A stretch of DNA of 64,000 nt, from NCBI RefSeq assembly GCF_002223055.1, contig NZ_NKFL01000007.1:310001-374000 (forward strand), written 5' to 3'. The translations under genes and the position numbers were made by a program. The notes under the pieces are model-generated. The model had not been told where the DNA came from, did not search any database, and saw only the letters and a program-made list of their open reading frames with translations. This document shows, piece after piece, positions 1 to 64,000 of the stretch; position 1 is the first letter of the stretch; each line of letters opens with the position of its first letter. Origin of the DNA: Burkholderia sp. HI2500. GTDB taxonomy: Bacteria; Pseudomonadota; Gammaproteobacteria; Burkholderiales; Burkholderiaceae.

Positions 1-2752
1 CACAGATCAGGATCATCGGCAGACCGGTTTCGGCGGGTGGCCGAAAGTGTGCATTCGATGGCCTGACTGCAACGGACAGGCTGTCCCCGGTGTTGAGCCG
101 TGCGAGATACGACGACGCCACCCCTTCATGGCGACCATTGCCGGAGAGCGCCGGTGCATCGACCACGGCGACCGTCAGCGTGACATGGTCTGCTTTCCAA
201 AGCGGGGAAGACGAGATCGAATACTGGCGTGCTTTCAGCGCGGGAAGCATATCGAGGAACTTTTCGAGCGACAGGTCGACGGACCCGAAGCGTTCGAGCA
301 GATCCATGACGGTGGTCCGTTTTCCCAGGATCTCGCCTTCGAAATCGTCGGCGCTCAGGCGCTCGAGCTCGACCTTCTCGGGAGGGCAACGCGTGGCGGC
401 GGCCAGGGTCGATACTTGTGATCGGGTGGCAGGAACGGCGAGTTCGACATAGCTCGAGAACAGGTCACCACAACTGATGGGCTGGCCGAGCGGAAGGCGC
501 GGATTACTTGACGTGCCTTCAATCACCACCTGCGTGTCCCAGCTCACGCGAAACCGGCGCAAGACGCGATCGACGTTGTTTTTCGAGTTGCGCGGCAGGA
601 CGGCCAGGTAATCTCCCGATTGATACGTCATCGCTTCCGGCAGTTTCAGTTCAATATGCTTTTTGGAGCGGCTGCCGGCCACGCTGATATCGACCAGTTC
701 CCTGTTGTCGACGATGGACGCATGCGCCATGTCGCCGAAGTTCAGCAGTTTTTCACGGGTATTCTCGGCGAAGCTGACCTTCAGCGCGGTATCGCCTTGT
801 TGCACGGTCGAGACTTCCTTCCCGGCGCTGATCGCAAATCGGTCCCACATTTCGGTGTACCAATTGTCAAATTCACCGAAGAAGTCGCCACCGGAATCGA
901 GTTCGCCTCTGACGTGCACTCTCGTGGCACCGGCCTTCTCGAGCGCCTCATCGACTCGCTTGGGAATCGCCTGGTAGGTCCGGGCCCATTGCTTGTTGCC
1001 GCACCCGAGCACCGAAAAATGGACACCGTCCAGCGCACCTTCGCCGAGTGCTTCGACATACGGGACGAATGATCGGGCGTTGTCGGGCGGCTGTCCTTCA
1101 TAGGAAGCGGTGACGATCACGATGGCCGGATATCCGTCGAGTTTTCCTGCGAAATCGTCGAGCGGAGCGCACGTCGCGTGAAATCCGTGACGACTCGCAT
1201 CCCCTGCAATACGTCTTGCAAAGGATTCGGCGGAGCCCGTGTTTCCCCCGAAGAGGACGAGCATGGTCGACACGTCTTCGCCGGAAGTAGTCGACTGAAC
1301 CGGAGCGACGCTCGGGCTTTGAGCACTCGAGCGGGCGCGAACGGCCGTATCGGGCGCTTTGAGCGCGCCTCGGGCCCGAGGTTTCACGTTGATCCGGAAA
1401 CCGGTCGGCTTCAGCGTAAGCGTTTCGGCGACATCCAGCTCGTAGTCCGGATCGGCGAAAGAGAAATCGAATCGCTGGAGCAGCATGATCAGGACGAGAT
1501 GGGCTTCCTGCATCGCAAACGGGCGGCCGATACAGGCGCGTGCACCGTTGCCGAAGGGCTTCCATGCATTGGGCGGGAGTTGCTCCGCATTCTCCGGCGC
1601 AAATCGCTCCGGACGAAATGCCTCGACGTCCTCGCCCCAGACGCTCACATCCCGATGCAACATGGGCGTCAGGATCATGATGATGTCGTCGGGAGAAACG
1701 GCATATTTGCCGCCGAACGTGGTGTCGGCGAGCGGTGACACGGCGAATGCCGGCGCGGTCGGCCAGATGCGCAACGTCTCCATGAGGATGTGTTCGATGT
1801 AACGCAGTCGTGCGAGATGCTCGATCCGCGGTGTCTCGCTGCCCACCACCTCGTCGACCATGTCCCGTGCTTTTTGCAGGATGTCCGGGTTCTTGAGGAG
1901 GAAATAGGTGGCAAAGGACAGGAGCCCGCTGGTCGTTTCATGTCCGGCGATGAGAAAGGTAATCATCTGGAAGACGATGTTCTCGTCATCGAGTTTTTCT
2001 CCCGTCACCGGATCGATGCCGTTCAGCATGCGGTCCAGCAGGTCCATCGACGCTTCGCTGTCGTGTGGGTGCTTGCGCCGGTCTTCGATCATTTTGGTCG
2101 CAAGCGATCGCATGACTGCGATGTCCGCGTCGAACTTTCGACTGCGATTGACCATCAGCTTCGACACAAGCTTGGGCCGCAGCTCGCGCTTGCCGGCCTC
2201 GCTGAGGGTGTTGACCATGGCATCGACAAACGGATGCTGGTCTTCACGGTAGAAGCTGTTGAAACGACAATCAAACGCACACAGGGCAATCGTATCGAGC
2301 GTCAGTCGAGTCATGTGATCGGACACGTCGACCGGTGTCTCCGGGCCGAACCGCTCCCAATGAAGAAACATCTGGTCGGCGATGTCGACCATCTTGTCGA
2401 ACATCGACCAGATACTGAGTGGGCCGAACGCCTGCATCAGCACACGATGCGCCTTGGCCCAGTTCGGTTCGTCACCGAATGCCGTAAATAACCCGTCGCC
2501 GATCGCGGGCCTCAGTTCGAGCAGCGACTGGTGCACACACTTCTGAAATCGGCTTTCATCGCACACCTCATTCACCAGTGTTTGCCCGCTGACAACGTAG
2601 TAACCTTGCCCGAACACCTCGAACCAGTAGACCGGCCCGTAAGTGCGCGCGAGATCCATCATCTTGGCAAGGGGGGACGGCCCGAGGACCTCCATCAGAT
2701 GACCGATGACGGGTTTCAGGGGCGGCTGGGGGACGAGGGATGAGGACTTCAT
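1..2752 (-). CDS. CYP102-type P450-reductase fusion (5' part of gene, cut by window edge)
   Basis: Self-sufficient cytochrome P450 fused to its NADPH-P450 reductase (P450-BM3 family), a cytosolic enzyme that usually hydroxylates fatty acids without a separate redox partner. The gene runs off the left edge; 917 codons are present of about 1,050 usual. From the ATG at 2752: I-helix AGHETTS at residues 269-275, ExxR pair E325/R328, heme loop FGNGARACIG with Cys407, a flavodoxin FMN loop (GGNTGSAES) from about residue 502, and the FAD motif RQYSISSSP near 842. The missing part is the distal NADPH-binding region. No in-frame stop interrupts the reading. It is divergent from a TetR gene, an arrangement that recalls BM3R1 control of CYP102A1. 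Substrate is not deducible. Confidence 0.93.
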   Translation of the reverse strand, partial: MKSSSLVPQPPLKPVIGHLMEVLGPSPLAKMMDLARTYGPVYWFEVFGQGYYVVSGQTLVNEVCDESRFQKCVHQSLLELRPAIGDGLFTAFGDEPNWAKAHRVLMQAFGPLSIWSMFDKMVDIADQMFLHWERFGPETPVDVSDHMTRLTLDTIALCAFDCRFNSFYREDQHPFVDAMVNTLSEAGKRELRPKLVSKLMVNRSRKFDADIAVMRSLATKMIEDRRKHPHDSEASMDLLDRMLNGIDPVTGEKLDDENIVFQMITFLIAGHETTSGLLSFATYFLLKNPDILQKARDMVDEVVGSETPRIEHLARLRYIEHILMETLRIWPTAPAFAVSPLADTTFGGKYAVSPDDIIMILTPMLHRDVSVWGEDVEAFRPERFAPENAEQLPPNAWKPFGNGARACIGRPFAMQEAHLVLIMLLQRFDFSFADPDYELDVAETLTLKPTGFRINVKPRARGALKAPDTAVRARSSAQSPSVAPVQSTTSGEDVSTMLVLFGGNTGSAESFARRIAGDASRHGFHATCAPLDDFAGKLDGYPAIVIVTASYEGQPPDNARSFVPYVEALGEGALDGVHFSVLGCGNKQWARTYQAIPKRVDEALEKAGATRVHVRGELDSGGDFFGEFDNWYTEMWDRFAISAGKEVSTVQQGDTALKVSFAENTREKLLNFGDMAHASIVDNRELVDISVAGSRSKKHIELKLPEAMTYQSGDYLAVLPRNSKNNVDRVLRRFRVSWDTQVVIEGTSSNPRLPLGQPISCGDLFSSYVELAVPATRSQVSTLAAATRCPPEKVELERLSADDFEGEILGKRTTVMDLLERFGSVDLSLEKFLDMLPALKARQYSISSSPLWKADHVTLTVAVVDAPALSGNGRHEGVASSYLARLNTGDSLSVAVRPSNAHFRPPAETGLPMILIC

Positions 2753-2794
2753 TTCAATAGCCTTTCAGAGGTGTGTTAGCACATCGCATCTCGA

Positions 2795-2818
2795 TCTATT
2801 GAACAAATGTAAAATAGA
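2795..2818. promoter_or_regulatory. Inverted repeat between P450 and TetR genes, candidate TetR operator
   Basis: Perfect 6-bp arms TCTATT (2795-2800) and AATAGA (2813-2818) around a 12-bp AT-rich spacer, 26 bp before the TetR start. A second short palindrome, TGTGTTAGCACA, lies at 2772-2783, 20 bp upstream of the P450 start. Position and symmetry fit a repressor site controlling both divergent genes; binding is inferred. Confidence 0.45.
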
Positions 2819-2843
2819 CAAAACCACGTGTCCAGAGCTTTTT

Positions 2844-3473
2844 ATGTCACCTGATGTAAGCCCTAATACCGCCGATCCTCGCTTTCAACGGAGTTACGAC
2901 GCGCTCGTTCGCGCCATGACCGAACTGCTCGACGAGGCGCCGCTGAACAAACTCAGCATTGCTCAGTTGGTGCAGCGCGCCGGCGTCGCGCGTCCCACGT
3001 TCTATCAGCACTTTCCCGACCTTCAGTCGGCCGCCCAGCGGGCGGCGCTGGTGAGGCTCGACGACGCTTTTGCGTTCGTCGAGGAGCAAGGCAAACGGCT
3101 GAACCCGCCGAGTGCCACTTTCTTCAGGTCAATGGAGGTGGAAACCGCGCTGATTCTCGAGCATCTGAATGCGCATCAGCCTTTCTATCTGTCCGTGTTC
3201 AACGACGCGGCCACATCGGCGTTTTTCGATGAATTGGTGACCTTCGTTTCCGGCCGGCTCCTTCCGCCTTATGAAGGCGTCCGCACGGAAGCCGAGCAGG
3301 ATTGCCTGACGGTGCTCGGCGGGGGATTGGTCTGGACGGCGGTGCACTGGCTTCGCCAGGGCGCCATGCGCGAGACGCCGGAGGCCATGGCGAAGCGCAT
3401 GGCCCGCACCGCGGCGACGATCCTCGATGCGTTCGGGCTGACGCTCGGGTTCGCGCAGGCGGATTCGGAGTAG
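2844..3473 (+). CDS. TetR/AcrR-family transcriptional regulator
   Basis: One-component repressor of 209 aa. The N-terminal helix-turn-helix reads LSIAQLVQRAGVARPTFYQ (about residues 33-51), typical of TetR. The C-terminal ligand-binding half resembles the TetR_C_33-like group with long helices. I chose the ATG at 2844 because the frame upstream of it (from 2706) runs into the divergent P450 gene and lacks TetR character. The divergent arrangement with the CYP102 gene and the inverted repeat between them suggest it represses the P450 and itself, with release by a fatty-acid-like or xenobiotic ligand. The ligand is not predictable. Confidence 0.9.
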   Translation: MSPDVSPNTADPRFQRSYDALVRAMTELLDEAPLNKLSIAQLVQRAGVARPTFYQHFPDLQSAAQRAALVRLDDAFAFVEEQGKRLNPPSATFFRSMEVETALILEHLNAHQPFYLSVFNDAATSAFFDELVTFVSGRLLPPYEGVRTEAEQDCLTVLGGGLVWTAVHWLRQGAMRETPEAMAKRMARTAATILDAFGLTLGFAQADSE

Positions 3474-3489
3474 CGAGAGGGGAAGCGCG

Positions 3490-3513
3490 ACGCCGCGGTG
3501 GAACACGCGGCGT
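3490..3513. terminator. Hairpin between convergent genes
   Basis: Perfect 8-bp arms ACGCCGCG and CGCGGCGT with an 8-nt loop, lying in the 64-bp gap where the TetR gene and the next minus-strand gene converge. A bidirectional terminator is the simplest reading, although no T-tract follows on either side. Confidence 0.45.
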
Positions 3514-3537
3514 GTCATCGTCATGGTCGTCGAGCGA

Positions 3538-3945
3538 TCAAGTCGAGGTCGCGGGTTTCATGAAATAGACATGGAACGCCTGCAGCGCGGACGCGACCCA
3601 CTCACGCTCATCGTCCGACACATCGTCGAACGGCACACCGATCTTGTCCTTCGTGTAGTGATCGCCCAGTGCGCCGCGAATGCGGCGGTTGGCGCCCTCG
3701 GCATCGAGCAGGGTACGTTCTATCCGGACTGCCCCTTCTCGTGCGTACAGCGTGAAGCGAAAGCGCAGGCTCGCGACACCGGTCAGGATTCGCTGCAGGT
3801 CAAACTGCAACCGATCCGGAAAGACCGTGAAATAGATGAAGTCCTCGCGGTCTTCCGGCGTACCGTAAGCGTTGATCGCGTGTCCTTCGGGCTGACCATG
3901 GCGCATCAGGATGGCGCTCAGTAACGTGTAGTCGTGAATGTCCAT
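3538..3945 (-). CDS. Conserved hypothetical protein
   Basis: A 135-aa soluble protein that starts MDIHDYTLL. It has no signal peptide or membrane segment. The middle is rich in alternating hydrophobic and charged residues (FIYFTVFPDRLQF, RFRFTLYAREG), suggesting a beta-sheet core, followed by a C-terminal helical stretch. I do not recognise the family. It lies 143 bp downstream of the 531-aa gene on the same strand and may be expressed with it. Codon use matches the surrounding high-GC genes, so it looks real. Confidence 0.65.
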   Translation of the reverse strand: MDIHDYTLLSAILMRHGQPEGHAINAYGTPEDREDFIYFTVFPDRLQFDLQRILTGVASLRFRFTLYAREGAVRIERTLLDAEGANRRIRGALGDHYTKDKIGVPFDDVSDDEREWVASALQAFHVYFMKPATST

Positions 3946-4088
3946 TGCGTGTTGTAGTTTTCGTGTCGCCCTGTATCACGGCACGACGGCGACAAATTGA
4001 AGGTTTTTTTCCTGCGCCCACGCGCGCACGGCTCGTCCGGCATGACGCACCGAACGGTACCGTGCAGACGCACGATCCGCGAACGCCG

Positions 4089-5684
4089 TTACTTCGGGAG
4101 CCAGCCTTTCAGGCTTTCCGTCAACATGTTCACGCAATCGGCGCGTGTTTCGCCGGTCTCGATGAAGCTGTAGTCGCTCAACGCTATCCAGATCACGCGT
4201 GCGTCCATGCCTTCGCCGTCGAACGCCAACAGCTGATTTTCCTTCACCGTCGGCGTCCAGATCCATGGCTTCATGTCGCACTCCAGCGCCGCCAGCAGCG
4301 TGCCGTCGGGACTATAGAAATGGGGCCGCCCGTCCGCGGTAATCGCCAGCAACTGGCGCCCGTGCAGGAGCTTCGGCGGCTGCTTGTAAGCGTGATGGAC
4401 GTGTGCGTATTCGCAGGGAATGACCAGCCGTCCGCTCTCGTGCACGACACCCTGCAGGATGCCCGGATTGTCCGGCGAAGGCTCGCCGGGCCGACACCAC
4501 TCGACCACGGCGAGGCGCAGCTTCCGGTGGAACGCGAACACGTTCTTGTAACGCGTGTCGAATAGCGGTTCGCCGGTTGTCGCATCGACAGCGGACACCG
4601 TATCGTCCGCATGGAAGAGGCGAACTCGACCGTCGTCGTGGAGCATCCCGCCGGTCAGGTCGTCGAACAGCGACTCGCCATCGGGCCAACGCAGCAGCTC
4701 GACGATTCCGCTCGTGCCTTCCGGCAGCGGCGCACGTCGCCCCAGTGCCAGCGTTCGCGTGAGGGGAGACACATTGACGTAGCCGGCGGAAACCGGCACG
4801 ACCCACCGGCCATTCAGATCCTTGAGGCCACCCGGCGAGCCGGCATGCCAGTCACCGTGTTGCCTGATGACGATATAGCCTGCCTCGATGTCGATCCATT
4901 CCGCTCCTTCGTCGGGGTGCACCAGCCAGCGGCCATAGGGCGTGACGAGCCCGGCGGGGGCGCGTGGCCGATCGGCGTCGGCCGAAGGCGATTCGCCGGC
5001 AACCCGATCGATTCGCCGCACGTAGTACGCCTGCACTTCGTCGATCCACGGTTGCCAGTCCCTTGCCGGCTCGTAGCTTTCCCGCAGATCATCCGGCCAT
5101 TCCGCATGCGGCTGCGCCTCGATCGCGTAGATGCGCTCGATCACGTTCGGATTCCACCATCCCCATTGCCCCGTTGCCTCGCTCAGCAACGGTAGAAGGG
5201 CGGGCGGCAGGTCGGCCGCGCCCGGCTCCGGTGCCGGGCCCCATTCGGCGCAGCGTTGTCGCGTCTGCTGCAGGAACGCGTTCATGTCGGGCGTGCCGAG
5301 GGCCGCGTCGCAACACTGGCTGCAATCGAGGATCAGCCATTCGCGCGTCGTCGTCGAGACGGTCGTGTGCATGTGCGCCCATTGCGCCTGAGCATCGGCC
5401 GGCAACTGCGGCAGCCGCGGCTGCATGTGCCGGTCCAGCGCATGCCAGCGCGCGCGCACCTCGGCCATCGGCGCCATCAGGCAGGCGGGCGACTCGACAT
5501 CGCCAAATATCGCGCACGGTGCGATCCGTGGCAGATGCGCTGCATCGCCGATCAGGTAGAGGAACAGTTGCGGAATCTGTTCGAACCATTCGGCCCAGCC
5601 GTCCATCTGGCCGTCGTCGATATCCCATACGGTCTCGGGCGTGGACGGGTGGTCGTGAGCAAACAGGCAAGCATATCGAAGCAT
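4089..5684 (-). CDS. Hypothetical protein with WG-like beta repeats
   Basis: A 531-aa protein of unknown function. The N-terminal 200 residues are rich in Trp, Pro and His (QWGWWNPNVIERI). The C-terminal half carries repeated short beta units of the kind G-rW-v-P (LKDLNGRWVVPVSAGYVNV; SGRLVIPCEYAHVH; DGRPHFYSPDGTLLAAL), reminiscent of WG/KWG repeats or a propeller. The ATG at 5684 was chosen over one 12 codons upstream because GGGAAA directly precedes it and the protein then opens MLRYACLF. No signal peptide, so probably cytosolic. Neighbours give no functional hint. Confidence 0.7.
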   Translation of the reverse strand: MLRYACLFAHDHPSTPETVWDIDDGQMDGWAEWFEQIPQLFLYLIGDAAHLPRIAPCAIFGDVESPACLMAPMAEVRARWHALDRHMQPRLPQLPADAQAQWAHMHTTVSTTTREWLILDCSQCCDAALGTPDMNAFLQQTRQRCAEWGPAPEPGAADLPPALLPLLSEATGQWGWWNPNVIERIYAIEAQPHAEWPDDLRESYEPARDWQPWIDEVQAYYVRRIDRVAGESPSADADRPRAPAGLVTPYGRWLVHPDEGAEWIDIEAGYIVIRQHGDWHAGSPGGLKDLNGRWVVPVSAGYVNVSPLTRTLALGRRAPLPEGTSGIVELLRWPDGESLFDDLTGGMLHDDGRVRLFHADDTVSAVDATTGEPLFDTRYKNVFAFHRKLRLAVVEWCRPGEPSPDNPGILQGVVHESGRLVIPCEYAHVHHAYKQPPKLLHGRQLLAITADGRPHFYSPDGTLLAALECDMKPWIWTPTVKENQLLAFDGEGMDARVIWIALSDYSFIETGETRADCVNMLTESLKGWLPK

Positions 5685-5824
5685 TTTCCCGGAATCTCTC
5701 TTGTTTATTTGTGTGTGCAACTTCGGTCATCCACGACGGGGCGGGTCACATCCGGACGCAGGCGAATGGCGTCACGTCCGGCAAGCCGTCGGCCCGTCGT
5801 GCCTCTGCGCAGCAACAGGACCGA

Positions 5825-6010
5825 TCATGTGTGCATCAGCCTGCGGCCGATCCCGATCATCAACGCTCCCACCCAGCCGAGGAATATACCCGTGATGCCG
5901 GCGCCGAGCCGTTCTTGGCGTGCACGGTGTTCGTCGTCGGTCAGTTGCCGGCAGGCGCAGGCGTACCGGGTGGAGAGGGTTCTTTCAAGGAAGGAGGAAC
6001 GTGCGGACAT
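5825..6010 (-). CDS. Small predicted inner-membrane protein
   Basis: A 61-aa ORF. The ATG at 6010 is preceded by AAGGA at a good distance, which favours it over an upstream in-frame start at 6043. A basic, Cys-containing N-terminal part is followed by one hydrophobic helix (GITGIFLGWVGALMIGIG) and a basic tail, so it should be a single-pass membrane peptide. No family recognised. Support is the ribosome site and the hydrophobic segment; expression is unproven. Confidence 0.45.
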   Translation of the reverse strand: MSARSSFLERTLSTRYACACRQLTDDEHRARQERLGAGITGIFLGWVGALMIGIGRRLMHT

Positions 6011-6186
6011 CGTGGTTCCTTCAATCCGCACGCGGAGGGCCAAACGGATCGGGCAACCGGAGAGACCGCTGACGTGCCTGTATCAACTTGAATTGAGCGA
6101 CTTCCACGTTGCGGGGTGCGAGCCACGTGAAAAATGGAGGACGGTCGGCATGGAATACTGTCCATGGCGAGACGCTTTGGGTAGTG

Positions 6187-6215
6187 ATGTGTATAATTCA
6201 TAAATTCATACACAT
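6187..6215. promoter_or_regulatory. vapBC operator/promoter: inverted repeat enclosing tandem octamers
   Basis: Arms ATGTGTAT (6187-6194) and ATACACAT (6208-6215) form a perfect 8-bp inverted repeat. Inside lies a perfect tandem direct repeat AATTCATA-AATTCATA (6195-6210). A TATAAT-like -10 is embedded at 6192-6197, and the vapB start is 14 bp downstream. VapB antitoxins autoregulate by binding such palindromes; the assignment to this pair is inference from position. Confidence 0.65.
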
Positions 6216-6228
6216 CGAGAGGTATGCC

Positions 6229-6423
6229 ATGCGTACCAACATTGAAATCGACGACAAGCTGATGGCCGAGGCGCTTGCCGCAACCGGTATCAAAACCAAG
6301 CGCGAAGCGGTCGAGCTCGGTCTGAAGACGATCATCAGGCTCAAGCAGCAAGAGCAGATTCGCCAGTTCCGTGGAAAACTCCACTGGGAAGGTGATCTCG
6401 ACGCCATGAGGACGGATCGATGA
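6229..6423 (+). CDS. vapB: Type II antitoxin, VapB-like
   Basis: A 64-aa antitoxin. The N-terminal MRTNIEIDDKLMAEAL is the beta-strand and first helix of a ribbon-helix-helix/AbrB-like DNA-binding fold seen in the VapB_antitoxin family. The C-terminal part (FRGKLHWEGDLDAMR) is the usual toxin-neutralising tail. The start at 6229 follows GAGAGGT; an upstream in-frame extension to 6109 would cover the operator and is rejected. It overlaps the toxin gene by 4 bp (ATGA), so the two are translationally coupled. VapB-VapC complexes normally repress their own promoter. Confidence 0.88.
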   Translation: MRTNIEIDDKLMAEALAATGIKTKREAVELGLKTIIRLKQQEQIRQFRGKLHWEGDLDAMRTDR

Positions 6424-6824
6424 CGCTCGTGGATTCGAGCGTCTGGATCGACTATTTCCGCGGCAAGGTTGCGCCGGAAACCGACAAGCTCGATGCTTTG
6501 CTCGGCCACGAGGCGCTGTTGTCCGGCGACCTGATCGTCGTGGAGGTGTTGCAGGGCTTCTCGGCTGAATCCGAATTCAATGTCGCCCGCCAGTTGATGA
6601 CGGGGCGCATGAATGTCGTGTCGCTGGTCGGAACGGACAACGCTGTCCAGGCTGCACGAAATTATCGTGCGTTGAGAGCGCGAGGCGTGACGATCCGCAA
6701 GACCATCGACACGCTGATTGCGACTTACTGTATTGAGAACGGGGTCTCGTTGCTGTATAGCGATCGCGACTTCGATCCATTCGTTCAACATCTGGGTCTT
6801 CGATCAGCCCTTCTGGATGATTGA
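6420..6824 (+). CDS. vapC: VapC-type PIN-domain ribonuclease toxin
   Basis: A 134-aa PIN-domain protein, the expected full length for VapC. The acidic metal-binding residues are visible: D5 (LVDSSVWIDYF), E42 (VVEVLQG), D97 (KTIDTLIA) and D115/D117 (YSDRDFDPF). VapC toxins are Mg-dependent endoribonucleases that cut initiator tRNA or rRNA; the target here is unknown. The gene starts within the vapB stop (ATGA). The module appears intact and may stabilise the region or act in stress-induced growth arrest. Confidence 0.92.
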   Translation: MTLVDSSVWIDYFRGKVAPETDKLDALLGHEALLSGDLIVVEVLQGFSAESEFNVARQLMTGRMNVVSLVGTDNAVQAARNYRALRARGVTIRKTIDTLIATYCIENGVSLLYSDRDFDPFVQHLGLRSALLDD

Positions 6825-7098
6825 GCGAAGCCAGGCGAGTCTCATCGACATTCGACCTGAGCGTTTTCCGGGCTACAGGAAATCCAGTTCAAGGGCCGGA
6901 GCGCGAAACCTTGCGGGCATCGGCACCGGGCGCAAGCACGATCCAAATCTAAACGATTTGTGATCCCTTCCCGTCGAAAAATTTTGCACAATGGCGGCAG
7001 CGCGGCCCATGGCCGCGATTCCCCCCGGAGAACCCGGCCAGCCGGACCGGGGCCGGCCCGAACCGATACCAGGCACCGACGTGCCGCCGCCCGCCGCC

Positions 7099-7818
7099 AT
7101 GGACCAACCGAAACGCATCCTGATCGTCGAGGACGACGCCGATATCGCCGACGTTTTGAGCCTGCACCTGCGCGACGAGCGCTACGAGGTCGTGCACAGC
7201 GCGGACGGCGCCGAGGGGCTGCGCCTGCTCGAACAGGGCGGCTGGGATGCGCTGATCCTCGACCTGATGCTGCCGGGCGTCGACGGCCTCGAAATCTGCC
7301 GGCGCGCGCGTGCGATGACGCGCTACACGCCGATCATCATCACCAGTGCGCGTTCGAGCGAGGTGCACCGGATCCTCGGCCTCGAGCTCGGCGCCGACGA
7401 CTATCTGGCCAAACCGTTCTCGGTGCTCGAACTCGTCGCGCGCGTGAAGGCGCTGCTGCGGCGCGTCGATGCGCTCGCACGCGATTCGCGGATCGACGCG
7501 GGCACGCTCGACGTCGCGGGGCTGGCAATCGACCCGATCGCGCGCGAGGCGAGCGTGGACGGCGCGCGCATCGACCTCACGCCGCGCGAATTCGACCTGC
7601 TGTATTTCTTCGCGCGGCATCCGGGCAAGGTGTTCTCGCGGATGGACCTGCTCAATGCCGTGTGGGGCTACCAGCACGAAGGCTACGAGCACACGGTCAA
7701 CACCCACATCAACCGGCTGCGCGCGAAGATCGAGGCCGATCCGGCCGAGCCCGTGCGGATCCTCACCGTGTGGGGCCGCGGCTACAAGCTCGCCGCGCCG
7801 GGCCAGCGGGACGCATGA
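7099..7818 (+). CDS. OmpR/PhoB-family response regulator
   Basis: A 239-aa two-component regulator. The receiver domain has the acidic pocket EDD at 11-13, the phospho-acceptor D55 (LILDLMLPG) and K105 (DYLAKPF). A linker is followed by a winged-helix DNA-binding domain (LTPREFDLLYFFARHPGKV, WGRGYKL). I start at the ATG at 7099, where homologues begin; an in-frame ATG at 6991 would add 36 Pro/Arg-rich residues and cannot be fully excluded. The stop overlaps the start of the kinase gene, so the pair is co-translated. The signal is unknown. Confidence 0.92.
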   Translation: MDQPKRILIVEDDADIADVLSLHLRDERYEVVHSADGAEGLRLLEQGGWDALILDLMLPGVDGLEICRRARAMTRYTPIIITSARSSEVHRILGLELGADDYLAKPFSVLELVARVKALLRRVDALARDSRIDAGTLDVAGLAIDPIAREASVDGARIDLTPREFDLLYFFARHPGKVFSRMDLLNAVWGYQHEGYEHTVNTHINRLRAKIEADPAEPVRILTVWGRGYKLAAPGQRDA

Positions 7819-9323
7819 TGAAGCTCACCCTTACCCAGCGGCTGTCGCTCGTGTTCTCGGTGCTGCTGCTCGCGTGCTCGGGCGCGTCCGCGTGGCTGCA
7901 GATCCGCGCGAACGACATGCGCGAGCAGGAAGTCGTGCAGGGGCTGTCGCGCGACCTGGCCGCCAACATCGTCAACAGCGTGACCCACAGCGCGCCGCTG
8001 ATGGACGCGAACGGGCTGCGCCCGGACGCGGTGCGCACGTTGTTCGGGCAGTTGATGGGCGTGAACCCGAGCGTCGAGGTCTATCTGCTCGACAACGCGG
8101 GGCGGATCAAGGGCGACGATGCGCCGCCCGGCCACGTGAAGCGCGATCGTGTCGATCTCGCGCCCGTGCAGCGCTTCATCGCGGGCGAGCCGCTGCCGAT
8201 CCTCGGCGACGACCCGCGCAGCCCCGATGCGCGCAAGGTGTTCAGCGCCGCGCCGCTGCAGCTGGCGGGCCAGCCGCCGTCCGGCTACATCTACGTGGTG
8301 CTGCTCGGCGAGGCGCATGACCAACTGGCCGCGCGCGTCGACGCCGGCAATGTGCTGCGCACGACGCTGTGGTCGATGGCGCTGGTCGCGCTGCTCGGCC
8401 TGCTCGCGGGCCTCACCGCGTTCAGCTTCATCACGCGTCCGCTGCGCCGGCTGACGGACGCGATGCGCCGCTTCGACGCGAACGGCGCGCCCGACACGCA
8501 GCCGCCGGTGCCGCGCTCGCGGCCGGGCCGGCGCGGCGATGACATCGTCGTGCTCGAATCCGCGTTCGCGCAGATGGCCGACCGGATCGGCGACCAGTGG
8601 CGCGCGCTGACGCACCAGGACCAGCAGCGGCGCGAATTGATCACGAACATCTCGCACGACCTGCGCACGCCGCTCACGTCGCTGCACGGCTATCTGGAGA
8701 CGCTGTCGCTGAAGTCGGACACGCTCGCCGAGAACGAGCGGCGGCGCTACCTGTCGATCGCGCTCGCGCAGAGCGCGAAGGTCGGCCGGCTCGCGCAGGC
8801 GCTGTTCGAGCTCGCGCGGCTCGAATCGGGCGGCGTGCAGGCCGAGCGCGAGCCGTTCTCGCTCGTCGATCTCGTGCAGGACGTGTTCCAGAAATTCGAG
8901 CTGACCGCGCAGGCGCGCGGCGTCGCGCTGCATGCGCGGATTCCGCCGCGGGTGCCGGTCGTGTCGGCCGATCTCGGGATGATCGAGCGCGTGCTGACCA
9001 ACCTGCTCGACAACGCGCTGCGGCACACGCCCGCGCACGGCGAGGTCGAGGTCGCGCTGGAGCCGCGCGGCGACCGCGTGCTCGTGACCGTGGCCGATAC
9101 CGGCGAAGGGATTCCGGCGGCGCGGCGCGAAGGGCTGTTCCAGCGGCCGCAGCGGCCGATGAGCGGCGGCGCGGTGACGAGCGGCGGGCTCGGGCTGCTG
9201 ATCGTGCACCGGATGCTGGCGCTCAACGGCAGCCGTATCCGGCTGGTCGACCGGGCCGGGCGCGGGGCGGTGTTTGAGTTCGCACTGGCGGTGGCCACGC
9301 CCGGGGCCGGCGACGGGCGCTGA
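7815..9323 (+). CDS. Membrane sensor histidine kinase
   Basis: A 502-aa EnvZ-type kinase, partner of the regulator just upstream. It has TM1 at about residues 9-27, a periplasmic sensor loop of about 150 residues, TM2 (MALVALLGLLAGLTAFSF), a HAMP linker (ITRPLRRLTDAM), the HisKA phospho-site H281 in NISHDLRTPL, and an HATPase domain with the N box (NLLDNALRHT) and G boxes (DTGEGIP, GGLGLLI). The overlap with the preceding stop gives two adjacent ATGs (7815 and 7818); either is possible. Ligand unknown. Confidence 0.93.
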   Translation: MMKLTLTQRLSLVFSVLLLACSGASAWLQIRANDMREQEVVQGLSRDLAANIVNSVTHSAPLMDANGLRPDAVRTLFGQLMGVNPSVEVYLLDNAGRIKGDDAPPGHVKRDRVDLAPVQRFIAGEPLPILGDDPRSPDARKVFSAAPLQLAGQPPSGYIYVVLLGEAHDQLAARVDAGNVLRTTLWSMALVALLGLLAGLTAFSFITRPLRRLTDAMRRFDANGAPDTQPPVPRSRPGRRGDDIVVLESAFAQMADRIGDQWRALTHQDQQRRELITNISHDLRTPLTSLHGYLETLSLKSDTLAENERRRYLSIALAQSAKVGRLAQALFELARLESGGVQAEREPFSLVDLVQDVFQKFELTAQARGVALHARIPPRVPVVSADLGMIERVLTNLLDNALRHTPAHGEVEVALEPRGDRVLVTVADTGEGIPAARREGLFQRPQRPMSGGAVTSGGLGLLIVHRMLALNGSRIRLVDRAGRGAVFEFALAVATPGAGDGR

Positions 9324-9331
9324 TCGTCGCC
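9309..9331. terminator. Hairpin at convergent kinase/AraC ends
   Basis: Perfect 7-bp arms GGCGACG and CGTCGCC separated by 9 nt, spanning the kinase stop codon and lying 17 bp before the end of the convergent AraC gene. No T-run. Possibly a shared terminator; weak evidence. Confidence 0.3.
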
Positions 9332-9347
9332 CCTGCAATGCCGGCGT

Positions 9348-10448
9348 TCAACCGCCGCGCTTGCGCCGCACGTCGCTCGGCGTCATGCCGGTCCAGCGCT
9401 TGAACGCGTGGCGGAAACCCACCGCGTCGCTGAAGCCGAGCGTCGATGCGATGTCCTCGGTGCTGAGCGTGGTCGTGCTGAGATAGTCGATCGCGAGCGC
9501 CTTGCGTACGCTGGCCAGCAGTTCGCTGTACGACGTGCCCTCGGCTTCGAGCTTGCGGCGCAGCGTGCGCGACGTGATGCACAGGATCGCCGCGATCGCG
9601 TCGATGTCCGGAAACTGTCCGGGCGTGCGCGTGAGTTCCTGGTACACGCGCCGCGTGACGCCGGCCTGGCTGCGCATTTCATCGAGCAGGCTCGCGCAAT
9701 GCGACGACACCTGCGCGGCGGTGATCGGGTTCGCGAGCTGCGGCGCGCGCGTGAGCCACGCGGCCGGGTAGCTGAGCACGTGATGCGGCTGGTCGAACGC
9801 GATCGGGCATTCGAGCGCATCGGCCAGCATTGCCGCGTGCGCCGGCTGCGGCTGCGCGAACTGCGCGCGCGCCGGCACGCACCACGCCCCCATCACGTCC
9901 TTGATGATCGTCACGTGCAGCGCGAACTGCATGTCGATCAGGAAACGGTACAGCGGCTCGTCGAGATCCGGTAGCGCGACTTCGTGCCGGTCGGGAAACT
10001 GCCACGACACGATGTCGCCGTGTTCGACCCAGCGGATCGCGAGCATGCCGTTCGCGAGCCGGTGATACTTGACGGCGGATTCGAACGCATGCGCGAGCGA
10101 TTCCGAACACAGCATCGCGTAGCCGTACATCCCGTAGCTCGACACGTGCAGCCGGTGGCCGACACGCACGCCGAGGTCGGTGCCGTCGTAGCGGCCGATC
10201 GCATTGCGCGCGGCCGTGAGGAACTGCAGCGGCGACGTGAGCGTGAACGGGTCCGCGACGGCGGCCGGCGTGAGACCGGTGCCGTCGAGCACCGCGACCG
10301 GGTCGAGGCCGGCTTGCGCGGCCACGTCGAGCAGCACGGCCAGCTTGGCCGGCGTGAAGCGCTGCTGGCGCAACGCGTGGGTCGGCTCGACGTCCGGCAG
10401 GCGGGCTGCGCGGGCGGTCGTCGGGGTCAAGAGCGCACTGCGCGGCAT
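9348..10448 (-). CDS. AraC-family regulator (Arabinose_bd N-terminal domain)
   Basis: A 366-aa transcription regulator. The first about 200 residues match the variable sensor domain found in OruR/ArgR-like AraC proteins (VSSYGMYGYAMLCSESLAHAF). The C-terminal 100 residues hold the two HTH motifs (IDAIAAILCITSRTLRRKL; STEDIASTLGFSDAVGFRHAFKRWTG). The ATG at 10448 is preceded by AGGA; an upstream start at 10529 lacks a ribosome site. It is divergent from the acyl-CoA ligase gene and is probably its regulator, with a second AraC gene just downstream of that ligase. Confidence 0.92.
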   Translation of the reverse strand: MPRSALLTPTTARAARLPDVEPTHALRQQRFTPAKLAVLLDVAAQAGLDPVAVLDGTGLTPAAVADPFTLTSPLQFLTAARNAIGRYDGTDLGVRVGHRLHVSSYGMYGYAMLCSESLAHAFESAVKYHRLANGMLAIRWVEHGDIVSWQFPDRHEVALPDLDEPLYRFLIDMQFALHVTIIKDVMGAWCVPARAQFAQPQPAHAAMLADALECPIAFDQPHHVLSYPAAWLTRAPQLANPITAAQVSSHCASLLDEMRSQAGVTRRVYQELTRTPGQFPDIDAIAAILCITSRTLRRKLEAEGTSYSELLASVRKALAIDYLSTTTLSTEDIASTLGFSDAVGFRHAFKRWTGMTPSDVRRKRGG

Positions 10449-10815
10449 GGGAGCATCCTGCGTCCGAATCGATATCGTTGACGGCACGCAATTCTGCTCG
10501 GGATCGGTCCCATGCGCCACAGGGTTCACCCTGATACGCGTGCCAGTGCGACCCGGTGCAGCGGGCTTCGGTGCGCCCGTAGGGCCGCAGCCGGCCTGGC
10601 GCGTGCCGTCCTGCCAGGTTGGCGGTATCCGGCGAAGTTACCTGGACAGGTGCGGCTCGCCTGTCCGTTTCGATCATCTTTTCGGCCGCCCGGATCATTT
10701 TCAAAGTGCGCCGCGCGGGCGATAGTCGCCGATCAGGCGATGGTCCGCGCTTCTCCGGCGTGCAGGCCATCGTGCGAACGGCGCGGCCGGCGCGCCGTCC
10801 CCCGTGGAGTGAGAC
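10449..10815. promoter_or_regulatory. Divergent promoter region between AraC gene and acyl-CoA ligase gene
   Basis: No convincing gene in these 367 bp. It holds a perfect inverted repeat GGACAGG-N9-CCTGTCC at 10644-10666. About 10-40 bp further on are two direct GATCAT elements followed by TTTTC-like tracts (near 10673 and 10693). Either could be an AraC-type or fatty-acyl regulator site; the ligase start is at 10816. Confidence 0.45.
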
Positions 10816-12450
10816 ATGACGAAGAGACACTGGACCGGGTCGTATGGCTCGATCCCCGCCGAGATCGATCCCGATCGCTTTCCTTCCGTAAGCGCGTTGC
10901 TGGACGACGCAATGCGCCGATTCGCCGATCGCCCGGCGTTCCACTCATATGGCCGCACGCTGACCTATGGCGACGTCGACCGCCTGTCGACCGCGCTGGC
11001 CGCCTATCTGCAGCAGGTCGTGGGCGTGCGCAAGGGCGATCGCGTGGCCGTGATGCTGCCCAACGTGCTCGCGTTTGCGGTCGCGTTCGTCGCGGTCGCG
11101 AAGATCGGCGCGATCCAGGTCAACGTGAACCCGCTCTACACGGCGCGCGAGCTCGAGCATCAGCTCAACGACGCGGGCGTCGAGGTCGCGCTGGTGTGCG
11201 GCGGGTCGATGGGCACGTTCGCCGAAGTGGTCGGCGGCACGCGCGTGCGCACCGTGCTGAGCGTCGGGCGCGGTGATCTCGGTGTCGTCGATGCGCCGGC
11301 CGGCACATGCGACGCGCTGCCGCCCGGTTCGATCCCGCTCGCGCGCGCCATTGCCGCCGGCGAATCGCTCACGTTCGAACCGGTTGCGCTCGGCGGCGCG
11401 GACCTGCTGCTGCTGCAGTACACGGGCGGCACGACCGGCCTGTCGAAGGGCGCGGCGCTGTCGCACCGCAACCTCGTCGCGAACATCGAGCAGTTCGGGG
11501 CGATCGTGCCGGCCGCGCGCGTGCCGGGCGAGGAGGTCGTCGTCACGGCGATCCCGATGTATCACATCTTCGCGCTGACGGTGAATTTCCTGTCCTACTT
11601 CGCGATCGGCGCGCAGAACTGGCTGATCGTGAACCCGCGCGACATGGACGGCTTCATCGACGTGCTGAAGGCCGCGCGGCCGACGGTGTTCGTCGGCGTG
11701 AACACGCTGTACGCGGGGCTCGCCGGCCATCCGCGCCTGACGGAAGTCGACTGGTCGCGGCTGAAGCTGTCGGCCGGCGGCGGCGCGGCCGTGATCGACG
11801 TGATCTCGTCGCGCTGGAAGGCGGTGACGGGCAACTTCATCCGCGAGGGCTACGGGCTGTCGGAAACGTCGCCGGTCGTGTCGTTCAACCCGCAGTCGAT
11901 CGACTCGTTCACGGGCACCACCGGCCTGCCGCTGCCGTCGACCGACGTGAAGCTGCTCGACGACCAGGACAACGAGGTGGCGATCGGCGGCGCGGGCGAG
12001 ATCTGCGTGAAGGGGCCGCAGGTGATGGGCGGCTACTGGCAGAAACCGGACGCGAATGCGGCCGCGTTCACGGCCGACGGCTATTTCCGCACCGGCGACG
12101 TCGGCGTGTTCGACGAAGCCGGGTTCCTGCGGATCGTCGACCGCAAGAAGGACATGATCATCGTGTCGGGCTTCAACGTGTACCCGAACGAGGTGGAAGC
12201 GGTCGCGACCGCCGTGCCGGGCGTGGCTGAATGCGCGTGCATCGGCGTGCCGGATGCGCGCACGGGCGAGGCCGTGAAGCTGTTCGTGGTGCTGGCGCAG
12301 GATGCCGACGTGACGGAGGAGCAACTCGTCGCGCATTGCCGCGAGAGCCTCGCGGCCTACAAGGTGCCGAAGCTGATTCGCTTCGTCGACCGGCTGCCGA
12401 AGTCGACCGTCGGCAAGATCCTGCGCCGGGAACTCAGCCGCACCGACTGA
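10816..12450 (+). CDS. Long-chain fatty-acid--CoA ligase (FadD-like)
   Basis: A 544-aa AMP-forming acyl-CoA synthetase that activates a carboxylic acid to its CoA thioester via an acyl-adenylate. The P-loop-like motif YTGGTTGLSKGA is at about 202-213, the adenylate motif GYGLSETSP near 344, the hinge RIVDRKKDMIIVSGFNVYP near 440, and the catalytic Lys lies in PKSTVGKILRREL near the C-terminus. Length and motifs fit long/medium-chain FadD. The start follows GGAGTGAGAC. It sits between two AraC-type genes, one divergent and one 106 bp downstream. Substrate chain length cannot be read from sequence. Confidence 0.93.
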   Translation: MTKRHWTGSYGSIPAEIDPDRFPSVSALLDDAMRRFADRPAFHSYGRTLTYGDVDRLSTALAAYLQQVVGVRKGDRVAVMLPNVLAFAVAFVAVAKIGAIQVNVNPLYTARELEHQLNDAGVEVALVCGGSMGTFAEVVGGTRVRTVLSVGRGDLGVVDAPAGTCDALPPGSIPLARAIAAGESLTFEPVALGGADLLLLQYTGGTTGLSKGAALSHRNLVANIEQFGAIVPAARVPGEEVVVTAIPMYHIFALTVNFLSYFAIGAQNWLIVNPRDMDGFIDVLKAARPTVFVGVNTLYAGLAGHPRLTEVDWSRLKLSAGGGAAVIDVISSRWKAVTGNFIREGYGLSETSPVVSFNPQSIDSFTGTTGLPLPSTDVKLLDDQDNEVAIGGAGEICVKGPQVMGGYWQKPDANAAAFTADGYFRTGDVGVFDEAGFLRIVDRKKDMIIVSGFNVYPNEVEAVATAVPGVAECACIGVPDARTGEAVKLFVVLAQDADVTEEQLVAHCRESLAAYKVPKLIRFVDRLPKSTVGKILRRELSRTD

Positions 12451-12556
12451 TGGCGTCGGCGCGCCGCGCCGCGCAGTGTCCGGCGTGCCGATAGCCCGGA
12501 AGGCTCCGCGCGGGCCGCTCAAGTACAATGCGAGCGGTTCGATCGACGGGGACGCG

Positions 12557-13615
12557 ATGACCGGTTCAGATTCACTTTCCGCCCAGCCCGGGCCCGCACC
12601 CGGGCGTGCGCTGCCGTCGCCGAGCGCGACGGTGCCGATCTCGCTCGTCAACGGCTTCCTCGCGAGCGCGGCCGTGCAGCGCGACGTGGTCGAGCGCTAC
12701 CTGGGCGGGGCCGGCATCCCGATCGAGCTGCTCGGCGAACCGCATGCGCGCGTGACGGAGGAGCAGTTCTCGACGCTGTACCGCACGCTCGCGATCGAAC
12801 TCGACGACGAGATGCCCGGCATCTTCTCGCGCCCGCTGCGCGGCGGCACGCTGAAGTACCTGTGCCTGAGCCTGCTCGATGCGCGCAACCTCGAAACGGC
12901 GCTGCATCGTTTCGGGCAATTCTTCCATATCCTGCTCGACGATTTCTTCGTCGAATCGAAGCGCGACGGTCTCGTCGCGCAGACGGTGCTGCGCCCGAAC
13001 GACGCCGTCGGCCCGATCGGCGCGCTCGGCCAGGAGCTGATGCTCAAGCTCGTGCACGGCGTGTGCTCCTGGCTGATCGGGCAGAAGATCCCGCTGCTGC
13101 AGATCGAGTTCGCGTGCCCGCGGCCGCGCCATGCGGTCGAGCACCTGTACTTCTTCACCGGCGCCGTGCAGTTCGACTGCGAGCGCACGCTGATGCGCTT
13201 CAGCGCGGACTACCTCGACGCGCCGATCCGGCAGAGCAAGCGGAACCTGCGCAAGTTCCTCGCGCGCGCACCGGGCGACTGGATCTTCGAATCGTTCAGC
13301 GAACAGCTCGTGTGCCATCGCGTGCGGCAGTACCTGTCGGAAGCGTTGCCCGACCTGCCGGTGATCGACCAGGCGGCCGAGCACCTGCATTGCTCGGTGC
13401 GCACGCTGAGCCGCCACCTGGCCGCCGAAGGGACGACGTTCCAGGCGCTCAAGGACGAACTGCGGCGCGACATCGCGATCCAGCGGCTGACCGATACGCC
13501 CGATACGATCGCGGCGATCGGCGCCGACATCGGCTTCGACGATCCGAGCGCGTTCCATCGCGCGTTCCGGCACTGGACAGGAAGCACGCCGGGCACTTAC
13601 CGGCGGCGCGCGTAA
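12557..13615 (+). CDS. AraC-family regulator
   Basis: A 352-aa regulator with an Arabinose_bd-type sensor half (LKYLCLSLLDARNLETALHRF) and a C-terminal AraC DNA-binding domain (QAAEHLHCSVRTLSRHLAAEG; IAAIGADIGFDDPSAFHRAFRHWTG). The ATG at 12557 follows GGGGAC. It is a different subfamily member from the AraC gene at 9348. It lies downstream of the acyl-CoA ligase on the same strand and may be cotranscribed with it, giving feedback control of fatty-acid activation. Confidence 0.92.
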   Translation: MTGSDSLSAQPGPAPGRALPSPSATVPISLVNGFLASAAVQRDVVERYLGGAGIPIELLGEPHARVTEEQFSTLYRTLAIELDDEMPGIFSRPLRGGTLKYLCLSLLDARNLETALHRFGQFFHILLDDFFVESKRDGLVAQTVLRPNDAVGPIGALGQELMLKLVHGVCSWLIGQKIPLLQIEFACPRPRHAVEHLYFFTGAVQFDCERTLMRFSADYLDAPIRQSKRNLRKFLARAPGDWIFESFSEQLVCHRVRQYLSEALPDLPVIDQAAEHLHCSVRTLSRHLAAEGTTFQALKDELRRDIAIQRLTDTPDTIAAIGADIGFDDPSAFHRAFRHWTGSTPGTYRRRA

Positions 13616-13645
13616 CGCGTCACGCGTCATGCATCGCTTCAAGGT

Positions 13646-13692
13646 AGCCGGTTCCCATAACTGGATACCTTCGCGCGCTCCCATGGACGGCT
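13646..13692. repeat. 47-bp dispersed intergenic repeat, copy 1
   Basis: Aligns without gaps to 29147-29193 with 37 of 47 identical bases. The ends are complementary (AGCCG ... CGGCT) and two TCCCAT words sit inside. It lies between the convergent ends of the AraC gene and pqiC. Similarity weakens but continues about 15 bp to the left. Confidence 0.6.
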
Positions 13693-13708
13693 CCCCTGGC
13701 GGAACGGT

Positions 13709-14359
13709 TTACGAATCGGCGGGACAGGCAGGGCGCCCGTTGCCGAAGCTGCGCACCGTGCTCGCGATCCGCGTGGCGAACTGCTCGATCATGCGCTGTT
13801 GCACCCGCACCATGTCCGCGTAGCCGCCGGGTGCCGCTTCGCTGAGCCGCGTGCTGCACGAAATGCGCGTGCCCGGCGTGCCCGGCGTGTCCTGCTGCAC
13901 GCCGACGACCCAATCCGCTTCGAACTGGGCCATGCTCCCGGGCCACGCATCGAAGCGGCGCACCTGCGTGCGGATGCTCATGACGGTCTGGTTCGACGGA
14001 CGCGGCAGGCCGGTGACGTTGCGCGCGCCCAGCTGCTCGACGAGCGCCGACGAAAGCGCCGCGCGCAGCTCGTCGCCGAGCGGCGCGACCCAGCGTTCGT
14101 TGTCGAGTATCCGCGCGGCGCCGGTCCCGCTGCGCACGACCATCTGCTGCTGGTCGAGCTGGGCAGGGATGCCGACCGGCAACACGTTGATCGCCAGCGG
14201 CGCGGCGGCGCGCGCGGTGGTCGACGTTGCCGTTGTCGTCGCGGACGTGGCTGGTGAGACGAGGGTGTAGTAATGCACCGGGTTCGACGCGCAGGCGGTC
14301 AGCGCGATGACGGCGCCGGTGCCCAGGGCGATCGTCCTGGCGCGAATCGGGAAGCTCAT
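13709..14359 (-). CDS. pqiC: PqiC-like outer-membrane lipoprotein (ABC-transport auxiliary family)
   Basis: A 216-aa lipoprotein. The signal peptide ends in a lipobox (ALTACAS, Cys about residue 23), followed by YYTLV, the hallmark of the PqiC/YmbA (DUF330) family. PqiC is thought to anchor the PqiB needle at the outer membrane in an envelope-spanning lipid-trafficking system. It overlaps the pqiB stop by 4 bp (ATGA), so it is the last gene of the four-gene operon. A Thr/Ala-rich linker follows the mature N-terminus. Confidence 0.92.
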   Translation of the reverse strand: MSFPIRARTIALGTGAVIALTACASNPVHYYTLVSPATSATTTATSTTARAAAPLAINVLPVGIPAQLDQQQMVVRSGTGAARILDNERWVAPLGDELRAALSSALVEQLGARNVTGLPRPSNQTVMSIRTQVRRFDAWPGSMAQFEADWVVGVQQDTPGTPGTRISCSTRLSEAAPGGYADMVRVQQRMIEQFATRIASTVRSFGNGRPACPADS

Positions 14360-16026
14360 GGTTGTCGTGGCTCCTGCTGGACAGGCGAGGTGGAAGGGGC
14401 GACCGGCGCGATCGGCGCATGATCGGCGCCGGTGCCCCGGAGCAGCGCGTCGGGACGGCGGCCCAGCATGTCGGTGAGCGTGCGCAGCGAGCGCGCGGTA
14501 CGCTGGACTTCGGTCAGCGTGTTCGTGAGGTTTTCCTGAAGCGGGCCGTCCTCGGCGATGCCCTGGCGCAACGCGCCGAACGTCTGGTTCGCCTGGTCGA
14601 GCGCGCGCGTCGTCGACGGCAGCAACTGGCCGTTGACCTGCCTGAGCGTCGCGTCCAGGTTCGTCAGGCTCGAATCGACATGCTTGCCGATCGACTCCAG
14701 CGGCAGCTTGTTGATCTTGTCGACGATGTCGGCGAGCTGCTCCGGCAGCTTGTCGAAGGTACTCGGCACGGTGGGCAAGGTCAGCGGCGTGGCGTTCGCG
14801 TCGAACGGCACCTTCGGCGCGTTCTTCACGAAATCGAACGAAATGTAGAGCTGCTCCGTCAGCAGGTTGCCGGTACGTGCCTGCGCACGGAGCCCATGCT
14901 CGACCAGGCCGGCGAGAAACTGGGCCGCGCGCGGATTGCCGTTGCCTTCGGTCTTCTGCAGCTTCTCGATGACGGGGCCGAGCCGGTACGGATAGACCTT
15001 GACCATGACGATGGACTGGAAGCGCCGGGTGGTGCGGTCGAAGTCGAGCTGGGTCGAGACCACCTTGCCCATGTTGACGCCGGAGAATTCCACCGGCGCC
15101 CCGACCGCGAGCCCCCGCAACGGCTGCTCGAAGCGGAGTCGAATGAGCTGGGATGGCCCGTCCGGCGCCGCCATCGCGGACGTTTCGTTGTCGGCGAGCG
15201 TAAACAGGTGGTTTGCACGGGCCGCCGCCGCATCGCTGTCTTCCGGCGTCGCGAACGCGATGCCGCCGCCCACGATCGTCGCGACCGACTGGGTCTTCAG
15301 CTTCAGGCCGTTCGCGTCGAGCGACAGATCCATCCCGCTCGCGTTCCAGAAGCGCGTATCGGTCGTCACCAGCCGATCGTACGGCGCATCGATGAACACC
15401 TGCAGGTTCATGTCGCGGCGCTGCATGTCGAGCTTGTAAGACGCGACGTGGCCGACCATCAGATGGCGGTAATAGACCGGCGAGCCGATATCGAGCGAGC
15501 CGAGATCGGTGGCGCGCAGCGCGAAGCTCGTCCCCGGCATGCCGTTGATGACGGTGGGCGGCGTCTCGAGCCCGGTGTAGGCCTTGCGCGATTGCGTCGA
15601 GCCGCCCGTGTCCATGCCGATGTAGGCGCCGGAGAACAGCGTATCGATGCCCGATACGCCGCTCATGCCGACACGCGGCCGCACGACCCAGAAGCGCGTG
15701 TCGTCGCGAATGAGGTTGCGCGCATTCTTCACGAACGACACCGTCGCGACGACGTGCGAACTGTCGTCGCTCAGCGAGATGGCGGTCACGGTGCCGATCA
15801 CGACGTCCTTGTACTTGACGGGCGTCTTGCCGGCCTCGAGGCCTTGCGCGGTGTTGAACGTGATCGTGATTTCCGGTCCGACGGACAACCACGCGTGGAT
15901 CACCATCGACAGGCCGATCAATGCCGCGACGAGCGGCACGAGCCAGACGAGCGAAAGCCGCAGGCGGTTGCGCGTCACGGGCGGGTCGTGGGGTTCGAGG
16001 CCTTGCGGGCCGGATGGAGGATTCAT
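14356..16026 (-). CDS. pqiB: PqiB, MCE-domain intermembrane transport protein
   Basis: A 556-aa protein with one N-terminal membrane anchor (LSLVWLVPLVAALIGLSMVI) and three MCE domains beginning near GPEITITFNTAQGLEAG, GSPVYYRHLMVGHV and GAPVEFSGVNMGKV. A C-terminal helical region follows, which in PqiB builds a periplasm-spanning channel for lipids. The start at 16026 overlaps the pqiA2 stop (ATGA); an in-frame start six codons upstream is less likely. The length matches E. coli PqiB (546 aa). Confidence 0.95.
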   Translation of the reverse strand: MNPPSGPQGLEPHDPPVTRNRLRLSLVWLVPLVAALIGLSMVIHAWLSVGPEITITFNTAQGLEAGKTPVKYKDVVIGTVTAISLSDDSSHVVATVSFVKNARNLIRDDTRFWVVRPRVGMSGVSGIDTLFSGAYIGMDTGGSTQSRKAYTGLETPPTVINGMPGTSFALRATDLGSLDIGSPVYYRHLMVGHVASYKLDMQRRDMNLQVFIDAPYDRLVTTDTRFWNASGMDLSLDANGLKLKTQSVATIVGGGIAFATPEDSDAAAARANHLFTLADNETSAMAAPDGPSQLIRLRFEQPLRGLAVGAPVEFSGVNMGKVVSTQLDFDRTTRRFQSIVMVKVYPYRLGPVIEKLQKTEGNGNPRAAQFLAGLVEHGLRAQARTGNLLTEQLYISFDFVKNAPKVPFDANATPLTLPTVPSTFDKLPEQLADIVDKINKLPLESIGKHVDSSLTNLDATLRQVNGQLLPSTTRALDQANQTFGALRQGIAEDGPLQENLTNTLTEVQRTARSLRTLTDMLGRRPDALLRGTGADHAPIAPVAPSTSPVQQEPRQP

Positions 16027-16670
16027 GCTTCTTCGGCGTCCCAAATGAGGCGTGGGTCAAAACTCATCGCAGACAGCATCGTGAGAATGACGACCATGCC
16101 GAAAAACAAAATGCCGGCGCGCGGCTCGATCTCGGACAGCGGACCGAACTTCACCAGCGCACAGATGATCGCGACGACCAGCACGTCGAGCATCGACCAG
16201 TAGCCGACCAGCTCGACCGCGCGATACAGCACGGCCCGCTCGCGCATGGCCGACACGCTGCGCCGGCCCGTCGTGACGAGCAACATGCCGAGCGCGAGAA
16301 ACTTCGTGCACGGCACGACGACGCTCGCGATGAAGATCACCGACGCGATGCCGTACGAGCCGGCTTTCCAGAACACCACGACGCCGCTGAGAATCGTCGA
16401 TTCGCTGTGGCTGCCGAGCAGCGTGGTGCGCATCACCGGCAACAGGTTGGCCGGGAGATAGAAGATCAGGCTGGCGATCAGCAGCGCCCACGCGCGCACG
16501 AGGCTGTCCGGGCGGCGCGCGTGCAGCGCCGACCCGCAGCGCGGGCAGCGTGCCGCTTCTGCGGCATGCGCGTGCGCATCCTGTGCGGCGCAGGCGGGGG
16601 GCCGGCAGACGAGGCCGCACGCATGGCACCCGACCATGCCTAGCTGGCTGGCGCGCACGGGCAGGCTCAC
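16023..16670 (-). CDS. pqiA: PqiA second half (separate gene)
   Basis: A 215-aa integral membrane protein with a Cys4 zinc-ribbon (C15, C18, C42, C45) followed by four hydrophobic segments typical of a PqiA domain (LIFYLPANLLPVMRTTLLG). In E. coli two such domains are fused in one 417-aa PqiA; here they are separate genes. The start is a GTG at 16670 overlapping the stop of the first half by 4 bp (GTGA) with GGGAGG upstream, so translation is coupled. It probably forms the inner-membrane part of the Pqi complex together with the first half. Confidence 0.9.
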   Translation of the reverse strand: MSLPVRASQLGMVGCHACGLVCRPPACAAQDAHAHAAEAARCPRCGSALHARRPDSLVRAWALLIASLIFYLPANLLPVMRTTLLGSHSESTILSGVVVFWKAGSYGIASVIFIASVVVPCTKFLALGMLLVTTGRRSVSAMRERAVLYRAVELVGYWSMLDVLVVAIICALVKFGPLSEIEPRAGILFFGMVVILTMLSAMSFDPRLIWDAEEA

Positions 16671-17293
16671 GAGCGGCCTCCGGCGGGTTCCACCGGCACG
16701 ACCCAGTCCCACAGCTGGCGCGCATCGTGGCCCGCGATCAGCGGGATCAGCACCATCAGCACGGCCGTGGCCCACAAGCCCGCGCCGGGAATGATCTGCA
16801 TGAGGCTGGACAGCTTGATGATGGCGATCAGGATGCCGAGCAATCCGACCTCGATCATGCTCCACGGCCGCAGCGCGACGAGCAGCCGCATCAGCGGGCC
16901 GAACGCGGGCGCACGATGCCCTGCACGGGCAAAGGCCAGCAACCAGATCAGCGTGGCGATCTGCAGGAACGGCACCACCACGATCGCGAGCGCCGTCGGA
17001 ATCGCGATCGGCGCGGCGTAGCCTTTGGCCAGCGCGAGCGCGGATTGCCACAGCGTGGCTTCGCTGTGCAGCCCCTGCACGCTGATCCGCATGATCGGGC
17101 AGAGGTTGGCGATGGCAAACACCACGCCTGCCGCCATCGCCAGCGCGAGCCACCGGTCGATATCGAGCCAGCTCGCGCGAAACAGCACGGCCGAACAGCG
17201 CTCGCAACGCGCGACCTCGTGCGGCGCCAGCGCGCGGCGTCGGTAGACGCTGTCGCAATGCTCGCAGGTGATCAGGGCCGGAAACGTGTCCAT
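16667..17293 (-). CDS. pqiA: PqiA first half (separate gene)
   Basis: A 208-aa membrane protein, first gene of the pqi operon. A Cys4 zinc-ribbon (C10, C13, C30, C33: CEHC...CERC) precedes four transmembrane segments, with the family signature AIANLCPIMRISVQG. I start at the ATG at 17293; an ATG seven codons upstream is possible. PqiA proteins are inner-membrane partners of PqiB in lipid transport between membranes, induced in E. coli by superoxide generators. Its promoter carries the phased CTCCATC repeats described separately. Confidence 0.9.
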   Translation of the reverse strand: MDTFPALITCEHCDSVYRRRALAPHEVARCERCSAVLFRASWLDIDRWLALAMAAGVVFAIANLCPIMRISVQGLHSEATLWQSALALAKGYAAPIAIPTALAIVVVPFLQIATLIWLLAFARAGHRAPAFGPLMRLLVALRPWSMIEVGLLGILIAIIKLSSLMQIIPGAGLWATAVLMVLIPLIAGHDARQLWDWVVPVEPAGGRS

Positions 17294-17352
17294 GGGTTCG
17301 TGTTGCTCGCGCATGCGGTCTCGATGATGGGGTTCGCAGTGTGCTTGGCGTC

Positions 17353-17392
17353 GATGGACGCTTTGGTGCGGTTTGATGGAGAAATGATGGAG
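17353..17392 (-). promoter_or_regulatory. Phased CTCCATC direct repeats upstream of pqiA
   Basis: On the minus strand CTCCATC occurs at 17392-17386 and 17381-17375 (11-bp step). A variant GTCCATC at 17359-17353 lies 33 bp from the first, so the units keep 11-bp helical phase. The block ends 59 bp before the pqiA1 start. A nearly identical block precedes the RND operon (26695-26734). Tandem 11-bp repeats are typical of OmpR-family response-regulator sites. Confidence 0.65.
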
Positions 17393-17438
17393 CCGTCACG
17401 AGCTTGAAGGCGTTGCGTCTCCATCGATGGCGATCGCG

Positions 17439-19013
17439 TCACGCCTTCGCGGAAATGGCGCGGAGTTCCTCGAGATCGAGGTCGCGCGTCAGTTCGTGCA
17501 GCGTGTGCTCGTCGATGTCGCCGGCGCGATAGAGGCGCATGAGCTCGGCCCGACCCGCCGCGATCAATTCCAGCACGGTGTCCGAACGCGCAACGAGGTG
17601 GGGCTTGTATTCGTCGGCGTGGCGCGCGTAGCGGGCCATGTCCTCGGCCTTGTGCCGGTGAATGTCCAGGAGCATCGGGTGAACGAGTTCGCCTGCCGCG
17701 TTGTAGGCCCGTTTTGCCATCAACTCGTACTGCACCTTGGCAATCACGGCCTGCGCCTCGCTCATGCTCAGGCGAGGCTGGTCGCTTTCCGGCGCCGCGA
17801 GCCCGGTCCAGCGGATCAGGGCGCCGAGCGACTGCCCCTGCACCAGCACGGTGGCGAGGATGACGGCGATGGCGGTGACGAGGATGAAATCACGCCCCGG
17901 AAAGCTCTCCGGGAGGCTGGCGGCGAGCGCCAGGGTGATCACCCCGCGCATGCCGGCCCAGCTCAATACCGTGGCGTCGGCCAGCCCGAGCGGATGGAAG
18001 CGGGTCACGCCCAGCTTCCGCAGCAGGATGAGCGCGCCGTCCGACACATACACCCAGGCAAACCGCGCGAGGATGACGGCCAGCACGACGATCAGCACCG
18101 GTATACCCATCTCCGCGAGCATCGAGTCGAGCCCGTCGCCCCGCTGGATCAACTCATGCAGCGAGGATCCGATGATCAGGAACACGAACGCCTCGAGAAT
18201 GAAGATCGTGACGGACCAGAAGCCGGTGCCGTACAGTCGCGCCGACGCGCCGAGCACGCGGTGCTGGAACCAGGCGCAGATGAGGCCCGTCGTCACCGTG
18301 GCGATCACCCCCGACACGTGGAAGCGCTCGGCCAGCAGATAGGAACCCCACGCACACAGCGGGCCGGCGGCGATGACCAGGCTGTCTTCGTCGAGATGGC
18401 GCATCAGGATGACCCACGCGCCCCCCACGAGCGCGCCGACCAGTACGCCGCCCAGCGCGAGCAGGGCGAAGCTGCCGAGGGCTTCGGCCGGACTGAACAG
18501 GCCCGTCACGCCCGCTGCCACCGCGAAGCGGAACAGCACGAGGCCCGTTGCGTCGTTGAACAGGCTCTCGCCCTCCAGGAGGATCAGGAGGCGGCGCGGC
18601 AGTTTCACCCGCTGCAGTGCGGCGCGGGCCGACACCGCATCCGGCGGCGCGACCAGCGCGCCCAGGGCCGCGCAGGCGGCCCAGGGCAGGGCGGGCACGA
18701 GCCAGTGCGCGACGAGGGCCACCACGACCGTGGTGAAGAGCACCGCCCCGATCGCCAACGCCCCGACGCCCAGCATGTGCCGGCGCAGGTGGTCGAGTGA
18801 GATGCCCAGGGCGCTGTCCATCAGCAACGGGGGCAGGAAAATCACCAGCACCAGTTCCGGATCGATATGCACCTCGGGCAGGCCGGGCAGGAAGGCGATG
18901 AAACCGCCGCCGATGATCAGCGCGACGGCAGGGGGCAGCCCGAGCTTGTGCCCGACGTAGTGCAAGACAAGGATCGCCAGCAGCAGCGCGATCATCAATT
19001 CGAAAATGGCCAT
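17439..19013 (-). CDS. Na+/H+ antiporter, CPA1 (NhaP/NHE-like) family
   Basis: A 524-aa inner-membrane cation/proton antiporter with about 12 hydrophobic segments. Family landmarks are FLPPLLMDSALG, APPDAVSARA in TM5 and LLEGESLFNDATGLVLF in TM6, the last holding the conserved E-x-x-x-ND motif of NHE/NhaP transporters. The hydrophilic C-terminal about 120 residues form a cytosolic helical domain. Expected role is exchange of Na+ or K+ for H+ in pH and salt homeostasis. It is transcribed in the same direction as pqi but 145 bp upstream, with the pqi promoter block in between. Confidence 0.93.
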   Translation of the reverse strand: MAIFELMIALLLAILVLHYVGHKLGLPPAVALIIGGGFIAFLPGLPEVHIDPELVLVIFLPPLLMDSALGISLDHLRRHMLGVGALAIGAVLFTTVVVALVAHWLVPALPWAACAALGALVAPPDAVSARAALQRVKLPRRLLILLEGESLFNDATGLVLFRFAVAAGVTGLFSPAEALGSFALLALGGVLVGALVGGAWVILMRHLDEDSLVIAAGPLCAWGSYLLAERFHVSGVIATVTTGLICAWFQHRVLGASARLYGTGFWSVTIFILEAFVFLIIGSSLHELIQRGDGLDSMLAEMGIPVLIVVLAVILARFAWVYVSDGALILLRKLGVTRFHPLGLADATVLSWAGMRGVITLALAASLPESFPGRDFILVTAIAVILATVLVQGQSLGALIRWTGLAAPESDQPRLSMSEAQAVIAKVQYELMAKRAYNAAGELVHPMLLDIHRHKAEDMARYARHADEYKPHLVARSDTVLELIAAGRAELMRLYRAGDIDEHTLHELTRDLDLEELRAISAKA

Positions 19014-19159
19014 GGTGAGGGTTCTGTAGTCGGCGCTTCAGCGCTTCGGTGGTGAATGGCCCATGAGCGCTTCGGCGGGATGGAAGGCGCACTGAGCGGC
19101 CCGGTTTCCAGGAGCCGGGCAGCTTCAGCGCCCGGCCGGGAGCGGGAAGGGCGCCACGT

Positions 19160-19672
19160 CTATGTCGTGATCCGCGCAAAGTCGATGCAGGCGATGTGAA
19201 TCGCGAGAATCATCGCGGACGCGTTCGTCGGCCGACCATTTCGCACGCTTGGCCGAAATATCTCGTCGCCGGGGGTGATGGGCCTACCGCTCATCGCGCA
19301 TATCCCTGCCCGTCTGGCGAATCCTTTGTGCCAGTTTTGATAGCCGTAATGTCCGCCCGTCGAATCCCGCCACGAAAGCACCACCGTGCTGGACGTCGGT
19401 TGATCCAGGATATCGATCGTCGCGCTGCACCTCGATCGATCGCCGGAAGTCATTTTTCTGCGTGAATCAAGTGCGCCGTCGTTGCGCTGCCGGTTGATTC
19501 GCGCGCCGTCGCTGCATGCGTTGAGTGAGTGCATCATGTGGCGCCAGCGCTCCTCCGGTTCGATTGCGTCGATCGAAATCAACGTTACGCGGCCGAGCCG
19601 TGAATCGGCGCTGCTTTCCCGTTCGCGAGCATCGCCATCGATCGACGAAGAGACATTGCCCTGATTGCTCAT
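19160..19672 (-). CDS. DUF3331-like protein
   Basis: A 170-aa protein. The core STVVLSWRDSTGGHYGYQNW...ARRAGICAMSGRPITPGDEIFRPSVRNGRPTNASAMILA (residues about 90-160, only key parts quoted) matches my memory of DUF3331, a family largely confined to Burkholderia and relatives. The CAMSG...GD-I-RP pattern suggests a small metal- or nucleic-acid-binding fold, but the function is unknown. The ATG at 19672 is preceded by GAGGG. The first 85 residues look disordered and Ser/Arg-rich. Confidence 0.75.
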   Translation of the reverse strand: MSNQGNVSSSIDGDARERESSADSRLGRVTLISIDAIEPEERWRHMMHSLNACSDGARINRQRNDGALDSRRKMTSGDRSRCSATIDILDQPTSSTVVLSWRDSTGGHYGYQNWHKGFARRAGICAMSGRPITPGDEIFRPSVRNGRPTNASAMILAIHIACIDFARITT

Positions 19673-19794
19673 TTCGACCCTCGCTGCGCGCATGCGGTTG
19701 ATCAGATCTCTGGAAAAGACGTCTTTCCGAGGACGACTCGAAAACAAAGGAATCGCAGCGTGGCCGCCGGCGTGCAATGCGCGTCGGCCTGTTG

Positions 19795-20049
19795 CTATGA
19801 GCCCGTTGCGCGCACCAGTCTGACGAGATCGACGATCGTCGCGACCAGCGCGGCCAGCAAGACGGCTGCGAGCATCAGATAGCTCGGCGTCTCCCGGATC
19901 ACCACCGCGATCGGGTTGTCGGTCGCGGGAGACGACACGGCCAGGATCAGGCCGTAGGCGACGAACCATCCGGTCGCGATCGTCAGCACGACCGCGACCG
20001 TCAGGAGTCCGACGATCCGCGCCATGTGCCTTGTGCCGCTGCGATCCAT
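19795..20049 (-). CDS. Small two-helix membrane protein downstream of the response regulator
   Basis: An 84-aa ORF starting 9 bp after the response-regulator stop. It has two hydrophobic helices (IVGLLTVAVVLTIATGWFVAYGL and YLMLAAVLLAALVATIVDL; only parts of longer segments) joined by a short polar loop. An internal ATG at 20025 is an alternative start. No family recognised. The tight spacing suggests cotranscription with the regulator, so it could modulate the RND pump or the kinase, but this is inference. Confidence 0.6.
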   Translation of the reverse strand: MDRSGTRHMARIVGLLTVAVVLTIATGWFVAYGLILAVSSPATDNPIAVVIRETPSYLMLAAVLLAALVATIVDLVRLVRATGS

Positions 20050-20058
20050 GGCGCGCGT

Positions 20059-20757
20059 TCAATGGCTGCTGCGCAGCCGGTAGCCGACCCCGCGCATCAC
20101 CTCCGGCATCCCGGACGCGCCCGCGCATTCAAGCTTCTTGCGCAGCCGGCTGATGTGGCTGTCGACGGTGCGCTCCAGCGCATCGACGTCGGCAAGGCAG
20201 GCGTCGATCAGTTCGCTGCGCGTGAACACGCGGTTCGGCGAGCCGGCCAGGTGCGCAAGCAGCCGGAATTCGGTCAGCGTCAGCGAGACGCCGGTTTCTC
20301 CGGTGTCGGTGCGGACCGTGGTCAGATAGCTTTGCGTGTCGATTTCAAGGTTGCCGACCTTGATGAAGCGCCCGGACGTGGCCGTTTCGAAACGACGCAG
20401 GATCGCGCGGATGCGCGCGACCACCTCGGCCGGATTGAACGGCTTCGTGATGTAGTCGTCCGCGCCGAAACGCAGCCCCTGCAAGCGATCGATCTCGCGG
20501 TCGAGCGCCGTGATGATGACGATCGGCGTGTCGCTGCGGCGGCGCAGTTCGACCAGGACTTCCCAGCCGTCCTTCTTCGGCATCCTGACGTCGAGCAGGA
20601 TCAGGTCGGGCTTCAGGACGGGCTCCACGTCGAGCACGGCCTGGCCGTGATCGACGCGGTAGGTGCGAAAGCCGTCGTGGGCGAGGTACGCGTCGAGTAT
20701 GTCGGCGATCTCCGGATCGTCTTCGGCAATGAGTATCAGAGGGTTCATCGGGTTCAC
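20059..20757 (-). CDS. OmpR-family response regulator, AdeR/BaeR-like
   Basis: A 232-aa regulator with receiver residues E12-D13-D14, phospho-site D56 (LILLDVRMPKKDGWEVL) and K104 (YITKPFNP), and a C-terminal winged helix (LTLTEFRLLAHLAGSPN, MRGVGYRLRS). The receiver resembles Acinetobacter AdeR and BaeR as I remember them (ITALDxxID, KPFNPxEVxAR). It follows the outer-membrane factor gene of the RND operon by 105 bp on the same strand. Its likely partner kinase lies at the other end of the operon (27057-28196). It is the best candidate to bind the CTCCATC repeats. Confidence 0.92.
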   Translation of the reverse strand: MNPMNPLILIAEDDPEIADILDAYLAHDGFRTYRVDHGQAVLDVEPVLKPDLILLDVRMPKKDGWEVLVELRRRSDTPIVIITALDREIDRLQGLRFGADDYITKPFNPAEVVARIRAILRRFETATSGRFIKVGNLEIDTQSYLTTVRTDTGETGVSLTLTEFRLLAHLAGSPNRVFTRSELIDACLADVDALERTVDSHISRLRKKLECAGASGMPEVMRGVGYRLRSSH

Positions 20758-20862
20758 TGGAAGTGAGCGTGACCGTTAGGGCGATCCGGCGGCGCGGCAC
20801 GTGCGCCGCCGGACTTCACCGTGCTTTCAGTCGTCGCGAACGGATGGGCGACGGCCCATTGC

Positions 20863-22305
20863 TCAGTTTTTTGCCACGCTGTTGGCGGGAGGCACGTCGG
20901 TGTCGGTCAGCCCGCCACCGAGCGCCTTGTAGAGCGCGACCGCGTTGCCCAGTTCGGCGTTGCGCAGATCCAGCAACGTCTGGCGCGCGGCGTACAGCTG
21001 GCGCTGCGAGTCGAGCAGTTCCAGCCGATCCTCGATGCCGGCGCGATAGCGCAGGTTCACGAGATCGGTCCGGCGCTCGGCGCTCTTGACGACCTTGGTC
21101 TGCGCGTCGATCTGGCGGCTGAAGGTCTCGCGCCCGGCGAGGCCGTCGGCCACTTCGCGGAACGCGGTCTGGATCGAGCGTTCGTACTCGACGACCGCGC
21201 TGGACTTGCGCACTTCCGCGAGATTCAGCTCGGAACGCAGCCGGCCGCCCTGGAAGATCGGCAGCGTGACCTGCGGCGCGAAGCTCCACACGCGCTGGCC
21301 GCCGTCGAACAGGCTGCCCAGCCCCGGGCTGAGGAAGCCGATCGACGACGTCAGCGACAGGCGCGGGAAGAATGCCGCGCGCGCCGCGCCGATGTCGGCG
21401 TTGGCGGCGACGAGATTCTGCTCGGCCTGCTGGATGTCCGGCCGGCGGTACAGCAATTCCGACGGCAGTCCGGCCGGCAGCTTGGTCATCACCGGCTGGC
21501 GCTCCAGCGACAGCGGATCGGGCAGGTTCTTCGGCAGGTCGGTGCCGACCAGCAGCCGCAGCGCGTTGCCCGCCTGCTCGACGGCACGCGAACGCGCCTC
21601 GAGATCGGCGCTGGCGCTCGCGACCTGGCCTTCGGCCTGCGCGATGTCGACGCCGCTCGCCTGGTCGGCGAGCTTCAGGCGGCGCGCGAGGTCGAGCGAC
21701 TGGCGCCAGTCGTTCAGCGTGCGTTCGGACAGCGCGCGCTGCTCTTGCGCGAGACGCTCGGCGAAATACGCGTTGGCCACGGAGCCGACGAGCGCGATCT
21801 GCACCGCCCGGCGGCCGTGATCGGTCGCGAGGTAGCGCGCGAACGCGGCATCCGACAGCGACTTCACGCGGCCGAACAGGTCGATCTCGAACGCGCTGAG
21901 ACCGATGTTCACGCCGTACTGGTTCTGCGTGTTTTCGAGCAGCGGCGGGTTCGATTGCGAGTCGGCGGCCGTGCGTTGGCGCGTGAAGCTCGCGCCGGCA
22001 CCGATCGACGGCAGGCGCGCGGAACGCTGGATGCCGTACTGCGCTTCGGCGGCCTGGACGTTCAGCGCGGCCAGGCGCAGGTCGCGGTTGTTCTCGAGTG
22101 CGAGCTCGATCAGGCGCTGCAGGCGACGGTCGCCGAACATCGAGCGCCAGCCGAGATCGGCCGCGTTCGCGTGCTGGTCGGCCGCGACCGCGGTCGTATA
22201 GGCGGTCGGCACCGGCAGCTCGGGCTTGACCAGCTTCGGCGCCATCGAGCACGCCGACAGCGCGAGCGCGGCGGAAACCGCTGCGGAAAGAATGAGTAAT
22301 CGCAT
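20863..22305 (-). CDS. RND outer-membrane factor lipoprotein (OprM/AdeC-like)
   Basis: About 480 aa. The lipoprotein signal ends LALSACSMAP and is followed by two OEP domains (NLVAANADIGAARAAFFPRLSL; GIEDRLELLDSQRQLY) that trimerise into the TolC-like channel. It is the outer-membrane exit duct for the adjacent RND pump. I start at the ATG at 22305, which has GAAGG upstream; an ATG at 22320 would overlap the pump gene by 11 bp. It is the third gene of the adaptor-pump-channel operon. Confidence 0.93.
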   Translation of the reverse strand: MRLLILSAAVSAALALSACSMAPKLVKPELPVPTAYTTAVAADQHANAADLGWRSMFGDRRLQRLIELALENNRDLRLAALNVQAAEAQYGIQRSARLPSIGAGASFTRQRTAADSQSNPPLLENTQNQYGVNIGLSAFEIDLFGRVKSLSDAAFARYLATDHGRRAVQIALVGSVANAYFAERLAQEQRALSERTLNDWRQSLDLARRLKLADQASGVDIAQAEGQVASASADLEARSRAVEQAGNALRLLVGTDLPKNLPDPLSLERQPVMTKLPAGLPSELLYRRPDIQQAEQNLVAANADIGAARAAFFPRLSLTSSIGFLSPGLGSLFDGGQRVWSFAPQVTLPIFQGGRLRSELNLAEVRKSSAVVEYERSIQTAFREVADGLAGRETFSRQIDAQTKVVKSAERRTDLVNLRYRAGIEDRLELLDSQRQLYAARQTLLDLRNAELGNAVALYKALGGGLTDTDVPPANSVAKN

Positions 22306-22309
22306 GGCA

Positions 22310-25300
22310 TCAACCTTCATGTTCGTGGGTCACGGCGGCGGGCTTCTTGCCGGATGCGCGCCAGGCCGAGATGCGTTCCTGGATGCTCATCACGAACACG
22401 TAGAAAACCGGAACGAAGAAAATGGCCAGCACGGTGGCGGTCACCATGCCGCCGAACACGCCGGTGCCGATCGCGTGCTGCGTCTCGGCGCTGGCGCCGG
22501 TCGCGATCATCAGCGGGACGACGCCGAGGCCGAATGCGAGCGAGGTCATCAGGATCGGGCGCAGACGCAGCTTGGACGCCTGCACGGCCGACTCGATCAG
22601 CCCCATGCCTTCCTCGCGCAACTGCTTCGCGACTTCCACGATCAGGATCGCGTTCTTCGCCGACAGGCCGATCACGGTGATCATCCCGACCTTGAAGAAC
22701 ACGTCGTTCGGCATCCCGCGCAACATCACCGCGGCGAGCGCGCCGATCAGGCCGAGCGGCACCACCAGCATCACCGACAGCGGAATCGCCCAGCTCTCGT
22801 AGAGCGCCGCGAGCACCAGGAACACGACGACCATCGACAGCGCCATCAGCATCGGCGCCTGCGAAGCCGACTCACGCTCCTGCAGCGACTGGCCGGTCCA
22901 CGCGACCGTGAAGCCCGGCGGCAACTGCGCGGCCAGATGCTCCATCTCGGCCATCGCCGCGCCGCTGGAGTAGCCGGGGGCCGAGCCGCCGGAGATCCGT
23001 GCGGACGGGTAACCCTGGAAGCGCACCAGCTGCAGCGGGGTTTCCGACCAGACCGGGCGCACCACTTCGGACAGCGGCACCATGCCGCCGGTCGCGTTGC
23101 GCACGTAGAGCTTCATCACGTTCTCGATCTGCATGCGGGCCGGCGCATCCGCCTGGATGATCACCTGCTGCATGCGGCCCGCGTTCGGGAAGTCGTTCAC
23201 GTAGGTCGAACCCATCGCGGCCGACAGCGTGTCGCTGATGGTCGTGAACGACACGCCGAGCGCTTCGGCCTTGTCGCGGTCGATGTCCAGCTTCACGCTC
23301 GTGCCGGCCGGCAGGCTGTCCGGATAGACGCCGGTCACCACCTTGCTTTGCGCGGCCAGTTCGAGCAGCTTGGCTTCAGCCGCCTTGAGTGCCGCGTAGC
23401 CCTGGTTCGCGCGATCCTGCAGGCGCATCGTGAAGCCCGAGCTGGTGCCGAGCCCGTCGATCGCCGGCGGCAACAGGCTCATGACCGTGCCTTCCGTCAC
23501 GCCGCCCATCGCGGCCTGCGCGCGCATCGCTTCGTCCATCGCGTTTGCCCCTTCGCGCTTGTCCCAGTCCTTGAGCACCGCGTAGTTCAGTGCCGCGTTG
23601 GAGCCGAGGCCCGAGAAGCCGTAGCCGATGATGGAGATGCTCGACTCGATGCCCGGACGCGACGCGAGATGCTTCTCGAGGGTCTTGACCACGTCGCCGG
23701 TGCGCTCGACGGTCGAATCCGACGGGAGCAGGAAGCCGGTCATGAAGTAGCCCTGGTCTTCCTCGGGCAGGAACGACGACGGCAGCATGCGGAAGCCGAA
23801 CACCAGCGCGGTGGAGATCGCGACGAACAGCAGCATCACGCGGCCCGTGCGGCCGACCAGCTTGCCGACGCGCGTTTCGTACCAGCTCGTCATGCGGTCG
23901 AAGCGGCGGTTGAACCAGCCGAAGAAGCCGCGCTTCTCGTGGTGGCCGTGCTCGACCGGCTTGAGCATCGTCGCGCACAGGGCCGGCGTCAGCGTCAGCG
24001 CGAGCAGGGCCGAGAACATGATCGACACGGCCATCGACATCGTGAACTGCTGATAGATCACGCCGACCGAACCGCTCGACATCGCCATCGGCAGGAACAC
24101 GGCCGTCAGCACCAGCGTGATGCCGATGATGGCGCCGGTGATTTCCTTCATGGCCTTGATCGTCGCGTCCTTCGGCGACAGGCCTTCTTCCACCATCAGG
24201 CGTTCGACGTTCTCCACGACGACGATCGCATCGTCGACGATGATGCCGATCGCGAGCACCATGCCGAACATCGTCAGCACGTTGATCGAGAAGCCTGTCA
24301 TCAGCATGACCGTGAAGGTGCCGAGCATCGCCACCGGCGCGACGATCGCCGGGATCAGCGTGTAGCGCACGTTCTGCAGGAACAGGTACATCACCAGGAA
24401 CACGAGCACCATCGCTTCGATCAGCGTGTGAATCACCTTCTCGATCGAGATCTTCACGAACGGCGCGGTATCGAACGGGATCGAGTAGGTCATGCCGGAC
24501 GGCATCGTCTTGGCGATCATGTCCAGTTGCTCGCGCACGGCCTCGGCCGTCTTCACCGCGTTGGCGCCCGGCGCCAGCTGCACGCCGGCGAAGGTCGCGG
24601 GTTTGCCGTTCTCGCTGTTGACGAAGGTGAACGACTGCGGGCCGAGCTCGACCCGCGCGACGTCGCCGAGCACGACCTTCGAGCCGTTCGCGTTCGCGCG
24701 CAGCACGATCTTCGCGAACTGCTCGGGCGACGTGAGCTGGCCTTGCGCGGTGAGCGGAACCGTGACGCGCTGGCCCGGCAGCGCGGGCGCCGCACCGAGG
24801 CTGCCCGGGGCGATCTGCACGTTCTGCTGGGCGACGGCCGTCGTCAGGTCGTTCATCGACAGGCCGTAGGTGATCAGCTTCTGCGGATCGACCCAGATGC
24901 GCATCGCCTGTTCGGAGCCGAACAGCTGCACCTTGCCGACGCCTTCGACACGGCGCAGGTCCTCGACGACGTTGCGCGCCATGTAGTCGGCCAGCGCGTT
25001 TTCGTCATAGCGGCCGCTGTCCGACTTCAGGCCGACGAACAACAGGAAGCCGGTGGAGGCGGACTCGACGATCACGCCGTTTTGCCGCACGACGGGCGGC
25101 AGGCGAGGCTCGACCGACTTGAGCTTGTTCTGCACCTCGACCTGCGCCATCGCCGAATCGGTGCCGGGCTTGAAGGTCGCGGTGATCTTCGCCTGGCCGG
25201 ACGTATCCGACGCCGATTCGAAGTACAGCAGGTTGCGGACGCCGGACAGCTCGCGCTCGATGAGGCTCAGCACGCTGTCGGTCATCGTCTGCGGCGTGGC

Positions 25301-25453
25301 GCCCGGGTAGGTGGCGGTAATGGTGACGGTCGGCGGCGCGACCGACGGATAGCGCGCAACCGGCAGTTCGGGGATGGCGATCAGGCCCAGCAGGATGATG
25401 AAGAGGGCGATCACCCACGCGAAGACCGGGCGCCGGATGAAGAATTGGGACAT
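22310..25453 (-). CDS. RND multidrug efflux pump (HAE1 family, AdeB-like)
   Basis: A 1,047-aa inner-membrane RND transporter, full length. TM1 is preceded by MSQFFIRRPVFAWVIALF. The proton-relay aspartates lie in TM4 (GIIVDDAIVVVENVER), and two large periplasmic loops separate the 12 TM segments. The N-terminal 400 residues are closer, as I recall the sequences, to Acinetobacter AdeB (ERELSGVRNLLYFES, FDTAPFVKISIEKVIHTL) than to MexB or MexF. Expected to export amphiphilic drugs and detergents with proton import. Its adaptor and channel genes flank it directly (21 bp and 4 bp gaps). Confidence 0.95.
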   Translation of the reverse strand: MSQFFIRRPVFAWVIALFIILLGLIAIPELPVARYPSVAPPTVTITATYPGATPQTMTDSVLSLIERELSGVRNLLYFESASDTSGQAKITATFKPGTDSAMAQVEVQNKLKSVEPRLPPVVRQNGVIVESASTGFLLFVGLKSDSGRYDENALADYMARNVVEDLRRVEGVGKVQLFGSEQAMRIWVDPQKLITYGLSMNDLTTAVAQQNVQIAPGSLGAAPALPGQRVTVPLTAQGQLTSPEQFAKIVLRANANGSKVVLGDVARVELGPQSFTFVNSENGKPATFAGVQLAPGANAVKTAEAVREQLDMIAKTMPSGMTYSIPFDTAPFVKISIEKVIHTLIEAMVLVFLVMYLFLQNVRYTLIPAIVAPVAMLGTFTVMLMTGFSINVLTMFGMVLAIGIIVDDAIVVVENVERLMVEEGLSPKDATIKAMKEITGAIIGITLVLTAVFLPMAMSSGSVGVIYQQFTMSMAVSIMFSALLALTLTPALCATMLKPVEHGHHEKRGFFGWFNRRFDRMTSWYETRVGKLVGRTGRVMLLFVAISTALVFGFRMLPSSFLPEEDQGYFMTGFLLPSDSTVERTGDVVKTLEKHLASRPGIESSISIIGYGFSGLGSNAALNYAVLKDWDKREGANAMDEAMRAQAAMGGVTEGTVMSLLPPAIDGLGTSSGFTMRLQDRANQGYAALKAAEAKLLELAAQSKVVTGVYPDSLPAGTSVKLDIDRDKAEALGVSFTTISDTLSAAMGSTYVNDFPNAGRMQQVIIQADAPARMQIENVMKLYVRNATGGMVPLSEVVRPVWSETPLQLVRFQGYPSARISGGSAPGYSSGAAMAEMEHLAAQLPPGFTVAWTGQSLQERESASQAPMLMALSMVVVFLVLAALYESWAIPLSVMLVVPLGLIGALAAVMLRGMPNDVFFKVGMITVIGLSAKNAILIVEVAKQLREEGMGLIESAVQASKLRLRPILMTSLAFGLGVVPLMIATGASAETQHAIGTGVFGGMVTATVLAIFFVPVFYVFVMSIQERISAWRASGKKPAAVTHEHEG

Positions 25454-25473
25454 GACTGGATGCTCCCCGTGAC

Positions 25474-26631
25474 TCAGTGCGACGAAGCGGTCTTGACCGC
25501 TTCAGGCGCCTTCCAGGCGGTCGCCGTCACGGGCGCACCGTCGCTCAGGCGCTCCATGCCTTCGACGACGATCTTCTGGCCCGCCTGCAGACCCGACTTG
25601 ATCCGATAGCTGCGGTTCGTCAGCTCGCCCACCTCGATGGCCTTCAGGTGCGCCTGGCTCTTCGCGTCGAGCACCCAGACCTGCGGCTTGCCGCCCGCGC
25701 GGACGATCGCCTGTTGCGGCACGGTCAGCGCGTTCTCGAAGTGCCCACGCGGGATGCGGGCACGCACGTACATGCCCGGCAGCAGCTCGCGCTTCGGGTT
25801 GTCGACCAGCACGCGCAGCAGCACGTCGCCGGTGCCCGGGTCGACGTTGACGCCCGAGAACAGCATGCGGCCCTTCACGTCGTAGCGCGAGTCGTCGTCG
25901 CGCAGCACGTCGACCGGCAGCCCGTTGCCCGCGGTGTCCGGCTGGGCCGCGAGCGCGCCGCGCAGCGCTTCGAGCGACGCGGCCGGCTGGCGCACGTCCA
26001 CGTAGACCTGGTCGATCTGCTGGATGCGTGCCATCGGCTGGCTGTCGCTGCTCGCGACCAGCGCACCCTCGGTCACGAGAGCCTGGTCGATGCGGCCGGT
26101 GATCGGCGCCTCGACGGTCGCGAACTTCAGGTCGAGCTGGCGGCGGGCGAGCGTCGCGCGCGCCTGCGCGACGTCGGCGGCAGCCTGGTCGCGTTGCGAC
26201 ACCGAGTCGTCATACACCTGGCGGCTGATCGCGTCGGCCTCGACCAGCGGCTTGAGACGGGTGGTCTGCACCTTGGCCCGCGCGAGCGCGGCTTCCGCGC
26301 GTTGCAGGGCCGCCGCGGCCGTGTCCATGTCGGCCTTGAACGGCGCCGGGTTGATCTGGAACAGCGGCTGGCCGGCACGGACTTCCGTGCCCTGCTCGAA
26401 CAGCCGCCGCTGCACGATGCCGCTGACCTGCGGCCGGATCTCGGCGATCCGGACGGCCGCGACGCGGCCCGGCAGGTCTTCGGTCAGGTCGAGGGGAGCG
26501 GCCGCCAGCGTCATCGCCGCAACCGGGGTGGCCGGCGCGGCGGCCTGCTGTTCGGTGGGCCCGCAGCCCGCCAGCATCGCCGCCACCAGCGCGCACACGG
26601 CGCCGTAGCAGGCTCGTTTCTGATTTTTCAT
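25474..26631 (-). CDS. RND periplasmic adaptor lipoprotein (AdeA/MexA-like)
   Basis: A 385-aa membrane-fusion protein. The lipobox is MLAGCG (Cys about 23). It has a lipoyl half-motif (VSGIVQRRLFEQGTEVRAGQPLF), a helical hairpin with heptad Ala repeats, the second lipoyl half (APITGRIDQALVTEGALV) and beta-barrel and membrane-proximal domains. The C-terminus ends TAWKAPEA, resembling AdeA. The ATG at 26631 is the only start giving a lipoprotein signal. It is the first gene of the pump operon, preceded by 425 bp without a gene that contains the phased CTCCATC repeats. Confidence 0.94.
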   Translation of the reverse strand: MKNQKRACYGAVCALVAAMLAGCGPTEQQAAAPATPVAAMTLAAAPLDLTEDLPGRVAAVRIAEIRPQVSGIVQRRLFEQGTEVRAGQPLFQINPAPFKADMDTAAAALQRAEAALARAKVQTTRLKPLVEADAISRQVYDDSVSQRDQAAADVAQARATLARRQLDLKFATVEAPITGRIDQALVTEGALVASSDSQPMARIQQIDQVYVDVRQPAASLEALRGALAAQPDTAGNGLPVDVLRDDDSRYDVKGRMLFSGVNVDPGTGDVLLRVLVDNPKRELLPGMYVRARIPRGHFENALTVPQQAIVRAGGKPQVWVLDAKSQAHLKAIEVGELTNRSYRIKSGLQAGQKIVVEGMERLSDGAPVTATAWKAPEAVKTASSH

Positions 26632-27056
26632 GTGGACTCCATAGACGCAGGCACCCAGTGGCCCGCATTTTCGGATCGAAGTGTGCGTGCGCCCGATGGA
26701 GTTTTTTGTGCGGAAAGATGGAGGTTTGATGGAGCGGGTGAAAGATTGGCCGATGGGCGATCGGCAGGCGGGGCGAGCCGGAAGAGGACGGGCGCCGGGG
26801 CGGCCTGGCGCTATCCGGATGCGGGGTGGGCATCCCGGAATGCCGCAATCATCTGATGAAATGCCGGTCGCCGTGCGTGCCATTGGCATGCACGGGCCGG
26901 TGCCCGGGGGGATGCTATTGAGAGGTTCGCTTCGGCGGGAGCGGCGTGCGCTTCGTGCGGGTCACGGGCGCCCTTGTTCAGCGGTGGAGGGCGTGTGCGC
27001 CGCGCCGCAGGGCGGCAGACCGGCGCACGGGGCGTGTCGACCGCTTGCGGCGAGGC
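26632..27056. other. 425-bp regulatory gap between kinase and adaptor genes
   Basis: No credible coding sequence. The part nearest the adaptor gene (26680-26735) carries the phased repeat block shared with pqi. The remainder is GC-rich and shows no clear further structure, although the kinase gene could end in an unseen terminator here. The gap implies that the pump operon has its own promoter separate from the kinase. Confidence 0.5.
26695..26734 (-). promoter_or_regulatory. Phased CTCCATC direct repeats upstream of the RND operon
   Basis: On the minus strand CTCCATC occurs at 26734-26728, 26723-26717 (11-bp step) and 26701-26695 (33 bp from the first). The last copy is 63 bp before the adaptor start. 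Over 26680-26735 the sequence matches 17338-17393 at 41 of 56 positions without gaps. The layout fits tandem binding of an OmpR-type regulator. Confidence 0.65.
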
Positions 27057-28196
27057 TTACCGCGGGTCGGCATCGAGGGGGCGTTGCGGGGCGAGCGCCG
27101 CATCCTTCCGATCCGATGCCGCCGTGCGCCCCGACGCGGGGCTGTCGGGCCAGCGCAACGCGAACGACGTGCCGCCGCGCGCGGTTGGGCGACACGATGC
27201 TTCTCCGTCGTGCGCCTGCGCGATGGCCGCCACCACGGCCAGCCCCAGGCCGCTGCCGCCCTTCTGGTCGGAATGCGTATCGTCCACGCGCCGGAAGGCA
27301 TCGAAGATCCGGGCTGCGCAATCGGCGGGGATGCCTGGGCCTTCGTCTTCGACCACCAGCTGGCACGTACCGTCTTCGACGCGGGTGTGAATGCGGATCG
27401 CACCGGGCACCGCGTAGCGCCGTGCATTTTCCAGCAGCGCGAGCAGCGCCTGGCGCATCCGGAATGCGTCGCAGCGCACGGGCCGCGTATCGAGATCGAG
27501 CACCATGTGTTGACCGGCCGCGGCCAGTGAATCCTCGAACATCTCGACGACCGCCTTGACGTGCGTCGCCAGGTCGGTCTCCTGGATACTGACGCTCAGG
27601 TGCCCGCTTTCGGCGAGGCTGATCACGCGCAGATCCTCGATCAGGCGCGTCAATCCTTCCGCCTGGGTCAACAGGCTTCGGAACAGCGCCTCGCCCGGCT
27701 GGAAGACGCCTTCGGCCAGCCCCTGCAACCGCCCGCGCAGGACCGTGACCGGCGTACGCAGTTCGTGCGCGATCGCGGCATTCCAGAATGCCTGCTCGTC
27801 CGTCATCCGCTGCAGCTGAGCGGCGAGCGCATTGAAGTCGTCCGCGATCAGCGCGGCTTCGCGAATCGATCGATCGCCGGCGACGGCGCGCGCGGTCAGG
27901 TCGCCCCTGGCGACGCGGCGAATGCCGTCCGCGACCGAGTTGAGCGGTACGAGGATCCGATGCGCGAGCCGGGTCGACACGACAATGGCGAGTATCAGGC
28001 CGATCAGCAGCGTGATGCCCAGGCATATCCACTCGGGGGTGGACGGAATCCAGCTTGCCTGGTGGCAGAACTCGCCCCAGTGCCGGAGCATCACGTAGTA
28101 GAACACATAGGTCATCAGCACGACGATCAGCATGATGCCGAGCGCCAGCTCCGCCATCGACACCGCAATCTTGCGGCCCAGACCACCGAGTTTCAT
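27057..28196 (-). CDS. Sensor histidine kinase, AdeS-like
   Basis: A 379-aa membrane kinase with two TM segments (MLIVVLMTYVFYYVM and LGITLLIGLILAIVV) enclosing a short periplasmic loop, HAMP, and a HisKA box with H144 in IAHELRTPVTVLRGRLQGLAEGVF, which closely resembles AdeS of Acinetobacter. The HATPase N box is ALLENARRYA and the G boxes are EDEGPGIP and GGSGLGLAVV. It lies upstream of the pump operon on the same strand, whereas the presumed partner regulator is downstream of it. A short uncertain ORF overlaps its start by 4 bp. Confidence 0.93.
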   Translation of the reverse strand: MKLGGLGRKIAVSMAELALGIMLIVVLMTYVFYYVMLRHWGEFCHQASWIPSTPEWICLGITLLIGLILAIVVSTRLAHRILVPLNSVADGIRRVARGDLTARAVAGDRSIREAALIADDFNALAAQLQRMTDEQAFWNAAIAHELRTPVTVLRGRLQGLAEGVFQPGEALFRSLLTQAEGLTRLIEDLRVISLAESGHLSVSIQETDLATHVKAVVEMFEDSLAAAGQHMVLDLDTRPVRCDAFRMRQALLALLENARRYAVPGAIRIHTRVEDGTCQLVVEDEGPGIPADCAARIFDAFRRVDDTHSDQKGGSGLGLAVVAAIAQAHDGEASCRPTARGGTSFALRWPDSPASGRTAASDRKDAALAPQRPLDADPR

Positions 28197-28504
28197 TTCG
28201 TGCTCCCAAGCGTGGCGTTGCGTCGATTCACGACGGGAAGGTTGTGCAGCGTGATTGCCGTGGTGTCAGGGGAGAGGGGGGATCGGGGCGGGTGAGCGGC
28301 GGGCCGGTCAGGAGCGGCCGAAGCGGTGCGGGAAGTCGCTGCGTGCGTCGGTGCGTCGAGGGTTCCGGTGGCACGGATGCCGGAGGTGCCATGTTGCCCA
28401 GGAGCGGAAAAGGTCACACTGGTGTCGACCGGATCGCTCCCGGCCGACAGAGACAGCGGCCGAACAGCTCGATTAGTGCGGGACAGTTGGGATGCTTGCG
28501 TCAT
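28193..28504 (-). CDS. Uncertain Ser/Thr/Ala/Pro-rich ORF coupled to the kinase
   Basis: A 103-aa open frame whose TGA overlaps the kinase ATG (ATGA). The product is low-complexity (Ser, Thr, Ala, Pro, Arg) without signal peptide or recognisable fold, and its third-position GC bias is weaker than in neighbours. No clear ribosome site precedes its ATG at 28504. The overlap geometry argues for a leader or coupled gene; composition argues against. Low confidence. Confidence 0.25.
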   Translation of the reverse strand: MTQASQLSRTNRAVRPLSLSAGSDPVDTSVTFSAPGQHGTSGIRATGTLDAPTHAATSRTASAAPDRPAAHPPRSPLSPDTTAITLHNLPVVNRRNATLGSTK

Positions 28505-29255
28505 GGTGTCCGCTTTGGATTCTGCTAGTGGCTCCATCGAGTCGCAATGTTACCGCACGAAACGCGCTGCCCGATGACACGGCGGGTCGGCATGCATCGG
28601 AAGGTGGGCGGTGGTGATGTCGTCGCGCGGTACACGCCGGTAGAGGGGGACGCAGGGCCTGACATCGCCGGAATCGCAATTCGGCTGTCGGTGCGCAACC
28701 CGCTTGCGTCAATGCATGCAGGGGGGGCCGCCGCCTCGGCGCAGGGGCAGGGGCGGGTCGCCAACGGTATGCAAAGCGGATGGGAATGGTCGGCAGTCCA
28801 GCTGGGGTTCTTCAGGGCGATGGCGGTCGCCCGTCATTCCGCGAAGGAACGAATGGCGCGGATGGCGCCTGGAGACGATCGCCGCACGGCTCTTTGCGGT
28901 CGTGTTCGTTCCGGAATTCGTTCAGGAGCGCGAAGTCTGGGCGAATGCAAGCAAGACCGCCGTCATCCGCGTGTTGCGGTGGCGGACGATGTGATCGGTC
29001 TGTAATTGCCGGGGCGTACGGGCAAGCGCGTGCAAACGGGCCCGATGGTCGCCGGACAACGGATCGACGGCAACATGGCGGCGCGGCTGGGCATCGATCA
29101 CGGGCATGCCCGGTACGCACATTGAACCGTCACCTTGCTCCAACGCCGCCGGCTCCCATAACCGACAACCTTTGTGCGGTCCCATGAACGGCTGCCATCG
29201 ATGATGTCGACGCCGGGAGTGGCGCAAGCATGCGACACGAGAATGTCGACCCGGT
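28505..29255. other. 751-bp stretch without a supported gene
   Basis: Several short frames exist on both strands but none has a ribosome site, family motif or consistent codon bias. The region holds the kinase-side promoter (around 28510-28600) and, towards its right end, copy 2 of the dispersed 47-bp repeat (29147-29193). It may contain remnants of a lost gene. Confidence 0.5.
29147..29193. repeat. 47-bp dispersed intergenic repeat, copy 2
   Basis: Same length as 13646-13692 and identical at 37 of 47 positions, including GCCGG at the left, ACGGCT at the right and the internal words TCCCATAAC, ACCTT and TCCCATG. It lies 62 bp beyond the end of the minus-strand gene that stops at 29256. Confidence 0.6.
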
Positions 29256-30056
29256 CTATCCGGCCGCGACGCAAGCAGCCTCACCACGCCCCTTCGCCGC
29301 CCGCAGATGCCGATCGCGATCGGCCAGCCAGTCTTTCCGCTCGCCACGCCAGCCCACCGCGTGGATCCGGTCCATCCGGCGAGCGGCCACGGTGGCCGCG
29401 CAGGCCAGGCCGGAGAGCGGGATATCGAGCAGGCGCCAGCGGCCGGCATGCGGCGTATCGACCTCGCGGAAAGCCCCCGCGAGCGGCGCCAGCGAATCGA
29501 GCGTCGCGCCGTGTCCGGTTCCGCACGCATTCGAGAGGCTGTCCAGCCGCAACTGGTCGCGCGATACCGGATCGGCGAGCGCGCTGGTCTGCGCGATGCC
29601 CAGCCCGATCGGGCCACGGGCGATCGCGATGACGATCCAGATGCCGGCATGGCCGATCACCACGTCGAGCCCGTCCAGCAAGTCGCAGCCCGCGACCGCG
29701 ATATGGTCGGCATCGCGGTCGATCAGCGTCAGCGCGTCGGCTGCCTGACCCGCCAGCGTCCCCAGGATCGCGCGCAGCGCCGACCGGCCGATCGCGAAGC
29801 GGCGGCCGTGCACGCGATTCGGATGCGTGCGGGCACGCCGCAGCTCCGCTTTCGACAGGTAGAGATGGCCGCGCTCGCTGGTGACGAGCTGCCATTCGCC
29901 GCGCAGTCGCCACAACAGGATTTCGCCGGGTTCGGGGAGCCGCGACGGACAAGACGCCAGCGCGTGCGAGCCCGTGATCGTCAGGTTTGGATAGCGCATG
30001 CCGGCCCTCGTGTCGGGGGTGAATGCAACGCGGCGGGGCGCACCGGCATGCGTCAT
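29256..30056 (-). CDS. Phosphopantetheinyl-transferase-like protein, probably degenerate
   Basis: A 266-aa protein, last gene of the FUSC efflux operon. Its layout recalls Sfp-type 4'-phosphopantetheinyl transferases: a SKAELRRAR...RRFAIGRSALRAILG helix like the S-x-x-E-R-x-R-f-x-x-x-x-x-r-x-x-x-g-R-a-x-L-r element, then VVIGHAGIWIVIAIARGPIGLGIA in place of the fNlSHs...vGvDiE core. The Mg-binding D-x-E is missing (GLGIA), so catalysis is doubtful. The start overlaps the upstream stop (ATGA). Alternative: an unrelated family with chance similarity. Confidence 0.55.
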   Translation of the reverse strand: MTHAGAPRRVAFTPDTRAGMRYPNLTITGSHALASCPSRLPEPGEILLWRLRGEWQLVTSERGHLYLSKAELRRARTHPNRVHGRRFAIGRSALRAILGTLAGQAADALTLIDRDADHIAVAGCDLLDGLDVVIGHAGIWIVIAIARGPIGLGIAQTSALADPVSRDQLRLDSLSNACGTGHGATLDSLAPLAGAFREVDTPHAGRWRLLDIPLSGLACAATVAARRMDRIHAVGWRGERKDWLADRDRHLRAAKGRGEAACVAAG

Positions 30057-30493
30057 GCCGGTTGTCCGGCCTGCCGCGCATCCTTCCCCGAAGGCTGCCG
30101 CGTGAGCTGCGCGGCGAGCGAGACGGCCTGCCCGAACGACGCCACCGCATGATGCGGAATCCCGAATGCCTTGACGGCGACTTCACCCTGCGCGGCCACT
30201 TCCGCGCGCCGGTCGGGATCGGGTTCGACGCTGATGAGCGCCTTGCAGACGGCGCCCAGCGCTGCCTTGTTCTGCTTGAGCCAGACCGCGCGATGCTTGC
30301 GGTCGTCGTGGCTTTCGTCGGTATCGAGTTCGACGTAGACGATCACGAACGGCTCGCCGTGACGCATCAGCGTGTCGATCTCGCCTTCCCAGCGGGGCGC
30401 GTAGCCCGGCGTCGCGTGTTCGGCGCGAAACACGCAGACCGGAAAGAGATGGATGTCGTGTAACGCGAAATCATTCGGATTGAGAGCGGGCAT
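30053..30493 (-). CDS. Conserved hypothetical protein in FUSC operon
   Basis: A 146-aa soluble protein. The core FVIVYVELDTDESHDDRKHRAVWLKQNK (only part of a longer segment) has alternating hydrophobics followed by a charged helix, and an earlier stretch reads HLFPVCVFRAEHATPGYAPRW. A STAS-like or ferredoxin-like alpha/beta fold is possible, but no family was recognised. It starts 57 bp after the outer-membrane factor gene ends and is coupled to the next gene by ATGA. Its place in an efflux operon suggests an accessory role. Confidence 0.6.
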   Translation of the reverse strand: MPALNPNDFALHDIHLFPVCVFRAEHATPGYAPRWEGEIDTLMRHGEPFVIVYVELDTDESHDDRKHRAVWLKQNKAALGAVCKALISVEPDPDRRAEVAAQGEVAVKAFGIPHHAVASFGQAVSLAAQLTRQPSGKDARQAGQPA

Positions 30494-30550
30494 CGGGATT
30501 TCTCCGGTGGATGAGCGACGCCGAAGCGTCGGGGCGCCGGGTGGCGGCGT

Positions 30551-32026
30551 TCACTGCGCATTCGCTTGCGGCGCGCCGGCCTGCGCGACCGGCGGCGCGT
30601 CGCGCCAGCCGACGCCGAGCGACTTGTAGAGCGCGATCGCGCCTTGCACCTGCGCGAGCCGGCTGAGTGCGAGCGCATCGCGCGCGCGGTACGTCGCGCG
30701 CTGCGCGGTCAGCACCGACAGGTATTCGCCGAGGCCGTTGCGGTACAGCCGCGTCGCGCGCGACTGCGCATCCTGGCTGCTGTCGACCGCCGCGGCGAGC
30801 ATGGCCTGCTGGTCGCGCGCGGCGCCGATCGCCACCAGCGCGTCCTCGACATCGCGAAACGCGCCGCGGATGCGCTGCTCGTACGCGAGCCGCGCGGCTT
30901 CGGCGGCCGCGCGTGCGGCGTCGACGCCGGCTTTCGCGCGGCCGCCGTCGTACAGCGTCTGCGTGCCGTCGAGTGCGACCGACCACGCGACGCTCGCGCC
31001 CGAGAACAGGTCCTGCACGAGGCTGGCCGTCGTGCCGAGGCTCAACGGAATCGCGAAATGCGGAAACTGCTCGGCGCGCGCGACGCCGATCTGCGCGGTC
31101 GCGGCGGCCAGCCGCCGTTCGGCGGCGCGGACGTCGGGGCGCTCGCGGATCACGTCCGACGGCAACGTGACGGGCAGCGCGGGCGCGACCGGCAGCGTCG
31201 CGCCGGGCGCGCTCAGCGTGTCGCGCAGCGTTTCCGGAAAGCCGCCGACGAGCACGCCGATCGCATGCGCGAGCCGCGCGACGTCCTGATGCAGCGGCGG
31301 CAACGTCGCCTGCGCGAGCTGCAGCTCGGCCCGCGCCTGCGCGACCGCGAACGACGTGCCGAGACCGCGCCGGTTCGACTGCTCGGTCAGCCGCCGCGTG
31401 GCGTCGAGGCTCGCGACGTTGTCCGTCGCGATCCGCAGCCGCTCCTGGGTCGCGCGCAGTTCCGCGTAATCCGACGCGAGCTCGGCCAGCAGGCTCACGA
31501 GGATCGCGTGGCGATCGTCGTCGAGCGCCTCGATCTGCGCATCGGCCGATTCGACCGCGCGCCGCGTGCCGCCGAACAGGTCGAGTTCCCACGACGCATC
31601 GAAGCCGAGCCGGTAGGTGCGCGACTGGCCGATGCCGGGCGGCCAGTCGAGCGCCCGCGACGAACGGATCGCATCGGCGTTCCCGCCCGCCGTCACGGTC
31701 GGGCCGAGGCGGCTCGCGATCTGGTCGCGTTCGGCGCGCGCCTGCAGCAACCGCTGGCGCGCGATCGCGAGATCCTGGTTGTGCGCGATCGCTTGCGCGA
31801 CCAGCGCATCGAGCTGCGCGTTACCGAACGTGTGCCACCAGTCCTGCAACTGCGCGGGATCGGCGCCTACCGTGTCGCGCGACGCGATCCAGCTGGACGG
31901 ATGCACGGGCTGCGGCGCCACGTAATCGGGGCCGACCGTCGTGCATGCGGCCAGCGCGCACGTGCAGGCCGCGATGAAGGTGCGCGCGTAGCGTGTCGGA
32001 CGCAGTGGGGGAAGCGGGCATCGCAT
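30551..32026 (-). CDS. Outer-membrane efflux lipoprotein (NodT/OEP family)
   Basis: A 491-aa outer-membrane factor. The lipobox is CALAACT (Cys about 28), followed by VGPDY, the NodT-family signature. Two OEP repeats are present (IAHNQDLAIARQRLLQARAERD; LFGGTRRAVESADAQIEAL; TLYDGGRAKAGVDAARAAAEA). The ATG at 32026 follows AGGGGGCG and starts 11 bp after the HlyD gene. It completes a trans-envelope FUSC-HlyD-OMF exporter. Confidence 0.93.
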   Translation of the reverse strand: MRCPLPPLRPTRYARTFIAACTCALAACTTVGPDYVAPQPVHPSSWIASRDTVGADPAQLQDWWHTFGNAQLDALVAQAIAHNQDLAIARQRLLQARAERDQIASRLGPTVTAGGNADAIRSSRALDWPPGIGQSRTYRLGFDASWELDLFGGTRRAVESADAQIEALDDDRHAILVSLLAELASDYAELRATQERLRIATDNVASLDATRRLTEQSNRRGLGTSFAVAQARAELQLAQATLPPLHQDVARLAHAIGVLVGGFPETLRDTLSAPGATLPVAPALPVTLPSDVIRERPDVRAAERRLAAATAQIGVARAEQFPHFAIPLSLGTTASLVQDLFSGASVAWSVALDGTQTLYDGGRAKAGVDAARAAAEAARLAYEQRIRGAFRDVEDALVAIGAARDQQAMLAAAVDSSQDAQSRATRLYRNGLGEYLSVLTAQRATYRARDALALSRLAQVQGAIALYKSLGVGWRDAPPVAQAGAPQANAQ

Positions 32027-32037
32027 CGTCGCCCCCT

Positions 32038-32952
32038 TCACATCCACGCGTGCAGCCACGACGCGAGCCGGCCGCGCGGCGTGCGTTCGCGCCCGCGTTC
32101 GCCGACTTCGACGCTGCACGTCATGCCGGCCGCCAGCAGCACGCCGGCCGGCACCTGGTCGATCTCGATGCGCACCGGAATGCGCTGCGCGAGCCGCACC
32201 CAGCTGAAGGTCGGATTGACGGCCGGCAGGCCGAGTTCGTCGAGCGTGCCGTTCTCGTCCGCGATGCCGCGGCCGATGCTCGTCACGTGCCCGCTCAGCA
32301 GCGGATCGAAGCCCATCAGCCGGATCGTTGCGGGCGCACCCGTCGTGATGCGGCGCAGCTTGGTTTCCTCGAAATAGCCGGTGATCCAGAAGCTGTGTGC
32401 GTCGAGCACCGAAATACCGGGCTTGCCCTCGACCGCGTAGTCGCCGTGACGCAGGCGCAGCTGCGTCACGTAGCCGTCGACCGGCGAGCGCAGCGTCGTG
32501 CGCTCGAGGTCGAGCTTCGCGACCTCGAGCGCGGCCAGCGCCTTGCGGTGCTCGGCCTGCGCGATCGACACCGCGCGGCTCGAGCGCTGGATGTCCTCGC
32601 GCGGCACGAGATCGTCGAGGCCGGTGCGCCGCTGCGCTTCGTCGCGTTTCTGGCGCATCGACTCGGCGGTCGCGGCGACCTGCGCTTCCGCCTGTTCCAC
32701 TGCCAGCGCGAAGCGTTGCGGATCGATCCGGTACAGCACGTCGCCTTTCGCGACGCGCTGGTTGTCGACCACCGCGACGTCGACGACGGTGCCCGACACT
32801 TCGGGCGCGATCCGCACGACGTGCGCGCTGACACGCGCGTCGCGCGTCCACGGCGCGAGGACGTACGCATGCCAGAGCGCGGCGACCAGCACGATCGCGA
32901 CGGCCACCGTGGCGAGCGTCAGCAGGGTTCGGGTGAGGGGGTTGAGCGACAT
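32038..32952 (-). CDS. HlyD/EmrA-type periplasmic adaptor (AaeA-like)
   Basis: A 304-aa membrane-fusion protein with one N-terminal TM (LLTLATVAVAIVLVAAL), a split biotinyl-lipoyl domain (APEVSGTVVDVAVVDNQRVAKGD; RSPVDGYVTQLRLRHGDY) and a short coiled coil. It resembles AaeA of the p-hydroxybenzoate efflux system and FusE-type adaptors. It links the FUSC pump to the outer-membrane channel. Neighbour order (FUSC, DUF1656, HlyD, OMF) is the standard aromatic-acid/fusaric-acid arrangement. Confidence 0.93.
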   Translation of the reverse strand: MSLNPLTRTLLTLATVAVAIVLVAALWHAYVLAPWTRDARVSAHVVRIAPEVSGTVVDVAVVDNQRVAKGDVLYRIDPQRFALAVEQAEAQVAATAESMRQKRDEAQRRTGLDDLVPREDIQRSSRAVSIAQAEHRKALAALEVAKLDLERTTLRSPVDGYVTQLRLRHGDYAVEGKPGISVLDAHSFWITGYFEETKLRRITTGAPATIRLMGFDPLLSGHVTSIGRGIADENGTLDELGLPAVNPTFSWVRLAQRIPVRIEIDQVPAGVLLAAGMTCSVEVGERGRERTPRGRLASWLHAWM

Positions 32953-32976
32953 GACGCGATACGTTCCGACGAGAGA

Positions 32977-33171
32977 CTAGAAATAGAGGATCAGCGTGGC
33001 GACCAGCACGAGCGAAATCGCGAACTCGAACAGCGCCGGATGCCACACGCGGCGCAGCACGCCGAGCCGGGCGAGCAGCGCGCGCACGGCCATGTAGAGC
33101 GGCACGGTCGCGCACGCATAGACGAAAAAGGGCGGCAGGTAGATGCCGGCCAGCGGGAATTCACTGAGCAT
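32977..33171 (-). CDS. DUF1656 small membrane protein (AaeX-like)
   Basis: A 64-aa protein with two hydrophobic helices, YLPPFFVYACATVPLYMAV and ALFEFAISLVLVATLIL, the typical DUF1656/AaeX pattern. These peptides accompany AaeA/AaeB-type pumps, but their role is not established. It overlaps the end of the FUSC gene by 11 bp, implying coupled translation, and is followed after 24 bp by the adaptor gene. Confidence 0.9.
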   Translation of the reverse strand: MLSEFPLAGIYLPPFFVYACATVPLYMAVRALLARLGVLRRVWHPALFEFAISLVLVATLILYF

Positions 33172-35263
33172 CGCGGGTGCGCTCCGGAACGGCGGTGAAA
33201 TAGGCGGCGTACGTGTGCAGCAGCACGTGGACGTCGGCGAACGCGGCCATCAGCCACTTCAGTTCGGTGTTGCCCGGCTGCGCGGCGGCGAGGCCGGCGA
33301 GCGCGTGCGCGGCGCGCCGCGCATGCCGGGCCGCACGAGCCGGGGCGGCCGCGTGCCGCGCGAGGCCGGCGAGCCCGGCGCGCACGCGGCGCCGCGCGAT
33401 GTCGGGCAGGCCGTCACGCTCGGCGCCGCGACGAATTCGCAGCAACTCCTTGCCGACGTGCAGCGCCGCGAGCGCTTCGATGCTCGCCTGCGTCATCGCG
33501 GCCGGCTGGCCGGCGAGCAGCGCGCCGAGCTGCGCGATGCGGTGCTGCTGGCGCTGCTGCCAGGCCGCCGCCACGACGCGCTTCCCCGCCACGACTGCGA
33601 GCGTGTCGTCGCGGATCGTGCGGCGCAGCCGCGTGGCGTCGGTGGCCAGGTTGCGCGGCAGGATCAAGCGGAACGTGAGCAGCGTGAGGAAGGTGGCGAG
33701 CACCCACGCGACCGACTGGTTCAGGAACAGCGCGACGTCGGGGCGGAACGGATTGGTCGCGCCGGTCAGCGTGTTGAACGCGACGAGATACGCGAGCCCC
33801 GCGAGCGCGGTCTTCGGCACGCTCGTCGCATAGATGCCGGGCATCCAGAACAGCGCGAGCGCGACGACCAGCAGCGGAAAGCCTTCGATGCGCGGCAGGA
33901 TGCCGAACGCGCACACGAACGCGGCCGGCACGGCCAGCACCGTGCCCTTGATGAACGCCTGCGCGCCGGCGGCCGGGTTGCCGGCGGTCGCGAGCAGCGC
34001 ACAGTACGGCGCGACGACGAGCAGCATCATGTCGCCCTGGTTCCAGCCGGTGACGAGCCAGAACGCACCGGAGATCGCGATCGCGCAGGCCGAGCGCACG
34101 CCGTTGCGCAGGGCCGCCCCCGTGTCGCGGTGAAAGCGCACCCGTGCGGGCCGATAGCCCGGCCGCGGGCGCCGCAATTCGACGAGCCCGTCGAGCGCCG
34201 CGCAATAGTCGTCGATCTGTTCGATCAATCGCTCGCCGGCGATCAATAACGCCGCTTCGTCGCGCGGATCGCCGAGCGCGATACCGTCGAGCGCCACACG
34301 CAGGCTTTCGCGCGCATCGACCAGCCGCGCAAGCGCGTGCGCCGCGCCGCCGGGGCCTTCACCCAACGCGTCGGCGGCGGCCTGCCACGCGGCCGCGAGA
34401 CGCGGCTGCAGCGACGCGACCGCTTGCGCGCCGGGGCTGTCGGCCGGCAGCGGCGGTGTGCCGCCCACGAGCGCGCCGAACAGCGACGCCATCCCGTGCC
34501 GCACGGCGGCCGCGCGCTGCGCGAGATCTTCCGATTCGGCCTTGCCGAGCGCGAGCAGATCGTCGATGCCGTAGATGCCGGCGAACAGCGCGTGCCGCTT
34601 GTCGTCGGCGGGCGCCGCCGCGAGGCCGTTGCGCTGCGCGGCGATAACCCGCGCGACGTCGGCCGTGACGCGTGTCACCAGCGCTTCGAGTTTTGCGTGG
34701 ACATCGCGCGTGCCGAGCTGCATCGACACGAGGCTCAGGCACAGCACGCCGATCGCGACCGTCGAGCCGCGCCCGATCACGTGCTCGAAGGTCAGCTCGG
34801 GATGCTGCATCGCGCCGTAGGTCGCGAGGCCGATCGTGTAGCCGGCCACCACGGTGCCCGACGCGCGGAAGTGCCGCAGCAGCGTCATGCCGGCGACGCA
34901 GACGCCGAGCCAGAACGCGAAGCCGAGAATGAACAGCAGCGGCTGCTGCGCGAAGCAGCCCATCAGCACGAACGCGACGACCATCCCCGCGATCGTGCCG
35001 ACCACGCGCCACACGCCCTTGCCGATCACCGCGCCCTGCACGGGATTGATCACGAGCAGCACCGTCGATGCCGCCGAGTACGGCGTTTCCAGTTCGAGCA
35101 GGTACGCGACGCCGAGCGCGAGCGCGGCGGCGACGACCGAGCGCGCGACATACGCACCGCGTGGCGTGAAGATGTCGATGCGCGCGATCAGCGCCGCGGC
35201 CGCGCGATTCAGGCGGCGGGGCGGCGCCGCGACGGCGCGCGTCTGATCGGCTGCGTCATGCAC
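33161..35263 (-). CDS. FUSC-family inner-membrane efflux protein (AaeB/fusaric acid resistance type)
   Basis: A 700-aa transporter with two blocks of five to six TM helices (about residues 30-190 and 385-545) separated and followed by cytosolic helical domains, the FUSC layout. Landmarks are TPYSAASTVLLVINPVQGAVIGKG, conserved in the family, and PYCALLATAGNPAAGAQAF in the second block. Homologues export aromatic carboxylic acids (p-hydroxybenzoate, fusaric acid). It is the first structural gene, 100 bp downstream of a LysR gene on the same strand. A palindrome at 35335-35349 may control it. Confidence 0.92.
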   Translation of the reverse strand: MHDAADQTRAVAAPPRRLNRAAAALIARIDIFTPRGAYVARSVVAAALALGVAYLLELETPYSAASTVLLVINPVQGAVIGKGVWRVVGTIAGMVVAFVLMGCFAQQPLLFILGFAFWLGVCVAGMTLLRHFRASGTVVAGYTIGLATYGAMQHPELTFEHVIGRGSTVAIGVLCLSLVSMQLGTRDVHAKLEALVTRVTADVARVIAAQRNGLAAAPADDKRHALFAGIYGIDDLLALGKAESEDLAQRAAAVRHGMASLFGALVGGTPPLPADSPGAQAVASLQPRLAAAWQAAADALGEGPGGAAHALARLVDARESLRVALDGIALGDPRDEAALLIAGERLIEQIDDYCAALDGLVELRRPRPGYRPARVRFHRDTGAALRNGVRSACAIAISGAFWLVTGWNQGDMMLLVVAPYCALLATAGNPAAGAQAFIKGTVLAVPAAFVCAFGILPRIEGFPLLVVALALFWMPGIYATSVPKTALAGLAYLVAFNTLTGATNPFRPDVALFLNQSVAWVLATFLTLLTFRLILPRNLATDATRLRRTIRDDTLAVVAGKRVVAAAWQQRQQHRIAQLGALLAGQPAAMTQASIEALAALHVGKELLRIRRGAERDGLPDIARRRVRAGLAGLARHAAAPARAARHARRAAHALAGLAAAQPGNTELKWLMAAFADVHVLLHTYAAYFTAVPERTRDAQ

Positions 35264-35334
35264 TGCGCTTGCTCCATGAGAAAGGACGCAGCCAGTCTAC
35301 GGTCGAGCGATGCATGCGGAACAGTGACGTCTTT

Positions 35335-35349
35335 GCACTCGACGAGTGC
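35335..35349. promoter_or_regulatory. Palindrome upstream of the FUSC operon
   Basis: GCACTC-GAC-GAGTGC, perfect 6-bp arms with a 3-bp spacer, 72 bp before the FUSC start in the gap after the LysR gene. A second palindrome GACGCATGCGTC (35354-35365) overlaps the LysR stop. Size and position suit a LysR-type activator site; unproven. Confidence 0.4.
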
Positions 35350-35363
35350 GTACGACGCATGCG

Positions 35364-36287
35364 TCATGCGTGCGCCGGATGCAGCGCCGGCTGGCCGGTA
35401 CACAGCCCGCGCACGACACGCCGCAGCCACTGGTGCGCGGGGTCGCTCTGGAAGCGCGGATGCCACGCCTGCGTGATCAGCACGGTTTCGAGCGGCACCG
35501 GCAGCTCGAACGCGCGCACGCCGAGCCCGGCCCGCACCGCGCCGCGCGCGAGATGCTCGGGCAGCGGCAGGATCAGGTCCGATGCCTGCAGCGCGAAGAT
35601 CGCCGCATACGGCGTCGGCACGACGAGCAGCACCTGCCGCGCGAGGCCGCGCGCGGCGAGCGCGTCGTCGATCGGCCCCGCCGACTTGCCGCGCCGCGAC
35701 ACGCCGATGTGCGGCCAGCGCGCGAAGCGCTCGGGCGTGATGTCGTCGTCGAAGATCGGGTGGTCGTCGCGCGCGAGGCCGACGAAGGTCGTCGTGAACA
35801 GCGGCTGGACGCGAATCTCCGGCCCGAGGCGGCGCGACGCGCTGATGAACAGGTCGATGCGGCCGCTGCGCAACGCGTCGTCGTCGATGTCGTCTTCCTC
35901 GGGCATGAAGCGCAGCATCGCGCGCGGCATCCCGCGCGCCATCTCCTCGAGCAGGCGGCTGCTGTGCAGGCCGACGAAGATGTCGTTCGCGCGCACGTTG
36001 AACTGCTTGTCGAGCGTGCCGAGATCGATTTCCGCGGACGGGGCGAGCAACTGCGACGCGCGCTCCACGGTTTCGCGGACGGCGCCGCGCAGTTCGAGCG
36101 CGCGCGGCGTCGGCACCATCTTGCGGCCGGCCTGCACGAAGATCGGGTCGCCGACCGTTTCGCGGATGCGCGCGAGCGTGCGGCTCATCGCGGGCGGGCT
36201 CAGGTTCATGCGGCGTGCGGCGCCGACGACGCTACCCTCTTCGAGCAGCGCGTCGAGTGAAATCAGCAGGTTCAGGTCGGGTGCCAT
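35364..36287 (-). CDS. LysR-family transcriptional regulator
   Basis: A 307-aa LTTR. The N-terminal HTH LISLDALLEEGSVVGAARRMNLSPPAMSRTLARIRE is typical (only part of the domain). The effector domain follows with RIDLFISASRR and a conserved SRRGKSAGPIDDAL stretch, and it is closest to the NodD/PcpR-like branch. The ATG at 36287 follows GGAGAAG; a start at 36368 is less likely. It lies upstream of and co-directional with the FUSC operon, so it is the likely local regulator, perhaps sensing an aromatic acid. Confidence 0.92.
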   Translation of the reverse strand: MAPDLNLLISLDALLEEGSVVGAARRMNLSPPAMSRTLARIRETVGDPIFVQAGRKMVPTPRALELRGAVRETVERASQLLAPSAEIDLGTLDKQFNVRANDIFVGLHSSRLLEEMARGMPRAMLRFMPEEDDIDDDALRSGRIDLFISASRRLGPEIRVQPLFTTTFVGLARDDHPIFDDDITPERFARWPHIGVSRRGKSAGPIDDALAARGLARQVLLVVPTPYAAIFALQASDLILPLPEHLARGAVRAGLGVRAFELPVPLETVLITQAWHPRFQSDPAHQWLRRVVRGLCTGQPALHPAHA

Positions 36288-36409
36288 CGGCTTCTCCGTG
36301 TCATCGCGTGCATGCGGCGCAATGGTAGTGCGGGATACGCGCGCGCAGCGTGACTGCAGCGCACGCAACGATTGCGCGCGGCATCACGCGTGACGCACGC
36401 ATCGGGGTG

Positions 36410-36937
36410 TCATTGGCCGGCGCCGGCATCGGGCGGCAGCGAGCGGACGGCGGCGAATGCGCCGTTCACGTACATCAGCGGGTTCACGTCGTCGGACATC
36501 GCGACGCGCGTGACCCGTCCGACCAGGATCGAATGCGAACCCACCTCGACCTGTTCGAGCGTGTCGCAGAAGAACGACGTCTGCGCGTTCTCGAGGTAGG
36601 GCAGGCCGGTCGCCGCGTCGGTGCGCCATGCGTCGTGCGCGAAGCGCGTGTCGGAGCCCGTCGTGCTGCACGCGAGCGCGAGCGGCACGTGGCAACTGCG
36701 CAGCGCGTTCACGCAGAAGCGCCGGCGGCCGGTGATCGACGCGTGAATGCTGGCGCGCCGGTTGATGCACACCAGCACGGTCGGCGGATCGAGCGCGACG
36801 GAGGTGAACGAGCTGGCGGTCAGCGCACACGGGGCGGCCGTTTCGCCGTCGCCACCGGTCGTGACGATCGTGACGGTGGCGGCCACGCCGCGCATCGCCT
36901 GTTTCAGTTGCTGCGCAATGTCCACGGTGTTCGTCAT
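36410..36937 (-). CDS. Flavin reductase-like protein (HpaC family)
   Basis: A 175-aa flavin:NAD(P)H oxidoreductase of the short-chain flavin-reductase family that feeds reduced FMN/FAD to two-component monooxygenases. Motifs are GVAATVTIVTTGG, APCALTASSFTSVALDPPTVLVCI (part of the FMN pocket) and the C-terminal HSILVGRVTRV. The start at 36937 begins MTNTVDIAQ. It lies 64 bp after the FAD monooxygenase gene on the same strand and close to an LLM-type monooxygenase that needs reduced flavin, so it is probably the latter's partner. Confidence 0.9.
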   Translation of the reverse strand: MTNTVDIAQQLKQAMRGVAATVTIVTTGGDGETAAPCALTASSFTSVALDPPTVLVCINRRASIHASITGRRRFCVNALRSCHVPLALACSTTGSDTRFAHDAWRTDAATGLPYLENAQTSFFCDTLEQVEVGSHSILVGRVTRVAMSDDVNPLMYVNGAFAAVRSLPPDAGAGQ

Positions 36938-37001
36938 GATGCGGTCCTGTCACGAGGAGCCCCGGTGCCGCGGGTCGTACCACGCGGCGCCGGGGCGGGC
37001 G

Positions 37002-38264
37002 TCAAAGCTGATACGCGTCGGCCCAGGTCCAGTGGTAGGACTTGAAGTCGGCGCGGCGCGACTTGAGCTCGGCGTCGCGCGCCTGTTGCTCGGGGCCGTC
37101 GGGCAGGTGGAACACGCCGCCGTTGCCGGCCGACGCGAGCTGGATCCGCGCGCTGCGGTCGATCCGCAAGCGCTGGTACTCGACCAGCGCGGCGCCGAGG
37201 GCGTCCTTCGACGCGAGCCCGGTCACGCACCGGCCGAGCACGACCGCGTCCTCGAGCGCCTGCGCGGCGCCCTGCGACTGGTACGGCAGCATCGGATGGC
37301 ACGCGTCGCCGAGCAGGCATACGCTGTCCCACACCCAGCGCGTGAGCGGCTGGCGGTCGTGCAGCGACCAGCGGCTCAGGTCCGACGCGCAGCGGATCAG
37401 CCCGACGAGGCGCGGGTCCCAGCCATCGAGCTCGGCCTCGAGCGTCGCGCGGTCGCCCTTGCTGCTCCACGATTCGCGCGTGCTGCCGTCGCCCGGCACG
37501 ATCACGACGAGGTTCAGCAGCCGGCGCTCGCGCACCCAGTAATGGATCGCGTGCCGGCCGGGCCCGAGCCAGATCGTCACCTGCGGCTCCTTGACGATCT
37601 CGAACACGGGCGAGTGCGGATCGATCGCGTCGACGTCGATCAGCGCGCGATACGCGTCGTCGCCGCTGTAGTGCGGCGCATCGTCGCCGAGCAGCGCGTG
37701 GCGCAGCGTCGAGTGAATGCCGTCGGCCGCGACGACGAGATCCGCGCGCCAGCGCGTGCCCGCCGCGTCGACGACGGTCGCGCCGTCCGGCCCGCACGCG
37801 TCGAGCCCGCGCACCGCGATGCCGCCGAGCACGGCGACGGGCGGGCCGGCCGTGTCCGGGTCGCGTACGGCGTCGAGCAGCGCGGCATGCAGGTCGGCGC
37901 GATGCGCGTTCCAGTACGGCGCGTTGAAGGCGGCCTCGACGTCGTCGCCGAGCGGGAAGGAACCGAGCAGGCTGCCGTCCTGCCAGCGGCGGCGGATCGT
38001 CGCGGTCGGGGCGACGGCGGCCAGCCGCTGCCGGTCGAGCACGCCGAGCGCACGCAGCGCGCGCGTGGCGTTCGGCACGACCTGCAGCCCCGCGCCGACT
38101 TCCCGGAACGCCCGGCTTTGCTCGAGGACGGTGACGCGATGGCCGGCGCGGCGCAGCGCGAGCGCGGCGGCCAGGCCGCCGATGCCGGCGCCGACGACGA
38201 TCGTGTCGAGTGACAGGGACGGTGTCATGGGCGAGTCCGCCGTGGGTCCGGAAGAGATCGGCAT
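37002..38264 (-). CDS. FAD-dependent aromatic monooxygenase (salicylate / 6-hydroxynicotinate hydroxylase type)
   Basis: A 420-aa class A flavoprotein hydroxylase. It has the Rossmann motif GAGIGGLAAALALRRAG near the N-terminus, the DG motif VVAADGIHSTLR near residue 180, and the GD motif GDACHPMLPYQSQGAAQALEDA (key residues G-D-x-x-H-P). This group hydroxylates aromatic acids, often with ipso attack and decarboxylation. Starts at 38264 or 38228 are both possible; neither has a strong ribosome site. It follows the LLM gene by 4 bp and lies opposite the aldolase/DHQS genes, which points to a tailoring role in the same pathway. Confidence 0.9.
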   Translation of the reverse strand: MPISSGPTADSPMTPSLSLDTIVVGAGIGGLAAALALRRAGHRVTVLEQSRAFREVGAGLQVVPNATRALRALGVLDRQRLAAVAPTATIRRRWQDGSLLGSFPLGDDVEAAFNAPYWNAHRADLHAALLDAVRDPDTAGPPVAVLGGIAVRGLDACGPDGATVVDAAGTRWRADLVVAADGIHSTLRHALLGDDAPHYSGDDAYRALIDVDAIDPHSPVFEIVKEPQVTIWLGPGRHAIHYWVRERRLLNLVVIVPGDGSTRESWSSKGDRATLEAELDGWDPRLVGLIRCASDLSRWSLHDRQPLTRWVWDSVCLLGDACHPMLPYQSQGAAQALEDAVVLGRCVTGLASKDALGAALVEYQRLRIDRSARIQLASAGNGGVFHLPDGPEQQARDAELKSRRADFKSYHWTWADAYQL

Positions 38265-38268
38265 GGCG

Positions 38269-39327
38269 TCATAGCCCCGGCAGCACGTCGCGGGCGAACA
38301 CTTCCAGGTTGTTGCTCATCAGCTCGTACGGCTGCGCGCCGTAGTCGATGTGCCACAGGATCGCGTCGAGCCCGAGGTCGGCTTCCAGCGCGCGAATGCG
38401 CTGGCGCACGGTGTCGGGCGTGCCGAGCACGGCGGTCGCGTCGAGGTCGGCCGTGTCCATGCCGCCCATCTTGTTCTTCATCGCCTCGTTGTAGCCCTGG
38501 TACGCCGACGACTGCACCTGCTCCCACGACTTCGCGGCGTCCGCGAAATAGCGCCAGTGATGGCGCAGGCGCGGCTCCGCGAGCGCCAGCGCGTGCGCGT
38601 CCGACGTGCCGATCATCAGCGGGATGCTGATCGCGACCTGCGGCCGGCGGCCGGTGTGGCCGTGATGGCGCTCGAACGTCTCGCGATAGAGGGCCACCAT
38701 GTCCTGCGTCTTCGCGAGCGCGTCCTTGCGCGGCGGCGCGGCCATCAGCAGATTGAAGCCGCGTTCGCCGATCCACTCGAAGCTGGACGGCGTGAGCAGC
38801 GCCGCGACCCAGACCGGCGGACGCGGCTGCTGCGTCGGGCGCGGCAGCGATTGCGCGTTGCGGTAGCGGAAGAACGGCGTGTCCTCGCTGACCGATTCCT
38901 CGGCGAGCAGGCGTACCGTCGCGTCGATCGTCTGCTGGAAGCGCGCCTTGCTCGAATCGAGATCGATGCCGAACGCCTCGAATTCGTACGGCAGGAACGC
39001 GCGCGCGAAGCCGAGCTCGAGCCGCCCGTTCGAGATCGCGTCGAGCTGCGCGGCCTCGGCCGCGAGCTGGATCGGATGATGGAACGACGCCTGGATGCCC
39101 CCCGTCATCAGGCGGATCGACTTCGTCTGCGCGGCCGCGGCCGCGAGGAACATCAGCGGCGACGGGCTGTAGCCGCCATACGGCTTCAGGTAGTGCTCGG
39201 TCATCTTCACGTACGTGTAGCCGAGCCGGTCCCCCAGCGCGCTGAGCTTCAGCGCGTTCGCGTAGTAATCGGCCGCCGGGCGGTCGGCCGGGCCGGTATC
39301 GGGCAAAAAGGACACGCCGAACTTCAT
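38269..39327 (-). CDS. LLM-class flavin-dependent monooxygenase
   Basis: A 352-aa luciferase-like TIM-barrel monooxygenase that uses reduced FMN supplied by a partner reductase. Features are MKFGVSFLPDTG, YVKMTEHYLKPYGGYSPSP, the RLELGFARAFLPYEFEAFG loop and GTPDTVRQRI near the C-terminus. The ATG at 39327 follows GAGGT; an upstream in-frame start is rejected because it crosses the divergent promoter. It is the first gene of the minus-strand arm (LLM, FAD hydroxylase, flavin reductase). Substrate unknown; N-oxidation, Baeyer-Villiger oxidation or ring hydroxylation are all seen in this class. Confidence 0.9.
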   Translation of the reverse strand: MKFGVSFLPDTGPADRPAADYYANALKLSALGDRLGYTYVKMTEHYLKPYGGYSPSPLMFLAAAAAQTKSIRLMTGGIQASFHHPIQLAAEAAQLDAISNGRLELGFARAFLPYEFEAFGIDLDSSKARFQQTIDATVRLLAEESVSEDTPFFRYRNAQSLPRPTQQPRPPVWVAALLTPSSFEWIGERGFNLLMAAPPRKDALAKTQDMVALYRETFERHHGHTGRRPQVAISIPLMIGTSDAHALALAEPRLRHHWRYFADAAKSWEQVQSSAYQGYNEAMKNKMGGMDTADLDATAVLGTPDTVRQRIRALEADLGLDAILWHIDYGAQPYELMSNNLEVFARDVLPGL

Positions 39328-39600
39328 AGACACCTCACAGGTTGATGTGCTGCCGTTGTCTGCAAAGGGGAACCGATGCCGCGTCGAATGCGTCCCCCGG
39401 TCGGGAAACAGGATCGCTCGCAATGTACTTGCAAGGATGATCCAATCATAGGATGATTGGGTCTATGCAAGTCTTACACGACGCAAGATTTGCTGCAAGC
39501 GTTGCTCGGTTGTTGCTCCAGTTCCGCCCGCAAGCGGGCACTCCGGGGGCAGGCTGAAGTCGCACGGGCCGGCCTCTCCATTTCTGGCGAGGAATCAAGG
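39328..39600. promoter_or_regulatory. Divergent promoter of the putative biosynthetic cluster, with nested inverted repeats
   Basis: Contains CCAATCAT-AGG-ATGATTGG (39442-39460), perfect 8-bp arms. A wider pair ACTTGCA (39427-39433) / TGCAAGT (39466-39472) surrounds it, and the heptamer GGATGAT occurs as a direct repeat at 39435 and 39451. The same heptamer, as ATCATCC, occurs at 44539-44545 upstream of the GntR gene. This fits a FadR-type GntR operator controlling both arms. Confidence 0.6.
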
Positions 39601-40401
39601 ATGGACGCTCTTCTATCGGTTTCTGGCAAGGCGCTCAGGATGCGGCGGGTGGTGCGTGCCGCGTCGGGCAAGTGTCTGATGGTGCCGCTCGACCATTCGC
39701 TCGCGGACGGGCCCATCGCCCCTCCGCAGCAGTTGCGGCAACTGGTGGGCGACATTGCCGCGCACGGCGGCGACGCGATCGTCGTGCATCGCGGCCGCGC
39801 ACGCTTCCTGTCTCCCGACGTGCTGAGCGATCTCGCGCTCGTCGTGCACCTGAACGGCTGCACGCGCTACGCGGAGGACGCGAACGCGAAGACGCTGTTC
39901 GCGAGCGTCGAGGATGCACTCGCATGCGGCGCGGACGCGGTCAGCGTGCACGTGAATCTCGGCTCGAAGACGGAGAACCAGCAGCTGCTCGACCTGAGCC
40001 GCATCGCGACCGAGTGCGCGCGCTGGTCGTTGCCGCTGCTCGCGATGATCTATCCGCGCGGCCCGGGCCTCGGCGATCGTCCGCAGACCGAACTGATTGC
40101 CCACGCGGCGAACGTCGCGGCGGATCTCGGCGCCGACATCGTCAAGCTGCCGTACAGCGGCGACGCCGCGAGCATGGCCGACATCATCGCCGGCTCGTCG
40201 CTGCCGGTGCTGGTCGCGGGCGGCGCGAAGCTGCCGGAAGACGAGTTCGTCGCGTTCACGTCGCGCGTGATGAACGCGGGTGCGCTCGGCATCGCGGCCG
40301 GTCGCAACGTGTTCGCCGCGCCGAAGGCCGCCCCGCTGATCCGCCGCCTGTCCGATGCCGTGCACGGTGTCGAGCGGCGTGCCGCGCACCTGGCCGCCTG
40401 A
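39601..40401 (+). CDS. ADH-synthase/GriI-like class I aldolase
   Basis: A 266-aa DeoC/LacD-type TIM-barrel aldolase resembling archaeal 2-amino-3,7-dideoxy-D-threo-hept-6-ulosonate synthase and actinobacterial GriI. Catalytic residues are in place: D31 (VPLDHSLADGP), Y151 (AMIYPRGPG) and the Schiff-base K182 (DIVKLPYSGD), each two positions from D33, Y153 and K184 of M. jannaschii MJ0400 as I recall it. GriI condenses aspartate semialdehyde with DHAP to a C7 amino sugar acid phosphate. The ATG at 39601 follows GAGGAATCAAGG. It starts the plus-strand arm with two DHQS-II genes. Confidence 0.88.
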   Translation: MDALLSVSGKALRMRRVVRAASGKCLMVPLDHSLADGPIAPPQQLRQLVGDIAAHGGDAIVVHRGRARFLSPDVLSDLALVVHLNGCTRYAEDANAKTLFASVEDALACGADAVSVHVNLGSKTENQQLLDLSRIATECARWSLPLLAMIYPRGPGLGDRPQTELIAHAANVAADLGADIVKLPYSGDAASMADIIAGSSLPVLVAGGAKLPEDEFVAFTSRVMNAGALGIAAGRNVFAAPKAAPLIRRLSDAVHGVERRAAHLAA

Positions 40402-40453
40402 GCCGGTGCGCCGGGCCGTCGCGCCCGGTTCATTTCGACCGTAGAGGATTTCC

Positions 40454-41518
40454 ATGCATCGCTATCCGTGGATCGACCTGCGCGCGCTCGGCGCGCAGGC
40501 AGGCGCCGTCGCGGCCGACGCAGCGAGGGCCGGCGCGTGCCGTTTCGTGGTGGCCGAAGCCGAGCGCGACACGTGCGCGCCTGGCGCGGCGGCGCAACTG
40601 TCCGTATCGACGCCGGGCGTCGCAACGCTGGTCGACGACGTGCATGCGCCGCTCGCAGGCGTTCGCGTGAGGATCGACGGCGCGGCCGATTTCGGTGCCG
40701 TGCGCACCGCGATCGCGCGGCACGCGCTCGTCCTGATCGACTACGCGCTCGTGACCACGGTGCCGCTCGAGCGCCTGCTCGCGGGTGTCCGCGAGGCCGC
40801 GTGCCGCATCGTCGTGTCGCTGGCCGATCCGCACGGCGCGGCCTACCTCGCGCGCAAGCATGCGCAGTCGCCGGTCGACATCGCGTTCGCCCCGCGCGAT
40901 GCGGCCGCGTTGCGTGGCGTGCTGGCCGCATGCGGCGAGCTGCGCGCCCGCGAGCCGCTGAAGCTGAAGATATTCGAGGTGCAGCGCGTCGAGCCGCTCG
41001 GCACCGGGCTGCATGCGGTGATCGACGGCTGTTCGCAGCTGGACGGCGAAGAGTGCGTGCTGGCCGGCGCGAGCGCGACCAGCATGCTGCTCGTCGTCGC
41101 GGCCGGCGCCGCGCACCCGCCGGGCCGGCCGCTCACATTCGGCATCGACGCGGGCTCGGCCGAATCGTTCGTGTTCTGCGGCGGCGACCGCGCGCGCCAG
41201 CTTTCGCTGCTGCGTTCCGGCGAGCGGATCCTGACGGTCGGCGCGGCCGGCGACACGCGCGCGATCGTGGTCGGCCGCGTGCGGATCGAATCCGCGCCGC
41301 TCGTCGCACTGCACACGCGCAGCGCGTCCGGCGCGAACACGCGCGTCGTGATGCGCGGCGACCGCGCAGTACGGTTCCGGACCGACGACGGCGCGCGCGT
41401 CGGTCTCGCCGATGTCGCGCCCGGCGTCCGGCTTGCCGGCTACGAACCGGGCGCCGGCTGGGTGGATTGCCGGATGAGGGCCGCCGCGTCGCGCTCGGTC
41501 GTTTCCGTCAGCCGCTAG
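40454..41518 (+). CDS. 3-dehydroquinate synthase II paralogue, divergent copy
   Basis: A 354-aa protein related to archaeal-type DHQ synthase (PF01959 family). It keeps the N-terminal WIDLRALG strand and the central VEPLGTG turn but has lost conserved blocks found in the next gene. CVDTC is replaced by AVIDGC, GSYS by GASAT, and RPFRVNAG by RPLTFGIDAG (residues from 225). The GVLL strand is also missing. The ATG follows GAGGATTTCC, 52 bp after the aldolase gene. It may be a non-catalytic partner, or an enzyme with changed specificity. Assigned by similarity in order of motifs to its neighbour. Confidence 0.8.
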   Translation: MHRYPWIDLRALGAQAGAVAADAARAGACRFVVAEAERDTCAPGAAAQLSVSTPGVATLVDDVHAPLAGVRVRIDGAADFGAVRTAIARHALVLIDYALVTTVPLERLLAGVREAACRIVVSLADPHGAAYLARKHAQSPVDIAFAPRDAAALRGVLAACGELRAREPLKLKIFEVQRVEPLGTGLHAVIDGCSQLDGEECVLAGASATSMLLVVAAGAAHPPGRPLTFGIDAGSAESFVFCGGDRARQLSLLRSGERILTVGAAGDTRAIVVGRVRIESAPLVALHTRSASGANTRVVMRGDRAVRFRTDDGARVGLADVAPGVRLAGYEPGAGWVDCRMRAAASRSVVSVSR

Positions 41519-41567
41519 TTTCATCCTGTCACTCAACCTGCGTTATCCCCTTCGAAGGAGATTGGCC

Positions 41568-42668
41568 TTGAAGAAGCTTTCCTGGATTGACCTGCGCAAC
41601 ATCGGCGAGCTCGCGGACGAGATCACCGAGGAAGCGCTGCATGTCGGCGTGTCCGCATTCGTCGTGAAGGATGCGGCGCAGGCCGGGCGGCTGCCGCCGA
41701 GCGCGTGCAAGGTCGCGGTCGTCGATCGGCAGACGGCCGATGCCGCGCTGCTCGAGCAGGTGCAGATCATCCTCGTGAAGGATGGCCTGCCGGTCGATTT
41801 CGCGGTGCCGGATGGTGCCGAACTCGGCGTGTTCATCGAGGTGACGGGCGAGGCGACGCTCACGCGCGCCTGCGAGCTGTCGACCACGACGCCGTGGCTG
41901 CTCGTCGAATTCCTGCAGGACCCGAGCAAGATCCCGCTCGAGATCCTGCTGGCCGCTGCCGATCAGGCGTCGGGCGAGCTGATCACGGTCGTCGCCGACC
42001 TGGAGGATGCGGAGGTCACGCTGAACGTGCTGCAGCGCGGCCCCGAAGGCGTGCTGCTCACGCCGACGCAGGTCGGGCAGGCCACGCAGCTCGTGTCGAT
42101 CTGCAGCGACACGGTCGAGGATCTGCAGCTCGAGGAAATCGAGATCGTCGGGCTCACGCACCTCGGGCCGGGCGAACGCGTGTGCGTCGACACCTGCTCG
42201 CGCTTCGAGCAGGACGAGGGCATCCTCGTCGGCTCGTATTCGACCGGCATGATCCTCATCAGCAGCGAGACGCACCCGCTGCCGTACATGCCGACGCGCC
42301 CGTTCCGCGTGAACGCGGCCGCGCTCCATTCGTACGTCGTCGCGCCGGACAACCGCACGCGCTATCTCGCCGAGCTCGAATCGGGCGCGGAGATCCTCGC
42401 CGTCAACGTGCAGGGCAAGGCGCGCCGCGTCGTGGTCGGGCGCGCGAAGGTCGAGACGCGGCCGCTGCTGCTGATCGAGGCGAAGAATGCCGCCAATCGC
42501 GCGATCAACATCATCGCGCAGGACGACTGGCACGTGCGCGTGCTCGGGCCGAAAGGCAGCGTGCACAACATCACGGAGCTCAAGCGCGGCGACCGCATCC
42601 TCGGCTACACGCTCGATGCGCAGCGCCACGTCGGCTACCCGATCCGGGAATTCCTGCACGAGCAGTGA
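41568..42668 (+). CDS. 3-dehydroquinate synthase II / GriH-like enzyme
   Basis: A 366-aa DHQ-synthase-II. Motifs shared with M. jannaschii MJ1249 are GPEGVLLTPTQ, THLGPGERVCVDTC (C206-C210), GILVGSYSTG, RPFRVNAA (from R244) and the C-terminal VGRAKVETRPLLLIEA. The archaeal enzyme oxidises and deaminates the aldolase product to DHQ; GriH instead cyclises it to 3-amino-4-hydroxybenzoate. There is no ATG: the TTG at 41568 is placed 7 bp after GAAGGAG, better than an in-frame TTG two codons upstream. Next to the aldolase, it should catalyse ring closure. Confidence 0.9.
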   Translation: MKKLSWIDLRNIGELADEITEEALHVGVSAFVVKDAAQAGRLPPSACKVAVVDRQTADAALLEQVQIILVKDGLPVDFAVPDGAELGVFIEVTGEATLTRACELSTTTPWLLVEFLQDPSKIPLEILLAAADQASGELITVVADLEDAEVTLNVLQRGPEGVLLTPTQVGQATQLVSICSDTVEDLQLEEIEIVGLTHLGPGERVCVDTCSRFEQDEGILVGSYSTGMILISSETHPLPYMPTRPFRVNAAALHSYVVAPDNRTRYLAELESGAEILAVNVQGKARRVVVGRAKVETRPLLLIEAKNAANRAINIIAQDDWHVRVLGPKGSVHNITELKRGDRILGYTLDAQRHVGYPIREFLHEQ

Positions 42669-42745
42669 TCCGCATGCTTCATTGACGATGCGATCGCCCG
42701 GTGCGTCACGTGCCGGCGCGGTCGGCTCATGTTCAGGAGTACTTT

Positions 42746-43768
42746 ATGGAAAATGCGGCAAAACAGGTGCTGGATACGCTGTTCGGACGGTGGCGCAGCC
42801 GGATCCTGTATGCGGGCACGCGGCTCGGCGTGTTTGATGCGGTCACGACGGATGCGCCGGTGTCGTCGGCCGCGCTCGCGGCGAAGCTCGATGTCGACGA
42901 GCCGCTGCTGTACCGGCTGCTGCGCGCGCTCGCGTCGCTCGGCCTGCTCGACGAGGATACGCGCCGCGGCTTCCGGGCCACCGCGTCGGGGGCGCTGCTG
43001 CATGCGGACGCCCCGAGCACGCTGCGTGATTTCGTGCTGCTGCAGGAAGGGCCGGAGCATTACGCGATCTGGGCGCATCTGCCCGACATGGTGCGCGAGG
43101 GGCAGCAGAACGGTTTCGTCCGCGAGTTCGGCGCGATGGCGTTCGACTATGCGAAGGACCACGACCGCTACCGGACCGATTTCAAGCGCGCGATGTCGAG
43201 CTTCTCGACCGTGCAGTCGGAGCAGGTGGTCGACGCGCTGCGCGACGTCACGTTCGCGCCGGGCACGCATGCGTGCGACATCGGCGGCGGCCAGGGGCAC
43301 ATGCTGTGCAGCCTGCTGCGGCGATTCCCGTCGCTGACCGGCGTCGTGTTCGACCTGCCCGAAGTGATCGACGGTGATGCGGACGACTGGGCGCAGCGCA
43401 TGGGTGTGAGCGCACGCTGCAGCAAGGCGGGCGGCAACATGTTCGACGCGGTGCCGGTGGCCGACGTCTACCTGCTGAAGCTGATCCTGCACGACTGGAA
43501 CGACGACGAGTGCGTGGCGATCCTCAAGCGGGCACGCGAAAGCGCCCGGGACGGCGCACGCGTGTTCGTGATCGAACGGGTCGTGCCGGCGCCGGGCGTC
43601 GCGCATTTCTCGAAGCTCTACGACATCCACATGATGTGCTGGGGCAGCGGCCGCGAGCGCACGCGGGACGAATACGACGCGCTGCTCGGCGCCGCCGGCT
43701 GGCGGCCCGCCGGAGTCCGCTCCGCGCCGGACGGGCAGATCGACGTGATCGAGGCCGTCGCGGCGTAG
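42746..43768 (+). CDS. SAM-dependent O-methyltransferase (hydroxyindole/COMT-like)
   Basis: A 340-aa small-molecule O-methyltransferase. An N-terminal winged-helix dimerisation domain (LYRLLRALASLGLLDE) precedes the SAM-binding loop ACDIGGGQGHML and the catalytic region LKLILHDWNDDECVAIL with the general-base His of the HDW motif. The family methylates phenolic hydroxyls in natural products. The ATG at 42746 follows CAGGAG; an upstream start at 42701 is rejected. It is the last gene of the plus-strand arm, 77 bp after the DHQS-II gene, so a phenolic product of the pathway is the likely substrate. Confidence 0.92.
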   Translation: MENAAKQVLDTLFGRWRSRILYAGTRLGVFDAVTTDAPVSSAALAAKLDVDEPLLYRLLRALASLGLLDEDTRRGFRATASGALLHADAPSTLRDFVLLQEGPEHYAIWAHLPDMVREGQQNGFVREFGAMAFDYAKDHDRYRTDFKRAMSSFSTVQSEQVVDALRDVTFAPGTHACDIGGGQGHMLCSLLRRFPSLTGVVFDLPEVIDGDADDWAQRMGVSARCSKAGGNMFDAVPVADVYLLKLILHDWNDDECVAILKRARESARDGARVFVIERVVPAPGVAHFSKLYDIHMMCWGSGRERTRDEYDALLGAAGWRPAGVRSAPDGQIDVIEAVAA

Positions 43769-43792
43769 CGCACGCTGGGTGCGACGGGCGCG

Positions 43793-44500
43793 TCAGGCGG
43801 CGGGCGTCTCGCGGGTTTCGAGCCAGGTCATTTGCGGCTTGAGGATCGCGAGCGTCGCGCGAACCGCCTTGTTCTCGTCGCGCTGTTCGATCGCGTCGAG
43901 CACCGCCTGGTGCGCCCGCATGTCCGGCTCGGGAATCTCGGCCTCGTCGAGTTCGACGAGGATGTCCTCGACGTTCGCGAGGATCGAGCCCGAGAAGTAG
44001 CGATACAGCGCTTCGAGCGCGTGATTGTGCGATGCGGCGGCCACGGCGATGTGAAACGCGCGGTCGCGCTCGACGAACTTCTTCACGTCGCGCGACGCTT
44101 CGCGCTCGCCTCGCGCCTTCAGCAGCTTGCGCAGCGTCGCGAGATCCTCGTCCGTGCGCCGGCGCGCCGCGTAGCGCGCGCATTCCGTTTCGAGCATGCA
44201 CTGCAGCTCGAGATGGTCGCTGCGCGCGGCGCGATCGACGTCGCGCATCGTCTCGGCCGGATCGACATTGCGGCGCACGTAGGTGCCGTCACCCTGGCGC
44301 ACTTCGAGCACGCCGGAATACGCCAGCGTGCGAACCGCCTCGCGCACCGTGTTGCGCCCGACCTCGAGCTGTTTCGCGAGATCGAGCTCGGTCGGAATGC
44401 GCTGACCGACGCGCCAGATGCCGGAAGTGATATTGGATTTGAGGATATCGATCGCCGAATCGACGAGCGAGTGTCGGGTGGCCGGGGGCAGGCTTGACAT
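43793..44500 (-). CDS. GntR-family regulator, FadR subfamily
   Basis: A 235-aa repressor. The winged HTH (RIPTELDLAKQLEVGRNTVREAVRTLAYSGVLEVRQGDGTYV; only part of the domain) is followed by an all-helical FCD ligand-binding domain with metal-binding type residues (ERDRAFHIAVAAASHNHAL, MRAHQAVLDAI). It is convergent with the methyltransferase gene. Its own upstream region shares the heptamer ATCATCC with the cluster promoter, so it is the probable pathway regulator. FCD domains bind small organic acids, which would fit sensing of a pathway intermediate. Confidence 0.93.
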   Translation of the reverse strand: MSSLPPATRHSLVDSAIDILKSNITSGIWRVGQRIPTELDLAKQLEVGRNTVREAVRTLAYSGVLEVRQGDGTYVRRNVDPAETMRDVDRAARSDHLELQCMLETECARYAARRRTDEDLATLRKLLKARGEREASRDVKKFVERDRAFHIAVAAASHNHALEALYRYFSGSILANVEDILVELDEAEIPEPDMRAHQAVLDAIEQRDENKAVRATLAILKPQMTWLETRETPAA

Positions 44501-44802
44501 TGCGTGTTTCGCTTGAAGCTTGAGGGTGTCGCTATCCTATCATCCGATCAATCGTTTAGTCGTTCAGGATAACGATATTCAAACGTGACATTTTGTTAAC
44601 GTCAGACGAATAAACCTGCGGCCGTCAGTTGCGTGCCGCGCATTCGTTGATTGCTTCCGCCGGCATTTACCGGCGCTGCGTCGGCGTAAATGATTCCCAT
44701 TCGCTGTTCAGTCGAGGTCGCCGTTGCACGAGCGGCCCGTCTTCCGACTCGAGGGCGCGGCATATCCGCCGACGTCCGTCTCCGCTTTCCGGATAACCCG
44801 AG
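44501..44802. promoter_or_regulatory. Divergent region between GntR gene and TonB receptor, with weak Fur-like site
   Basis: No gene. It is AT-rich around 44530-44610. GATAACGATATTC (44568-44580) matches 11 of 13 positions of the first part of a Fur box, but the rest matches poorly, so iron control is only a possibility. ATCATCC at 44539-44545 matches the cluster operator half-site. Confidence 0.4.
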
Positions 44803-47049
44803 ATGAATCGATCACACACCGGCCGCCGTGCGCGGCCAGGATTTCCGTTGCCGCGCGCGGCGTGGCGGCGCGTACCGGGCTGGGCGGCCGCACTGGCCTG
44901 TGCGACCGCGATGCCGGTTGTTGCTTCGGCGCAGGATGCGCGGGAGGCGGGCGAACCCGCGGCGGATGCCTCGTTGCTCGCGCCGATCGTCGTTGACGGG
45001 CGACGCGAGACAGGTGTCGGCCCCGTGCAAGGCATCGCGGCCGACGTGTCGCGCGCGGGCACCAAGACCGACACGGCGATCGTCGAGGTGCCGCAGGGCC
45101 TGTCGGTCGTCACGCGCGAACAGATGGACCGGCAGGACGTGCACAGCGTCGGCGACAGCCTGCGCTATACGCCGGGCGCCTACGCGGATTCACGCCCCGG
45201 CGGTGTGCTCGAGAGCGTGTTCCTGCGCGGCTTCGGCGGCTTCGCGGCGGCGGCGATCAATCCGCAGATGCTCGACGGCCTGCCGCTGCCGAAAGGCGTG
45301 AACTGGGCCGCGAGCGTCGTCGATCCGTGGACGCTCGAACGCATCGACGTGCTGCGCGGCCCGGCGTCGGTGCTGTACGGGCAGGCGAGCCCGGGCGGCA
45401 TCGTCGACATGGTCAGCAAGCGGCCCACGCGCGATGCGCAGCACCTGCTCGCCGTGCAGACCGGCAACCGCGATCGCGGGCAGCTTGCATTCGACTTCAG
45501 CGGGCCCGTGACGAAAGATGGAACATGGCGCTACCGGATCGACGGCCTCGCGCGCCGCGCCGACGAGCAGATCGATTATTCTCGGCAGCAGCGGATCGTC
45601 GTCGCGCCGTCGCTGATGTGGCAGCCGAACGCCGATACGCGTTTCACGCTGCTGGGGTCGTTCCAGCGCGATCCGCACAACAACTTCGCGGGCTGGCTGC
45701 CGGCAGTCGGTACGCTTTGGCCGGATTCGGGACGGCGGATTCCGACGCACTTCTTTCCGGGGCTGCCGGGGTTCGATACGTACGACCGCACGCAGGCGAT
45801 GATCGGCTATGCGTTCGAGCATCGTTTCAATTCGACGTGGAAGGTTCGGCAGAACGTGCGCTATACGCATCTCGATGTCGACTTCGCGGGCGCGGCGGTC
45901 AATTTCATCGCGCCGTATCTGGCGCCGGGCGTGCTGAACCGTTCGCTGTCGTGGTCGCGCGAGCACGTGAACCATCTCGCGCTCGACAACCAGGCCGAGA
46001 TGCGCGTGATGACGGGGCCGGTCGAGCATACGGTGCTGGCCGGGCTGTCGTATGAGCATGCGGTGGCGAATCTCGTCGGCTCGGGCTTCGGTGCGGCGCC
46101 GCCGCTCGATACGCGGGCGCCCGATTACGGGCAGCCGTATGCGGTGCCGCCGGTCGCGCAGCAGACGCGCCAGACGCCTGACCGGATCGGCGTCTATCTG
46201 CAGGATCAGGTGCGTTGGGATCGGTGGGTGTTCACGCTCGGCGGGCGCGAGGAGTGGTCACGCACGACCACCGATGACATGCTGCGGTCCGCGAGCGTGC
46301 GGCAGAGTACGCGGGCGTTCACGGGGCGTGCTGGGGCGGTCTATCTGTTCGATAGCGGTTTTGCGCCGTACATGAGCTATTCGACTTCATTCGAGCCGGC
46401 GCTCGGCACGCGTTTCGATGGTCAGCCGTTCACGCCGACGAAGGCGAAGCAGTTCGAGGTCGGGTTGCGTTATCAGTCGCCGGACCGGCTGCAGAACGCG
46501 TCGATCGCGGCGTTCGATATTCGCCAGCGCAATGTCCTGACCGCCGATCCGGAGCATCCGTTCTTCAGCGTGCAGACGGGGGAAGTGCGATCGCGCGGGA
46601 TCGAGCTGGAAGGGCGGGCGCGTGTGTGGAAGCAACTGGATGTAATTGCTGCGTACACCTATCTTGATACGACGGTGCAGGCCGATACGGATTCGACCGT
46701 GGTCGGCAAGCGCGTGGCGGCGGTGCCGCGCCATCTCGCGTCGCTTTGGCTGGACTATGCGGTTGAGCGGCCGGGGTTGCGCGGGTTGAGGGTCGGTGGT
46801 GGTGTGCGTTATGTGGGGCGCAGCGCGGGTGACAACGTCAATACGTTCGATGTGCCGGCTGTCGTGCTTTTTGATCTCGGGCTGTCGTATGACCTTGGAG
46901 TCGAACGGTCCGCGTGGAAGGGATGGCGCGTTGCGGCGCATGTGAACAACCTGTTCGACCGGACTTATGTGTCGTCGTGCTTTTCAGCGGGTGGGTGTTT
47001 CTATGGCACGCGGTTGATGGTGACGGGGGATGTTAGTTATCGGTGGTGA
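44803..47049 (+). CDS. TonB-dependent siderophore receptor
   Basis: A 748-aa outer-membrane receptor. The signal peptide ends near VVASAQD. A plug domain (VPQGLSVVTREQMDRQDVHSV, LRGFGGFAAAAINPQMLDG, RIDVLRGPASVLYGQASPGG) precedes a 22-strand barrel ending in the aromatic terminal residue (SYRW). The C-terminal VNNLFDRTYVSSCFSAGGCFYGTR is typical of ferrichrome/ferric-siderophore receptors (FhuA/FpvA type). It imports a ferric chelate using TonB energy. Next to the biosynthetic cluster it could take up the cluster's product, but co-regulation is unproven. The start has only a weak ribosome site (CGAG). Confidence 0.95.
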   Translation: MNRSHTGRRARPGFPLPRAAWRRVPGWAAALACATAMPVVASAQDAREAGEPAADASLLAPIVVDGRRETGVGPVQGIAADVSRAGTKTDTAIVEVPQGLSVVTREQMDRQDVHSVGDSLRYTPGAYADSRPGGVLESVFLRGFGGFAAAAINPQMLDGLPLPKGVNWAASVVDPWTLERIDVLRGPASVLYGQASPGGIVDMVSKRPTRDAQHLLAVQTGNRDRGQLAFDFSGPVTKDGTWRYRIDGLARRADEQIDYSRQQRIVVAPSLMWQPNADTRFTLLGSFQRDPHNNFAGWLPAVGTLWPDSGRRIPTHFFPGLPGFDTYDRTQAMIGYAFEHRFNSTWKVRQNVRYTHLDVDFAGAAVNFIAPYLAPGVLNRSLSWSREHVNHLALDNQAEMRVMTGPVEHTVLAGLSYEHAVANLVGSGFGAAPPLDTRAPDYGQPYAVPPVAQQTRQTPDRIGVYLQDQVRWDRWVFTLGGREEWSRTTTDDMLRSASVRQSTRAFTGRAGAVYLFDSGFAPYMSYSTSFEPALGTRFDGQPFTPTKAKQFEVGLRYQSPDRLQNASIAAFDIRQRNVLTADPEHPFFSVQTGEVRSRGIELEGRARVWKQLDVIAAYTYLDTTVQADTDSTVVGKRVAAVPRHLASLWLDYAVERPGLRGLRVGGGVRYVGRSAGDNVNTFDVPAVVLFDLGLSYDLGVERSAWKGWRVAAHVNNLFDRTYVSSCFSAGGCFYGTRLMVTGDVSYRW

Positions 47050-47199
47050 TCGGACGGTGGGTGGGGGTGTTGCGATGCTGGTGCGGGCTGTGCACGTGCG
47101 ACTGGCCCGGCCGTGCCGCCGCCCGGATACACTGACGCCTTCGCCGTAGGCATCGCGGCTGCGTAGGCCGTCGGCTGCGGATTCGTGGAGAGATCACCC

Positions 47200-48114
47200 A
47201 TGAGCATCGTCGTTCGTCGAAACCGGATCGCCATCTGCTTGTGCCGGGTGCTCATCTCGGGCGCGTTGATCGCTTCCGTCGTCGGCTGTGCGGCGACGGC
47301 GGTCGACGACACGTCCATCGCGCCGGATCTGCATGAAACCATCGTCAAGGTCCCGGTCGATGAGGGGGCGAGCACGCGCGACATCGTCGCCACCACCTAC
47401 ATGCCGGATGGCCCCGGACCCTTTCCGTTGATCGTGCTGAGCCACGGCAGCCCGCCCGATCCGCGCGACCGGCCGAAGGTGCGCCGCTATCGCGCGTTGC
47501 CGCAGATCCGGACGTTCGTGAAGCTCGGCTTCGCGGTCATCGTGCCGATCCGCCGCGGGTACGGAGCGACGGGCGGGGTCGATGAAGAGGATGCGGGTTC
47601 GTGCCGGCATCCGGATTACCTTGCTGCGGGGCAGCAGGCCGCGCGCGATGTGCTCGCGGCCGTGCGGTATGCGCAGACGTTGCCGCAAGTGGATCGAAAC
47701 CGCGTTGTATTGGTCGGGCAATCGGCGGGTGGTTTTGCGTCGCTGGCGGCGGCGAGCTACGCGCCGCAGGGGGTGGTTGCGGTGGTGAACTTTTCTGGTG
47801 GGCGTGGGGGGAACCCGACGACTCATCCCGGCATGCCGTGCGATCCGAAGCAGATGGCCGACACGATCGGGCATTTCGCGAGCACGACACAGGTGCCGGT
47901 GCTGTGGCATTACGTGCAGAACGACAAGTATTTCGCGCCGGAGGTGGTGGCGACGTGGTTTGCCGCGTTTCAGGGGGCGGGTGGGCGCGGGCAGATGATT
48001 GTTGAACCGCCGTTTGGCAAGAACGGGCACGGGATGTTTGCGGTTAAGGAGGCGATTCCGATTTGGTTGCCGCACTTTGAGGCGTTTGTGGGGCCGTTGG
48101 TGGCGGTGAAGTAG
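47200..48114 (+). CDS. Alpha/beta-hydrolase lipoprotein (dienelactone-hydrolase-like)
   Basis: A 304-aa hydrolase with a lipoprotein signal (LISGALIASVVGCAAT, Cys about 30). Core motifs are PLIVLSHGSPP (oxyanion region), the nucleophile elbow GQSAGG, and a late NGHGMF His. It probably cleaves an ester or peptide at the cell envelope; the target is unknown. The ATG at 47200 follows GAGAGATCACCC; a GTG five codons upstream is an alternative. It follows the TonB receptor by 150 bp on the same strand, and siderophore-hydrolase roles are conceivable but not shown. Confidence 0.85.
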   Translation: MSIVVRRNRIAICLCRVLISGALIASVVGCAATAVDDTSIAPDLHETIVKVPVDEGASTRDIVATTYMPDGPGPFPLIVLSHGSPPDPRDRPKVRRYRALPQIRTFVKLGFAVIVPIRRGYGATGGVDEEDAGSCRHPDYLAAGQQAARDVLAAVRYAQTLPQVDRNRVVLVGQSAGGFASLAAASYAPQGVVAVVNFSGGRGGNPTTHPGMPCDPKQMADTIGHFASTTQVPVLWHYVQNDKYFAPEVVATWFAAFQGAGGRGQMIVEPPFGKNGHGMFAVKEAIPIWLPHFEAFVGPLVAVK

Positions 48115-48229
48115 GGGGGCGGCCGCTGCCCGAAGCCGTCATTCGTGGACAGACTACGGCAGCGCTTCACGCTAGCCATCGTTTAGCATGCTCCAAAAAA
48201 CATAATGTGATGGGTCATATTCACTAGCG

Positions 48230-49636
48230 ATGGTCCTGTATATTATGGGCCGACAATTTTCCGATAACCAAAAAATTACCGAAGGGGTTCCTTTGACAGC
48301 AGAAATGCCATTACCGTCCCCTCACTCGTTCAACGAGTCTTGGTGCCGTATGGACGTGCCATGGAACAGTTTAGAGAGACTGACGTGTAATAGCTCAGAC
48401 GGAAATCGCTTCGAAATGCTCAATCCCCAAGGTGTCGGCACCTTGGTCGAGGGAAAGCATCTGTTCCCTATCCTACACATAGGATCCGCTACGCCGAAGT
48501 GGGGCAAGCAAGCCAAGGTTGCCGTTCACATCAGAGATTTGGCGCGATCTATCATCGGTGCAAGGCAGGGAGCGGCAACCTCTTCGGAATTGATCGCAGC
48601 GCTACGCAATGATCCGCGGCTCTCGTCCTTGAACGAAGGATTGCTAGAGTCGCACTTGAAGGCAGCGGTCGCAGGTGGCGTTTTTCGGGTACACGTTGAC
48701 GCGCGTAGCTCTGTCAAGCTCGAATTGACTCAGGACGGCCAGGAGCATGAGAGTGTGCGGAAGTTTGTAGCGAGCTTCGGCAGCGAACTGACCGCTCTCA
48801 GCAATCGCGTTGCTTCGATTGTTCAGCATGGTCCTAGTATAGGCACCTATCGAGAGGTTTTGCTTAAGGAACTACTGCGCAATCACCTACCTACTCGGTA
48901 CGACATAGCGACCGGTTTCATCTTCGGATGTTCACGTCAGTTAGACGTGTTGATCTACGACCAGCAAGATTTTGCGCCGATATTTCGTCAAGGCTCGATG
49001 GTGGTGGTCCCGCTTGAATCAGTCCGCGCGGTGATAGAGGTGAAGTCGCGTTTGACGAAAAAGTCGCTTCGCGAATCACTGGATTTGCTAAATGATGTTC
49101 CAGACGCACACGTGTTTGGATCTGGGCCGCCGATGTTTAAAGGCATATTCGCATTCGCAAGTAGCATGAGCGATGAGCAGTTGCGCACCGAGGTTGCAGA
49201 TTTCTATATTCCCACCGACGAAGCAGATCTTTTGGAATTCCACGAAATAGGAAATCCGTACTCGCATCTGACGTCACTATGCGTGCATGAATCAGCATAC
49301 CTTTTCACTTCGTACCGGCGAAATAATGAAAAAAAAGTGCGACCAGTCGTACAGTCTGTTAAGAGTTTGACCGACCTCGCCCCGCAATCCGGCCTGTTCT
49401 GGACACGTCTGAGTGCCTATCTGCGCAAGGCTCCGATCACTGGGCTCAGTTTCGATGTCGAACGTATTCTCGGGGCGGACATTTATGTAAATGGCAATAC
49501 ACCCATTGCAACGGATGATTGGGGGCCGTACGGAATGCACAAAATCCTGTGTAGTGATGAGACCGAGACTAGTGTGCTCAAGGCCGAGCGGTTAGTTGAA
49601 CGTGTCGAACACTGGTTGGCTGGCGAGGAATGGTAA
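48230..49636 (+). CDS. DUF6602-type nuclease-like protein
   Basis: Up to 468 aa. The middle TYREVLLKELLRNHLPTRYDIATGFIF...RQLDVLIYD...VRAVIEVKS (key parts) matches DUF6602 and shows the D-x(n)-E-x-K pattern of PD-(D/E)xK nucleases (LDVLIYD, VIEVKS). The N-terminal 150 residues are unrecognised. Base composition is clearly AT-richer than neighbours, suggesting horizontal acquisition. The start is uncertain: ATG 48230 lacks a ribosome site, whereas TTG 48293 is preceded by GAAGGGG. DUF6602 proteins are often in defence or mobile contexts; no partner nuclease subunit is next door. Confidence 0.75.
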   Translation: MVLYIMGRQFSDNQKITEGVPLTAEMPLPSPHSFNESWCRMDVPWNSLERLTCNSSDGNRFEMLNPQGVGTLVEGKHLFPILHIGSATPKWGKQAKVAVHIRDLARSIIGARQGAATSSELIAALRNDPRLSSLNEGLLESHLKAAVAGGVFRVHVDARSSVKLELTQDGQEHESVRKFVASFGSELTALSNRVASIVQHGPSIGTYREVLLKELLRNHLPTRYDIATGFIFGCSRQLDVLIYDQQDFAPIFRQGSMVVVPLESVRAVIEVKSRLTKKSLRESLDLLNDVPDAHVFGSGPPMFKGIFAFASSMSDEQLRTEVADFYIPTDEADLLEFHEIGNPYSHLTSLCVHESAYLFTSYRRNNEKKVRPVVQSVKSLTDLAPQSGLFWTRLSAYLRKAPITGLSFDVERILGADIYVNGNTPIATDDWGPYGMHKILCSDETETSVLKAERLVERVEHWLAGEEW

Positions 49637-49965
49637 AACTATCGGCATTTGTTCGTCTCCAAAGCGCTTGTCAGCCAGCGACAGCTCATGGCCTGAAGCC
49701 GACCCATGTCGAAGACCGCATCCGATGGTGGATTCAACCGGTCGATGATCGTCAATCGGCGCATGTTGGCTCCAGTTTGGAAAGCGGACCACCGTTGAAA
49801 CGTTTGAAGGAACTGCGCTCAGTTCCTTTCCACCTGTTGGACTAGGTTGAACCGTTCGCGGCTTTCGGTGGGGGAGTGAGAGGCAATTTGTCACGTGCGT
49901 TGCCTCTCGCTATATCGGCATGTCCCGCAGTTATTGCGTCTTGCGCGGTGCTGAACCCGGCAACT
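49637..49965. other. AT-rich gap between convergent island genes, with a 9-bp hairpin
   Basis: No supported gene in 329 bp. A perfect inverted repeat GAGAGGCAA (49878-49886) / TTGCCTCTC (49900-49908) with a 13-nt loop lies near the end of the minus-strand gene pair and could terminate transcription from either side, though it lacks a T-tract. Confidence 0.45.
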
Positions 49966-50277
49966 CTATCGGCAAGGGGGTGGGTGCGTAAATGTTTCTC
50001 TTCCCTTGCCCGGCGGCGCGACAGGAGCTTTCGGCGCGATGTCAGGGTCGAGATATGGCTCGAAAGTGATCTCGATTTTGTTCGTTCGATCCGTCTCGTT
50101 CGAGTGTGACCCGGTGAGACCGAAGATCGTGTAACCAAAATTGATACCTTCGCCTACTGACGTGTCGATCTCCATGGCGTACGACAGGGTATTCTTCACC
50201 GCGTTGTTATCCTGCCTGAGGTAAACACACGGCTTGCGGGCCGACTCTTTAAGCATCGCTTCCCGTAAGCCAATCAA
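49966..50277 (-). CDS. Small protein coupled to the island lipoprotein gene
   Basis: A 103-aa protein beginning at a TTG (50277) that overlaps the upstream stop (TTGA). The segment GINFGYTIFGLTGSHSNET...KIEITFEP has the alternating strand pattern also seen at the end of the upstream lipoprotein and in trypsin-co-occurring (Trypco2) domains as I remember them. The C-terminus is Pro-rich. It has no signal peptide of its own. Function unknown. The coupling with the lipoprotein argues that it is real. Confidence 0.5.
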   Translation of the reverse strand: MIGLREAMLKESARKPCVYLRQDNNAVKNTLSYAMEIDTSVGEGINFGYTIFGLTGSHSNETDRTNKIEITFEPYLDPDIAPKAPVAPPGKGRETFTHPPPCR

Positions 50278-50693
50278 TGCATCGGCGAGGGGGTATCCGT
50301 TGTAGGGTTGAGCGGCGTGATTCCTGTGTCGGCTGCGGGGTAAACACTGAGAACCAGCGTCTGAGTCCCCTTTCTGGTCAAACTTCCGGTTGCGCTGACG
50401 CTTAGCGTCGCTGGCAACGGCACGGGTAATGCGAGCTTGGGATCCACCTCAGTTTTCGAAGTGTGGACGACTGATAGCGTCACCTGCGCGCTGGTGACAT
50501 GAAAGTTGACGTAACCACGGCATGCATTGTGCAGTGGAGCGTCATTTGCATGTTGTACTTCGTATTGCGCGTACATCCCGAGCTCGATTTTGACGCGGGA
50601 TAAGACGTCTTCGAGATTGACTGTAGGCGGAGGTGGGGAAAAAACGCTACAGCCTGAAAGCAAAGCAGTGGGGAGGAGAAGGCCGTAACGCAT
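50274..50693 (-). CDS. Putative lipoprotein, Trypco2-like
   Basis: A 139-aa protein with a lipoprotein signal (YGLLLPTALLSGCSVF, Cys about 15), then an amphipathic helix (LEDVLSRVKIEL) and a beta-rich part (YVNFHVTSAQVTLSV; TQTLVLSVYP). Helix then strands ending in L-x-L-x-P recalls the Trypco2 domain found in some bacterial conflict systems; this is a fold-level impression only. The ATG at 50693 was chosen to give the signal peptide. AT-richer than the core genome. It forms a coupled pair with the next gene. Confidence 0.6.
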   Translation of the reverse strand: MRYGLLLPTALLSGCSVFSPPPPTVNLEDVLSRVKIELGMYAQYEVQHANDAPLHNACRGYVNFHVTSAQVTLSVVHTSKTEVDPKLALPVPLPATLSVSATGSLTRKGTQTLVLSVYPAADTGITPLNPTTDTPSPMH

Positions 50694-51172
50694 GGCTGAC
50701 TTCCTTCTGAAAGAGGAGGATGGCGGCAATGATTGCGAGACTTATGATGAGGAACCTATCCCGGCGGAAAGAACTGCCTAATTAGGGATTACGATAATCA
50801 ACTTGCTGAGCTCTCGACCCAAGAGAGTGTCTCAAAGGTAGCGGACGTCCAAAAAGGACAGGTGACCGATACGCGTTGAGTTTCAGCCAGACGTCCCTGG
50901 CGATCCAGACGGCACGGGCGGGGCGGGCCGATCGCACGCCAAATTCCCGAAATAGCCAAACCCACCCTCGCCCAAACCCCCACCCATCCGGCCTTTCCCC
51001 GCCCAACCCCCAAATCCCGTGGCCGATTTTGTCACCACATGGGCCGGATATGACAATAAGAATCGCCCGGCCTAGGATTACGATGCCTCACGTCGTCGCC
51101 CGGGCCTGAGCCGGTTTTCCCGCGTCTCGCCCGATAGCGCCCCTCATAAAACGTCTGATTGGAACATCGACC
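50694..51172. other. 479-bp gap between island and beta-oxidation operon
   Basis: No convincing gene. The left part (to about 50830) is AT-rich like the insert; from about 50900 GC content returns to the core level. The promoter of the acyl-CoA dehydrogenase operon must lie here. I saw no direct repeat, tRNA or integrase that would define an island end. Confidence 0.45.
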
Positions 51173-52963
51173 ATGAGCTATCACGCCCCCGTCAAGGACA
51201 TGCTGTTCGTGCTGAAGGAACTGGCCGGCATCGACGCCGTTGCGCAGTTGCCGGGCTTCGAGGATGCCGGTTACGACACGGCGCAGGCCGTGCTCGACGA
51301 ATCCGCGAAGTTCTGCGGCGAGGTGCTGGCCCCGCTGAACGTCGAAGGCGACCGCAACCCGAGCAGCTGGAAGGACGGCGTCGTGACCGCGACGCCGGGT
51401 TTCGGCGAAGCATTCCGCCAGTTCGTCGAAGGCGGCTGGCAGGGGCTGCAGCACCCGTCCGAATACGACGGCCAGGGGCTGCCGAAGCTGATCGCGACGC
51501 CGTGCATCGAGATGCTGAACGCATCGAACCTGTCGTTCGCGCTCTGTCCGCTGCTGACCGACGGCGCGATCGAAGCGCTGCTGACGGCCGGCACCGACGA
51601 GCAGAAGCAACGCTACGTGCCGAAGCTGATCTCGGGCGAATGGACCGGCACGATGAACCTGACCGAGCCGCAGGCCGGCTCCGACCTCGCACTGGTGCGC
51701 TCGCGCGCCGAGCCGCAGGGCGACGGCACGTACAAGGTGTTCGGCACGAAGATCTTCATCACGTGGGGCGAGCACGACATGGCGGACAACATCGTCCACC
51801 TGGTGCTGGCGCGCACGCCGAACGCGCCGGAAGGCGTGAAGGGCATCTCGCTGTTCATCGTGCCGAAGTTCATGGTCAACGACGACGGCTCGCTCGGCGC
51901 ACGCAACGACGTGCACTGCGTGTCGATCGAGCACAAGCTCGGGATCAAGGCGAGCCCGACGGCGGTGCTGCAGTACGGCGACCACGGCGGCGCGATCGGC
52001 TACCTGGTCGGCGAGGAAAACCGCGGCCTCGAATACATGTTCATCATGATGAACGCGGCGCGCTTCGGCGTCGGGATGCAGGGGATCGGCGTGGCCGACC
52101 GCGCCTACCAGAAGGCCGCGGAATTCGCGAAGGAACGCGTGCAGAGCCGCCCGGTCGACGGTTCGGCCAAGCAGTCGGTGACGATCATCCATCACCCGGA
52201 CGTGCGCCGCATGCTCGGCACGATGCGTGCGCTGACCGAAGGCGCGCGGGCGCTGGCCTACGTGGCCGCCGCGCACAGCGACATTGCCCACCGCCATTCG
52301 GACGAGGCGACGCGGGCCCGTCATCAGGCAATCTACGAGTATCTGGTGCCGGTGGTGAAGGGCTGGAGCACGGAGATGGTGAACGACGTGGCGAGCCTGG
52401 GCGTGCAGGTGCACGGCGGGATGGGCTTCATCGAGGAGACGGGCGCGGCGCAGTATTACCGCGATGCCCGTATCCTGGCGATCTACGAAGGCACGACGGC
52501 GATCCAGGCGAACGACCTGGTGGGCCGCAAGACGATGCGCGACGGCGGCGCGGTGGCGAAGGCGCTGATCGCGGAGATCGGCGACACGGTCGCGGCGCTG
52601 GGCAAGCTGGACGGCGCGGCGGCTGCGTCGGTGAAGGCGCAGCTGGAGAAGGGCGCGAAGGCGCTGTCGTCGGTGGTCGATTACGTGGTGGCGAACGCGA
52701 AGCAGGACCCGAACGCGGTGTTCGCGGGCAGCGTGCCGTACCTGAAGCTGGCGGGCGTGGTGCTGTGCGGGTGGCAGATGGGCCGCGCGCTGGTGGCGGC
52801 GCACGCGAACCGCGCGAGCGACCCGGCCTTCTTCGATGCGAAGATCGCGATCGCGCAATGCTATGCGGAGCACGTGCTGGTGCAGGCAGGCGCATTCGAA
52901 GCGTCGATCGTCGGCACGAAGGGCAACGAGGGCGTGCTCGCGTTGACGGAAGATCAGTTCTGA
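51173..52963 (+). CDS. Acyl-CoA dehydrogenase (large, C-terminally extended type)
   Basis: A 596-aa FAD enzyme that inserts the first double bond in acyl-CoA beta-oxidation. Signatures are WTGTMNLTEPQAGSDL (FAD/substrate motif 1), IKASPTAVLQYGD, and QVHGGMGFIEETGAAQYYRDARILAIYEGTTAIQ (motif 2; catalytic Glu in YEG; only parts of each needed). The extra C-terminal about 130 residues match the DUF1974/AcylCoA_DH_C-type extension of FadE5-like enzymes. It starts the operon; the next gene is ETF-ubiquinone oxidoreductase, which accepts its electrons through ETF. Confidence 0.95.
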   Translation: MSYHAPVKDMLFVLKELAGIDAVAQLPGFEDAGYDTAQAVLDESAKFCGEVLAPLNVEGDRNPSSWKDGVVTATPGFGEAFRQFVEGGWQGLQHPSEYDGQGLPKLIATPCIEMLNASNLSFALCPLLTDGAIEALLTAGTDEQKQRYVPKLISGEWTGTMNLTEPQAGSDLALVRSRAEPQGDGTYKVFGTKIFITWGEHDMADNIVHLVLARTPNAPEGVKGISLFIVPKFMVNDDGSLGARNDVHCVSIEHKLGIKASPTAVLQYGDHGGAIGYLVGEENRGLEYMFIMMNAARFGVGMQGIGVADRAYQKAAEFAKERVQSRPVDGSAKQSVTIIHHPDVRRMLGTMRALTEGARALAYVAAAHSDIAHRHSDEATRARHQAIYEYLVPVVKGWSTEMVNDVASLGVQVHGGMGFIEETGAAQYYRDARILAIYEGTTAIQANDLVGRKTMRDGGAVAKALIAEIGDTVAALGKLDGAAAASVKAQLEKGAKALSSVVDYVVANAKQDPNAVFAGSVPYLKLAGVVLCGWQMGRALVAAHANRASDPAFFDAKIAIAQCYAEHVLVQAGAFEASIVGTKGNEGVLALTEDQF

Positions 52964-52999
52964 CCGGCTGACGGTCGGGACACAGGAGGAGACAGGATT

Positions 53000-54673
53000 T
53001 TGACCACACAGGACTTGCTCGCGCAATACGGCCCGCGCGAATCGATGGAATACGACGTCGTGATCGTCGGCGGCGGCCCCGCCGGGCTGTCGGCGGCGAT
53101 CCGGCTCAAGCAGCTGGCCGCCGAGAAAGGCACCGAGATCGGCGTGTGCGTGCTCGAGAAAGGTTCCGAGATCGGCGCGCACATCCTGTCGGGCGCGGTG
53201 ATGGACCCGCGCGCGATCAACGAACTGTTCCCCGACTGGAAGGAACGCGGTGCACCGCTCGACGTCGAGGTGACGGAAGACCGCTTCCTGTTCCTGTCCG
53301 AGAAGAGCGCGGTCACCACGCCGAACTGGGCGCTGCCCGCCAACTTCCAGAATCACGGCAACTACGTGATTTCGCTGGGCAACGTCACGCGCTGGCTTGG
53401 GGCACAGGCCGAAGCGCTGGGCGTCGAGATCTTCCCGGGCTTCCCCGCTGCGGAGATTCTCTATAACGACGACGGCTCGGTCAAAGGCGTCGCGACCGGC
53501 AACATGGGCGTGGGCAAGGACGGCGAGCCGACCGAAAACTTCCAGCTCGGCATGGAGCTGCACGCGAAATACACGCTGTTCGCCGAAGGCTGCCGCGGCC
53601 ATCTGGGCCGCCAGTTGATCTCGAAGTTCAAGCTCGACGCGAATGCGGATCCGCAGGCCTACGGGATCGGCATCAAGGAGCTGTGGGAGATCGACCCGGC
53701 CAAGCACAAGCCGGGCCTCGTGATCCACACGGCCGGCTGGCCGCTGAAGTCGGATACGTACGGCGGCTCGTTCCTGTATCACATGGACAACAACCAGGTC
53801 GTGGTCGGCTTCGTGGTGGGCCTCGGCTACACGAACCCGTACCTGTCGCCGTTCGAGGAATTCCAGCGCTACAAGACGCACCCGTCGATCCGCGCGTTCC
53901 TGGAAGGCGGCAAGCGCGTGTCGTACGGCGCGCGCGCGATCACGGCCGGCGGGCTGCTGTCGCTGCCGAAGACGGTGTTCCCGGGCGGCGCGCTGATCGG
54001 CGACGACGCGGGCTTCCTGAACGCGTCGCGGATCAAGGGCAGCCACGCGGCGATCAAGACCGGCATGCTGGCGGCCGACGCCGCGTTCGACGCGGTGCAG
54101 GCCGGCCGCCAGTCGGACGAGCTCAACGCATACCCGGACGCCTTCAAGCAATCGTGGCTGTACACGGAGCTGTACCGCGCGCGCAACTTCAAGCAGTGGA
54201 TGGCCAAGGGGCTGTACCTCGGCACGCTGATGGTCGGGCTGGAGCAGAAGGTGATGGGCGGCAACGTACCGTGGACGCTGCACCACAAGCACGCGGACCA
54301 CGAGATGCTGAAGCCGGCGTCGCAATGCCAGCCGATCGAGTATCCGAAGCCGGACGGCAAGCTGACGTTCGATCGCCTCTCGTCGGTGTTCATCTCGAAC
54401 ACGAACCACGAGGAGAACCAGCCGGCGCACCTGACGCTGAAGGATGCGAACGTGCCGGTGAACGTGAACCTGCGCACGTACGCGGGGCCGGAGGGGCGCT
54501 TCTGCCCGGCGGCCGTGTACGAGTTCGTGAAGAACGACGACGGCAGCGATCGCCTGGTGATCAACGCGCAGAACTGCGTGCACTGCAAGACCTGCGACAT
54601 CAAGGACCCGACGCAGAACATCGTGTGGGTCACGCCGGAAGGCGGTGGCGGGCCGAATTACCCGAACATGTAA
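53000..54673 (+). CDS. Electron-transfer flavoprotein-ubiquinone oxidoreductase
   Basis: A 557-aa membrane-associated iron-sulfur flavoprotein that passes electrons from ETF to ubiquinone. Evidence is the N-terminal FAD motif VIVGGGPAGLSAAIRL, the ubiquinone-binding region GDDAGFLNASRIKGSH, and C-terminal 4Fe-4S ligands in RFCPAAVYEF and NCVHCKTCDIKDP. The start is a TTG at 53000 preceded by AGGAGGAGACAGGA. It lies 36 bp downstream of the acyl-CoA dehydrogenase gene, coupling fatty-acid oxidation to respiration. Confidence 0.97.
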   Translation: MTTQDLLAQYGPRESMEYDVVIVGGGPAGLSAAIRLKQLAAEKGTEIGVCVLEKGSEIGAHILSGAVMDPRAINELFPDWKERGAPLDVEVTEDRFLFLSEKSAVTTPNWALPANFQNHGNYVISLGNVTRWLGAQAEALGVEIFPGFPAAEILYNDDGSVKGVATGNMGVGKDGEPTENFQLGMELHAKYTLFAEGCRGHLGRQLISKFKLDANADPQAYGIGIKELWEIDPAKHKPGLVIHTAGWPLKSDTYGGSFLYHMDNNQVVVGFVVGLGYTNPYLSPFEEFQRYKTHPSIRAFLEGGKRVSYGARAITAGGLLSLPKTVFPGGALIGDDAGFLNASRIKGSHAAIKTGMLAADAAFDAVQAGRQSDELNAYPDAFKQSWLYTELYRARNFKQWMAKGLYLGTLMVGLEQKVMGGNVPWTLHHKHADHEMLKPASQCQPIEYPKPDGKLTFDRLSSVFISNTNHEENQPAHLTLKDANVPVNVNLRTYAGPEGRFCPAAVYEFVKNDDGSDRLVINAQNCVHCKTCDIKDPTQNIVWVTPEGGGGPNYPNM

Positions 54674-54721
54674 CACAACGCATCCCCGCGCCTGCGGGCG
54701 CGAACGAACCGGAGTGAGACG

Positions 54722-55915
54722 ATGAGCAATGCAGCGAAAGAAGTCGTGGTGGTGAGCGGTGTCCGTACCGCGATCGGTGATTTCGGCGGCAGCCTGAAGG
54801 ATTTCTCGCCGACCGACCTCGGTGCGAAGGTGGTCGCCGAAGTGCTGTCGCGTGCGAACGTGTCGGGCGACGCAGTCGGGCATGTCGTGTTCGGCCACGT
54901 CGTGAACACCGAGCCGAAGGACATGTATCTCGCGCGCGTCGCTGCGATCAATGGCGGCGTGGCGCAGCACACGCCCGCGCTGACCGTGAACCGCCTGTGC
55001 GGTTCGGGCCTGCAGGCGATCGTGTCGGCCGCGCAGACGATCATGCTCGGCGACGCCGACATCGCGATCGGCGGCGGCTCGGAAAGCATGAGCCGCGCCC
55101 CGTACACCGTGCCGGCCGCGCGCTTCGGCCAGCGCATGGGTGACGGCAAGCTCGTCGACATGATGCTCGGCGCGCTGCACGACCCGTTCCAGACGATCCA
55201 CATGGGCGTGACGGCCGAGAACGTCGCGGCGAAGTACGGCATCTCGCGCGACGCGCAGGATGCGCTGGCGCTCGAATCGCATCGTCGCGCGGCGCGCGCG
55301 ATCGCGGAAGGGCGCTTCAAGGATCAGATCCTGCCGATCTCGATCCGCACGAAGAAGGGCGAAGTTGCGTTCGACACCGACGAGCACGTCCGCCTCGAAG
55401 CCAGCGCGGATGATTTCACGAAGCTGAAGCCGGTGTTCCAGAAGGAGAACGGCACCGTGACGGCCGGCAACGCGTCGGGCATCAACGATGCGGCCGCGGC
55501 CGTGCTGATGATGAGCGCGGACGCCGCGCGCGCGCAGGGCGTGAAGCCGCTCGCGCGCCTCGTCGCGTATGCGCACGCAGGCGTCGATCCGGCGTACATG
55601 GGCATCGGCCCGGTGCCGGCCACGCAGAAGGCGCTCGAACGCGCGGGCCTGAAGATCAGCGATCTCGACGTGATCGAGGCGAACGAGGCGTTCGCGGCCC
55701 AGGCATGCGCGGTCACGCAGGAGCTCGGCCTCGATCCGGCGAAGGTCAACCCGAACGGCTCGGGCATCTCGCTCGGCCACCCGATCGGTGCGACCGGCGC
55801 GCTGATCACGGTCAAGGCGCTGTACGAACTGAAGCGCATCGGCGGCCGTTACGCGCTCGTGACGATGTGTATCGGCGGCGGCCAGGGGATTGCTGCGATC
55901 TTCGAGAACATCTGA
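54722..55915 (+). CDS. Acetyl-CoA acyltransferase / beta-ketothiolase (BktB-like)
   Basis: A 397-aa thiolase. The acyl-accepting C93 is in [11 protein letters not shown], the catalytic His in [10 protein letters not shown], and the C-terminal Cys in [10 protein letters not shown]. It cleaves 3-ketoacyl-CoA with CoA (or condenses in reverse). The length and the [18 protein letters not shown] start match BktB-type thiolases of betaproteobacteria. It is 48 bp after the ETF-QO gene and 38 bp before the 3-hydroxyacyl-CoA dehydrogenase gene, so it is part of one operon. Confidence 0.96.
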
Positions 55916-55953
55916 TAATCGAACGCTCAGCACCGGAACACACAGGAAATTTC

Positions 55954-56808
55954 ATGGCCATCGAAATCGTCGGCGTCGTGGGCGCCGGAACCATGGGCAA
56001 CGGCATTGCGCAGACCGCCGCCGTTGCGGGTCTCAACGTCGTGATGATCGACGTCAGCGACGCGGCGCTCGAGAAGGGCATCGCGACGCTGAAGGGCAGC
56101 CTCGAGCGGCTCGTGTCGAAGGACAAGCTCGACGCCGCCACGCGCGATGCGGCGCTCGCGCGCATCACGACGTCGACCGACTACGCGAAGCTCGCAGCGG
56201 CCGATATCGTGATCGAAGCCGCGACCGAGAACGTCGAGCTGAAGGGCCGCATTCTGAAGCAGATCGAGGCCGTCGCGCGGCCTGAAGCGATCATCGCGAC
56301 CAACACGTCGTCGATCTCGATCACCGCGCTCGCGGCGCCGCTCGCCGATCCGGCGCGCTTCGTCGGCATGCACTTCTTCAACCCGGTGCCGCTGATGCCG
56401 CTCGTCGAGATCATCCGCGGGCTGCAGACGAGCGACGCGACCGCGTCGGCGGTGCGCGAGCTGACCGAGCGTTTCGACAAGTCGCCGATCGGCGTGCGCA
56501 ATTCGCCGGGCTTCGTCGTGAACCGGATTCTCGTGCCGATGATCAACGAGGCGTTCTTCGTGCTGGCGGAGGGCATCGCGTCGGCCGAGGAGATCGATGC
56601 GGGGATGAAGCTCGGCGCGAACCACCCGATCGGGCCGCTCGCGCTGGCCGACCTCGTCGGCCTCGACGTGTGCCTCGCGGTGATGGACGTGTTCGTGAAG
56701 GACTTCGGCGATCCGAAGTATCGTGCATGCCCGCTGCTGCGCGAGATGGTGACGGCCGGCAGGCTCGGGCGGAAGACCGGGCGTGGGGTGTACGACTACA
56801 GCAAGTAA
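55954..56808 (+). CDS. 3-hydroxyacyl-CoA (3-hydroxybutyryl-CoA) dehydrogenase
   Basis: A 284-aa NAD-dependent dehydrogenase of the Hbd/PaaH type. Evidence is the Rossmann motif [21 protein letters not shown], the catalytic His in [15 protein letters not shown], and a C-terminal [16 protein letters not shown] domain. It oxidises 3-hydroxyacyl-CoA to 3-ketoacyl-CoA, the substrate of the adjacent thiolase. The ATG at 55954 follows CAGGAAATTTC. It is the last gene of the operon; a terminator-like structure follows at 56850-56895. Confidence 0.96.
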
Positions 56809-56849
56809 GCAGAAGGCCGGAAAGTCTTCAACGCGGGTGGTGAGTCGTG

Positions 56850-56895
56850 CCGGATGGTGTAATTCATCCGGTGCGGTTCGCCATCCGCGTTTTTC
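56850..56895 (+). terminator. Terminator-like hairpins after the beta-oxidation operon
   Basis: CCGGATG (56850-56856) pairs with CATCCGG (56865-56871). Directly after it GCGG (56873-56876) pairs with CCGC (56885-56888), followed by GTTTTTC. The T-run after the second stem suggests rho-independent termination, 42 bp beyond the last stop codon. Confidence 0.55.
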
Positions 56896-57071
56896 ATTGA
56901 TGGAAGCGGCTCGCCGAATACTGTCCGCTGGTTGAATTATTTCGAAAATCGATTTTAATCGTTAAATAGTTAAGTCAGTTAACTTGGAGTTATCTTTCAT
57001 ATCGATTAAATTGACGTTTCAATATGTAATGTTATATCGTGATTGCCCAAAAACAACCGAGAGAAAATAAA

Positions 57072-59015
57072 GTGGCAATAAACGAGGGGTTTCAAAAAAA
57101 ATGCCGCTGGTCGGCCATCGTCGCGTGGTCGGTATTCGCCGGACTGGCAGGCGCCGCATCGGCCAATACCGAGCCGGCGCAGCAGACGCAACCCAGGCAG
57201 GCGCGCATGCCTCGCGTGCCGCAGAATCTGCCGGTGTCGCCCGAGCAGGCGCAGTACAACCTGCCGCTCAGCGAGCAGGATCGCGCGGCGCTGACCCGGC
57301 CCTCGCCGCTCAAGCAGCCGGCCACGCGCAGCAAGCGCAGCACGTCGGGCGCCGATTGCCGCGACATGTCGGTGATGACCCAGTATCGCGGCGCGGCACT
57401 CGCCGATTACATCGCGAATCTTCCCGATTACGAATGCCATTACGGCCTGTTCTCGGTCGATAAAGCGCAGGCTACGCAGATATTCAATGCCGAAAACGTG
57501 CACGCTGTCGCGGGTCGTTTCGTGCAGGAAATTTATCAATACGACGCGAGCAATTTGATCCTGGTCAATTTGCTGATTTATCTGCGTGCCGCTTATTACC
57601 AATATGATGTATCGGGCATTGCAAACCCGATTCCGAATCTCGCGGTGTCGCTGCGCCCGTATATCAGGCAAAGCCTGGAGGGCGATGCGCTCTATCGCGA
57701 CAATTCGCGTGCGCCGAGCACCGCGAACGAGCTGATGAAGCTCATCACGAACATGCGGGACGAAGCGTACTACCTGCCGACGCTGAAGAACCGCATCGCG
57801 TCCTACACCGTGAGCGCGTCGAATCCGCAGGCAGCGGCGCCGCTGCTGCTGCGCAGTGCGGCGGGCGGCTTCACCGGCTTGCTCACGGTGTTCTTCTACG
57901 CGCACCAGCGCAGCGGCGCGCAACCGATGCTCGACAGCGATGCGACGCTCCCGGAGACGCTCAACCGCTTCGTCACCGCGAACCGCGCGAGCCTGTCGAA
58001 CACGAGCGCCGCCTATCAGCTGGCCGACGCGGCGCGCGAGACGTTTCGCTTCCTCCGTTATCCGGCGCAGAAGCCGCGCGTGAAGAAAATGATCCAGGAC
58101 ATGCTCGCGTCGACGAGCATGACGGGCGCGGACAGCGACCTGTGGCTCGCGGCGGCGGAAGCGGTCGACTACGGCGATCCGGGCAACTGCGCGGACTACG
58201 GCACCTGCGACTACAAGAAGCGGCTGACCGACGCGGTGCTCTCGCATCGCTACGCATGCAATGCGGGCGTGCGCATTCTGGCGCAGGACATGACGCCGCA
58301 ACAGCTGCAGTCGGTCTGCACGGCAGTCGCGCGGCAGGACGACTACTTCCACCGGATGATGAAGACCGGGCGCAAGCCGGTCGCGGGCGACCGCAACGAC
58401 ACGATCGAACTCGTCATTTTCGATGACTACGCGAACTATCGAAAATACGCGTCGGTGATCTACGGCATCAGCACCGACAACGGCGGCATGTACCTCGAGG
58501 GCGATCCGTCCGCGCCGGGCAATCAGGCGCGCTTCATCGCGCACGAGGCATCGTGGCTGCGGCCCGAGTTCAAGGTGTGGAATCTCGAGCACGAGTTCAC
58601 GCACTATCTCGACGGCCGCTACGACATGGCGGGCGACTTCTCGGTGAGCACCGCGAAGCCGACCGTGTGGTGGATCGAAGGCGTCGCCGAGTATCTGTCG
58701 AGAAAGAACGACAACCCGGAGTCGATCGACGCGGTGCGCACGGGCACGTACCGGTTCTCTGACGTGCTCGGCACGCGCTACACGTCGAGCGACTACGTCA
58801 CGCGCGCGTACCGGTGGGGCTACATGGCGACGCGCTTCATGTTCGAGCGCCATCGCGCGGACGTCGACACGATCGTGTCACGCTTCCGGGTGGGCGATTA
58901 CGACGGGTACGCAAACCATGTCGCTTACATCGGCAATCGCTACGACACCGAGTTCGCCGACTGGGCGCGCAGCGCGACGACGGCGGGCGAGCCACCGGTG
59001 CCGGCGAAGCGCTGA
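57072..59015 (+). CDS. Secreted M9 collagenase
   Basis: A 647-aa metalloprotease precursor. The signal peptide (KCRWSAIVAWSVFAGLAGAASA) is cleaved before NTEP. A propeptide and an activator domain precede the zinc site HEFTH (507-511) and the downstream glutamate in EGVAEY (536-541), as in peptidase family M9. It should be exported and degrade collagen or other host matrix protein. No C-terminal PKD or collagen-binding domain is present. The GTG at 57072 follows GAGAG; a GTG at 57039 lacks a ribosome site. The 130 bp upstream are strikingly AT-rich, a likely regulated promoter. Confidence 0.93.
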   Translation: MAINEGFQKKCRWSAIVAWSVFAGLAGAASANTEPAQQTQPRQARMPRVPQNLPVSPEQAQYNLPLSEQDRAALTRPSPLKQPATRSKRSTSGADCRDMSVMTQYRGAALADYIANLPDYECHYGLFSVDKAQATQIFNAENVHAVAGRFVQEIYQYDASNLILVNLLIYLRAAYYQYDVSGIANPIPNLAVSLRPYIRQSLEGDALYRDNSRAPSTANELMKLITNMRDEAYYLPTLKNRIASYTVSASNPQAAAPLLLRSAAGGFTGLLTVFFYAHQRSGAQPMLDSDATLPETLNRFVTANRASLSNTSAAYQLADAARETFRFLRYPAQKPRVKKMIQDMLASTSMTGADSDLWLAAAEAVDYGDPGNCADYGTCDYKKRLTDAVLSHRYACNAGVRILAQDMTPQQLQSVCTAVARQDDYFHRMMKTGRKPVAGDRNDTIELVIFDDYANYRKYASVIYGISTDNGGMYLEGDPSAPGNQARFIAHEASWLRPEFKVWNLEHEFTHYLDGRYDMAGDFSVSTAKPTVWWIEGVAEYLSRKNDNPESIDAVRTGTYRFSDVLGTRYTSSDYVTRAYRWGYMATRFMFERHRADVDTIVSRFRVGDYDGYANHVAYIGNRYDTEFADWARSATTAGEPPVPAKR

Positions 59016-59369
59016 CCGGCACGGGCCGGCGCCGCGTGATCGGACGCCGGCCTTCGATCGTCACCCCCGCTCTGCCCGGGTGTGACGCGCCGGCCTGCAC
59101 GAACGGTTGCGCTTCCCGGATGTCAGTCACGCGCCGTCGGCATCGCGCGCGTCTATCGCGCGCCTTTCTTCCATCGTCGGGTTCACGTTCACGCAGCTGG
59201 TGGTGCATTTGCCGCTGGTGATCGTCATGCTCTGGGCGCTTGCGAGCACGCTCAGCACCATCCGCCCGTCATGCCGTGACGAAGGTCGGGCTTGCTTGCC
59301 GCCGGCGGATTGCGTGTCCGGCAGGCGTGGTGTGAAGTCGGTGCGGGCCGCGTACTGCGTTGGACACGA
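59016..59369. other. 354-bp gap with hairpins after the collagenase gene
   Basis: GGCCGGCG (59024-59031) / CGCCGGCC (59045-59052) with a 13-nt loop begins 8 bp after the collagenase stop and may terminate it. A second stem CGTCAC (59059-59064) / GTGACG (59082-59087) follows. The rest contains a hydrophobic frame around 59170-59270 without start or family match; no gene is called. Confidence 0.45.
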
Positions 59370-60041
59370 CTACGCGCCCAGCACCGACAGATCCCGCGGC
59401 AGCGCACGCTTGAACATCGCGAGAATCTGCTGCGCCGCCTTCGGCGGCAGCGTGATCGCATGGCGCACGGCCGCCGCGATCTGGATCATCATCAGCTCGG
59501 CGAATGTGCTCCGTTGCGCATGCGGAATATCGGGCGCCACTTCGCCCAGCGCATCCGCGAACAACCCCGCCAGGAATTCCCCGTCCGCCCGGTCGAGCGC
59601 CTGCAATGCGCGGTCGGCCTGCGTGGCGCGCCAGATGTCGCGCATCAGCGGCTCGTCGACGAACATCCGGTAGTAGCTGTCCGTGATGCGGGCGAGCGTG
59701 GCGTGCAGGTCGTCGAGCGTCTTCATCGTCGCGAGGTCGCGCCGCACGCAGACGTGGCCGGCTTCGTTGTAGCGCTCCGCGAGCGTGCCGATCACGGCCG
59801 CCTTGTCAGGGAAGTACTGGTACAGCGAGCCGAACGAGATGCCCGTGCGTTCGACGATGTCGCTCATCCGGAACGCATCGCAGCCTTTCTCGATCATCAC
59901 TTCCGACGCGCACGCGAGGATGCGCTCGAACCGCTCGCGGCTGCGCTGCTGCGTCGGCACCAGCCGTGCGCGCGCCGGTGTATCCGCCGTGTCCGCCGTT
60001 GTTGCAGGCCCGTCGTTCTGCCCCGATTTTTGTCGGCCCAT
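59370..60041 (-). CDS. TetR/AcrR-family transcriptional regulator
   Basis: A 223-aa repressor. After a 30-residue polar leader the HTH reads FRMSDIVERTGISFGSLYQYFPDKAAVIGTLAERY (only part of the domain), a classic TetR pattern. The C-terminal half resembles TetR_C_17-like ligand domains. It is divergent from the NmrA-like reductase gene with 94 bp between them, and a symmetrical sequence centred at about 60093 is the obvious operator. It most likely represses both itself and the reductase/DUF1772 pair. Confidence 0.92.
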   Translation of the reverse strand: MGRQKSGQNDGPATTADTADTPARARLVPTQQRSRERFERILACASEVMIEKGCDAFRMSDIVERTGISFGSLYQYFPDKAAVIGTLAERYNEAGHVCVRRDLATMKTLDDLHATLARITDSYYRMFVDEPLMRDIWRATQADRALQALDRADGEFLAGLFADALGEVAPDIPHAQRSTFAELMMIQIAAAVRHAITLPPKAAQQILAMFKRALPRDLSVLGA

Positions 60042-60070
60042 GCCGCCTCCGGAAAAACTTGACGTTGCTA

Positions 60071-60115
60071 ATGCGAGAGTCTATCGTGTTTTCGAAACGC
60101 GAGACGCTCTCGTAT
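60071..60115. promoter_or_regulatory. Symmetrical operator candidate between TetR and NmrA-like genes
   Basis: CGAGAG (60074-60079) and CTCTCG (60107-60112) flank a central palindrome TTTCGAAA (60090-60097), and both symmetries share nearly the same centre (about 60093). The flanking AT-C and G-AT positions also agree. It is 30 bp upstream of the reductase start and about as far from the TetR start. Confidence 0.5.
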
Positions 60116-60135
60116 TTTAGTCAAAGGAGACGGTC

Positions 60136-60966
60136 ATGTCGGCACTTCCCATCCTCATCGTCGGCGGTTCGGGCAAGACGGGCGCCCGCGTCGATGCCCG
60201 GCTGCGTGCGCGCGGCATCGCGACCCGGCCCGTGTCGCGTACGTCGGCCGTCCGCTTCGACTGGACGGCGCCCGACACGTGGCCGGCCGCGCTCGACGGC
60301 GTATCGGCCGCGTACGTGACCTATCAGCCCGACCTGGCTGTCGAAGGCGCGGTGGATGCGATCGCCGCATTTGCACGCCTTGCGCGGGAAAGCGGTGTCG
60401 AGCGGGTCGTGCTGCTGTCCGGGCGCGGAGAGCCCCGCGCGCAGGCCGCCGAGGCCGCGCTGCAGGCGTCGGGCGTGGGTTGGGGCGTGGTGCGCGCGAG
60501 CTGGTTCAACCAGAACTTCTCCGAGGGCTACCTGATCGACGGCGTGCTGGCCGGTGAGGTCGCGCTGCCGGCCGGCGCGGTGCGCGAGCCGTTCGTCGAT
60601 GCGGACGACATCGCCGATGTAGCGGTGGCCGCGCTCACCGATGAGCGCTTTGCGAACCGCGTGATCGAGGTCACGGGGCCGCGCGCGCTGACGTTCGCCG
60701 AAGCGGTCGGCGAAATCGCACGGGCTGCCGGCCGGCCGGTCGTCTATCGCGAGATTCCGGCCGATGCGTTCGTCGCCGGATTGCGCGAGGCGGGCGTGCC
60801 GGAGCCGGTCGTCGCGTTGCTCGACGATCTGTTCAGCGTGGTGCTCGACGGGCGCAACAGCGCGGTGACACACGGTATCGAAGCGACGCTCGGGCGGCCG
60901 GCGCGCGATTTCGCCGACTATGCGCGCGCGACGGCCGCCACCGGCGTGTGGCGCGCACGATCATGA
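60136..60966 (+). CDS. NmrA-like NAD(P)-binding oxidoreductase
   Basis: A 276-aa atypical short-chain dehydrogenase. The N-terminal Rossmann motif is ILIVGGSGKTGARV; VVLLSGRGEP and VRASWFNQNFSEGYL follow, resembling quinone/NADPH sensor proteins (NmrA, QorB type), which bind NAD(P) and sometimes lack the catalytic Tyr. The start follows AAAGGAGACGG. It is divergent from the TetR gene and overlaps the DUF1772 gene by 4 bp. A role in redox sensing or reduction of an electrophile is plausible; the substrate is unknown. Confidence 0.9.
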   Translation: MSALPILIVGGSGKTGARVDARLRARGIATRPVSRTSAVRFDWTAPDTWPAALDGVSAAYVTYQPDLAVEGAVDAIAAFARLARESGVERVVLLSGRGEPRAQAAEAALQASGVGWGVVRASWFNQNFSEGYLIDGVLAGEVALPAGAVREPFVDADDIADVAVAALTDERFANRVIEVTGPRALTFAEAVGEIARAAGRPVVYREIPADAFVAGLREAGVPEPVVALLDDLFSVVLDGRNSAVTHGIEATLGRPARDFADYARATAATGVWRARS

Positions 60967-61448
60967 TCGCGTTCGCGACCGCCGCGTTGCTGTGGGGCTC
61001 GGCCATCGGCTGCGGGATGATGGCCGGCGTGTATTTCGCGTTCTCGACGTTCGTGATGACGTCGCTCGGACGGATCGCGCCGCAGGCCGGCGTGGCCGCG
61101 ATGAACGCGATCAACGTCGACATCGTGCGCTCGCCGTTCATGCCGCTGTTCCTCGTCACGACGCTGATGGCGCTTGCCCTAGTCGTGCTCGCGCTGTTCG
61201 ATCGCGAGCAGCCGGGCGCGATGCTGGCGGTCGCGGGCGGCGTGCTGTACGTGTTCGGGATGTTCGCGGTGACGATGGCCGTCAACGTGCCGCTCAACGA
61301 TGCGCTCGCCGCGGCCGATCCGTCGACCGCGCAGGGCGCGGCGCTGTGGACGCGTTACCTGCACGACTGGACGATGTGGAATCACGTGCGCACGGTGGCG
61401 TCGGCCGCCGCGTGCGTGTTTTTCATCGCGGGGATCGCGGCGCGCTAG
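60963..61448 (+). CDS. DUF1772 membrane protein
   Basis: A 161-aa integral membrane protein with four hydrophobic helices. Family signatures are GVYFAFSTFVMTSL, VDIVRSPFMPLFLVT, NVPLNDAL and W-x-x-YLHDWTMWNHVRT. DUF1772 includes fungal anthrone oxygenases, but bacterial members are uncharacterised. I take the ATG at 60963 (ATGA overlap with the upstream stop); a GTG at 60948 is an alternative. It is coupled with the NmrA-like reductase, so the pair likely act together under TetR control. Confidence 0.88.
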   Translation: MIAFATAALLWGSAIGCGMMAGVYFAFSTFVMTSLGRIAPQAGVAAMNAINVDIVRSPFMPLFLVTTLMALALVVLALFDREQPGAMLAVAGGVLYVFGMFAVTMAVNVPLNDALAAADPSTAQGAALWTRYLHDWTMWNHVRTVASAAACVFFIAGIAAR

Positions 61449-61523
61449 CGGGGGGCGTCATGCGGTGGGCGCGGCCTGTGCGGGCAACCGGCATTCGTCG
61501 AGCGTGCCGCACAAGAACCCGCC

Positions 61524-62324
61524 CTACGCATAAAACGCCGACGGCGACACGCCGAAATGCCGCTTGAACATCGCGGAGAACGCGCTCTGGCTGCTGTAGC
61601 CGTGATCCATCGCGACGGTCAGCACCTTCTCGCCGTGCGCGAGGCGCTTGAGCGCGAGCAGCAGCCGCGCCTGTTCGCGCCAGCGGCGGAAGCTGAGCCC
61701 CGTCTCGCGGCGGAACGCGCGATGGAGCGTGCGGACCGACAGCCCGAGCCGGTCGGCCCATTCGGCGATCGTGCGCAGGTCGTCGGGCGCGGCGACGAGC
61801 GCGTCGCAGATCGTGCGCAGGCGCGGGTCGTGCGGCCACGGCAGGTACAGCGGCAGCAGCGGCGCGACCGTCACCTCGGCGAGCAGCAGGTGCATCAGGT
61901 GATCGTGGCGCGAGCCCGGCGCATAGTCGAGCGGCACGTCCACCGCGGCGAGGATCAGCTCGCGCAGCAGCGGATGCACTTCCACGACGCAGCTCCGCGC
62001 AGGCAGGTGCTCGACCGCGCCCGGCTCGACGAACACGGTGCGCATCTGCACGTCGCCGCTCATCTGCACCGTGTGGTCGAGACCGGCTTCGAGCCACACG
62101 CCGCGCGTCGGCGGCACGACCCACGACGCGCCTTCGGACTGCACGTGCATCACGCCCTCGATCGCATAGAGCAGCTGCGCGCGGCGATGCCGGTGCGGCG
62201 CGATCGACGTGCCGTGCGCGTACGTCGCCGCCATCGCCGAGACGGGCATCGGCGTCGATTCGAAGCGCAGGTGGGCACCGGGCGGGGTGGACTCGAGTGT
62301 CCGATTGGCGACAAGTCGTGACAT
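61524..62324 (-). CDS. AraC-family regulator with cupin sensor domain
   Basis: A 266-aa regulator. The N-terminal cupin is APHRHRRAQLLYAIEGVMHVQ...VPPTRGVWL (key parts), as in the NimR/YdeO-like AraC_binding group. The C-terminal AraC DNA-binding domain reads IAEWADRLGLSVRTLHRAFRRETG and TVAMDHGYSSQSAFSAMFKRHFG. The ATG at 62324 begins MSRLVANRT, with no strong ribosome site. It is divergent from the DMT exporter gene 90 bp away. NimR regulates the divergent exporter NimT in E. coli, and a similar logic may hold here. Confidence 0.92.
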   Translation of the reverse strand: MSRLVANRTLESTPPGAHLRFESTPMPVSAMAATYAHGTSIAPHRHRRAQLLYAIEGVMHVQSEGASWVVPPTRGVWLEAGLDHTVQMSGDVQMRTVFVEPGAVEHLPARSCVVEVHPLLRELILAAVDVPLDYAPGSRHDHLMHLLLAEVTVAPLLPLYLPWPHDPRLRTICDALVAAPDDLRTIAEWADRLGLSVRTLHRAFRRETGLSFRRWREQARLLLALKRLAHGEKVLTVAMDHGYSSQSAFSAMFKRHFGVSPSAFYA

Positions 62325-62414
62325 TTTGGCGTGAGACAGGCAGGTGGACGGGCGGGCACGATGGCGTTCCCATCCACGCCAACCCCCTGCCAGGATATTA
62401 ATCCGTCGAATGCG

Positions 62415-63323
62415 ATGAACAAGTCTCCTTTTCTGTTTCCCTTCTGCGCGATCGCGCTGTGGGCCGGCAACGTGGTCGTGTCGAAGCTGTCGGCGTCGAC
62501 GATCGACCCGTCGGCGATCACCTTCTACCGGCTGCTGCTCGCCGTCGCGCTGATGAGCGTGTTCACGCTGCGCCCCGCGTGGCGCAATCGCGCGGCGCTC
62601 GTCGCGCACCTGCCGAAGCTCGCGGTGCTCGGCTTTCTCGCGATGGCGCTGTTCCAGAGCCTGTCCTACGAGGCCGCGAAATCGACCAGCGCGACCAACA
62701 TGGCGATCATTACGGCGCTCGTGCCGCTGATGACGATGGCGCTCAGCTCGCTGCTGCTCGGTGATCCGCCCAGCGTGGGCATGATCGGCGGCGGGGTGCT
62801 GTCGCTCGCGGGCGTCGTCTACCTGATTGCCGAGGGGCACCCGACGACGATCGCCGCGCGCGGCGTGCATACGGGCGACCTGCTGATGCTGGCCGCGTCG
62901 GCCGCCTATGCGCTGTACGGTGTGCTGCTCAAGCGCTGGCGCATCGGTGCGCTGCCGGCGTGGCAGTCCACCTACGTGCAGGCGCTTGCCGCGCTCGTCT
63001 TCATGGTGCCGATGCTGCTGCGCTTGCCCGCGCAGGCGGCGTGGCCGACGCGTGCGAGCGTGCCGCTGATCCTGTATGCCGGCGTGCTGGCGTCGGTCGT
63101 GCTGCCGTATCTGTGGATGCAGGGCGTGCGGCTGCTCGGCCCGAGCCGTTGCGCGATGTTCATGAACCTGCTGCCGGTGATGACCGCCGGCGGCGCGATC
63201 GTGCTGCTCGGCGAATCGCTGAAGCTGTATCACCTGATCGGCGGCGGCGTGGCGCTCGTCGGCGTGGCGATCGCGCAGCGGTTTCCGTTCCAGGCGAGCG
63301 CTTCGCAGGGCGTGCGGCAATGA
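62415..63323 (+). CDS. DMT-superfamily (EamA) transporter
   Basis: A 302-aa inner-membrane transporter with ten predicted TM helices in two EamA repeats (about 10-135 and 150-290). Landmarks are PFCAIALWAGNVVVSKL, ITFYRLLLAVALM and, in the second repeat, GDLLMLAASAAYALYGVLLKR. EamA proteins export metabolites such as amino acids, drugs or nucleotides. The ATG at 62415 gives a proper TM1; a start at 62331 would overlap the AraC promoter. It is coupled by ATGA to the ATPase gene that follows. Confidence 0.92.
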   Translation: MNKSPFLFPFCAIALWAGNVVVSKLSASTIDPSAITFYRLLLAVALMSVFTLRPAWRNRAALVAHLPKLAVLGFLAMALFQSLSYEAAKSTSATNMAIITALVPLMTMALSSLLLGDPPSVGMIGGGVLSLAGVVYLIAEGHPTTIAARGVHTGDLLMLAASAAYALYGVLLKRWRIGALPAWQSTYVQALAALVFMVPMLLRLPAQAAWPTRASVPLILYAGVLASVVLPYLWMQGVRLLGPSRCAMFMNLLPVMTAGGAIVLLGESLKLYHLIGGGVALVGVAIAQRFPFQASASQGVRQ

Positions 63324-64000
63324 GCGGCGACCGCGATATGCAGCACCTGATGGCCGCGCTGCCGGACGCGCTTGCATCCGTGGAGGGCCCGGCGCTCGCG
63401 CATCAGCTCGAACGGATCGCAGCCGCGCTCGAAGCGCTGGCAGGCAGCGGCCAGCCAGCGCCCGTCGACTTCGACGCGGCCGTTGCATTCCGCTGGCGCG
63501 GCTTCGACGGCGGGCCGCGAGCGGCGCCGCTCGAACCGGTCGCGGCACCCGCGCTCATCGCGTTCGATGCGCTGCGCAACGTCGAGCGACAGATGTCGAT
63601 CGTCGAACGGAACACGCGGCAGTTCGTGCGCGGCTTCGCGGCGAATCACGTGCTGTTGACCGGCGCGCGCGGCACCGGGAAGTCGTCGATCGTGAAGGCG
63701 TGCCTGCATGCGTTCGCGCCGCACGGGCTGCGGCTGATCGAGGTCGGCAAGGAGCAGTTGAGCGACCTGCCGGCGATCGTCGATCTGGTGCGTGCGCGGC
63801 CGGAACGATACATCGTGTTCTGCGACGACCTGTCGTTCGAGGCGGGCGAGACCGGCTACAAGGAACTGAAGACGGTGCTCGACGGCTCGGTCGCGAGCGA
63901 CCTGTCGAACGTGCTCGTGTACGCGACGTCGAATCGCCGCCACCTGATGCCCGAGCAGGCGAGCGACAATGCGAACGTGTCGCGTGCGGAGAACGGCGAG
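63320..64000 (+). CDS. DUF815 AAA+ ATPase (5' part, cut by window edge)
   Basis: The first 227 codons of an ATP-binding protein of the DUF815 family (PF05673). It has a helical N-terminal region, the Walker A GARGTGKS with following SIVKACL, the Walker B IVFCDDLSFE, and sensor-1-like VYATSNRRHLMPE. The function of the family is not established; the AAA+ fold suggests remodelling or DnaA/IstB-like activity. The start overlaps the DMT gene stop by 4 bp (ATGA), although a functional link is doubtful. Confidence 0.9.
   Translation, partial: MSGDRDMQHLMAALPDALASVEGPALAHQLERIAAALEALAGSGQPAPVDFDAAVAFRWRGFDGGPRAAPLEPVAAPALIAFDALRNVERQMSIVERNTRQFVRGFAANHVLLTGARGTGKSSIVKACLHAFAPHGLRLIEVGKEQLSDLPAIVDLVRARPERYIVFCDDLSFEAGETGYKELKTVLDGSVASDLSNVLVYATSNRRHLMPEQASDNANVSRAENGE

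Follow-up and report, generated by a model that had tools for sequence, protein, structure and literature searches.

A conserved Burkholderia gene cluster that may lead from 3-amino-4-hydroxybenzoate to aminohydroquinones, with a probable pseudoenzyme beside its DHQS-II

Our results indicate that some Burkholderia genomes share a compact gene cluster which appears to build an amino-phenol compound by a route bypassing the normal aromatic pathway. In the window (the whole 64,000-nucleotide stretch of Burkholderia sp. HI2500 DNA analysed here), the eight genes that a first-pass annotation had named at 36410-44500 were all found, with the families it gave them (Pfam, NCBIfam). We modestly favour the reading that they serve a dedicated small-molecule pathway with the whole scheme set out below, namely 3-amino-4-hydroxybenzoate (3,4-AHBA), its decarboxylative hydroxylation, a pseudoenzyme, a GntR protein acting through a palindrome, and a TonB receptor. 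A literature search found no published report of this Burkholderia cluster. The features are:

30551-35263, FUSC/HlyD/DUF1656/outer-membrane efflux genes; neighbours, not counted in the unit
35364-36290, LysR gene; neighbour, not counted in the unit
36410-36937, minus strand, flavin reductase (PF01613; Pfam); in 10 of 10 carriers
37002-38264, minus strand, class A FAD hydroxylase (Pfam; best solved match 8x38); in 10 of 10 carriers
38269-39327, minus strand, counted from ATG, luciferase-like (LLM) monooxygenase (Pfam; best solved match RslO1, 7bip)
39443-39459, perfect palindrome of 17 bp within the divergent promoter, CAATCATNNNATGATTG; candidate operator
39601-40401, plus strand, counted from ATG, ADH-synthase/GriI-type aldolase (Pfam, NCBIfam; D31, Y151, K182)
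40454-41518, plus strand, DHQa, degenerate DHQS-II paralogue and probable pseudoenzyme (dN/dS, lost invariants)
41562-42668, plus strand, TTG start, DHQb, DHQS-II/3,4-AHBA-synthase-like (NCBIfam scores)
42746-43768, plus strand, class I O-methyltransferase (Methyltransf_2 and dimerisation domain; Pfam)
43793-44500, minus strand, GntR/FCD (FadR-type) regulator (Pfam); co-distributed with the cluster
44803-47049, plus strand, TonB-dependent siderophore receptor, FoxA/FhuA type (Pfam, NCBIfam); co-distributed with the cluster

The eight-gene block occurs as one unit, with the TonB receptor alongside, in 10 of 65 Burkholderia genomes (one per species; G057 is 82% complete). Gene order and orientation are the same in all ten carriers (nine loci and the window), and all eight reading frames are open. 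The ATG of the LLM gene and that of the O-methyltransferase gene are present in every carrier, and confirmation of the FAD hydroxylase start fails in one, G059. The two arms are indeed linked, as the first-pass annotation supposed: they are joined in every carrier, and in G001 and G057 both are gone between common breakpoints. All ten carriers have the GntR gene; of the 55 other genomes just two do, and both bear scars of a lost cluster. The TonB receptor, at 80% or above, is present in 10 of 10 carriers versus one of 55 non-carriers, its copy in G010 being broken by an in-frame stop or frame break. The block of eight is thus real, but the co-inherited unit runs on to the receptor, which had been left out. 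A partial remnant of the flavin reductase persists in B. stagnalis YJ-2, and G008 has a second copy of the cluster (L023) at the opposite end of the same contig, resembling an unclosed circle; in this copy, excluded from dN/dS, DHQb lies in two pieces and runs out at the contig end. Three loci (L018, L019 and L020) duplicate genomes G049, G019 and G027, and each was counted once. The wider samples held 398 genomes for the family, 398 for the phylum and 369 for the class; absence outside Burkholderia is provisional, given that the protein searches score only the candidates with most words in common (7997 to 8000). Rfam and tRNA scans of the whole window gave no match.

The genes beyond the flavin reductase were considered as members of the unit and excluded, since they are found without the cluster. 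LysR is found at 86% identity or higher in six of the 55 genomes lacking the cluster. FUSC, checked at these loci only, adjoins it in five of those six stretches, of which two are truncated where a contig ends, as it also does in B. stagnalis YJ-2. The reading of LysR was begun at 36290, a position at which a start codon is missing in most copies, and the FUSC of G008 is incomplete in the stretch examined.

The aldolase and DHQb carry the argument on chemistry. Residues D31, Y151 and K182 of the aldolase, described as intact in the first-pass annotation, align with D33, Y153 and K184 of MJ0400 (2qjg), which we take to be the catalytic residues (in ADH synthase, an Asp, a Tyr and the Lys that forms the Schiff base). 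The aldolase passed the ADH-synthase subfamily model NF005556 (300 bits, cut-off 241) and scored 245.5 bits with TIGR01949, under its cut-off of 299. DHQb passed the DHQS-II subfamily model NF002625 (570.7 bits, cut-off 375). Its score with BagC_FevH, a model for 3,4-AHBA synthase, was 379.5 bits, under the cut-off of 750, versus at most 247.6 bits with the DHQS-II equivalog models; an equivalog or product-specific NCBIfam cut-off was reached by neither protein. The aldolase is 46-52% identical to four Streptomyces plasmid proteins. Among the matches listed, Streptomyces proteins share as much as 64% identity with DHQb, and a relative named Pseudomonas aeruginosa shares 77%. Relatives at 77% were found for both LLM and DHQb, and one LLM/DHQb pair of relatives are both named Streptomyces albus subsp. 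albus. Sequence search with DHQb found no solved structure. Its predicted structure (mean pLDDT 85.1, pTM 0.61) gave barrel-type partial Foldseek matches, with a query TM of at most 0.37 among the best 50 of 1511 and 42 at E 0.001 or better. In actinomycetes, GriI and GriH convert aspartate semialdehyde and DHAP to 3,4-AHBA. The proposal of a GriI/GriH-like pair is borne out by sequence for the aldolase and DHQb, and synthesis of 3,4-AHBA would be the best fit for the two.

The archaeal ADH-DHQ pair likewise consists of an aldolase and a DHQS-II, so the cluster could in principle offer an alternative DHQ route for aromatic amino acid synthesis. We give this almost no credence, because the genome has a canonical aroB (G000:C3:56594-57607, 389.7 bits against a cut-off of 305), with which the DHQS-II genes of the cluster are not needed for shikimate. 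Absence of aroB had been set as an observation that would overturn a specialised role, as had unlinked arms; neither was found, and the shikimate role was rejected on the presence of aroB. The genes are moreover closely linked with oxygenases and a methyltransferase, and a search with DHQa gave DHQS-II matches in no more than 14 of the 65 Burkholderia genomes, as expected of specialised metabolism. The two DHQS-II genes named in the first-pass annotation both pass the subfamily cut-off, but only DHQb looks catalytically competent. DHQa has a median dN/dS of 0.50 (maximum 0.67) against 0.10 for a neighbouring gene, and 40 of 79 family-invariant residues are missing in all nine copies, a count over the family invariants as a whole; 26 of the lost ones belong to the 38 that are polar, charged or aromatic. 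Fisher tests accompanying this count take no account of relatedness and were left out of the argument. Set A1 held 36 sequences, comprising the DHQb of the window, 33 from its matches (120 listed of 3075) and two from the search for DHQa relatives. The predicted structure of DHQa (mean pLDDT 79.3, pTM 0.68) had no Foldseek match at E 0.001 or better, and no conclusion is based on the Foldseek results of either protein. Judged from these sequences, DHQa is probably a retained, fast-evolving pseudoenzyme whose active site seems to be lost. It may nevertheless keep some function, even a catalytic one, since it passes PF01959 (117.3 bits, cut-off 22.2) and NF002625 (391.2 bits, cut-off 375) and its dN/dS lies below 1. 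On the same grounds, together with a frame that stays open in every one of the ten carriers and with 29 of 79 invariants retained in all nine copies, DHQa might be a neofunctionalised enzyme, with both DHQS-II proteins acting in sequence or building another C7N ring. The breadth of the residue loss makes this very doubtful, as does the distribution of relatives: seven of eight full-length DHQa relatives carry a name and all of these are Burkholderia, whereas DHQb has a 77% relative named Pseudomonas aeruginosa. The rest of the pathway may thus work elsewhere without DHQa.

The probable pseudoenzyme aside, it is the FAD hydroxylase that bears on the fate of the carboxylate. Its best solved match is the decarboxylative vanillate 1-hydroxylase 8x38 (300 bits) and the second, at 270 bits, carries the name 4-hydroxybenzoate decarboxylase, so that two of its three best solved relatives (ranks 1 and 2) are named for decarboxylation of 4-hydroxybenzoates. 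Since vanillate and 3,4-AHBA differ solely in OMe for NH2, the predicted product is 2-aminohydroquinone, and the end product is probably not of the aminohydroxybenzoate type that the first-pass annotation had proposed. A member of the same hydroxylase family, with 36% identity, comes right after an aldolase-DHQS pair in G909, which belongs to a different family from Burkholderia. The best NCBIfam model of the Burkholderia enzyme, 3-hydroxybenzoate 6-monooxygenase (285 bits, under its cut-off of 459), would allow hydroxylation without decarboxylation. The cremeomycin pathway includes hydroxylation of a 3,4-AHBA-type ring before methylation. Here too the FAD or LLM enzyme could hydroxylate 3,4-AHBA elsewhere on the ring, with methylation then giving a cremeomycin-like, methoxylated 3-amino-4-hydroxybenzoate; the accessible text of one source names CreH/CreI and the methyltransferase CreN for cremeomycin (PMC11429834). 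Such retention of the carboxylate we judge unlikely, in view of the decarboxylating relatives and of the eight genes, which by Pfam and NCBIfam include no AMP-ligase or diazotase family. The best solved match of the LLM monooxygenase is RslO1 (7bip, 230 bits), for which its authors, in the accessible text of their paper, propose epoxide formation with a flavin reductase on the basis of similarity (PMC8093152). The flavin reductase at 36410-36937 is the probable supplier of reduced flavin to the LLM enzyme. Both oxygenase families are common, with 1220 (LLM) and 551 (FAD hydroxylase) relatives below 60% identity among plasmid records, and homology therefore fixes their chemistry loosely.

The palindrome CAATCATNNNATGATTG is identical in ten carriers; it was chosen post hoc and, with three mismatches allowed, has two matches in the window versus 1.03 expected. 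The scarred locus L049 keeps it exactly, and L050 has no exact match to the core. This candidate operator is probably the site by which the GntR/FCD protein regulates the two arms. Before the TonB gene there is no clear Fur box (the best matched 12 of 19 positions, equalled in 27 of 500 shuffles), and Fur control has no clear support. The dN/dS of the TonB gene is unreliable, owing to pairs with the broken G010 copy. Membership of the receptor in the unit suggests metal binding or re-uptake of the product.

In the favoured scheme, the aldolase would join aspartate semialdehyde with DHAP or a similar donor, and DHQb would cyclise the product to 3,4-AHBA, like GriI/GriH. The FAD hydroxylase would attack the carboxylate-bearing ring carbon, para to the phenol, and release CO2 to leave 2-aminohydroquinone. 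The LLM enzyme, supplied by the flavin reductase, may introduce one further oxygen as an epoxide or a hydroxyl group, and one hydroxyl may be capped by the O-methyltransferase. The products expected of this scheme would be small molecules, either amino(methoxy)hydroquinones, quinones or epoxyquinols. DHQa would be a partner or regulator of DHQb. It is quite unlikely, yet conceivable, that DHQa and DHQb form an enzyme-pseudoenzyme pair, in which DHQa would bind DHQb and modulate it, and that a small aminohydroquinone-derived metal ligand returns through the TonB receptor, which would make the product a non-peptide, non-shikimate metallophore. DHQa as a probable pseudoenzyme, the predicted 2-aminohydroquinone and the co-distribution of the GntR gene with the cluster are additions to the first-pass annotation. 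The chemistry of 3,4-AHBA is mainly an actinomycete matter, and the cluster papers we met on it concern Streptomyces. A conserved Gram-negative version without an assembly line would be a minimal route to reactive amino-quinones, simple to express and test, and a retained degenerate DHQS-II would exemplify a pseudoenzyme kept next to an active relative.

The GriI/GriH clusters of actinomycetes (grixazone, ferroverdin/bagremycin, cremeomycin, ahbamycin) likewise have an adjacent ADH-synthase-type aldolase and DHQS-II. The Burkholderia block differs from them in its extra degenerate DHQS-II, FadR-type regulator and TonB receptor, and in having no ligase, NRPS or PKS gene. Manumycin-type clusters (asukamycin; a Streptomyces NBC_01343 plasmid cluster, so called from its gene content) are similarly divergent, with aldolase-DHQS-II opposite LLM, FAD oxygenase and flavin reductase. 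In the NBC_01343 cluster, the only one compared, the FAD enzyme had no match at E 1e-5 and LLM was 29% identical over 248 residues, so the parallel is not one of homologous oxygenases; the flavin reductase was 28% identical. By Pfam, the 13 proteins at 33161-49636 include no polyketide or N-acyltransferase gene, and the sole NAT gene found in the genome sits on another contig. A manumycin-type cluster was rejected on gene content and on the non-homologous oxygenases. Among solved proteins, RslO1, which with MsnO8 represents the epoxide-forming LLM enzymes, is nearest to the Burkholderia LLM enzyme, and the substrates of both are polyketides, unlike the one proposed here. The decarboxylative vanillate 1-hydroxylase and 4-hydroxybenzoate 1-hydroxylase are the nearest solved proteins to the FAD hydroxylase, whose putative substrate would have an amino group in place of the methoxyl of vanillate.

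The cluster lies on contig C7, of which the window covers positions 310001-374000; the genome measures 8.26 Mb and is assembled into 27 contigs. The first-pass annotation had described a compact biosynthetic set for an aminohydroxybenzoate-type ring, and Pfam and NCBIfam scans confirmed all eight named genes in their stated families. The aldolase residues that it considered intact were borne out by alignment. The genes and the loci discussed below are as follows.

Features of the cluster and of related loci
36410-36937 (-), flavin reductase
37002-38264 (-), FAD hydroxylase
38269-39327 (-), LLM monooxygenase
39601-40401 (+), aldolase
40454-41518 (+), first DHQ-synthase-II (DHQS-II) gene, DHQa
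41562-42668 (+), second DHQS-II gene, DHQb
42746-43768 (+), O-methyltransferase
43793-44500 (-), GntR/FCD regulator
44803-47049 (+), TonB-dependent receptor
30551-35263, outer-membrane efflux, HlyD, DUF1656 and FUSC genes beside LysR (35364-36290), adjoining the cluster
L048 11700-14000 (Burkholderia stagnalis YJ-2), partial flavin reductase beside LysR/FUSC, protein match
L068 (G909:C11) 3543-12152, bagremycin/ferroverdin-like gene set: BagC/FevH-like synthase, two ligases, FAD hydroxylase, MFS exporter

A search with the DHQa protein found matches in 14 of 65 Burkholderia genomes. Ten, the window's own included, carry an orthologue with at least 67% identity, and the other four have a distant DHQS-II and no DHQa orthologue. 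In all 10 carriers, the nine genes listed above from the flavin reductase to the TonB-dependent receptor keep their order and orientation (nine loci compared with the window), so that the proposed linkage of the two arms holds in other strains. The genome also has a canonical aroB, in agreement with the earlier view that these DHQS-II genes do not serve the shikimate pathway. For LLM, the aldolase and the methyltransferase, better starts are the ATG codons at 39327(-), 39601 and 42746, respectively, each present in 10/10 carriers. In the loci of the other nine carriers, all eight genes read through without an internal stop. The carriers that bear a name are Burkholderia lata R-18110, Burkholderia sp. 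D-99 and Burkholderia paludis MSh1; protein matches add B. stabilis, B. stagnalis and B. ubonensis (DHQa) and B. cepacia (DHQb). In the family sample (398 genomes) no further DHQa orthologue was found, only distant DHQS-II, and DHQS-II is rare in the phylum (2/398 genomes) and class (6/369) samples, own genome counted in each. The cluster is real, conserved and lineage-restricted; its predicted chemistry is of a known kind and its gene complement is new. At G008:C3, the cluster occurs at both contig ends with equal identities (L022, L023), and this contig is probably an unclosed circular replicon. Four other Burkholderia genomes (G052, G061, G053 and G006; loci L028-L031) hold a different adjacent pair, with aldolase and DHQS-II about 33% and 42% identical to the window's, and no match to other window genes within the 20 kb read.

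The two DHQS-II genes have evolved differently. DHQa has a median pairwise dN/dS (45 pairs) of 0.50, the highest among 11 genes and followed by FUSC with 0.32, and DHQb and the aldolase both stand at 0.10. An alignment of 36 DHQS-II proteins that left DHQa out defined 79 invariant columns. The nine DHQa sequences used all retain 29 of these and all lack 40; polar, charged or aromatic residues make up 38 of the invariants, and 26 of them fall among the 40 lost. A second comparison, of 24 other DHQS-II (10 of them DHQb orthologues) with 10 DHQa, gave 70 invariants, 29 kept in all DHQa. The lost stretches include the SETHPLPYMPTRPFRVNA and QDDWHVR blocks; DHQa nonetheless scores above the PF01959 and NF002625 subfamily cut-offs. 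Because invariants are lost, dN/dS is raised and the frame is open in 10/10 carriers, DHQa appears to follow the pattern of a retained pseudoenzyme and, judging from adjacency and homology, is a putative partner of DHQb. Its search returned 12 matches: eight full-length at 65-92% identity (seven of them carrying a name, in each case Burkholderia), two partial, and two distant DHQS-II at 32%, one recorded as Pseudonocardiaceae.

DHQb reached 570.7 bits against the DHQS-II subfamily model of NCBIfam (cut-off 375), 379.5 with the bagremycin/ferroverdin 3-amino-4-hydroxybenzoate (3,4-AHBA) synthase model (cut-off 750) and at most 247.6 with the DHQS-II equivalog models. Outside Burkholderia, its closest relatives among the matches listed have 77% (two) and 73% identity, followed by Streptomyces from 64% downward. 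One 77% relative (P0134, 11 member sequences) is recorded as Pseudomonas aeruginosa, hinting at pathway transfer between genera.

Two genomes, G001 and G057, keep a short remnant, flanked at one end by the LysR side and at the other by GntR. What is left corresponds to window 39308-39547, which covers the divergent promoter and the beginning of LLM at 74-76% identity, and to the window from 43704 on, with the end of the methyltransferase gene and GntR; the remainder of both arms is absent. The alignment ends 39308, 39547 and 43704 are identical in both genomes, which suggests a single ancestral loss. In B. stagnalis YJ-2, the 24 kb stretch read holds FUSC, LysR and a partial flavin reductase (residues 25-171), with no match to other cluster genes. 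DHQa is matched by two other proteins named B. stagnalis, and the cluster was probably lost within this species. Given these three remnants without most of the cluster, both arms tend toward joint loss.

Distribution over the 65 genomes delimits the unit. GntR (E 1e-80 or better) occurs in 12, of which 10 are the carriers and two the scarred genomes G001 and G057. TonB with at least 80% identity occurs in 11, the 10 carriers and scarred G057; none was found in G001 at the threshold used, and G028 has a relative at 62%. LysR with at least 86% identity occurs in 16, all 10 carriers plus six non-carriers, the scarred pair among the latter, and FUSC and LysR also occur together in genomes without the cluster. 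GntR and TonB are therefore members of the unit, and LysR and the efflux genes are older neighbours outside it; these efflux genes resemble the aromatic acid efflux set AaeXAB. The receptor may be dispensable, since in G010 it is broken (L025, about 4028-6260) while the biosynthetic genes stay open.

The LLM-aldolase intergenic region (264-276 bp) contains CAATCATAGGATGATTG, identical across the 10 carriers, whose sole exact match in the window is this site. The pattern was selected only after being seen; its core ATCATNNNATNAT has one match per strand there, against 0.10 expected in the window, and two matches were reached in 2/100 shuffles. With 3 mismatches, the longer pattern has 2 matches in the window against 1.03 expected. 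The scarred locus L049 keeps the pattern exactly, and L050 has no exact match of the core. This palindrome is a candidate GntR operator.

The best solved match of the FAD hydroxylase is decarboxylative vanillate 1-hydroxylase (300 bits), followed by 4-hydroxybenzoate decarboxylase (270), an FAD protein (264) and tropone 2-monooxygenase (258); its best NCBIfam model, 3-hydroxybenzoate 6-monooxygenase, scores 285 bits, under cut-off. Vanillate is 4-hydroxy-3-methoxybenzoate, and 3,4-AHBA is its 3-amino analogue. Given this analogy, the simplest prediction is that the enzyme would convert 3,4-AHBA to 2-aminohydroquinone by decarboxylating ipso-hydroxylation. The best solved match of LLM is RslO1 (230 bits), for which PMC8093152 proposes epoxide formation supported by a flavin reductase. 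Both oxygenases, LLM and the FAD enzyme, belong to families that are widespread.

Full-text literature, judged by titles and abstract starts and with subscription journals mostly outside it, yielded no description of this Burkholderia cluster, which is weak evidence of novelty; the word Burkholderia is absent from the main text of PMC10179220 and PMC11429834.

Related gene sets occur elsewhere. On a Sinorhizobium medicae T10 plasmid typed as conjugative (L059), a DHQS-II gene lies beside NRPS, cobalamin-dependent, HpaB-like and SagB-like genes. An LLM and a DHQb relative, both at 77%, have records whose longest contigs are equal in length (48,020 bp), as does a pair named Streptomyces albus subsp. 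albus (130,088 bp), and this equality suggests that the two genes are linked there. In G909, of the same class and another family, aldolase (45%), DHQS-II (48%) and FAD hydroxylase (36%) follow in that order on one strand, with no match to the window LLM or methyltransferase. Its ligases best fit BagE/FevW (447 bits against a cut-off of 800) and 3-aminoavenalumate diazotase (399 against 975), and its BagC/FevH-like synthase is also under the model cut-off. The cluster on the Streptomyces NBC_01343 plasmid, presumably of manumycin type from its gene content, judged against the asukamycin genes, has a similar divergent layout, with aldolase at 47% and DHQS-II at 42%, but LLM and flavin reductase reach only 29% and 28%, and nothing there matched the FAD enzyme. 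The ring-forming pair is common to the two clusters, and their oxygenation is parallel but not demonstrably homologous.
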